From: a virus
IMG/VR virus record: IMGVR_UViG_3300029258_002295
Location: 1 to 27,177 of that record
DNA: 27,177 bases
Direction: 5' to 3' (one strand)
The notes under the pieces are model-generated. The model saw only the letters and a list, made by a program, of their open reading frames with translations, searched no databases and had not been told where the DNA came from. Shown here piece by piece: positions 1 through 27,177 of the stretch (the first letter of the stretch is position 1; each line of letters opens with the position of its first letter). A program made the position numbers and the translations under genes.

Positions 1-1
1 G

Positions 2-637
2 ATCCCGTTCGGTCGCGAGACGGACAAGGCAATCGCCATGCGCATCGGGTGTTCGGTATCGGCCGTGGTGAGGCAGCGCAGGAGGCGCGGCATCGACGCC
101 AAGTACAAAGGGGGAAAGCCCAAGGCCGACTGGGGCGCACTCCCGCTGGGCCAGGTACCGGATACCCACATCGCGCAGCAGGTCGGCTGCTCTCGAGAGA
201 GGGTCCGACAGCACAGAGAGAAGCGCGGCATCCCGTCGCATCGTAGCCAGCAGACCACCGAGGGTCGGTTTCTGCGGCACACGAAGTCGAAGGGCGCGTG
301 TCTCGTTTGGACCGGTGGGGGTGGATTCCACATTGGCACCAAGACCACGGCGCCGGCGCGGTTCGCGTACGAGCAGTTCGTGGGGCCCGTCCCGCATGAC
401 CGGAGTGTCCGCCCCACCTGCGGGAACCCTGCGTGCGTCCGCCCGGCGCACCTCGAGACCTACGTCCCAAATACGGGGCTCCGCAAGCTGACCGAGTACG
501 AGGCGGCGACGATCCGCCGTCTCTACAAAGAGGGGTGGTCGTGCGGGAAGTTGTCCCGCGCGTTCGGGTGCCATCCGGTCACTGCCAGCAAAATCGGTCG
601 CGGGTTGATCTACCGCGACCTCACCGAGGAGGAGTAG
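2..637 (+). CDS. HTH / HNH-like DNA-binding protein, 5' partial
   Basis: The frame is open from base 2, and the residues before the first Met (base 38) match a later segment, so the gene probably continues left of the window. Two copies of a helix-turn-helix-like unit (P-[FL]-G-x3-D-x2-IA-x3-GCS) start at 5 and 143, a 46-residue period. A third HTH-like segment lies at 488-615. Between them is an HNH_3-type core: W-T-G, AYE-x-FVGPVP, then C-G-N-P-x-C and P-A-H-L (Cys codons 419-421 and 434-436, His 449-451). In active members a His sits two residues before the first Cys; here that codon (413-415) is Pro. The protein may therefore bind DNA without cutting it, or be a decayed homing endonuclease. 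The fold call is by motif; the function is inferred. Confidence 0.7.
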   Translation: MPFGRETDKAIAMRIGCSVSAVVRQRRRRGIDAKYKGGKPKADWGALPLGQVPDTHIAQQVGCSRERVRQHREKRGIPSHRSQQTTEGRFLRHTKSKGACLVWTGGGGFHIGTKTTAPARFAYEQFVGPVPHDRSVRPTCGNPACVRPAHLETYVPNTGLRKLTEYEAATIRRLYKEGWSCGKLSRAFGCHPVTASKIGRGLIYRDLTEEE

Positions 638-638
638 G

Positions 639-1199
639 ATGGACGGCGCTCCGCTCACGCAGGTCGACGAGGCGCGGGTCGTCCGTGTCGCGCTGGATAA
701 GACGGCGCTGAGGTTCGACGGGCGCGTCGCCGGGCATTGCCTCCGGGACCTGGAGGCAAGCATCGGCCGCGACCGGGCACACGACGAGATGCTCTGCATC
801 ATCACGACCACCATGCTCGAGGAGGTGCTCGAGCCGGGGACCGAGGACTCGGTCGTCGTAGACTTCTACGCCCCGGCGACGTGGTGGGAGCACTTCAAGC
901 GCGAGCACTTCCCGCCGTGGTTGCTACGCCGCTACCCGGTCCGCCTCCTCCGCTACACGCGGGAGGTCTCGGTCAAGGTGACCGCGGCCTATCCGAGGGC
1001 CGAGCTGCTCGTCCCTGACGAGGTAGGCGAGGCCGTCATCCACGCCCGCCTCGAGCCGGGTGCCCCAGAGCCACGGGACCGCGGGTTCTGCATGGTGAAC
1101 TGGGGCTACGGCGGGGACGTGGACAACATCGTCGAGGAGATGGACGCAGACGATGTGCCGTACGTCGACTGGAGCAACAGCAGAATGGAGGGGCCATGA
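639..1199 (+). CDS. Conserved-looking phage protein of unknown function
   Basis: A 186-residue soluble protein with no signal peptide or membrane segment. ATG 639 follows the previous stop by one base and has a GAGGAGG ribosome site inside the end of the upstream gene. The centre carries a tryptophan/aromatic-rich stretch (WWEHFKREHFPPWLLRR) followed by a beta-type region with a YPRAEL motif. I recall similar arrangements in hypothetical proteins of actinobacterial and other phages, but know no function for them. The C terminus is acidic. It overlaps the next gene by 4 bp (ATGA), so it is probably co-translated with it. No catalytic motif was seen. Confidence 0.75.
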   Translation: MDGAPLTQVDEARVVRVALDKTALRFDGRVAGHCLRDLEASIGRDRAHDEMLCIITTTMLEEVLEPGTEDSVVVDFYAPATWWEHFKREHFPPWLLRRYPVRLLRYTREVSVKVTAAYPRAELLVPDEVGEAVIHARLEPGAPEPRDRGFCMVNWGYGGDVDNIVEEMDADDVPYVDWSNSRMEGP

Positions 1200-1474
1200 C
1201 CAAGGGGGAGATGATGGTCTGGGCTGCGGCCTACGCCGTCGAATACCATGCACGGATGCGCGAACGATGCCCGCGCGACTATATCTTGCCAGGGAACGAG
1301 CACAAGCGGGCCGAGTGGGAGTGCGGGAACGTGCACGCGGCCATCGAGACCGCGTACTGCGCGGTTTCGAGCATGGGCGATGAGCGCGACGCGTACGACG
1401 AGGGCTGGGAGGGCGACGACTCGGTGGCGATGCTCGACGAGATGCTCGGGCTGAAGAAAGGAGCGAAGGGATGA
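1196..1474 (+). CDS. Hypothetical small phage protein (92 aa)
   Basis: Starts in an ATGA overlap with the preceding gene and ends in an ATGA overlap with the next, so it is a link in a translationally coupled chain. The protein is mainly helical by composition, with an N-terminal half rich in Ala, Tyr and Glu, and an acidic DE/GD-rich segment before a short basic tail. Two Cys residues (RERCP and WECGN) are not arranged as a zinc site. I do not recognise the family. Support for its being real comes from the tight coupling and from third-position GC bias like its neighbours. Confidence 0.7.
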   Translation: MTKGEMMVWAAAYAVEYHARMRERCPRDYILPGNEHKRAEWECGNVHAAIETAYCAVSSMGDERDAYDEGWEGDDSVAMLDEMLGLKKGAKG

Positions 1475-1935
1475 GCGAGTACACGGACAACGACTTACCC
1501 GATACGCAGCAGCGCATCGCCGAGGCGGTCGAGATCGCAAACGAGCTTTTGGTTGAGGACAAGGACGGGCGCCATTTGCTCTCGACGGTCCTGACGCTGG
1601 CCAAGGCTGTCGTCGATATGGACGCCCGGATCGACGACGAGGCCCCGCTGCGGAGCGCGCGCTCATCGGAACTCGACACCATCGAGCTGAAGGAGGCCGA
1701 CGGCACCGTCGCGACGGTCTGTACCCTGGACGTGATGGCCGTACTCGATGCGACCCGGCGGTCACTGAGGGAGGCCGGATTCTCTCAGGACGACATCGAG
1801 GACATGGACCTCGATCCGCAGGAAAGCTGCATCGTAGTCCTCCAGGACGGCGACTGGTCGATCGGGCCGATCCGAGAGCCGCGCGCCGTCGTGGCCCGGA
1901 GAATCTGGGGGGAGCGAGGAGGGTCCTATGTGTAA
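1471..1935 (+). CDS. Hypothetical acidic phage protein (154 aa)
   Basis: ATG 1471 overlaps the upstream stop by 4 bp and has an AAGGAGCGAAGGG ribosome site. The first 55 residues look helical, and a beta-rich C-terminal half contains VVLQDGDWSIGPIR. The protein is strongly acidic (many DD/DE pairs). No membrane segment, signal or catalytic motif was recognised. It overlaps the next gene by 8 bp. Probably a small cytoplasmic early or accessory protein; function unknown. Confidence 0.7.
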   Translation: MSEYTDNDLPDTQQRIAEAVEIANELLVEDKDGRHLLSTVLTLAKAVVDMDARIDDEAPLRSARSSELDTIELKEADGTVATVCTLDVMAVLDATRRSLREAGFSQDDIEDMDLDPQESCIVVLQDGDWSIGPIREPRAVVARRIWGERGGSYV

Positions 1936-2302
1936 CCCACAAGACGGGGAGAAGATCTCGCGAGCCGAGGTCGATGAGTGGTACGACAGGGTAGAGGGGT
2001 CGTTTAGCTGCGGCACAGAGGACAGCCACGAGTGGACGACCAGCGAGATGGCGCGCGTGCTCAACGAGGTCAAGCGCCTGAACCGACTCCTGGAAGGTCA
2101 CGACTGCCCGAGCGGGCTCGTTCACCGCGCCATGTACGAGCAGATGGTCGAGGAGAGGGACGCGCTCAGGGCAGACATCCGGGCTGCCACGGACATCCTG
2201 CACAACGTACAGCTGTGTGATGACGGCACCCAGTATGACTCCCAGCAGCACCTGGCCTACGTAGTCGCGGGCCACCTCAAGAAGAACGGAGGTGGGCGAT
2301 GA
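1928..2302 (+). CDS. Hypothetical protein with coiled-coil segment (124 aa)
   Basis: ATG 1928 lies inside the end of the upstream gene behind a GAGGAGGG ribosome site. Residues about 40-85 form a likely heptad-bearing helix (EMARVLNEVKRLNRLLEG, then a second helix with VEERDALRADI), which suggests an oligomer or a peptide that docks to a partner. Four Cys residues are scattered rather than paired as CxxC. It ends in a 4-bp ATGA overlap with the next gene. The family is not recognised. Confidence 0.65.
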   Translation: MCNPQDGEKISRAEVDEWYDRVEGSFSCGTEDSHEWTTSEMARVLNEVKRLNRLLEGHDCPSGLVHRAMYEQMVEERDALRADIRAATDILHNVQLCDDGTQYDSQQHLAYVVAGHLKKNGGGR

Positions 2303-2763
2303 ATCGCTTGTACAACATCGGGCCAGTCGGAGCCATTGGCGTGCTCACCGTGCTCTTCATTCTGGGCTCAGGCCACCTGACCGTAGGGTGCCGCGAGCAT
2401 CCGCCGCAGCCGACGGCGACCGCCCGTGGCTTCCCTGGCTATGTACTGGCCGAGAGCCAGGACAAAACCCCCGACCGCGTGCACAAGGCGTTCCTGGACT
2501 GCCTCGAGAGCGCTCCGGGCTATGCCCAAAACCGAACCGCGTGGTGCGAGGGGTATGCCAGGTCGCTCTACGGCCTCCCGAGGGAGCGGTGCCGTGCCGA
2601 CATCGACGCCGCAGTCGAGAAGGAGCGCGCTGCCTGCGATGCCCGGCGCTGGAAGTGCCGCGCGTGGGTAGGCCCAGGCGGGGGCCCGGTCTGCCAGGTT
2701 CTCCAGTGGGACGAGGGGTGCCCGGAGCGCGAGGGCGACTCCCCGTCCATCTGCTACGACTGA
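2299..2763 (+). CDS. Cys-rich exported or membrane-anchored protein, possible lipoprotein
   Basis: The N terminus reads as an export signal: MNR, then a hydrophobic stretch at about residues 8-25, then T-V-G-C with Cys31. This could be a weak lipobox (the canonical form is L-[AS]-[GA]-C). After Cys31 comes a Pro/Thr linker and then a mature region of about 120 residues holding nine more Cys, enough for several disulfides, which fits a periplasmic location. The start is an ATGA overlap with the previous gene. Phage outer spanins are small lipoproteins, but this one is long, Cys-rich and not near recognisable lysis genes, so I do not call it a spanin. Function unknown; envelope location is inferred. 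Confidence 0.65.
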   Translation: MNRLYNIGPVGAIGVLTVLFILGSGHLTVGCREHPPQPTATARGFPGYVLAESQDKTPDRVHKAFLDCLESAPGYAQNRTAWCEGYARSLYGLPRERCRADIDAAVEKERAACDARRWKCRAWVGPGGGPVCQVLQWDEGCPEREGDSPSICYD

Positions 2764-2843
2764 TGCCGCGCCGCAGGGCCATCACCTTCGGTCACGCGTA
2801 CTGGCTCGCCGTGGAATACGCCGCAGAGCGCAGAATGTGGTAG
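2763..2843 (+). CDS. Possible 26-residue basic peptide
   Basis: A short frame begins in a TGATG overlap with the previous stop and ends just before the next gene. The peptide starts MPRRRAITFG and is basic and aromatic with a helical centre. Evidence is limited to the coupling geometry, lack of any competing gene and a fitting gap length. It could equally be spacer. No homology is claimed. Confidence 0.35.
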   Translation: MPRRRAITFGHAYWLAVEYAAERRMW

Positions 2844-2856
2844 GATAGGACCAGAG

Positions 2857-3369
2857 ATGGGCGACAAGAAGAAATCACCCCCGAAGAAACGACGCAAGTC
2901 GACGCCGGGTATAACGAAGACCAAGTACGACGAGATGCTCGCCGCCTACATCGAGCGCGAGTCCATCGCACACGTCGCACGGACATGCGGGGTTTCCCAC
3001 ACCACAGCCCGTAAGTATGTGAACCAGGGCAACAAACGCCGAGGGCTGGTCGCCATCAAGGACCGCGTCCGCGTCATCCGCGAGACCCAGTCGGCGAAGG
3101 AGGACTACGACATCGCCAAGGCCCGGGCCGAGACCCGGACGATGGCGCGCGCCCTCCAGCGCAAGATAGCCCTAGCCATCAAGGACCTGGACCAGGACGA
3201 CCTCTCGGCAGACAAGCTGGCCGAGCACTTGTCCAAGGTCCACGCCCTCATCGAGCGGACGTTCGGCGGTGCGGACCAGACGGTCGAGGTACGAGGGGCC
3301 CTGTCCCACCTGACGGTCGAGGAGCTGGAGCGGTACATCAAAGAGGGCGTCATGCCCCCGGGGGAGTAG
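2857..3369 (+). CDS. HTH protein, candidate terminase small subunit
   Basis: A 170-residue protein with a Lys-rich N terminus, then a helix-turn-helix at about residues 35-58 (SIAHVARTCGVSHTTARKYV). A long charged helical middle (about 75-140) suits oligomerisation, and a short C-terminal segment contains SHLTVEELERYI. This order, N-terminal HTH then oligomerisation helices then a short C-terminal tail, is that of many phage small terminases, which bind the packaging start site and load the large subunit. The large subunit lies about 2.7 kb downstream on the same strand. The HTH is seen in the sequence; the TerS role is inferred. A transcription regulator is the main alternative. Confidence 0.6.
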   Translation: MGDKKKSPPKKRRKSTPGITKTKYDEMLAAYIERESIAHVARTCGVSHTTARKYVNQGNKRRGLVAIKDRVRVIRETQSAKEDYDIAKARAETRTMARALQRKIALAIKDLDQDDLSADKLAEHLSKVHALIERTFGGADQTVEVRGALSHLTVEELERYIKEGVMPPGE

Positions 3370-3389
3370 GCAACACGAGGAGGATTGGG

Positions 3390-4094
3390 GTGGAGAAATA
3401 TCACAAGATACAGTCGGTCTACCTTCGGTGCACGGAGAAAGGCCCGAACAAGGGCAAGCTCATCGACGGGGCGTGGACCTTGCCCGAGTTCAAGACGCTC
3501 GCCGATGTCCCGTGGGAAACCACGGAGAAGGTTGACGGCACGAACGTCCGCGTATCGTATGATCGAGAGACCGGCGAGGTCGCTATCGCCGGCAGGACCG
3601 ATCGGGCGCAGCTGCCGCCGCATCTTGCCGCGTACTTGAGCGAGACCTTCACACCGGATGCTCTTGCCGCCGCCGACCTGCCCTCGTGTACGCTTTACGG
3701 CGAGGGCGCGGGGCACAAGATCCAGTTCCCCGCCGGGAAGGGATATACAGCATTTGGCGATGGCGCGGGCTTTGTGCTCTTTGATGTCCGAGTGGGGCCG
3801 TTCTGGCTCCGGCGCGATGATGTCGTCGACGTGGCCACCAGGCTCCGTCTGAGGTCTACCCGACAGTACGAAGATATGACCCTGAGCACAGCCATATCTG
3901 TGGTGCGCGATGGATTCCCGTCGTTCCTGGGTGGCATTCGTGCGGAGGGGCTCGTGCTCCGTGCCCCGCACGGGTTGCTCCGGCGCAATTCGGAGCGGCT
4001 CATCGTCAAGGTCAAGACCGTCGACTTCGCCAAGGGCCTGGCGCCTGCTGGCACCGATCCTGGCCCGTTCTCCCCGCGCCCCGGGAGGGAGTAG
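3390..4094 (+). CDS. RNA ligase (Rnl2-like nucleotidyltransferase)
   Basis: Predicted ATP-dependent RNA ligase, joining 3'-OH and 5'-phosphate RNA ends through a lysyl-AMP intermediate. The nucleotidyltransferase motifs appear in order: motif I EKVDGTN with catalytic Lys47, a basic/beta segment, LYGEGAG near residue 110, motif III around F131-D132-V133-R134, motif IV E186-G-L-V-L-R, and motif V with K207 and K209. At 234 residues it has the catalytic domain only, without a large C-terminal domain. The GTG start at 3390 is preceded by AGGAGG at 3378-3383. In phages such ligases repair tRNA or other RNA cut by host anticodon nucleases; no kinase/phosphatase partner is visible here. Family assignment is strong; substrate is inferred. 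Confidence 0.85.
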   Translation: MEKYHKIQSVYLRCTEKGPNKGKLIDGAWTLPEFKTLADVPWETTEKVDGTNVRVSYDRETGEVAIAGRTDRAQLPPHLAAYLSETFTPDALAAADLPSCTLYGEGAGHKIQFPAGKGYTAFGDGAGFVLFDVRVGPFWLRRDDVVDVATRLRLRSTRQYEDMTLSTAISVVRDGFPSFLGGIRAEGLVLRAPHGLLRRNSERLIVKVKTVDFAKGLAPAGTDPGPFSPRPGRE

Positions 4095-4484
4095 ATGGCG
4101 GATTACGTGCCCGAGCTGATGTTGGCAGTGGTGCTGAGCGTGCCGATCGTCGCGTGGGTGGTACAGGCCATCAAGCTACGCCGCGCACTGCGCAGGCCGG
4201 CTGACCCAGCACCGCGTGCACTGCCGCCGCATCCGTGGTGGGGCAGTGCCGAGGTCGGGATTATTTCGAAGCCGCTTCCCGGCGGGGTCGGATACGCGCA
4301 TGTGCCTGGGGCAGAGTGTGGGTACTGGTGTCAGTCCTGCGGTCGTAATTCGTGGTTCCGCACCGGCGATCCCGCGCCGCGGTCGTGCCCGAAATGCGAC
4401 TACACAGGCCTTGGGTGGGACTACGACTCCCGGAAATGGCCGGGCTGGCACGACGGCGGAGGGCGCGGCGATGACGTGTCCTAG
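4095..4484 (+). CDS. Single-pass membrane protein with zinc ribbon
   Basis: The ATG directly abuts the RNA-ligase stop. Residues about 7-27 form one hydrophobic helix followed by a basic KLRRALRR patch, so the C-terminal part probably faces the cytoplasm. A Pro-rich linker leads to a Cys4 zinc ribbon: C79-x2-C82 and C98-x2-C101, with C75 nearby. A membrane-anchored zinc ribbon could recruit a nucleic acid or protein partner to the membrane, but I do not recognise a named family. The last 14 bp overlap the next gene, which also begins with a CxxC motif. Confidence 0.7.
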   Translation: MADYVPELMLAVVLSVPIVAWVVQAIKLRRALRRPADPAPRALPPHPWWGSAEVGIISKPLPGGVGYAHVPGAECGYWCQSCGRNSWFRTGDPAPRSCPKCDYTGLGWDYDSRKWPGWHDGGGRGDDVS

Positions 4485-4968
4485 ATGCGGGGCTACAGAG
4501 GGAGTCGAGGAGAGCGGCGGGTGCACCGTGCACTACTGCCCCAACGGCTGCGGTGAGGTCACGTGGGACAACGAAACAGGCCGAGAGATGTACAGGGATG
4601 GGGCGTACGCCGAGGAGGCAGAGGTGGAGCAGAAGGCACAGGCAGCATACGAGGAGGTCGTTGGCGACGGTGGCTTCCGGTCGCCGCTCATGTTCGGGCA
4701 GATGGTCTACGTGGTCCAGCCGGACATCCCCGGTGGGCCTGGTCGCGTCGCGCCTGCGGTGTTCCTCTGCGATTCGTCCCGCGCGCACCGGACGGCCAAG
4801 GTGGGATACCCGAACGGTGAGTCCGAGAGCGTCGGGCTCGAGCGCGTCTACCTGACGCCGTTCGGCGCTACGGAGGGGGCAAGCGTGGGTGGCTTTTTCG
4901 ACGACAAGAGAATCACCGAGCGGATCGAGGCGTGGGTGCGCCTCGAGGAGGGAGGACACGATGGATGA
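4471..4968 (+). CDS. Zinc-ribbon protein of unknown function (165 aa)
   Basis: I chose ATG 4471, inside the end of the preceding gene, because the protein then begins directly with a zinc site: C3-x2-C6, followed by C18, C23 and C27. The frame is open upstream but lacks a better start. After the ribbon comes an acidic helix (about residues 45-65) and a beta-rich C-terminal region with QMVYVVQPDIPGG and RVYLTPFG. Small phage proteins of this layout often modify host transcription or translation, but that is analogy only. It overlaps the next gene by 8 bp. Confidence 0.7.
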   Translation: MTCPRCGATEGVEESGGCTVHYCPNGCGEVTWDNETGREMYRDGAYAEEAEVEQKAQAAYEEVVGDGGFRSPLMFGQMVYVVQPDIPGGPGRVAPAVFLCDSSRAHRTAKVGYPNGESESVGLERVYLTPFGATEGASVGGFFDDKRITERIEAWVRLEEGGHDG

Positions 4969-5173
4969 GAAGCAGTGCTGGCACAGCGATATCGAGGTTG
5001 CGACACGCACCCTTTCCGACGGGCGCAACACCCCTGGGGCTGGGGTACGCCTGGCGTGCGCGAAGTGCCGGACCACCACCCGCTACAACCAGTACCGGGA
5101 GCGCCGGCCCGAGGAGTGCCCGCACTGCGGGTTCGACGGGACACCGGAGCCGGAGGAGGGGGAGGATGGGTAG
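4961..5173 (+). CDS. Small zinc-ribbon protein (70 aa)
   Basis: ATG 4961 has a strong GAGGAGGGAGGA ribosome site. The core is a clean four-cysteine ribbon, C33-x2-C36 and C53-x2-C56, with basic residues between the pairs (RTTTRYNQYRERR) that could contact nucleic acid. The tail is acidic and rich in Gly, Pro and Glu. It overlaps both neighbours by 8 bp. The zinc site is visible by motif; the function is unknown. Confidence 0.72.
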   Translation: MDEKQCWHSDIEVATRTLSDGRNTPGAGVRLACAKCRTTTRYNQYRERRPEECPHCGFDGTPEPEEGEDG

Positions 5174-5543
5174 GCCCGAGCCAGAGCCCATGCCCAAGGT
5201 CCTGCCGCCCGCTCCGTGGCCTGACCCACCGGCGAGCACCGTCGACAAGAACCAGCTGATCGACCCCGACCACCTGGGCGACGAGGCCCTGGACACCATG
5301 CTCGCGCTGTGGGAGCAGACGAGCGGGGGGCCGTGGCACTTCCACGAGGACGCAGGGGGGTTCAGCGTCAGCAGCCACATCGAGGGGGCGCTCATCGACG
5401 CCCACGGCGACAGCGACGCCGGGGACCACGAGGTCACAATGGACCGGGTAGACGCCAGTTTCATCGCCGAGGCGTGGATGTTCGTCCCGCAGGCGATCCA
5501 TACGATCAAGCGGCTGAGGGCCGCCGTGCGGAGAGGGTGGTGA
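5166..5543 (+). CDS. Conserved-type phage hypothetical protein (125 aa)
   Basis: I chose ATG 5166, which overlaps the previous gene by 8 bp behind GGAGGGGGAGG; the open frame upstream is out of register with any gene-like composition. The protein has a Pro-rich N terminus, a G-P-W motif (SGGPWHFHEDAGGF) and a C-terminal segment of the form D-A-x-F-I-A-x-A-x4-P-x-A-I-x-T-I-x-R-L. The GPW ... FIA ... P pattern recurs in small phage and prophage proteins that I know only as uncharacterised. It is soluble, with no signal. It overlaps the CxxCxxCC gene by 4 bp (GTGA). Confidence 0.7.
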   Translation: MGRPEPEPMPKVLPPAPWPDPPASTVDKNQLIDPDHLGDEALDTMLALWEQTSGGPWHFHEDAGGFSVSSHIEGALIDAHGDSDAGDHEVTMDRVDASFIAEAWMFVPQAIHTIKRLRAAVRRGW

Positions 5544-6019
5544 CCTGGCGCTGCTCTCGCTGTTCGCTCTGTTGCGCGGCCTTCACCCTCTCGAGGGTAG
5601 CCGAGGAGGACGTCGACCGCCTGGGCAGAGAGTTCTTCGTCCGTGATGGGAACGCGTGGGCCATTAGAAAGGCGCCGCGCTCGTGGGCCCCGTGGGCCAA
5701 GGACGGGGTCTGTGTGTTCCTCCAGGACGACCTGCGTTGCTCGGTCCACGACGAGAAGCCGGGGCTCTGCGCCAACTGGTCCTGCGTCGACCAGTACGGA
5801 ACACGGGCGAAGCTAGAGTACGCGAAGTCCATGTATGTCAGAGTTCCTGGGGAGGAGGAGCCGGACGCACGTACGTGCCGTGAGCGATACAGGGCGGTAA
5901 CCCACGGCTGGCTGCCCTGGTGGTACGGGCCTAGTGCGCCTGGTGCCCCGCCACTCGACGACATGATCCAGCGTTCCCCCTGGAGCGCAACCGAACAAAC
6001 GACGGCCCAGGCTGGGTGA
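5540..6019 (+). CDS. YkgJ/CxxCxxCC-family metal-binding cysteine-cluster protein
   Basis: GTG 5540 overlaps the upstream stop in GTGA. Right at the N terminus stands C5-x2-C8-x2-C11-C12, the signature of the CxxCxxCC (YkgJ, PF03692) family thought to bind zinc or iron. The later family cysteines also fit: G-V-C58-V-F-L, L-R-C67-S-V-H, and P-G-L-C77 with C82. Length (159 aa) is normal for the family. The biochemical role of the family is not established; proposals include metal or Fe-S binding and protein modification. It sits directly before the large terminase gene, 22 bp away. Confidence 0.85.
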   Translation: MTWRCSRCSLCCAAFTLSRVAEEDVDRLGREFFVRDGNAWAIRKAPRSWAPWAKDGVCVFLQDDLRCSVHDEKPGLCANWSCVDQYGTRAKLEYAKSMYVRVPGEEEPDARTCRERYRAVTHGWLPWWYGPSAPGAPPLDDMIQRSPWSATEQTTAQAG

Positions 6020-6041
6020 TCTAACGGTTTCATTCGGAGCC

Positions 6042-8921
6042 ATGAACGAACAGAATTCGGACCAGACCCCCGGCGAGGACACCGACACCGAATCACTCGG
6101 GCGCGTACACCCCGATTACCGCCCGCCGCAGCCGCACCTGTTCCGCCTGGACGACGTCGACCGGTTCCGCATCCCCGACGACGACGCCCTGACCCACGCC
6201 GAGCTGTCGCGCATCGCTGCGGCCGTCAAGGAGTACCGGCTCCGCCAGGCGCGGGAGAGCTTCCCCGCGTTCCTTGAGTACGTCTTCCGCGACGAGGACA
6301 GCGACCCCGGCGCACCTGTACCGGTGACCGTCCAGTGGTACCAGGAGCAGTGGTCCCACGCGATGGACACGATCGACCGTCTGGTCATCATCGCCCCACG
6401 CGGTCACGCCAAGAGCACTACTGCCGTCGCTCGAGTGCTGTTCGAGTTGGGGCGCAGCCCCGACCTGCGCATCAAGGTGGTCGGCCCCTCCGACGGGCGC
6501 GCGATGGAGCGCCTGTTCGAGATCAAGCAGCACATCGAGCACAACCCCCGCCTGCGCGAGGTATTCCCCCACCTCCGGCGCCCGCCCGGCCAGGACACCG
6601 AGTTCTCGAAGCACAAGATCATCATCCCGCGCAAGGCCATGCACCGCGACGCCTCCGTCGAGGCGCTGGGCATCACAGCCACGGTCACCGGCGGCCGCGC
6701 GGACCTGATCCTCGCCGACGACGTCGTCGATCGACGTAACGCGATCCAGATGCCCGCGATGCGCGAGGCCATCAAGCAGGCGTGGCACTCGGACTGGATG
6801 CAGCTCCTCGCCCCGAACGCCAGGGTCTGGTACCTGGCGACGCCGTGGCACCGATGTCTCGTTGACGGAGAGATGGTCGAGACCACGCGGGGTCTCGTGC
6901 GGGCCGAGGGCCTCCTGTCCACAGACGAGGTCCGGCAACCAGGGGCAGAGTGGAGTATTCCAGAGGCCATCACGCGCAGACGGTACAGCGGTCCCGTGGT
7001 CAGGGTGAGGGTGACGGGTAGCGTCGTACCACAGACGGTGACGCCGTGGCATAGGTTCCCAACGGAGCGCGGGCTGGTGGAGGCGCGCGACCTGATCGCC
7101 GGTGATAGGGTGTACCTCGACATCCGGACGCCGCCCGAGATGGGCATCGACGACGTATCGGAGATGGAGCCCGCGCCTCGGCCGCGACGCAAGCACCCAG
7201 GCAGCAAGATTGTCCGCAACAGGAAGTCTCGCATATCTCCCGAGGACTTGCAGGCGCGCATCGACAACGGCGAGACCTACGCCAGCATCGCCGAAGACTT
7301 GGGGTACAAGACCGGCAAGAGGATGATCCACTACCTGGTCAAGAGATACGGACTGCGTGCCGGTGATTGCCTGAACCGCGCCCGGCCGGGCTACATGCAG
7401 ACAGAGGAGTTCTGGGCGCTCGTTGGTTACTGGATCGCCGAGGGCTCCGTTGACACCTCGACCTCTGCGACGAGACTCACGTTCGGATACTACGGCGAGG
7501 AATTGGACTACGTGGACGACGCGGTTGCCTGTGTGCAGTCTGCGCTCGGAGTCCCCGTGTCGGTCAATCGCACCGGGCACGCTACCGTTGTCCAGTTCAG
7601 CGAACAGGCGGTAGCCGACTGGTTCCTGGGTGAGTTCGGGGCCAAGGGGCGCATTCTCAAGCTGCCGCCGTGGTTCGAGCGTCTCCCGCAGGCGTTTCTG
7701 GATGCCGCCCTGCGTGCGTACCTGCGTGGAGACGGGGCGTGCCGGAAGGCCAGTACGCAGCGCTACGGGATGCGGCTGTCGACTTCTAGCTACCAGCTCG
7801 CGTGCGGGTGGCGCCGCATCCTGGCTGCGCGATACGGGGCAACACCGCGCATCTACATGCAGCCTAGAACCGAAGAGGCCCGCGGCGATCGCTGGGAGGT
7901 TCGCTGCGAGAGTACCGTGGCGCAGTACCTCGGGGAGGTCGACAGCGTCTCTGTCCCAGAGATGGAGCGCTCGCCACAGATACACAACGACGGCGAGCGG
8001 CTGTGGATGCGCGTGCGAGAAGTACGGGCAGAGCAATACGACGGGCAGATTACGTCTATCGCAACGCCGTCTGGGTTCTACGACACATCTATCCTGACCT
8101 CGCACAATTCGGACCTCACCCACCACCTCATCGACAACCCGGAGTACCACGTCCTGAAGCGGACGGTGGGCGACGGGTTCGCGTCCATCTGGCCGGCGCG
8201 GTTCCCGGAGTCTGTGCTCCGCCGCCGGTACGCCGACAGCGCTATCGAGTACGCCAGGGCCTACCTGTGCCAGGCGCGGGACGAGTCGGAGGCCCCGGTC
8301 CGGCCCGAGTGGTTCCGGTTCGTACGGGCCGACCAGGTCGACCTCGAGGGGCTGACCATCCTCTGCTCGTACGACACCGCTGTCGGGCTGCGGCAGACGA
8401 ACGACTACACCGCCGGCGTCGTCATCGGCGTCCGCGGGTCCGGCGAGATCTACGTCCTCGACGCGTGGCACGCCCGCCTCACGCTCGAGGACCAGGCCGC
8501 GCGCATCTTCGCCGACTACCAGCGGTTCCATCCCGAGCGCATCCTGATCGAGAAGGTGGGGCAGATGGTGCTCGACCAGCACATCCTCTCGAAGTGGCCC
8601 GCCCTCGCCGGCATCGTACAGACCACCACTCCCAAGGTGGGGAAGTTCGAGCGCCTGGTCGGCGTCACACCGCTCATGCAGAACGGCCAGGTCCACTTCC
8701 TCTCGCACCTCAACCCCGACGACCGCGAGGCGTACCGGCCCGGCCGCGGCAACATCATCGGCGAGTTGACCGACTTCCCCATCGCCGCGCACGACGACCT
8801 GGTCGACGCCCTGTCTCAGGGCCTACACTGGGCTCGCCGCTGGATACTCGACCCGTGGGCGCCGCCGCAGCAGGCAGCCCGCGACGAGGAGTTCGGTGCG
8901 CTGGACGATTATTTTGGTTGA
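6042..8921 (+). CDS. terL: Terminase large subunit, split by an intein
   Basis: ATP-driven DNA-packaging motor and headful/cos nuclease. Of 959 residues, 541 are terminase and 418 (272-689) are intein. N-terminal ATPase: Walker A A118-P-R-G-H-A-K124-S-T, and Walker B D221-LILA-D226-D227. The coupling motif Y-L-A-T-P-W-H-R is cut directly after R271, and the reading resumes S690-D-L-T-H-H-L-I. C-terminal RNase-H-like nuclease: D778 in SYD, an acidic residue in ILIEKVG, and D918-D919-L-V-D922. All expected catalytic residues are present, so the spliced protein should work. An active terminase requires protein splicing. The ATG 6042 start has only a weak CGGAG site, and 22 bp separate it from the upstream gene. 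The stop overlaps a strong promoter for the next gene. Confidence 0.95.
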   Translation: MNEQNSDQTPGEDTDTESLGRVHPDYRPPQPHLFRLDDVDRFRIPDDDALTHAELSRIAAAVKEYRLRQARESFPAFLEYVFRDEDSDPGAPVPVTVQWYQEQWSHAMDTIDRLVIIAPRGHAKSTTAVARVLFELGRSPDLRIKVVGPSDGRAMERLFEIKQHIEHNPRLREVFPHLRRPPGQDTEFSKHKIIIPRKAMHRDASVEALGITATVTGGRADLILADDVVDRRNAIQMPAMREAIKQAWHSDWMQLLAPNARVWYLATPWHRCLVDGEMVETTRGLVRAEGLLSTDEVRQPGAEWSIPEAITRRRYSGPVVRVRVTGSVVPQTVTPWHRFPTERGLVEARDLIAGDRVYLDIRTPPEMGIDDVSEMEPAPRPRRKHPGSKIVRNRKSRISPEDLQARIDNGETYASIAEDLGYKTGKRMIHYLVKRYGLRAGDCLNRARPGYMQTEEFWALVGYWIAEGSVDTSTSATRLTFGYYGEELDYVDDAVACVQSALGVPVSVNRTGHATVVQFSEQAVADWFLGEFGAKGRILKLPPWFERLPQAFLDAALRAYLRGDGACRKASTQRYGMRLSTSSYQLACGWRRILAARYGATPRIYMQPRTEEARGDRWEVRCESTVAQYLGEVDSVSVPEMERSPQIHNDGERLWMRVREVRAEQYDGQITSIATPSGFYDTSILTSHNSDLTHHLIDNPEYHVLKRTVGDGFASIWPARFPESVLRRRYADSAIEYARAYLCQARDESEAPVRPEWFRFVRADQVDLEGLTILCSYDTAVGLRQTNDYTAGVVIGVRGSGEIYVLDAWHARLTLEDQAARIFADYQRFHPERILIEKVGQMVLDQHILSKWPALAGIVQTTTPKVGKFERLVGVTPLMQNGQVHFLSHLNPDDREAYRPGRGNIIGELTDFPIAAHDDLVDALSQGLHWARRWILDPWAPPQQAARDEEFGALDDYFG
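6855..8108 (+). mobile_element. Intein with LAGLIDADG homing endonuclease inside terL
   Basis: In-frame 418-residue protein intron. First residue Cys272 (block A, CLVDGEMVETTRG). Block B is near T-P-W-H with the downstream A-R-D-L-I-A-G-D. The last residues are His-Asn (689), followed by Ser690 as the C-extein nucleophile, so all splicing residues are intact. Two dodecapeptide motifs mark a DOD homing endonuclease: A459-LVGYWIAEG and F552-LDAALRAYLRGDG, with acidic residues E467 and D564. Between splicing and nuclease parts, residues about 398-432 form an HTH-like DNA-binding segment. The insertion point is the conserved T-P-W-H packaging motif, a typical essential-site choice. Its codons end in A/T far more often than the flanking terminase codons, suggesting acquisition from another source. 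Confidence 0.93.
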
Positions 8922-8945
8922 CCCGGGGCGTGTGCCGGGTATAAT
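8918..8945 (+). promoter_or_regulatory. Sigma70-like promoter overlapping the terL stop
   Basis: TTGACC at 8918-8923 and a perfect TATAAT at 8940-8945 are separated by 16 bp. In a sequence this GC-rich such a pair stands out. The predicted start of transcription near 8952 leaves a short leader holding the GAGGAGG ribosome site (8963-8969) of the gene at 8976. Confidence 0.75.
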
Positions 8946-8975
8946 AGGAGCGGGCTGTAGCCGAGGAGGTATCTT

Positions 8976-9110
8976 GTGCATAGTGTTGGCGACTGCATCA
9001 CGGCAGAGTGGGCGAACAACGTGGGCCGTGCCATCGCCACCAACCGACTGATCGGCGTGGCGTCGTTCGTGTTGGCACTCGCGGCGCTCGTCGTCGCACT
9101 GGCGACGTAG
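8976..9110 (+). CDS. 44-residue membrane protein
   Basis: GTG 8976 stands 6 bp after GAGGAGG (8963-8969), directly downstream of a strong promoter. The peptide has a polar N-terminal half (HSVGDCITAEWANNVGRA) and ends in one hydrophobic helix of about 20 residues (RLIGVASFVLALAALVVALA), so it should be a C-tail-anchored inner-membrane peptide. Candidate roles include a holin-like or superinfection/host-envelope factor, but no lysis genes are adjacent and I do not assign one. Its own promoter and ribosome site argue that it is real despite its size. Confidence 0.7.
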   Translation: MHSVGDCITAEWANNVGRAIATNRLIGVASFVLALAALVVALAT

Positions 9111-9119
9111 GTGGAGGCG

Positions 9120-9386
9120 ATGTGGACACAGATGCCGATCGAGGTGCCCGGCGCACCCGAGGGGACGTTCACGATCGTGTCTGGCCTTCGGTGGTACGAC
9201 CTGGAGAGGGAGAAGCCGCGCTTCGAGATCGAGGGATCGAGGACTGACGACGGGTTCGTGCTCGGGTTCGAGGACGCGGCGGTCGCGCGCTGCGACGGGG
9301 ACAAGACCGAGATGGTCGGACGCGTCGTGATCGACGACGGCGCAAACAGCGAGGAGGAAGCAGATGGGGAAGGCACTCACCGTTGA
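9120..9386 (+). CDS. Hypothetical acidic protein (88 aa)
   Basis: ATG 9120 is preferred over GTG 9111 because GGTGGAG (9110-9116) can serve only the later start. The protein is beta-rich (GTFTIVSGLRWYDLER, FEIEG, GFVLGFED), soluble, and ends in a very acidic tail that overlaps the next gene by 23 bp. I do not recognise a family. Confidence 0.6.
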   Translation: MWTQMPIEVPGAPEGTFTIVSGLRWYDLEREKPRFEIEGSRTDDGFVLGFEDAAVARCDGDKTEMVGRVVIDDGANSEEEADGEGTHR

Positions 9387-10137
9387 CCAGCGGATGCGCG
9401 TCCACGAGGACGCGGCGCGGAGGATGTTCAAGCACGAGGGCGTCTACGCCTCAGGGGTCGAGCGGTACGAGATGGTTGACGACCTCGCGCAGGGCACGGT
9501 GATGTGCCGCGCGCTAGGCCAGGACGGCCTCGCCGTCTCCATCATCGGCCCGTACCGGTGTGACGACCACATTCTCCATGCCGCCATTCACGAGGCGGAG
9601 GTGGAGGTGCTGTCCGAGGACGAACAGCAGGAGGAGGAGACGAAGATGCAGGAGTTCGAAGTAGGGGACCGTGTGCGTGTTTCCGACGCTGGCCCATGGC
9701 ATGGGAGCTGCGGTACCGTGCGCGGACGCGGCGGCTTCGTGTACCAAGTGCGTCTCGATTGCGGCGAGGTTATCTACGGGCCCGCGAGCTACTACGAGCC
9801 ATTGCCGCATGACAGTATCCGCGCCGGCGACTGCGTGTTCGCTCTAGCGGAACCCCCGGCCCAGTACTTCAAGAGGAACAAGCGGGACGACTACACCCCG
9901 TTTATTGGGCGGACCGGGCAGGTCGCCGCCAGGGCCGCCGCCAGGGCCGCCGCCTGGGCCGCCGCCAGGGCCGCCGCCAGGGCCGCCGCCAGGGACGCCG
10001 CCAGGGCCGCCGCCTGGGCCGCCGCCAGGGCCGCCGCCAGGGCCGCCGCCAGGGCCGCCGCCTGGGCCGCCCAGAACAAAAAGCTGGAGCAGATGCTCCT
10101 TGCTCTTGGGCGTGAAGCCAGGGAGGGTCGACGATAA
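9364..10137 (+). CDS. SH3/KOW-like protein with Ala-Ala-Arg/Trp-Ala repeats
   Basis: A 257-residue protein with three parts. Residues 1-95 are a mixed domain ending in an acidic Glu/Gln stretch. Residues about 96-150 look like a small SH3/KOW-type beta barrel (EFEVGDRVRVSDAGPWHG, then GTVRGRG and VYQVRLDCG). Residues about 188-235 are twelve perfect tetrapeptides of type A-A-[RW]-[AD], followed by a basic helix. The repeat should be a long amphipathic helix with Arg or Trp every fourth residue, suited to binding a membrane surface, nucleic acid or itself. Similar Ala/Trp/Arg runs occur in other phage proteins without known function. ATG 9364 follows GAGGAGGAA. Confidence 0.75.
   Translation: MGKALTVDQRMRVHEDAARRMFKHEGVYASGVERYEMVDDLAQGTVMCRALGQDGLAVSIIGPYRCDDHILHAAIHEAEVEVLSEDEQQEEETKMQEFEVGDRVRVSDAGPWHGSCGTVRGRGGFVYQVRLDCGEVIYGPASYYEPLPHDSIRAGDCVFALAEPPAQYFKRNKRDDYTPFIGRTGQVAARAAARAAAWAAARAAARAAARDAARAAAWAAARAAARAAARAAAWAAQNKKLEQMLLALGREAREGRR
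9925..10068 (+). repeat. Twelve tandem 12-bp units in a coding region
   Basis: Units are GCCGCCAGGGCC with rare single-base variants: AGG to TGG (Arg to Trp) in units 3, 8 and 12, and GCC to GAC (Ala to Asp) in unit 6. The length is a multiple of three, so unit gain or loss keeps the frame. The near-identity of units at DNA level suggests recent slippage or recombination. Confidence 0.95.
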
Positions 10138-10229
10138 TGCCGAGGAAACGATGCGAGTGGGCGGACGCGGTGCTCGAGACCGAGGAACAGGAAGGAGGTG
10201 ACCCGACACACTACACCGACGGGGACTAG
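10137..10229 (+). CDS. Possible 30-residue acidic peptide
   Basis: A short frame starts in a TAATG overlap with the preceding stop and reads MPRKRCEWADAVLETEEQEG and on to a stop at 10227-10229. A good AAGGAGG at 10192-10198 lies inside it and could serve another short frame (GTG 10198 to 10341, basic and low-complexity). Either, both or neither may be expressed. The remaining bases up to 10356 show no better gene. Confidence 0.35.
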   Translation: MPRKRCEWADAVLETEEQEGGDPTHYTDGD

Positions 10230-10356
10230 ACGCTCGCAGAAAAAAGTCACAGGGAAGCGAGCGGATGGTGCGACGAACACCCCTCGCCGTAATGGTGCGG
10301 CGGGGGACTACGACAACGCCCCAGCGAGGGCGAGACGATAGATAGACGGAGGAACG

Positions 10357-10641
10357 ATGAGTTGGGGCGAGCGCAGCTGCGCTTACAGCTACTCGAATAT
10401 GCGACCCGGCCCCGGTGCGCCGACGAGCGCAGGGCGTCCGTGCGTCCCCACCTCGGCCACGTGCAATGTCGACTGCCCGTACTACGAGTGGGACGGATCG
10501 ACGCCGCCGGACTCGGAGCCGGACAAGCAGCGGCGCCTCCGTCAGCGGCGAGAAGACCAGCCGGTTTCCAGGCGCTCGATATCGGCGCTGAGCCGCAACC
10601 AGAGAAAGCGCCGGAGCCGGCGCGAGAGGGGGCGGAGATGA
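10357..10641 (+). CDS. Hypothetical Cys-containing basic protein (94 aa)
   Basis: ATG 10357 follows GGAGG with 5-bp spacing. The first half has several Cys (SWGERSC, GRPC, SATC, VDC) in a Pro/Gly-rich context, and the second half is very basic (repeated R-R-x-R), so nucleic-acid binding is possible. It ends in an ATGA overlap with the next gene, which itself starts with a Cys-rich segment, so the two probably act together. The competing frame here is a composition shadow. Function unknown. Confidence 0.6.
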   Translation: MSWGERSCAYSYSNMRPGPGAPTSAGRPCVPTSATCNVDCPYYEWDGSTPPDSEPDKQRRLRQRREDQPVSRRSISALSRNQRKRRSRRERGRR

Positions 10642-11651
10642 GGATCAGGCCTCTCCTACGGGACGAGGAGCCGGTGTGCAGCCGGGCCTGCGGGTCGCTC
10701 ACCGAGGAGGGCGTGTGCCGCATCACGCTCGCGGATGTCGTCCCCGGGGCGACGCCCTGCTGGCCGTGGTACCGGGACGAGATCCCAGCACTTCGCGACA
10801 AGCGTCGGGCCGCCGCGTGTGGGGAAAAAGGGGTAGTTTTTCCCACAGAAGAGCGGCCGGCGAGCACGGACGCCGAGCGCGAGATCGAGCGGCTGGTCGA
10901 CCTGAACCGGCGTCTCGATGAGGAGCGCATGGCCGCCGCGCGCACCATCGCCGTCGTCGACAACGCCCTCGGCAACGGTGCCGACGAGGCGCTTTGGCCG
11001 CCGGGGTTGACGCGCGGTGAGGCGGTGGCGCGGTTGGTGCGCGCCCTGTCCACCATCGAGGCGCGGGACCGCAAGATTGAGCGGCTGAAGAACGACACAT
11101 ACTGCGCGTATTGTGGGCAGAAGTTTCCGCTGGACGATGAGGCGGCAACCGCAGTTTCTGAGCACATCCACAAATGCACCAAGCACCCGATGCGAGAGGT
11201 TGAGCGCGAACGCGATCACCACCGGAGTGAATGCGCGAGGTTGGGGGCAGAGCTGGACGGATTCCGCGCTGAGTGCAGGCAACTCCGCACTCGCGCCGAG
11301 CAAGTCGAGCGCCGCGTCGCAGAGTTGGAGGCCGCGAACGAGTCCTTGACCTGCGAGAACCAGTGCGCCCACGACGAGGCCGACGACATCCTGGCAGCGA
11401 TCCCCTACCCCGATGATATGGATGGCGATCCGGTGGTGGTTGCTCGGTGGGCTGGGAAGCGCATCGAGGAGCAGCGGGCGAAGTTGGAGGCGGTGAGGGA
11501 GGTTGTCGAGGAATTCGGTTTTCAACTCGCAGTGTGGTCAATGAAGTTACCGCCGTGGGTTCGCGAGGCTGCTGAAAAACTACACGCGGCACTCAGCACC
11601 ACCCCCACCCCCGCACCCCGTGCACCATTTGCGGCAACGTGTGGGCTGTAG
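10638..11651 (+). CDS. Coiled-coil protein with C2HC zinc finger
   Basis: I chose ATG 10638 (GCGGAG site, ATGA overlap with the preceding gene); the frame is open further upstream but overlaps that gene entirely. Of 337 residues, the N terminus has a short Cys-rich part (EPVCSRACGS ... GVCRITLADV). Residues about 75-150 are a helical, Arg/Glu-rich coil. A finger C156-x2-C159-x16-H176-x3-C180 follows, ending in KHPMREVER, and then a long coiled coil (about 185-270). The C-K-H-P-M/L-R-E ending recurs in phage and bacterial proteins I know only as uncharacterised. It may be a structural or regulatory scaffold. The coding region contains a striking hairpin at 10818-10847. Confidence 0.72.
   Translation: MRIRPLLRDEEPVCSRACGSLTEEGVCRITLADVVPGATPCWPWYRDEIPALRDKRRAAACGEKGVVFPTEERPASTDAEREIERLVDLNRRLDEERMAAARTIAVVDNALGNGADEALWPPGLTRGEAVARLVRALSTIEARDRKIERLKNDTYCAYCGQKFPLDDEAATAVSEHIHKCTKHPMREVERERDHHRSECARLGAELDGFRAECRQLRTRAEQVERRVAELEAANESLTCENQCAHDEADDILAAIPYPDDMDGDPVVVARWAGKRIEEQRAKLEAVREVVEEFGFQLAVWSMKLPPWVREAAEKLHAALSTTPTPAPRAPFAATCGL
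10818..10847 (+). other. Near-perfect inverted repeat inside a gene
   Basis: The left arm TGTGGGGAAAAA (10818-10829) pairs with the right arm TTTTTCCCACA (10837-10847) across a 7-base loop, with one bulged G. It is the most AT-rich patch in its neighbourhood and codes for EKGVVFPT. It could fold in RNA as an intragenic attenuator or terminator-like hairpin, or serve as a palindromic protein-binding site. Confidence 0.7.
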
Positions 11652-11685
11652 GCTACATGCTGTTGAGCGTGAGAAAGGACGAGCA

Positions 11686-12069
11686 ATGAACGAGACGACG
11701 ACCGAGAACCATCCGCCCCCAGGACCACTCGACCAGGTCTACCAAGACGAGGTGGCCCCCCTGCTCGAGCGCATCCGCGAGGTGGCCCGCGAGCACACGC
11801 TCCCGTTCTTCTTCTGCATGGCCACCGACTTGGAGGTCGGCGACGAAGGGTGGAGCGCGCGCCGCCATCTGGCGTGCGACACCGGCATGACGCAGGAGGA
11901 GGCGGAGGCGGCCGTAGATAGCGGCAAGACGTCCGACTTCGCCCGGGCCCTGCTCGCGGCGCGTATCGCCGGACACATGCGCGTCGAGGAGGAGGGGTGG
12001 GTGCCTGTCCGGCCCGAGGACGCGAGCCGGGTCATGCAGGAGTGGGCCGACGGCGAGGACGATGCGTAG
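11686..12069 (+). CDS. Hypothetical protein (127 aa)
   Basis: ATG 11686 follows AAGGA at 11675-11679; an upstream ATG in the same frame would overlap the previous gene without a ribosome site. The protein has a helical N-terminal half (VAPLLERIREVAREHTLPFF), a beta centre and an acidic C terminus. A pattern of this kind, a helix followed by LPFFFCMATDLE, suggests a small alpha/beta fold. Family not recognised. It overlaps the lipoprotein gene by 8 bp, so the two are probably co-expressed. Confidence 0.68.
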   Translation: MNETTTENHPPPGPLDQVYQDEVAPLLERIREVAREHTLPFFFCMATDLEVGDEGWSARRHLACDTGMTQEEAEAAVDSGKTSDFARALLAARIAGHMRVEEEGWVPVRPEDASRVMQEWADGEDDA

Positions 12070-12979
12070 ACCGTGGACCTGGTACGCCGGAGCCGTGCTT
12101 CTCGCGGTTTGTGCTGCGGTGCTCGCCGTAGTAGTCGGTGGGACCCTGGCTGGGTGCGACGCGCAGATCTACCCGTACGCTGGAGAGCCGCACCCCGGCG
12201 ACGGGCGTAGTTGGGACGGCGGCGCGCCGGGCGACGGCGAGCTGTTGCTGGAACAACCCGATGGCGGGGAGGCCGGAGGAGACGCCGATGCGGATACAGA
12301 TGCCGATAGCGACGCTGATACGGACGTCGACGCCGACGCCGACAGCGATTCCGACGTGGACGCCGACACGGACGCTGATGCTGACGCCGACGCGGACACC
12401 GATACTGGCAGCCAGGTGGGCCCGCCGTGGGATGCCGCGCCGCCTGACGCGGCGGACAGCTCGAGCACTCCTCCGCCTGATACGGACACGGGCAGTGACG
12501 TTTGCGGGGACGCCGGGGCTGACGCGGACGCGGATGGCGACGCCGACACGGACACGGTAACAGAGACCACGAGCGGGACCGGTGACGACCCTGGGCCGTG
12601 CGCCCACCTGCTCGGCGTCAGCGGCGTCTACTGTGATCAGGCTACCGGCTGGGCCTGGGCAATGGCCACGTCTGAGGGGACCTACGCCGAGTGCTCGACG
12701 TGGTGCGCTGGGCTGACCTGGGCCGGTTCGGCAGACTGGAACCTCCCGCTCCACGTCGACCTCGCCGGACTCATCACGCCCCCCGCCGCCGAGGGGTGCC
12801 ACTGGGACGAGGCGGTCTGGGGCACCGGGTGTCCGGGCCTCCCCTGGTGGGGGTCGCCGTACACCGGAGAGACCGCGATGGTCGTCGACTTCGCGACGGG
12901 CGTCTCGTTCACGTTGTCGGTTTGGGAGCAGGGCCGGTGCCGGTGCTCCACGTACGCCTCGCTCGTCCCGGTGGACTAG
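12062..12979 (+). CDS. Lipoprotein with Asp-rich tract and DUF1566-like domain
   Basis: A 305-residue surface-type protein. It has an N-terminal basic-hydrophobic signal (residues 1-31) ending in a canonical lipobox L29-A-G-C32. Residues 74-115 are 21 Asp-X dipeptides (X is Ala, Thr, Ser or Val), with a second short Asp-rich stretch near 155-170. The C-terminal domain (about 178-305) carries DUF1566-like hallmarks: YCD-x2-T-G-W-A-W, T-Y-A-E-C-x2-W-C, D225-W-N-L-P229 then D-L-A-G-L-I, and paired Cys. Such domains have a C-type-lectin-like fold and are frequent in secreted proteins of Myxococcota and relatives. The residue after Cys32 is Asp, an inner-membrane retention signal in E. coli. Likely envelope cargo expressed in the host, not a virion part; host adhesion is the alternative. 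Confidence 0.8.
   Translation: MRRPWTWYAGAVLLAVCAAVLAVVVGGTLAGCDAQIYPYAGEPHPGDGRSWDGGAPGDGELLLEQPDGGEAGGDADADTDADSDADTDVDADADSDSDVDADTDADADADADTDTGSQVGPPWDAAPPDAADSSSTPPPDTDTGSDVCGDAGADADADGDADTDTVTETTSGTGDDPGPCAHLLGVSGVYCDQATGWAWAMATSEGTYAECSTWCAGLTWAGSADWNLPLHVDLAGLITPPAAEGCHWDEAVWGTGCPGLPWWGSPYTGETAMVVDFATGVSFTLSVWEQGRCRCSTYASLVPVD
12281..12406 (+). repeat. Asp-X dipeptide coding repeat
   Basis: Twenty-one consecutive GAY-NNN pairs code for Asp followed by Ala, Thr, Ser or Val. The codons for both residues vary from unit to unit (GCC, GCG, GCT; GAC, GAT), so the pattern is kept by protein selection rather than by recent DNA slippage. It likely forms a flexible, possibly calcium-binding, spacer. 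Confidence 0.9.
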
Positions 12980-13061
12980 CCCGTCAACTCATAGGTTGCG
13001 CGGCTGCCCCAGCCCGTCAATGTGCACGTTGCGGAAAAAGCGACCTCCTGCGTCTTTCCTG

Positions 13062-13089
13062 TTGACAACCCCAGCAACCGCGTTATTAT
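13062..13089 (+). promoter_or_regulatory. Sigma70-like promoter
   Basis: Perfect TTGACA at 13062-13067 and TATTAT at 13084-13089 with 16-bp spacing. Transcription should start near 13096, giving a leader of about 33 bases with GAGGAGGG (13114-13121) before ATG 13129. The 82 bases before it hold only two copies of AGCCCGTCAA (12978 and 13011). Confidence 0.78.
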
Positions 13090-13128
13090 ACAGACATGAA
13101 CGGGGCACACAACGAGGAGGGACGCGAG

Positions 13129-13275
13129 ATGAAGAAGCTGGACCTGGGGAACAACGAGACGATCTCGAAGGGCATCATCGACAACGGCGACGGGACGTTC
13201 ACGGCGATGACCTTCACGCGCTCCAAGACCTTTAAGACTCGCGCCGGTGCCGAGCGCTGGCTGGCCAGAAACTAA
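13129..13275 (+). CDS. Small basic phage protein (48 aa)
   Basis: ATG 13129 is preferred over ATG 13096, because the latter lies at the predicted transcription start while 13129 sits 7 bp after GAGGAGGG. The protein has a G-D-G-T-F-T-A-M-T beta segment followed by S-K-T-F-K-T-R-A-G-A-E-R-W-L-A, a short basic helix. I recall this K-T-x-K-T-R-x-G-A-x-R-W-L ending from tiny phage proteins of unknown function. It has its own strong promoter and a hairpin right after its stop, so it looks like a separate one-gene unit. Confidence 0.75.
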   Translation: MKKLDLGNNETISKGIIDNGDGTFTAMTFTRSKTFKTRAGAERWLARN

Positions 13276-13288
13276 TCCGCCCCTATCC

Positions 13289-13314
13289 CGCCACGCGTCA
13301 CTGGACGCGGGGCG
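13289..13314 (+). terminator. Hairpin after the 48-aa gene
   Basis: CGCC-A-CGCGTC (13289-13299), loop ACTG, GACGCG-G-GGCG (13304-13314): ten base pairs with one A-G mismatch, starting 14 bases past the stop codon. There is no T-tract, so intrinsic termination is uncertain; it may stabilise the transcript end instead. Confidence 0.5.
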
Positions 13315-13377
13315 CAGATAGCGGCACACCGGGTAATTATGTCTGCGTACGAGAGCAAAAACACGGAGGGAAGTGAG

Positions 13378-13590
13378 ATGGCAAGCGGCAACACATGGAC
13401 ACGAATTACCGACTCCGACGGCGGCGGGGGTTTGGGGCTGACGACCGATGGCGAGAAAGAGCAGGCCGAATTCATGGACCGTCACGCAGCGCAGATGTGT
13501 GAGTGCGGCGTGAGTTTCGAGTATCGCCCGACGTGTGGCGTTATGCAGTGCCCGATATGCGGCGAGATAGATTGGGACGCGCCCTGCTAG
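13378..13590 (+). CDS. Small Cys-rich zinc-ribbon-like protein (70 aa)
   Basis: ATG 13378 has a GGAGGGAAGTGAG ribosome site; the in-frame ATG at 13339 has none. The N-terminal 40 residues are Gly/Asp/Thr-rich. The C-terminal half holds C41-x-C43, C53, C58-x2-C61 and a final Cys70, a probable zinc ribbon (C-P-I-C-G). Function unknown. It lies between the hairpin at 13289-13314 and the promoter at 13619-13648. Confidence 0.65.
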   Translation: MASGNTWTRITDSDGGGGLGLTTDGEKEQAEFMDRHAAQMCECGVSFEYRPTCGVMQCPICGEIDWDAPC

Positions 13591-13618
13591 TCTACCACTA
13601 CCTCGAACCATCCACAGA

Positions 13619-13648
13619 TTGACGCACGCCGCACCCGCGCGCTACACT
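13619..13648 (+). promoter_or_regulatory. Probable sigma70-like promoter
   Basis: TTGACG at 13619-13624 and TACACT at 13643-13648, spacing 18 bp. Transcription would start near 13655, just before the GAGGAGAG ribosome site (13656-13663) of the gene at 13670. Confidence 0.55.
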
Positions 13649-13669
13649 GGCCCGCGAGGAGAGCGGCTC

Positions 13670-14077
13670 ATGACGAAAGACACGACGCAGGACTGGGATG
13701 GGGCCCGGTGGGACGGGCGGTCGCTCTACACGTTCGCCCCAGCGATGGTCGCCGTGCAACCCAGGACGGACTGGTATTTCGCGTTTGGGCAGTTCGTCGA
13801 GCTGTCGCCCGGCGCAGAGCTGGTACCGGAGGGCGGGTGCAACGACGGCCTGGTCTGCCGTGTGGTAGACGCGGCGTGGCCGCCTGGGCTACGTGTCCAA
13901 TTCCCGCTGGACAAACTTGGCCAGTGGGCGAACGAGGGCCCGGCCGGGCGCGTCGATCCGACGCAGGTGCTCCGATGCGGCCACGTCAGGCCGGTTGCAG
14001 GATGCCGTCGCTGCCTCTTCCTGGCCCTTCGAAAGAAGGCCGACGCCGAGGGCGTAGAGTGGGACGCCGATGCCTGA
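13670..14077 (+). CDS. Hypothetical protein with CGH-CxxC motif (135 aa)
   Basis: ATG 13670 lies 6 bp after GAGGAGAG and behind a promoter; the open frame upstream to 13619 contains the promoter itself. The beta-rich body includes MVAVQPRTDWYFAFGQF and a WPPGLRVQFPLDKL segment that resembles a small barrel. A zinc-knuckle-like C103-G-H105 and C112-x2-C115 near the C terminus is followed by a basic helix. Family not recognised. It overlaps the next gene by 8 bp. Confidence 0.7.
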   Translation: MTKDTTQDWDGARWDGRSLYTFAPAMVAVQPRTDWYFAFGQFVELSPGAELVPEGGCNDGLVCRVVDAAWPPGLRVQFPLDKLGQWANEGPAGRVDPTQVLRCGHVRPVAGCRRCLFLALRKKADAEGVEWDADA

Positions 14078-14528
14078 CGCCGCCTACGACTACAACCACG
14101 CACGCTACGCCGAGGACGTGAACCTCGCCGCGGCCGATCCCGGATGCCAGCGGTGCCAGGGGACTGGATACACCGGGGCCACCGTCGAGCCGGATGCAGA
14201 GATGCGCACGGCTGGAGTCACGGACCCGATCCCCGTGGTCTGTCGGTGCGTGACGCGCAACAACGGCGTAAAGCCAGGCACGTCGCCGAACGAGCGCGCG
14301 CGGTCACAGATGGAGCGCGGGATCCGTGACGATGTCGCGAGCGGGGCATGGGCGCGCAAGCACGCAGGCGACGTACTCCGCAACGTTCCGCCTTGGCGGC
14401 AGATCATCGTCGCAGCGCGCCTCGAGGAACAGGCTACCACGGTCGAGGATACCGACGCCGCGACCGCCACCGCTTTCCGCGAGGCCGCACGCCTCATCCG
14501 GGAGGGTATCGATGCAGCACTACAGTAA
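14070..14528 (+). CDS. DnaJ-type zinc-motif protein (152 aa)
   Basis: Residues 26-34 read C-Q-R-C-Q-G-T-G-Y, the CxxCxGTG motif of DnaJ-like zinc centres, completed by C58-R-C60 after a short loop. The C-terminal 70 residues are helical (ERARSQMERGIRDDV, then a helix rich in Ala and Glu). One CxxCxG motif is too few for a real DnaJ, so this is probably a small zinc-binding adaptor. It overlaps the next gene by 17 bp. Confidence 0.7.
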   Translation: MPDAAYDYNHARYAEDVNLAAADPGCQRCQGTGYTGATVEPDAEMRTAGVTDPIPVVCRCVTRNNGVKPGTSPNERARSQMERGIRDDVASGAWARKHAGDVLRNVPPWRQIIVAARLEEQATTVEDTDAATATAFREAARLIREGIDAALQ

Positions 14529-14829
14529 CCCAGACTTCGCCCGCGTGGCGTCCGTTGTCCAGACCGGCGCTGGCGACTCGGTCAAGATCCGAGGCACCGG
14601 CACCACGTCGGTCCTCATCGACTCGACGTCCTGGAACGGTACAGCCGTGCTCGAGGGCGCCGTTGCTGGGCACCAGGCGAACGCCGTGTGGGATACCATC
14701 GCCGTGGTCCCCGCCGGGTCGTCCCAGGTGGCCCACGCCCTCCCTCCGCAGTACACCCACATGCGCCTGAATTGTTCGGCGTACACCGCCGGGGACGCCA
14801 AGGTCCACGTCGTCCACGAGCAGGACTAG
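14512..14829 (+). CDS. Beta-rich probable virion protein (105 aa)
   Basis: ATG 14512 lies within the end of the preceding gene behind GGGAGGG. The protein is almost wholly alternating beta strand and turn (SVKIRGTGTTSVLIDSTSW, GTAVLEGAVAG, AVWDTIAVVPAGSSQ, KVHVVHEQD), as in head-decoration or neck proteins. It comes directly before the portal gene, which fits a structural role. The exact role is unknown. Confidence 0.65.
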   Translation: MQHYSNPDFARVASVVQTGAGDSVKIRGTGTTSVLIDSTSWNGTAVLEGAVAGHQANAVWDTIAVVPAGSSQVAHALPPQYTHMRLNCSAYTAGDAKVHVVHEQD

Positions 14830-14832
14830 ACC

Positions 14833-16725
14833 GTGGGGGGACCGCGAGCACGCAAGCGGAAGGGCGACTCCAAGATCGACCCGGTAGTCGAGGGCGACCT
14901 CCAGGACGTGGAGGGGATTGACGATCTCCTCGCCAAGGCCCGCGTACTCACCGGCAAGGCCAAGACAACCCAGGACGCGCTGGCCGCCCTGAACAACCTC
15001 CGCCAGGCGGCGAAGGAAGCCAAGGCCGTCACGCCCCGGTACGACCCGGAGGCCCTCGCCCTTTACGCCGAGGTGTCCGAGGCGCTGCGCACGAACATCG
15101 ATGGCTACGTCACGAACATCGAGAGCCACGGCCACCGGTTCGACCCCGTTGTCGACCTCCAAGAGGACGGCATCCGCGAGAAGATTCGCCGGGCGCTTGC
15201 GATGGACAAGTACCTCGACACGGTCGACATCGCAAGGGAAAAGCTCGCCGAGGCGAGAAACAGAACGGAACGAGAGGCGGCCGAGGCGGCTGTCGCGCAG
15301 GCCGAGGAGCAGCTAGTAGACCCGGCAACGGTCACCGACGAGCAGGTCGATACAGCGATTGCAGATCTTCGGCTCCGAATCGACCAGGACAGGTTCCTCG
15401 CCACCGCGTGGTTCAACAACTGCGCCACGGCAACGGACCACTCGTTCGAGAACCTCCGCCGGCTGAAGCGCGCCGGCGAGGAGGCCGTCGGCCACGCCGC
15501 GTGGGAGTGCCTGCGGGACTCAACCGGCAGGCTTCGTCGGCTGAAGCACATCGCCTCGCACACCGTCTACCCGGTCGCCCTGATCCCCGAGGACACCGTC
15601 TCTGTTTCGCAGTCCGAGATGGTCAGCCCGGTCACCTGGCGCGACTTCCCGGTCGACCAAGTGATGCCACGCTACGTCCAGATCGACCCCGAGACGGGGA
15701 CACGGACGTACTTCAAGACACTGGGCGACCCGCGTGTCATCTCCCAGGTCAAGGGGCTACCGTACGAGGACGACAAGGCACTCCAGGAGGCAGAGCGAGA
15801 CGAGGATGCCGATGTGGTCGTCGACGTCCCGCACGCGAACGAGGTGATCTGGTTCGACGTGCACTCCGACCTGACCCCCGCCGGCGTTCCTCGATGGATC
15901 GGCGCCCTGCTCGAGGTGCTAGGCAACCGCGGTGCGTCCGAGGTCAACTACACCTACCTGGACAACAAGGCTGTTCCGCCGGCCCTGCTGATGGTCGACG
16001 GGCGTCTCCGCCGCGGGGCTCGCGAGCGGATCAAGCAGTTCTTCAAGGTCGGGGTGAAGGGTCGCCGGAATTGGGACCGCGTCGCCGTCATCGACGACGC
16101 CCTGATGGACGCCGCGCCGAACGAGGACGCCAAGCGCCGCCCGGTCGAGTTCATCTCTCTGATGGACCTCCAGCGCGGGGACGCTCTGTTCCGAGAGTAC
16201 CGGGCAGACAACCGCGACGTCATCGGAGCCAACTTCCGCCAGCCGGCCCCGCTCCGCGGCGAGGTGCCCAAGGACCTCAACCGGGCGACCTACTACGGGG
16301 CGCTCAGGTTCGGCGAGGAGCAGGTATACGCCCCCGAGCGAAACGCGTTCGACGCGTACATCAACGCCACCCTGATGCCGGCCATCGGATTCCGCTACGT
16401 GCGGTTCCGCTCGAACTCGCCGGTCATCGTAGACCCCGATCTGAGGGTCAAGCTGCTCGAGATGTACTCCAAGTACGCCGGGGTCAACCCGGCTCATCTG
16501 CGCGTACTGGCCGCCGACGACTTCAACATGCCGCAGCTCCTCGAGGGCCTCGATGCGGCCTACCTCCAGCAGCCGCTTCAGCTGACACTCGCCACCGGAG
16601 GCGGCGCTGGAGAGACAGCGGAGCAGGTCGAGATGCGACTCGCCGCGATCGAGGACATGGTTGCCGCCGACGCGTGGGCCAGGCTCAACGGAGACGAGCC
16701 GCCCCCGGGCGAGGAGGGTGCGTGA
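14833..16725 (+). CDS. Phage portal protein (PBSX/HK97-like family)
   Basis: Dodecameric ring at the packaging vertex through which DNA enters and leaves the head. 630 residues from GTG 14833. The core family segments are clear: V352-P-R-W-I-G-A-L-L-E-V-L-G, then EVNYTYLDNKAVPPALLMVDG-type sequence, and N467-FRQPAPLRGEVPKDLNRAT followed by ALRFGEEQVYAPE. Between residues about 110 and 200 there is a charged coiled-coil segment (REKLAEARNRTEREAAEAAV), longer than I expect in this family. A coiled-coil-poor Pro/Glu tail ends the protein. It is followed in GTGA overlap by a 62-residue gene. Assignment rests on these motifs and on the gene order portal, minor head, protease, capsid. Confidence 0.9.
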   Translation: MGGPRARKRKGDSKIDPVVEGDLQDVEGIDDLLAKARVLTGKAKTTQDALAALNNLRQAAKEAKAVTPRYDPEALALYAEVSEALRTNIDGYVTNIESHGHRFDPVVDLQEDGIREKIRRALAMDKYLDTVDIAREKLAEARNRTEREAAEAAVAQAEEQLVDPATVTDEQVDTAIADLRLRIDQDRFLATAWFNNCATATDHSFENLRRLKRAGEEAVGHAAWECLRDSTGRLRRLKHIASHTVYPVALIPEDTVSVSQSEMVSPVTWRDFPVDQVMPRYVQIDPETGTRTYFKTLGDPRVISQVKGLPYEDDKALQEAERDEDADVVVDVPHANEVIWFDVHSDLTPAGVPRWIGALLEVLGNRGASEVNYTYLDNKAVPPALLMVDGRLRRGARERIKQFFKVGVKGRRNWDRVAVIDDALMDAAPNEDAKRRPVEFISLMDLQRGDALFREYRADNRDVIGANFRQPAPLRGEVPKDLNRATYYGALRFGEEQVYAPERNAFDAYINATLMPAIGFRYVRFRSNSPVIVDPDLRVKLLEMYSKYAGVNPAHLRVLAADDFNMPQLLEGLDAAYLQQPLQLTLATGGGAGETAEQVEMRLAAIEDMVAADAWARLNGDEPPPGEEGA

Positions 16726-16910
16726 CCGAGGTCGTCTGCGAGCGCCTCTCAGGCGGAGCACGACGGTGCGTCCGGGTCACCCTGGACATCGACACTCTTG
16801 AACGGGCCTACCGCGGTTACATCGACCGCGGTGACGGCGTCGTCCACCTACAGCCGCAGTGGTGCGACCACCTACGCGAGGCGGTGGCCTGGTGCATGGA
16901 GGCCCCATGA
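16722..16910 (+). CDS. Small hypothetical protein (62 aa)
   Basis: GTG 16722 overlaps the portal stop in GTGA and follows GAGGAGGG; the stop overlaps the next start in ATGA. The peptide has a beta N terminus (RRCVRVTLDIDTLERAY) and a helical C terminus with four Cys in total. Its two-sided coupling inside the head operon supports expression. Function unknown. Confidence 0.68.
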   Translation: MTEVVCERLSGGARRCVRVTLDIDTLERAYRGYIDRGDGVVHLQPQWCDHLREAVAWCMEAP

Positions 16911-17281
16911 GGGACCGGGAGTGGTATCGCGGCCCGTGGCGGGCAGAGCCGTTCCGTAAGGTGTCGCTCGCTCGTCCCGAGATGGGCGTCGTCATGGACC
17001 ACGTTCGCGATGACGGCACGCCCTCCGGGTTCGTCGTCCTCCGCTGCCCGGCGTGCCACACGGTCGGGTTCATGGTGGGCCAGGTGGCCGAGGCGGACCC
17101 GGCGACCGTGGACCGCGCGCTCCACTGCGGGTGCTCGCGCTGTGGTGTCGACTTCGCCATCACGGGCGGCGTTGCGGTCCCGGTCGAGCCTAAGGCCCCG
17201 ACCTACCCGGACCCGCCGGCTGGTACCAAGCGCCCGCCCCTGCTCGACTGCAACGGATCCACCATCCACGCCGGAGCGTAG
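16907..17281 (+). CDS. Zinc-ribbon protein between portal and minor head genes (124 aa)
   Basis: ATG 16907 has GGAGG at 16898-16902 and an ATGA overlap with the preceding gene. A zinc ribbon is formed by C47-x2-C50 and C74-x-C76-x2-C79, with strands either side (FVVLRCPACHTVGFMV; CGVDFAITGG). The C-terminal tail is Pro-rich and probably flexible. A zinc ribbon in this position of a head operon is unusual; it may be a minor head or assembly factor. Not recognised as a named family. Confidence 0.7.
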   Translation: MRDREWYRGPWRAEPFRKVSLARPEMGVVMDHVRDDGTPSGFVVLRCPACHTVGFMVGQVAEADPATVDRALHCGCSRCGVDFAITGGVAVPVEPKAPTYPDPPAGTKRPPLLDCNGSTIHAGA

Positions 17282-17284
17282 GTC

Positions 17285-19393
17285 GTGGAGCGGTACGGCA
17301 CCGCCGCGCCGGCTACGGGTCTCGCGACCCTCTGGCCCTACCGCCAACTCGGCACTCACGAGGGCGGGGCCCGCCACGCCGTAGGCGCACCGGCGTACCG
17401 CAACGCTCACGGATGGGCCGTACGAACCGCTGACGGGCTGGCCCTCCCCGTATCAGGGGGCGCGAACTCGGCGCGCAAGAGGGCGATGGTCCTCGGCGGA
17501 GGGGTCACCTACGAGGCGATCGCCGTTGGCCCAACCGGGACGGTCCTGTTCGCTGCTCGAGAGCGGATCACGGCTCCGGCGTGCGGATGCGGCGCGCACG
17601 TGCCGGCAGGCGGGGTCCTTGTCGGTGTCGACGGCCTGCTCCTGAAGGGCCAGGGCAACCCTCGGAACTCCGTCGTCTTCGGGCGCATCGTGTCGAACCT
17701 CACTGGGGCGCTCTCGCGTTCTGACGCTGCCTGGGTCCGCCCATACCTCGAGCGCTACCTCGACGGTTTGTCCGATGTCGATTGGCCAAACGCGACCGGC
17801 GCGCAGGCGGACAAGGCGTGGGCCCGTGCCCAGCGCGTGCTACGGCGGGCGAACGTCAGCGAGCTGATCCCGACATGGGTGGCGCACGTACGATCGACCG
17901 GCGAGACGACCGCCAGAGGAACGCGGCGGGCCGTGCGCGGCGAGTTCCTTCCACGGGTGGGAGTACAGCTATCGCAGCGCGAGTTGACCGCTATGGCGAG
18001 GATCGGGGCGCAGAGCGGCTGGTGGGTGCGCGACGAGATGGGGCGCCGGTCCGATCGTCTCACCCAGCGAGCGCGCGGGATCGTTCAGCGTGGCATCCGC
18101 GACGGCCTCGGCCGCGACCAGATCGCCAGCGACCTCCAGAACCAGATTCCAGGCCTGTGGAAGCAGTACGGCCACAACTACGCTCGAGTGACCGCCGCGG
18201 TCGCGACGGCCAGGGCGCGGAGCTACGCGTCGCTCACGTCTTACCAGACGGCCTCGATTGAATGGGTGGAAATTGTAGCGGTACACGATGAGAGAACTAC
18301 CGAGGTGTGTAGGTTCATGGACGGGCAAATCCTACCCGTAGGACAGTCCATCGAGCTGCTCGACGCCGGGGCCAGCGTCCAGGACCCGGAGGACATCCGG
18401 ACGGTCAACCCGTTCATGCAGGTGCGCAGCGACAGAGATACGCGGCAGCAGTACATCCAAACGACGACCGGCGTGCGCGTCGCCGACGTACTCCGGAGCG
18501 GGGTAGGGAGTCGCGACGACCGCGGCCAGCATCTCGCGCGGTTGATGGGATCGCAGCTGATCGCCGAGGCCAGCGTCGGCGTTCCCCCGTACCACTTCGG
18601 CTGTCGGTCTACGGACGTCCCGCGGACCGACCTGTTCCAGGTCCCGCTCGCAATGCCGATGCGCTCGGTCGGTATCCCCGCGCGCGAGCCGCCGGCGGTC
18701 ATCCCGCAGGCCATTCGGCCGGCACCGTCGCCGGGCGTCACGCCGACGCCGCGCCCAGCGGCGCCCACCGCGCCTGCCGCCAGGGCCCCAGCGCCGGGGC
18801 GCCCGGTCCAGACGTTCGACGCCGAGAACAGGGCGTGGGAGTTGGGCGAACCGCCGCCGGGCGACATAGAGGCGTTCTCAGATTGGGGATGGCGGCAGGG
18901 GATCGCGATGATCCGCCAGGTGCCTCCCCGCGTCGACCAGGCGCGCAAGGCGATCACGGAGGCCGTCACCAAGGCAGCCGAGGCCGCAAACCGGGCTATC
19001 TCGCCGCAGAAGTCGGGCGAGGTTGTGCTCGAGCAGTTCGAGGAGACGGTCCACGGCGGGGTCAAAAAGGCCGTAGACAGAGTCCGGTCCGCACGGACCG
19101 GAGGACTCCAAAAGGCGGCCACCCTGCCGAGAGACCGCGCGGCTGCGTGGCAGCGGGACCGCTGGGCGTCCGATGGTGAGCCGCTCGCCGTTGGCGATGG
19201 CGTCACCCAAGTCCCGGGGCGCTGGTACGATCCGTGGTGTGGGCGTCTAGGTGTGGTACAGCAGCTGACGGCCCCGATCGAGGACGCCCTGGTCGCCGGC
19301 GATACCCGCACGATCGGGGACGCGTGGAACCACAACCCCGACCACGTGGCGTTCGTATTGGCCTACCTCGGCGGGGCGTGGGACGAGCCATGA
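17285..19393 (+). CDS. Minor head / head-morphogenesis protein (Mu gpF-like domain)
   Basis: 702 residues from GTG 17285. The middle third holds the Mu gpF-like domain: a helical run (LTQRARGIVQRGIRDGLGRD), the T-A-R-A-R-S-Y-A helix, V333-H334-D335-E336-R337-T-T-E-V-C342-R-F-M-D-G, and the closing P-Y-H437-F-G-C440-R. This family sits next to the portal and helps start capsid assembly or injection. Residues about 1-120 are beta-rich and include CGCG. A Pro/Ala linker (about 470-520) leads to a helical C-terminal region of about 180 residues, so it is much longer than a minimal gpF. A 90-bp segment coding the conserved core has unlike codon use. Confidence 0.85.
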   Translation: MERYGTAAPATGLATLWPYRQLGTHEGGARHAVGAPAYRNAHGWAVRTADGLALPVSGGANSARKRAMVLGGGVTYEAIAVGPTGTVLFAARERITAPACGCGAHVPAGGVLVGVDGLLLKGQGNPRNSVVFGRIVSNLTGALSRSDAAWVRPYLERYLDGLSDVDWPNATGAQADKAWARAQRVLRRANVSELIPTWVAHVRSTGETTARGTRRAVRGEFLPRVGVQLSQRELTAMARIGAQSGWWVRDEMGRRSDRLTQRARGIVQRGIRDGLGRDQIASDLQNQIPGLWKQYGHNYARVTAAVATARARSYASLTSYQTASIEWVEIVAVHDERTTEVCRFMDGQILPVGQSIELLDAGASVQDPEDIRTVNPFMQVRSDRDTRQQYIQTTTGVRVADVLRSGVGSRDDRGQHLARLMGSQLIAEASVGVPPYHFGCRSTDVPRTDLFQVPLAMPMRSVGIPAREPPAVIPQAIRPAPSPGVTPTPRPAAPTAPAARAPAPGRPVQTFDAENRAWELGEPPPGDIEAFSDWGWRQGIAMIRQVPPRVDQARKAITEAVTKAAEAANRAISPQKSGEVVLEQFEETVHGGVKKAVDRVRSARTGGLQKAATLPRDRAAAWQRDRWASDGEPLAVGDGVTQVPGRWYDPWCGRLGVVQQLTAPIEDALVAGDTRTIGDAWNHNPDHVAFVLAYLGGAWDEP

Positions 19394-19707
19394 AGGTCAC
19401 TTTCCCCGTGCTGGACCGCGACACGCTCGAGCCCGTGGCGTTCGCCACGTACACCGGGACGCTCCGCTCTGGACGTCTCCGTGTCCACGAGGTCGAGGGC
19501 CAGTCCGAGCGGGCGGGCCAGCTTCGCGACATCATCGCAGCGCGTCAGGACCTCAGGTCTGTCGCGTTCAAGGCACCGCGCGGTACTCGTCAGCGAGGAT
19601 GGGCCGGTCTGTACGGCACGGCGGCCGCCCTGGCGAGGGTTGCGGGTGCAATTCGGCTCGTGCTAGGTTGGGACAAGGTGGAGTGGCCACCGAGCGCGGA
19701 GGGCTAG
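19390..19707 (+). CDS. Hypothetical head-operon protein (105 aa)
   Basis: ATG 19390 overlaps the minor head stop in ATGA. An N-terminal beta segment (MKVTFPVLDRDTLEPVAFAT) is followed by a helical, Arg/Ala-rich middle and a W-rich end. It is basic and soluble. No family recognised; position suggests a head-completion or assembly accessory. Confidence 0.68.
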   Translation: MKVTFPVLDRDTLEPVAFATYTGTLRSGRLRVHEVEGQSERAGQLRDIIAARQDLRSVAFKAPRGTRQRGWAGLYGTAAALARVAGAIRLVLGWDKVEWPPSAEG

Positions 19708-19708
19708 C

Positions 19709-20113
19709 GTGTCGCATCTTTGGGTTCCCAGACAGCACCGGTCAGACCAGGGAGGGACCTTCCCGTCCCTACCGGAGCTTCGGGAGAACAAGGAGTGGTT
19801 CCGGTCCGCACAGACGGCCTACACGAAGGCCATATCCGCGTCGTTTGCCACGGTTGACGAGCGGGGGCACGAGCAGATTCCGCGTCAGATTCAAGCGTCC
19901 GAGGGGGAGCTGAAGCGGCGGATGGACATCCTGTACCGGTGGACCGAGCGCCTGCGCTTCGACCACCACTACTCGCTGCCGCGCATCTTCCAGACGGACG
20001 TCCTGGCGCGGGCCTTGCGAGCCGAGATCGAGGGCGAGGACTTCGTGCCGTCCGACCGGACAACCTGGCGACGGCCCAACCACCAGGGAGACGAGACCAA
20101 TGGCGAAGATTGA
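19709..20113 (+). CDS. Hypothetical head-operon protein (134 aa)
   Basis: GTG 19709 starts one base after the upstream stop and uses GGAGGG in the end of that gene. Mostly charged helices, with a W-R-T-E-R-L-R-F central part. The last 14 bp overlap the next gene. No membrane segment, signal or catalytic motif seen; function unknown. Confidence 0.68.
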   Translation: MSHLWVPRQHRSDQGGTFPSLPELRENKEWFRSAQTAYTKAISASFATVDERGHEQIPRQIQASEGELKRRMDILYRWTERLRFDHHYSLPRIFQTDVLARALRAEIEGEDFVPSDRTTWRRPNHQGDETNGED

Positions 20114-20831
20114 CACTGTCATCCAGACGATGACGCTCGGCGAGTTCCGCAAGTACCAGGAGGCCGAGCTGTCGGCCATCGAGACCAGCAAGGACGCGGA
20201 CCGTCTGGCCCTGCTGAAGCGGGCGATCGAGTTCGTCAAGGAGTCGGGTGCAACCGACGACGATGCCAAGGTAGTCGTCGAGGTTCGCAAGGATGCCGGC
20301 GGCGACGCCGACCTGAGCGCGGTGCTCGAGCGTCTGGCTGCCCTCGAGGCTAAGACGAGCGGTGCTCCCGACGCCGACGCGGACGAGACTCCCGAGGACC
20401 CGAGCGCCAAGGAAGCGGGAGAGACCGACGTGACGGCCGCTCTCGCCGTCGAGGCCCTGACCGCGATGGCCTCCAGAATGGAGGCGCTGAAGGCCAAGGT
20501 CGACAGCGGCAACCTGACGACCGAGGACGTGGACAACGCGTTCGACGGGCAGTGGGCCCTGCGCAACCTGCTCGAGGCCGCCGCCGCGACCCTCGCCAAG
20601 CGCGAGGATGCGCCGGACGCCGAGGCCGTCAAGCGCGTCATCGACAAGCTGGCGCCGGTCGCCGACGAGACCCCGGACGAGACTCCGGCCGACGACCCGA
20701 GCACCAAGGGCGCCACCGGTGAAGGCGACGCCTCCGAGGCCACCGAGTGGCCGAGCGACCTGAGCGCCGAGGCCATGGCGGGCCAGGACGACGAGCAGAC
20801 CGCCAAGGGGCGGATGTACTTCGAGGCCTAG
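20100..20831 (+). CDS. Acidic Ala/Asp-rich protein, candidate capsid scaffold
   Basis: 243 residues, strongly acidic and rich in Ala, Asp, Glu and Pro, with three helical blocks (residues about 10-50, 60-85, 110-175) joined by disordered linkers such as DETPEDPSAKEAG and DETPDETPADDPST. That composition and its place directly before the prohead protease and two genes before the capsid gene match scaffolding or capsid-assembly proteins, but no sequence motif proves it. ATG 20100 overlaps the previous gene. The stop is directly followed by the protease start. Confidence 0.6.
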   Translation: MAKIDTVIQTMTLGEFRKYQEAELSAIETSKDADRLALLKRAIEFVKESGATDDDAKVVVEVRKDAGGDADLSAVLERLAALEAKTSGAPDADADETPEDPSAKEAGETDVTAALAVEALTAMASRMEALKAKVDSGNLTTEDVDNAFDGQWALRNLLEAAAATLAKREDAPDAEAVKRVIDKLAPVADETPDETPADDPSTKGATGEGDASEATEWPSDLSAEAMAGQDDEQTAKGRMYFEA

Positions 20832-21578
20832 ATGGACCTGTTCCGCGGACGAGACCTGGGCGGGCGGGACATCCTGTTCCTCAGCCCAGACGCCCCGGGC
20901 TCCGTGCCCGATGCCGACGCGCTGATCGCAGATGTGATCGGCAAGCGTTGGGATGGCGCAACCTGGGGGCAGCCGGCCCCTGGGTCTACTGCTGTCCGCG
21001 TGGGCACGGTGTCTCCGCAGTTCGCGTTCGAGCCTGTCGCCAAGCCTGGCCTGGAGCCAGAGGTGCTGGTTGTGGCGCCGGATTTGGTTCTGCCAGCCGA
21101 TACCGCGGCCCTGAATAAGCGTCTCATTACGAGCGACGACGCCCACCTTCGCCTGTTTGCGAAGGAGGACGACGGCGACACCGACGAGGGCCTGGCCACG
21201 GGAATCGTCATGGAGCCGAACGACGGCGTCGACTCCGACGACGTGGACCCGGACACGGACAACGAGGTGTTCGGCGCCGAGGTCATCCGCAAGGGGATGA
21301 TCGCCTGGATGCTGAACGGAGGCATGGTCGACCTGATGCACAGCTTCGCTGCCCTGGGCGGCGAGGAGGTGCGTGTGGTCGAGTGCTGGCAGGCGCGCGC
21401 GTCGTTCCAGGTTGGTCCAGACGGTGGTGCCTACACCGTGCGTCCGGGGTCGTGGATGCTGACGACCCTCTGGGATACCGAGGGCGACCTGTGGAAGGCC
21501 ATCAAGTCCGGGGTGTACCAGGCGTACAGCCCCGGCGGCCTGTGTCGCAAGGTTCCGCTGGAGGATGACGATGGCTAA
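20832..21578 (+). CDS. XkdF-type prohead serine protease
   Basis: Matures the capsid by cutting scaffold and capsid N termini inside the prohead. 248 residues. Family features: A-T-G-I-V-M-E-P-N-D near residue 118, I-R-K-G-M-I then M-H170-S (catalytic His), V-V-E184-C, R-P-G-S-W, L-W-K-A-I-K-S-G-V-Y-Q-A-Y-S233-P-G-G (catalytic Ser in the A/F-x-S-x-G-G context). The N-terminal 110 residues are an additional domain, and the protein ends shortly after the Ser motif. The domain that follows it in one-piece XkdF proteins is encoded by the next gene. The start abuts the upstream stop. Confidence 0.8.
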   Translation: MDLFRGRDLGGRDILFLSPDAPGSVPDADALIADVIGKRWDGATWGQPAPGSTAVRVGTVSPQFAFEPVAKPGLEPEVLVVAPDLVLPADTAALNKRLITSDDAHLRLFAKEDDGDTDEGLATGIVMEPNDGVDSDDVDPDTDNEVFGAEVIRKGMIAWMLNGGMVDLMHSFAALGGEEVRVVECWQARASFQVGPDGGAYTVRPGSWMLTTLWDTEGDLWKAIKSGVYQAYSPGGLCRKVPLEDDDG

Positions 21579-22692
21579 GCCCGACGACGAGAAGACCAAG
21601 ATCATGCGGATCACGCACCTCGTTCCGGGGTACGTGTCGCTCGTCGACATGGGGGCCAACCACGGCGGAGAGCGGCACCACTTCTCCCTGAAGGGGCGCG
21701 ACGCAGAGGTTCCGCCGGCGCTGGTGTGCCTCGACTGCCGCACGGCGATCCTCGAGAAGGCGGCCGACGCCCCCACGTGCCCGTCCTGCGGTTCTGACCA
21801 CGTTGCGGTCGTCGTCAAGGTCGTTCCTGACGACGACGCGACTGACGACGAGAAGCAGGCGGCCCTCGAGGCGCGAGCGAAGCGGTACGGAATCGAGGTT
21901 CGCGACGACGCGCACCTCACCTACCCCGCCGACGCACCGACGAGCGAGTCGCTGTTCGCCGATCCGGTCAACCTGGCGTACCCGCTGGGCAAGGCCGGCA
22001 ACGACCCCGACACAGGGCGGATCCGCAACGCGATCTCCCTCTTCAAGGGGAACCACGAAACGTACACCCAGGAGACGAGCAAGGCCCGCGTTTACGAGCG
22101 CATCGTCCGGGCCGCGCTCCGCGAGGACATCGAGGTCAGCTACGATCCCGAGGACGAGATCGACCAGCTGCTTCCTGCTGACCTGCGCGAGGCCCTGGAA
22201 AAGAACGACGACGATACGGAGAAGAACGCGGACACCCCGCCCGCTCCGGAGCCAGTAGCGGCCCCGGATGCGGCCCCGGCCGAACCGCCCGCCACGCCTG
22301 CTCCCGCCGCCACAGACGACGCGTCGTGGCTCGGGGACGCTGCGGCACGGGTGGACATCCTCGAGCAGCAGATGGCGCTGGACCAGCGCCTCGCTGCGGT
22401 CGAGGAGGCCGTCGCGGACTCGCCTGCGCCGGCGGCGCCCGATGCGCCGACCGAGAAGCGCCTCTCCGAGGAGAACCTCCGCAGCCAACTGGAGGCCGAG
22501 CGAGCCCGCGCCGATAAGGCCGAGGCCGACCTCCGCAAGGCACGCCAGGCCAGCGAGGCACGAGCGTCCCAGCGGGTGACCGCGGGGAGCGCCAGGCGCC
22601 CCGGAGCCTACGCCACCGCCGAATCCGGCGGGACGGCGGTTCAGTGGGGACACGACCTCTCAGCCGAGGTGGCGGCGGGAGCAAGCGAGTAA
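21571..22692 (+). CDS. XkdF-companion protein with zinc ribbon and coiled-coil tail
   Basis: 373 residues. I chose ATG 21571, 6 bp after GGAGG, over ATG 21565, which leaves no spacing. Order: an XkdF C-terminal-like segment Y21-V-S-L-V-D-M-G-A-N, a zinc ribbon C53-x2-C56 and C70-x2-C73, then about residues 115-190 a segment with F-A-D-P-V-N-L-A-Y-P-L and I-R-N-A-I-S-L-F that resembles DUF6582 found in prohead protease regions. A Pro/Ala linker follows, then a long coiled coil (about 265-345) as in scaffold proteins. It overlaps the protease gene by 8 bp. Probably a scaffold/assembly partner of the protease. Confidence 0.72.
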   Translation: MAKPDDEKTKIMRITHLVPGYVSLVDMGANHGGERHHFSLKGRDAEVPPALVCLDCRTAILEKAADAPTCPSCGSDHVAVVVKVVPDDDATDDEKQAALEARAKRYGIEVRDDAHLTYPADAPTSESLFADPVNLAYPLGKAGNDPDTGRIRNAISLFKGNHETYTQETSKARVYERIVRAALREDIEVSYDPEDEIDQLLPADLREALEKNDDDTEKNADTPPAPEPVAAPDAAPAEPPATPAPAATDDASWLGDAAARVDILEQQMALDQRLAAVEEAVADSPAPAAPDAPTEKRLSEENLRSQLEAERARADKAEADLRKARQASEARASQRVTAGSARRPGAYATAESGGTAVQWGHDLSAEVAAGASE

Positions 22693-22725
22693 GACGACGA
22701 CGACACGGGGGCAGGGACAACGACA

Positions 22726-23682
22726 ATGACCATTCCGAGCCAGCACTACCTCGACCAGGCGGCCCACGACGAGATCTTGTCCAAGGCCAAGCTCTCGCTG
22801 ACCGACCTGGCCTCCGGCGGCGTGCTCAACGACGGGCAGGCCAAGAAGTTCTGGATCCGCGCGATCAAGCAGTCGAAGCTGCTCCAGATGGCGACCACGC
22901 GCCCCATGAAGGGCCCGAACGACGTCATCGACAAGCTGAAGTTCGGCTCGCGGATCATGCACCGCCTCGGCTCCGGGCAGGCCCTGTCCGAGGCCCAGCG
23001 CAGCAAGCCGACCACCAGCAAGACCACGCTGCCGTCCGACGAGTTCGTGATCGAGGTGCGGCTGCCGTACGCGGTCCTCGAGGACAACATCGAGCAGAAG
23101 AGCCTGACCAGCACGGTCCAGGGCATGATGCTCGAGGCGATGAAGCGCGACATGGAAGAGGTCCTCATCGAGGGCAACACCGGGTCGAGCGACAACGACC
23201 TCGCCGGTTTCGACGGCCTGCTCGCGCAGATCACCACGAACACGGTCAACGCCGGCGGCAACGCCCTCTCGCAGACCTACCTCGAGAGCGCGCTCCGCGG
23301 CATGCCGCAGCAGTACCTGCGCGACAAGTCCAAGTTCCGGTTCCTCACCTCGCACAAGGCCGAGATGGGCTACCGTGCCGACCTGGCCAGCCGCGCGACT
23401 ACGCTCGGCGACCGCCTGCTGACCGAGGACATCGGCGTCGGCTACCAGGGCGTGCCGATCGAGGCTGTCCCGATGATGCCGGAGGACCTGACGGCCACGT
23501 ACACCGCGTGCGTCCTGATGGACCCGAAGAATTTCATCGTCGGCATGTGGCGCAACATCATGTTCGAGATGGGCAAGGACATCTCGGCTCGCGAGGTCAT
23601 CATGGTCTACTCGGTCCGCTTCGGCTGCATCCTGGCCGAGGAAGACGCGACCGTGGAGATCTACGACGTCGAGACCGCGTAG
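22726..23682 (+). CDS. Major capsid protein (HK97-like fold)
   Basis: 318 residues, a usual size for an HK97-fold capsid protein. An N-terminal helical part (A-K-L-S-L-T-D-L-A-S-G-G) precedes an extended beta region (F-V-I-E-V-R-L-P-Y-A-V-L-E-D-N). A long spine-like helix follows (T-V-Q-G-M-M-L-E-A-M-K-R-D-M-E-E-V-L). A-domain-like features include L-T-S-H-K-A-E-M-G-Y, D-I-G-V-G-Y-Q-G-V-P-I and P-K-N-F-I-V-G-M-W-R. Codon use is almost purely GC-ending, as expected for a highly expressed gene. It lies 33 bp after the protease companion and is followed by strong hairpins. Assignment rests on these features and on gene order. Confidence 0.88.
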   Translation: MTIPSQHYLDQAAHDEILSKAKLSLTDLASGGVLNDGQAKKFWIRAIKQSKLLQMATTRPMKGPNDVIDKLKFGSRIMHRLGSGQALSEAQRSKPTTSKTTLPSDEFVIEVRLPYAVLEDNIEQKSLTSTVQGMMLEAMKRDMEEVLIEGNTGSSDNDLAGFDGLLAQITTNTVNAGGNALSQTYLESALRGMPQQYLRDKSKFRFLTSHKAEMGYRADLASRATTLGDRLLTEDIGVGYQGVPIEAVPMMPEDLTATYTACVLMDPKNFIVGMWRNIMFEMGKDISAREVIMVYSVRFGCILAEEDATVEIYDVETA

Positions 23683-23701
23683 CGACGCGACGACCCACAA
23701 C

Positions 23702-23750
23702 CCCCGGGGCGGACGGCAGGTCCGCTCCCGGGGCTTCCCCCCTCGGGGGG
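23702..23750 (+). terminator. Two GC-rich hairpins after the capsid gene
   Basis: The first is CCCCGGGGCGGAC paired with GTCCGCTCCCGGGG (23702-23733), 5-base loop. The second is CCCCCC-TC-GGGGGG (23737-23750). Between and after them there is no long T-tract, so full termination is uncertain. They may define or protect the end of the capsid message. The second ends 5 bases before the GAGAGG ribosome site of the next gene. Confidence 0.55.
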
Positions 23751-23763
23751 TGAGAGGTGAACC

Positions 23764-24093
23764 ATGGCGATCGGAACCATCACCATCGACAACGCTCTGC
23801 GGACCGGTAGCGAGCCGCTCAAGGCCTTCGAGATGCACCACACCGGCGAGGCTGCGTACGTCAAGGGCACCGGCACCGCGAGCTTCGAGGCGGCAGTGCG
23901 GACGGCGGCTGCGGACGGCGGGCTTACCCTGGTGGGCATCGTGGCGAACATGAGCGCGACGAACCCGAAGTACATCCCGCAGTACGACGCCGCGGCCGAC
24001 GCGCTGAAGATCCTCGACGTGAGCGCCGGGGACGAGGCCGCGAACGGCAACTACGGCACGACCACGTTCTACTACACGGCCCTCTGCGTGTAG
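23764..24093 (+). CDS. Probable capsid decoration or head structural protein (109 aa)
   Basis: Directly follows the capsid gene. The layout resembles a common beta-sandwich family found after phage capsid genes: an N-terminal strand (AIGTITIDNALRTGS), a G-G-L-T-L-V-G-I-V-A-N turn, K-Y-I-P-Q-Y-D-A-A-A-D-A-L-K-I-L, then an acidic loop, and a final strand with T-F-Y-Y-T-A-L. ATG 23764 has GAGAGGTGA upstream. Family match is by remembered pattern; role inferred from position. Confidence 0.7.
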   Translation: MAIGTITIDNALRTGSEPLKAFEMHHTGEAAYVKGTGTASFEAAVRTAAADGGLTLVGIVANMSATNPKYIPQYDAAADALKILDVSAGDEAANGNYGTTTFYYTALCV

Positions 24094-24103
24094 CGATCAA
24101 CCT

Positions 24104-24163
24104 GGGTCGCGTCGGCGTCGGGGAACACCGCCCCCACGTCGCCTCGACGTCGGCGCTGACCCC
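24104..24163 (+). other. Structured intergenic segment
   Basis: GGGTCGCG (24104-24111) can pair with CGCTGACCC at the other end with one bulged A, enclosing repeated GTCGGCG and CGACGTCG elements. CCCCCTTTCCC follows. A terminator or processing signal between two structural genes is possible but weak. Confidence 0.4.
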
Positions 24164-24196
24164 CTTTCCCTAGCCGGGGCGGTCTAGGAGGCTACG

Positions 24197-24922
24197 ATGT
24201 CTTTTGTCCGGATGCGCGAGTACAATCGGTCGACCGGGTGCCTGATGCGGACCCACGGGTCTCCGTCGGGGCGCCTGTATATCGCCGGAGAGGTCGGCGT
24301 CAAGCCGAGCCCGGTGTACGAGGTCGGCCGCGAGGAGCTGCTCTACCTCATCGACGTTGTCCAGCCCAAGCGGCGCGACGTCAAGGTGTTCGAGGTGCTA
24401 CCCGCAGACACTCGCGAGCAGCTCGAGGCGCTTCTTTCCCACGAGGCGACCGAGCGCGGGCGCCGTGGGATGCCGGTTTACACGGCACCCGTCGAGGCGC
24501 CGTCTGTCGCCAAGCCGCCGCGGCCGCAGCCGGCCCCGCAGCCGGTCCACACGCCGAACCCGCCGGTCGCTACGGGACTGATGTACGACGGGACCAACGA
24601 GGACGAGGTGGTCTCGGCACTGGCCGCGTCTACGCCGCAGGACCCGCCGCCGCCCACGGAGCCGACCAGGCCCGCGGGAATGAAGCGCAAGACGGCCGCA
24701 GATCTTCTCGGCGACCAGACGCCCGATGACACCAAGCCCGAGGGGCCGCCAGCGGCATCGCCGAAGGCCAAGAAGGCGCCGGCGAAGAAGCGTGCCGCGT
24801 CGAAGAAGAAGGCGTCGAAGAAGGCCGCCGCGAAAAAGGCCGCAGCGAAGAAGCCGCCCGCCGACGATACCACAGTGGCCGCGGCGGCGCAGACCGAGGA
24901 CGCATCGCCGTCCAGCGAGTAG
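24197..24922 (+). CDS. Head-region protein with histone-H1-like Lys/Ala tail
   Basis: 241 residues. The first 90 form a mixed alpha/beta domain (RLYIAGEVGVKPSPVYEVGR, L-L-Y-L-I-D-V-V). Residues about 95-160 are a Pro-rich linker. Residues 190-219 are almost only Lys, Ala, Pro and Ser (AKKAPAKK, KKKASKK, AAAKKAAAKK), like histone H1 or the tails of bacterial HU-type and CarD proteins. Such tails bind DNA loosely. A short acidic end follows. It may pack or hold DNA inside the head, or bind host DNA after entry. ATG 24197 has TAGGAGG upstream. Domain limits are visible; function is inferred. Confidence 0.75.
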   Translation: MSFVRMREYNRSTGCLMRTHGSPSGRLYIAGEVGVKPSPVYEVGREELLYLIDVVQPKRRDVKVFEVLPADTREQLEALLSHEATERGRRGMPVYTAPVEAPSVAKPPRPQPAPQPVHTPNPPVATGLMYDGTNEDEVVSALAASTPQDPPPPTEPTRPAGMKRKTAADLLGDQTPDDTKPEGPPAASPKAKKAPAKKRAASKKKASKKAAAKKAAAKKPPADDTTVAAAAQTEDASPSSE

Positions 24923-24925
24923 TGG

Positions 24926-24945
24926 CCGGGGCCTGCGCGCCCCGG
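24926..24945 (+). other. Perfect 7-bp GC hairpin between structural genes
   Basis: CCGGGGC (24926-24932), loop CTGCGC, GCCCCGG (24939-24945), starting four bases after the stop and ending inside the leader of the next gene, whose GAGAGG site begins at the last stem bases. It may protect the upstream message or limit translation of the next gene. Confidence 0.55.
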
Positions 24946-24956
24946 AGAGGTGACGC

Positions 24957-26414
24957 ATGACGCTCCAGAACACCAACGCCCAGGCCCCAAGTGCACACCG
25001 CCGCATCGATACCCAGCAGGCTGCTGCCGGTGTATCCAACGGCGTTCCGACGCTCGTCACGGACGGCGCTGACGCCTCTGGGTGGTCGGTGGTCACGGTC
25101 CGTGTCTACGCGGACCAGGCGACGGCCGCAGGGCACACCTGTTCCATCATTCCGTGGGTCTACGCCCACGTAGAGGACGACCCCGCAGGCGCCTTAGCGA
25201 CGGAGTCGTGGGAGCCGCTCCCGGTCGTCTCGAACATCAGCCTAGACCGGTCCGGTCCGGACGGTGCTACGTTCCGCATCCCGACGTACGGTGCGGATCG
25301 GATGTACCTCCAGGTTCTGAGCGTGACAGGCGCCGTGACGTTCGTGAACGCCGACCTGTACGGCGAGGTCGCACGCAACGAGGTGCAGGCCGTCGACAGC
25401 GCGGCGGCGACCCTGATGGACCTCCTGCGCGCCATCGATGCTCGGTTTACGTTCACCGCTGCTGGCATGAAGGTCGACACCGAGCTTACGGTCGACGGGA
25501 ACGTCATCGTCGACAACCTGTTCGCCGCAGCCACCAACGTTAGCGACTCCTCGACGGCGGGCTTCATCAAGTTGAATGCCCAGAACCAGACCGAGTCCGA
25601 CGTGATGCGCATCGGGGGGCAGCCTGTGGACCTCGGCGCCGGCACGGTCGGGGTAGGCACGCAGAGGACGACACAGGCGAGCAATTCTCCGCTCGTCACG
25701 CGAGCTGGCACCAACGGTGCTGCGGCGTCCGCAACGGGGAGCGACGCGGCGCAACAGCGGTATATCGCGGAAGCGATCGACGCGGCCAACGCCCTCCTCG
25801 CAACAATCGACGCTGACACTGGCGCCATCAAGACGGCGACAGAGCTGCTCGACGACGCCGTCGGCGAGTCGGGAGAGCCGACAGGCACCAAGGGTCTCCG
25901 CGTGCTCGGCAAGGCTGTAGATGGCCTGCCCGCCGAGGTGGACGACGGCGACGACGCGAAGATAGTCACGAGTCTCCGAGAGCGCCTCCGGCTCGAGTAC
26001 GAGCAGATCGCCTCTCGCTCGCTGCGCGTCGACCAGATCGCCAGGCCCCCGGCGCGGGTCGTAATGTATAAGATCCCCGTGGCCGTTGGCGACAACACGA
26101 GCGACGACATCTACATCGATGTCGAGGGTTTGCCCACGTGGGTCATCGGTGCGCTGTTCTCTGGTGCGCTCGGGACCGGCATCAGCTGGGAGGGTTCGAC
26201 TCGCAACGACGGAACGCACCCCTCGGCTTTCGCTGCGGGTGATTGGTACGACCTCGGCACAAACTGGTGGAGCGCTGCGACATTCAACGCAAGCGACTAC
26301 TTCGAAAACCAGTTCCGCGCCACCTACAAGTGGTTGCACGGCACCATCGACAACACGCCAGGAGGAGCTGGAGCGCAAACCGTGACGTTCTACTTCTCCT
26401 TCTTGGCCGAGTAG
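24957..26414 (+). CDS. Virion structural protein (485 aa)
   Basis: An N-terminal beta domain (about 40-130, GWSVVTVRVYADQATAAGH onward) is followed by a linker helix with T-L-M-D-L-L-R-A-I-D. A segment ending G-V-G-T-Q-R-T-T-Q-A-S-N-S-P-L resembles the G-x-Q-R-V-T-x-A-S-D-x-x-P pattern of many phage particle proteins. A coiled-coil part lies near 270-350. A Trp-rich beta domain ends the protein (G-I-S-W-E-G, L-G-T-N-W-W-S, Y-K-W-L-H-G). It could be a head fibre, head-surface or tail-associated protein. Third positions are more AT-rich than in the capsid gene, as in the genes after it. Confidence 0.72.
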   Translation: MTLQNTNAQAPSAHRRIDTQQAAAGVSNGVPTLVTDGADASGWSVVTVRVYADQATAAGHTCSIIPWVYAHVEDDPAGALATESWEPLPVVSNISLDRSGPDGATFRIPTYGADRMYLQVLSVTGAVTFVNADLYGEVARNEVQAVDSAAATLMDLLRAIDARFTFTAAGMKVDTELTVDGNVIVDNLFAAATNVSDSSTAGFIKLNAQNQTESDVMRIGGQPVDLGAGTVGVGTQRTTQASNSPLVTRAGTNGAAASATGSDAAQQRYIAEAIDAANALLATIDADTGAIKTATELLDDAVGESGEPTGTKGLRVLGKAVDGLPAEVDDGDDAKIVTSLRERLRLEYEQIASRSLRVDQIARPPARVVMYKIPVAVGDNTSDDIYIDVEGLPTWVIGALFSGALGTGISWEGSTRNDGTHPSAFAAGDWYDLGTNWWSAATFNASDYFENQFRATYKWLHGTIDNTPGGAGAQTVTFYFSFLAE

Positions 26415-26425
26415 AGGAGGGCGAG

Positions 26426-26722
26426 ATGGCCAACATCAAGGATATTGTCGACGCGATGCCCGCCGATCGTATTCTCCCCGAGCCGACCGCGAAGCCGACG
26501 CCGGACGAGGTAGAGGTTCCCGAGCCGGAGGTCGAGCAAATCGAGGCGGCCGTCGACATGCTGGCCGACCCCAATCGATATGGCCGCCACTGGCCCAGGC
26601 TCGCAAAGAAGTCGGGTCTCACAGACGCGCAGTTCGCCCGCGTGGCCGAGGCGTTCAAAGAGCGCCAGGCCGTAGAAGCGGCGAAGCAGCCGGCCGAGGT
26701 TGGTGTGCTGGGGAGGGGTTAG
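26426..26722 (+). CDS. Small acidic protein in the structural operon (98 aa)
   Basis: ATG 26426 lies behind GAGGAGGGCGAG, 11 bases after the previous stop; an open frame upstream overlaps that gene and is not used. A Pro/Glu-rich N-terminal half is followed by a helical C-terminal domain (L-A-K-K-S-G-L-T-D-A-Q-F-A-R-V). It might be a connector or chaperone; family not recognised. Confidence 0.7.
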   Translation: MANIKDIVDAMPADRILPEPTAKPTPDEVEVPEPEVEQIEAAVDMLADPNRYGRHWPRLAKKSGLTDAQFARVAEAFKERQAVEAAKQPAEVGVLGRG

Positions 26723-26724
26723 CC

Positions 26725-27177
26725 ATGCCTGCGAGACCAGTAGGCGGAGGCAACTGGACGCTCGTCGACTCCACAACGGTGTCTGGTGCTGCGGTCAACT
26801 GGACCGTTTCCGGGCTAGATGGAGACGCAGACAAACGCTACCGCATCGTTTGGCGCGGCACCACACAGAGCATCGTGACGGCCGTTGGTTTCGTCGCGTC
26901 GCCCAACGCAGACGAGACGAGTGGCAACTACCAGAGCGCGTTCGTTGTGGCATTCGGTGGGACATTCTCCAAGGTAAACCCAGGCGCGGAGACGGGGCTG
27001 CTTCTGGGTGATTGGTCATCTGCGGACGGCGACGAGTCCAGCACCGTTGACGGGATCTTGTACGCGGAGACAGGTAGCTTTCGTACGCTGATGAGCGATT
27101 GGGCTTCGACGGGCGACCCATCTGGATCGGGCAACGTCGCGGGCGGTGGGTACACCCGTTGTCACTGGCGTGATAAC
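26725..27177 (+). CDS. Beta-rich virion protein, 3' partial
   Basis: ATG 26725 starts two bases after the preceding stop behind GGGAGGGG, and the frame stays open for 151 codons to the window end. The N terminus pattern G-G-N-W-T-L-V-D then V-N-W-T-V-S-G-L-D-G-D-A-D-K-R-Y-R-I-V-W recurs in phage particle proteins built of a beta-sandwich in which the L-D-G-D-x-D-x-x-Y-x-I motif is typical. Sequence is Gly/Ser/Thr/Asp-rich throughout. Likely a particle surface or tail component; the C-terminal part is outside the window. Confidence 0.75.
   Translation, partial: MPARPVGGGNWTLVDSTTVSGAAVNWTVSGLDGDADKRYRIVWRGTTQSIVTAVGFVASPNADETSGNYQSAFVVAFGGTFSKVNPGAETGLLLGDWSSADGDESSTVDGILYAETGSFRTLMSDWASTGDPSGSGNVAGGGYTRCHWRDN

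Follow-up and report, generated by a model that had tools for sequence, protein, structure and literature searches.

The gene at positions 12062-12979 of the window (a 27,177-base IMG/VR virus record, itself a fragment) likely encodes an exported, lipid-anchored protein of the host envelope rather than a component of the virion, and its product probably alters the surface of the infected cell instead of joining the virus particle. This reading, which had been proposed in an initial annotation, draws on a signal peptide with a lipobox, on the presence of homologues with Asp-X tracts on chromosomes of the Myxococcota group, and on the absence of any match to the protein among PHROGs and isolate phages. 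Other viral contigs, like Myxococcota-group chromosomes, encode proteins of the same architecture.

Anatomy of the gene and predicted export

The gene, its upstream neighbour and the parts of the product that precede the C-terminal domain are as follows.

11620-12069, + strand: upstream ORF of 149 aa with no assigned function, overlapping the lipoprotein gene by 8 nt
12062-12979, + strand: coding sequence of the Asp-X/DUF1566 lipoprotein, 305 aa plus stop (ORF listing)
12062-12157, + strand: signal peptide with lipobox L-A-G-C and predicted lipidated Cys32, after which the mature chain reads CDAQIYP (translation, hydropathy)
12281-12406, + strand: main Asp-X tract, residues 74-115, 21 D-X pairs (run length against shuffles, mixed codons, imperfect DNA repeat)
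12521-12556, + strand: second, short Asp-X tract, residues 154-165 (12 residues; run length analysis)

The reading frame, the Asp-X tract and the overlap with the upstream gene are all borne out as the initial annotation had described them, and the ATG at 12062 is the earliest ATG, GTG or TTG past the preceding in-frame stop. The product consists of four parts, namely a signal peptide with a lipobox, a Gly/Pro-rich spacer, the Asp-X tracts and a head of 127 residues; the mature protein has a net charge of about -55, and the protein as a whole contains no lysine.

The N-terminus, MRRPWTWYAGAVLLAVCAAVLAVVVGGTLAG followed by C32, combines two arginines with a strongly hydrophobic core (Kyte-Doolittle mean 2.65 over 19 residues) and the lipobox TLAG preceding C32. 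A PROSITE-style rule places the lipobox cysteine at positions 15-35, and the charged n-region (RR), the hydrophobic h-region and a cysteine within this range, Cys32, are all present. The hydrophobic segment is also long enough to act as an uncleaved anchor, which counts against the lipoprotein reading. The expected destination of the product depends on the sorting rule that is applied. In E. coli an Asp at +2 leads to inner-membrane retention, and under this rule the Asp at +2 of the mature chain would imply retention in the inner membrane, which counts against a surface location. In M. xanthus, Lys at +2 keeps lipoproteins in the inner membrane and Ala at +7 directs them to the matrix (PMC3222651); the mature chain CDAQIYP, with Asp at +2 and Pro at +7, carries neither of these signals, and the outer membrane is therefore the default reading.

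The longest Asp-X run comprises 42 residues, whereas shuffling the residues of the protein 20,000 times never gave a run longer than 14. The aspartates of residues 72-116 are encoded by GAC and GAT in the proportion 13/8 and the X codons vary, so the tract is a feature of the protein and not a simple DNA repeat or microsatellite. Matches to NCBIfam Sdr/Clf adhesins were discarded as low-complexity Asp-rich similarity.

PADLOC returned no match for the protein. Neither the whole protein nor its head had a relative in direct searches of IMG/VR, GTDB contigs, isolate phages and plasmids; its relatives came from distant profile and tract searches.

The head domain

12596-12976, + strand: head, Lcl_C/DUF1566 with C-type-lectin-like fold, 127 aa, 8 Cys, 10 Trp (Pfam, profile, AF2, Foldseek)
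12704-12706, + strand: Cys215 in helix alpha-1 (model helix 30-39), near-invariant DUF1566 cysteine, kept in 104/106 domains
12794-12832, + strand: motif GCHWDEAVWGTGC, shared among 114 domains only by L215 (phage) and L095 (chromosome)
12944-12946, + strand: Cys295 in the last beta strand (model strand 113-120), near-invariant partner cysteine, kept in 99/106 domains

The head belongs to the DUF1566 family, as had been suggested, because a weak Pfam match is backed both by a Myxococcota-group profile and by the predicted structure. The match to PF07603 (Lcl_C/DUF1566) has an E-value of 9.2e-5 and a score of 23.2 bits (23.2-25.6), which does not reach the curated Pfam cut-off of 34.9; a profile built from Myxococcota-group DUF1566 matches without the phage query gives 53 bits over residues 189-295. 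AlphaFold2 predicts a C-type-lectin-like fold (CTLD) with a pLDDT of 85.5 from a 12-sequence alignment which held canonical DUF1566 members and may bias the model towards this fold. The only PDB match found by Foldseek at E<0.001 is the C-terminal domain of Legionella Lcl (Lcl-CTD, 8q4e; E 1.1e-4), and VIA-align of the head model scores the Bdellovibrio Bd2740 tip (8oks) at Z 10.8 and 8q4e at Z 9.7, with many C-type lectins also among the matches.

The conserved YC and RCV cysteines of DUF1566 are both present, as Cys215 and Cys295. Their placement in helix 1 and in the last strand, judged from these elements rather than from the model coordinates, is what we take to be the hallmark position of the C-type-lectin disulfide. 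Two further cysteine pairs, 180/191 and 246/257, are common to the phage head and the heads of L215 and L095, and the motif GC.WDE..G..C occurs in these 3 of the 114 domains. The phage head lies on a long branch in a tree of the 114 DUF1566 domains, with support of 83/49 and a placement that is not firm, so it is not claimed to descend directly from either L095 or L215.

DGR variable proteins with DUF1566 (PMC4159848) belong to the same domain family, but this identity was rejected for the present protein, since the 27 kb window holds no template/variable (TR/VR-like) repeat; PHROG scans of the main ORFs of this fragmentary record also gave no reverse transcriptase match.

Genome neighbourhood

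6042-8921, + strand: terminase large subunit containing a LAGLIDADG intein (domain/PHROG matches)
8922-14832, + strand: accessory interval between terminase and portal, with the lipoprotein gene and other small ORFs, absent in the related phage L119
13062-13089, + strand: sigma70-like promoter TTGACA-16-TATTAT (11/12), one of 2 such sites against 0.3 expected
14833-16725, + strand: portal protein (domain/PHROG matches), 37% identical to the portal of L312
17285-19393, + strand: Mu-F-like gene (domain/PHROG matches)
20832-21578, + strand: protease (domain/PHROG matches)
22726-23682, + strand: major-capsid-like protein, most similar to proteins of Myxococcota genomes

The lipoprotein gene lies, as first described, between packaging and head genes in the orientation of the phage, with the terminase upstream and the genes from portal to capsid downstream, all on the + strand. 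The terminase ORF of the related phage L119 ends at 3341 and its portal match begins at 3347, whereas the corresponding gap in the window is 5.9 kb; the lipoprotein gene therefore sits in an accessory interval, which agrees with its earlier description as cargo. A strong promoter-like site begins 83 nt past the stop codon, so the gene probably closes a transcription unit.

Several other features of the window were recorded. The terminase insert, which follows ...LATPWHR, starts with CLVDGEMVETTRGLVRAEGL, holds LAGLIDADG_3 and ends with ...TSHN before SDLTHHL; the L119 terminase has no interruption at this site. Positions 2299-2763 encode a second candidate exported lipoprotein, unrelated to the first, of 154 aa, Cys-rich, with a hydrophobic N-terminus and the lipobox-like sequence LTVGC31. 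An RNA ligase-like gene (phrog_548, E 2.1e-12) occupies positions 3390-4094, towards the start of the record, and a 12-bp repeat at 9924-10071 (12.3 copies, 94% match) encodes an Ala/Arg-rich (RAAA)n stretch in the ORF at 9364-10137.

Asp-X lipoproteins on other viral contigs

Pattern scans of IMG/VR, which were restricted to exact patterns, found at least 131 loci with an Asp-X tract, and among those listed there are at least 19 candidate ORFs in which a lipobox precedes the tract. At least 13 of these were judged by eye to be plausible lipoproteins (L118, L120, L126, L128, L192, L194, L215, L259, L260, L272, L273, L289 and L305), and two ORFs of the same build that the lipobox filter had overlooked, on L122 and L224, bring the total to about 15 as a lower bound. 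DUF1566-like heads are found, among the contigs listed, on L215, L224, L260 and L305. The viral nature of L118, L120, L122, L224, L260 and L289 follows from the presence of portal and/or terminase genes, and the Asp-X gene of L215 is surrounded by phage-type genes; listed contigs with no identified viral hallmark gene could be host DNA.

The contig L120 carries, in consecutive order, a terminase gene (PHROG 2), an Asp-X lipoprotein gene and a portal gene (PHROG 2662/12), which is the same slot as in the window, and BLAST of these three proteins against the window gave no match. The large viral contigs L122, L224 and L260 (125-195 kb) have neighbour genes in common and the Asp-X lipoprotein at the same place. 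Another viral contig, L324, contains at 2968-8676 no fewer than nine short ORFs (60-96 aa) in tandem, each of which matches part of the DUF1566 profile (LTYxEAWLYCxTLDYxGHKDWRMPT).

It is quite possible, if short of probable, that unrelated phages of Myxococcota-type hosts repeatedly carry host-like lipoproteins with Asp-X stalks and varied heads (CTLD/DUF1566, Cys-rich modules and others), as a form of surface mimicry that would exclude rival phages or redirect contact between cells. No account of phage-encoded Asp-X/DUF1566 lipoproteins was found in the literature outside subscription papers, which is weak evidence of novelty.

Chromosomal relatives and the host

A search for host homologues, which the initial annotation had recommended, found Asp-X proteins with a DUF1566 head on Myxococcota-group chromosomes. 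Relatives of the head occur in 10/24 genomes of a sample known to carry Asp-X tracts, and in 26/282 Myxococcota in a wider draw. The closest chromosomal architecture is that of L095/L130, from the Deltaproteobacteria MAG STA_58, in which a D-X tract of 62 residues is joined to one DUF1566 head that is 36% identical to the phage head over residues 8-114 of the 126-aa query. The L095 frame starts at a stop and has no readable signal peptide, and lipidation is not claimed for it; a signal peptide and lipobox are readable in the chromosomal relatives L137, L143 and L154. These chromosomal proteins (L095/L130, L137, L143 and L154) resemble the phage protein in having a stalk and a head, and in several cases a readable lipobox, but they are usually longer and often have two DUF1566 domains.

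Proteins with Asp-X tracts are plentiful in some Myxococcota genomes, and the L095 genome contains about 3,000 overlapping matches to a loose tract pattern. A strict pattern is found in 17/140 Myxococcota as against 1/150 Pseudomonadota genomes, or 16/139 against 0/149 when two centre genomes are removed, several of the Myxococcota genomes with the strict pattern having already been among the matches of an earlier tract scan. The capsid-like protein of the window is 45-47% identical to proteins of three Myxococcota genomes, as against about 36% to isolate phages. A prophage-like region of L312, a Myxococcota contig of 416 kb, has a portal 37% and a Mu-F protein 39% identical to those of the window, and the order of the portal, Mu-F, protease and capsid genes is the same; no Asp-X protein was found near the L312 portal. 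The distribution of the tract, the nearest head homologue and the likeness of capsid, portal and Mu-F to these Myxococcota proteins all uphold the Myxococcota-like host that had been proposed, which was probably a soil or water bacterium of this type.

Comparison with known systems and proposed role

The head resembles Lcl-CTD in its domain family (by profile), in its CTLD fold and in its position at the tip of a surface-exposed stalk, the exposure being predicted in the phage case. It differs in that its Pfam score lies below the cut-off, that the stalk is Asp-X rather than collagen and that the protein is predicted to be lipid-anchored; in addition, Lcl-CTD has no disulfide, whereas the phage head retains both of the cysteines that most DUF1566 domains have in common, and it is without lysine, with a net charge of about -10. 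The tip of the Bdellovibrio MAT fibre, Bd2740, shares the CTLD fold (rmsd 2.5 over 99 residues), but it is only 12% identical, it is the tip of a trimeric fibre, and no lipid anchor or Asp-X tract has been described for it. The superinfection-exclusion lipoproteins Llp of T5 and Cor of the T1 type are likewise phage-encoded, small and equipped with a lipoprotein signal, and they act on the envelope, which is the predicted target here. These families are short and diverse, and the phage protein gave no PHROG match at E 0.1 and no match among isolate phages. Receptor-masking phage lipoproteins are known mainly from coliphages, and we know of no Asp-X stalk or CTLD head described for Llp or Cor.

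Export through the Sec pathway would be followed by cleavage by signal peptidase II to leave a lipidated Cys32, and the acidic Asp-X stretch may form a flexible stalk, keeping the disulfide-rich, C-type-lectin-like head at a distance from the outer membrane, a build that would copy the surface lipoproteins of the host itself. The head would then bind a glycan or protein of the cell surface, and so change what an infected or lysogenic cell binds, although no ligand site can be read in its sequence. Llp of phage T5 is a lipoprotein that disables FhuA as a receptor (PMC9586334), Lcl-CTD binds GAGs/sulphated glycans (PMC11162425), and Bd2740 is the prey-contact fibre tip of Bdellovibrio (PMC10769870); together these precedents favour receptor masking or another remodelling of the surface. 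Receptor masking, and with it superinfection exclusion, is tentatively predicted as the single most likely purpose, and altered adhesion is predicted to rank second.

The alternatives can be weighed against this reading. It is unlikely that the protein is cargo for adhesion or predation, helping a lysogenic or infected host to attach to surfaces or prey (lysogenic conversion) with no anti-phage effect. The nearest folds do include adhesins, Lcl-CTD (PMC11162425) and Bd2740 (PMC10769870), and the chromosomal relatives are Asp-X proteins of the host, but a fold that is common to adhesins does not prove adhesion, and there is no sign of a temperate lifestyle, no integrase being seen in the fragment.

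There is little probability that this is a host gene captured recently and without function in the phage. Its host-type architecture, and the lack of the gene in L119 and in the prophage-like region of L312, would fit such an origin, but the ORF is open and intact, its GC and GC3 resemble those of the phage, and comparable genes are found on further viral contigs, one of which (L120) has it in the equivalent slot.

Still less probable is a receptor-binding protein of the virion, in which the head would be an element of the tail tip and the N-terminal segment merely a membrane-docking helix. The CTLD/DUF1566 fold alone is compatible with such a role, because likely virion receptor-binding proteins carry heads of this kind: phage ORFs that resemble tail fibres (L317-L323, assigned to the tail by appearance) contain DUF1566 domains, CTLD/DUF1566 heads are found in BFVD phage proteins, one of which has an S74 domain, and Mtd of a Bordetella phage has the same fold (PMC10769870). 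The tail-fibre-like copies, however, lack both lipobox and Asp-X tract, and the form that combines these two is found on chromosomes and at non-tail positions in phages, so the initial annotation's concern that relatives might be confined to phage tail genes is answered. The gene itself precedes the portal and lies outside any tail module, its product has a complete lipoprotein signal, and the proteins most closely related to it share its build, Asp-X tract included.

Least probable of all is a lysis protein, a spanin-like lipoprotein of the outer membrane, for which the position near packaging genes would speak (lysis genes often adjoin the terminase, and the spanin lipoproteins of lambda and T7 lie near packaging genes), since the interval 8922-14832 holds no holin- or endolysin-like neighbour, with no other hydrophobic segment among its ORFs and no PHROG lysis match, and since the head is a CTLD and neither a spanin coiled coil nor a short Pro-rich peptide.

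An envelope lipoprotein that remodels the surface of the infected cell would be of particular relevance to the Myxococcota, a phylum of predatory and social bacteria in which contact is governed by surface proteins. If lipoproteins of this modular, lectin-headed type prove recurrent in the uncultivated phages of this group, the combination of a lipobox with an Asp-X tract would provide a signature both for surface-remodelling cargo and for the assignment of hosts.
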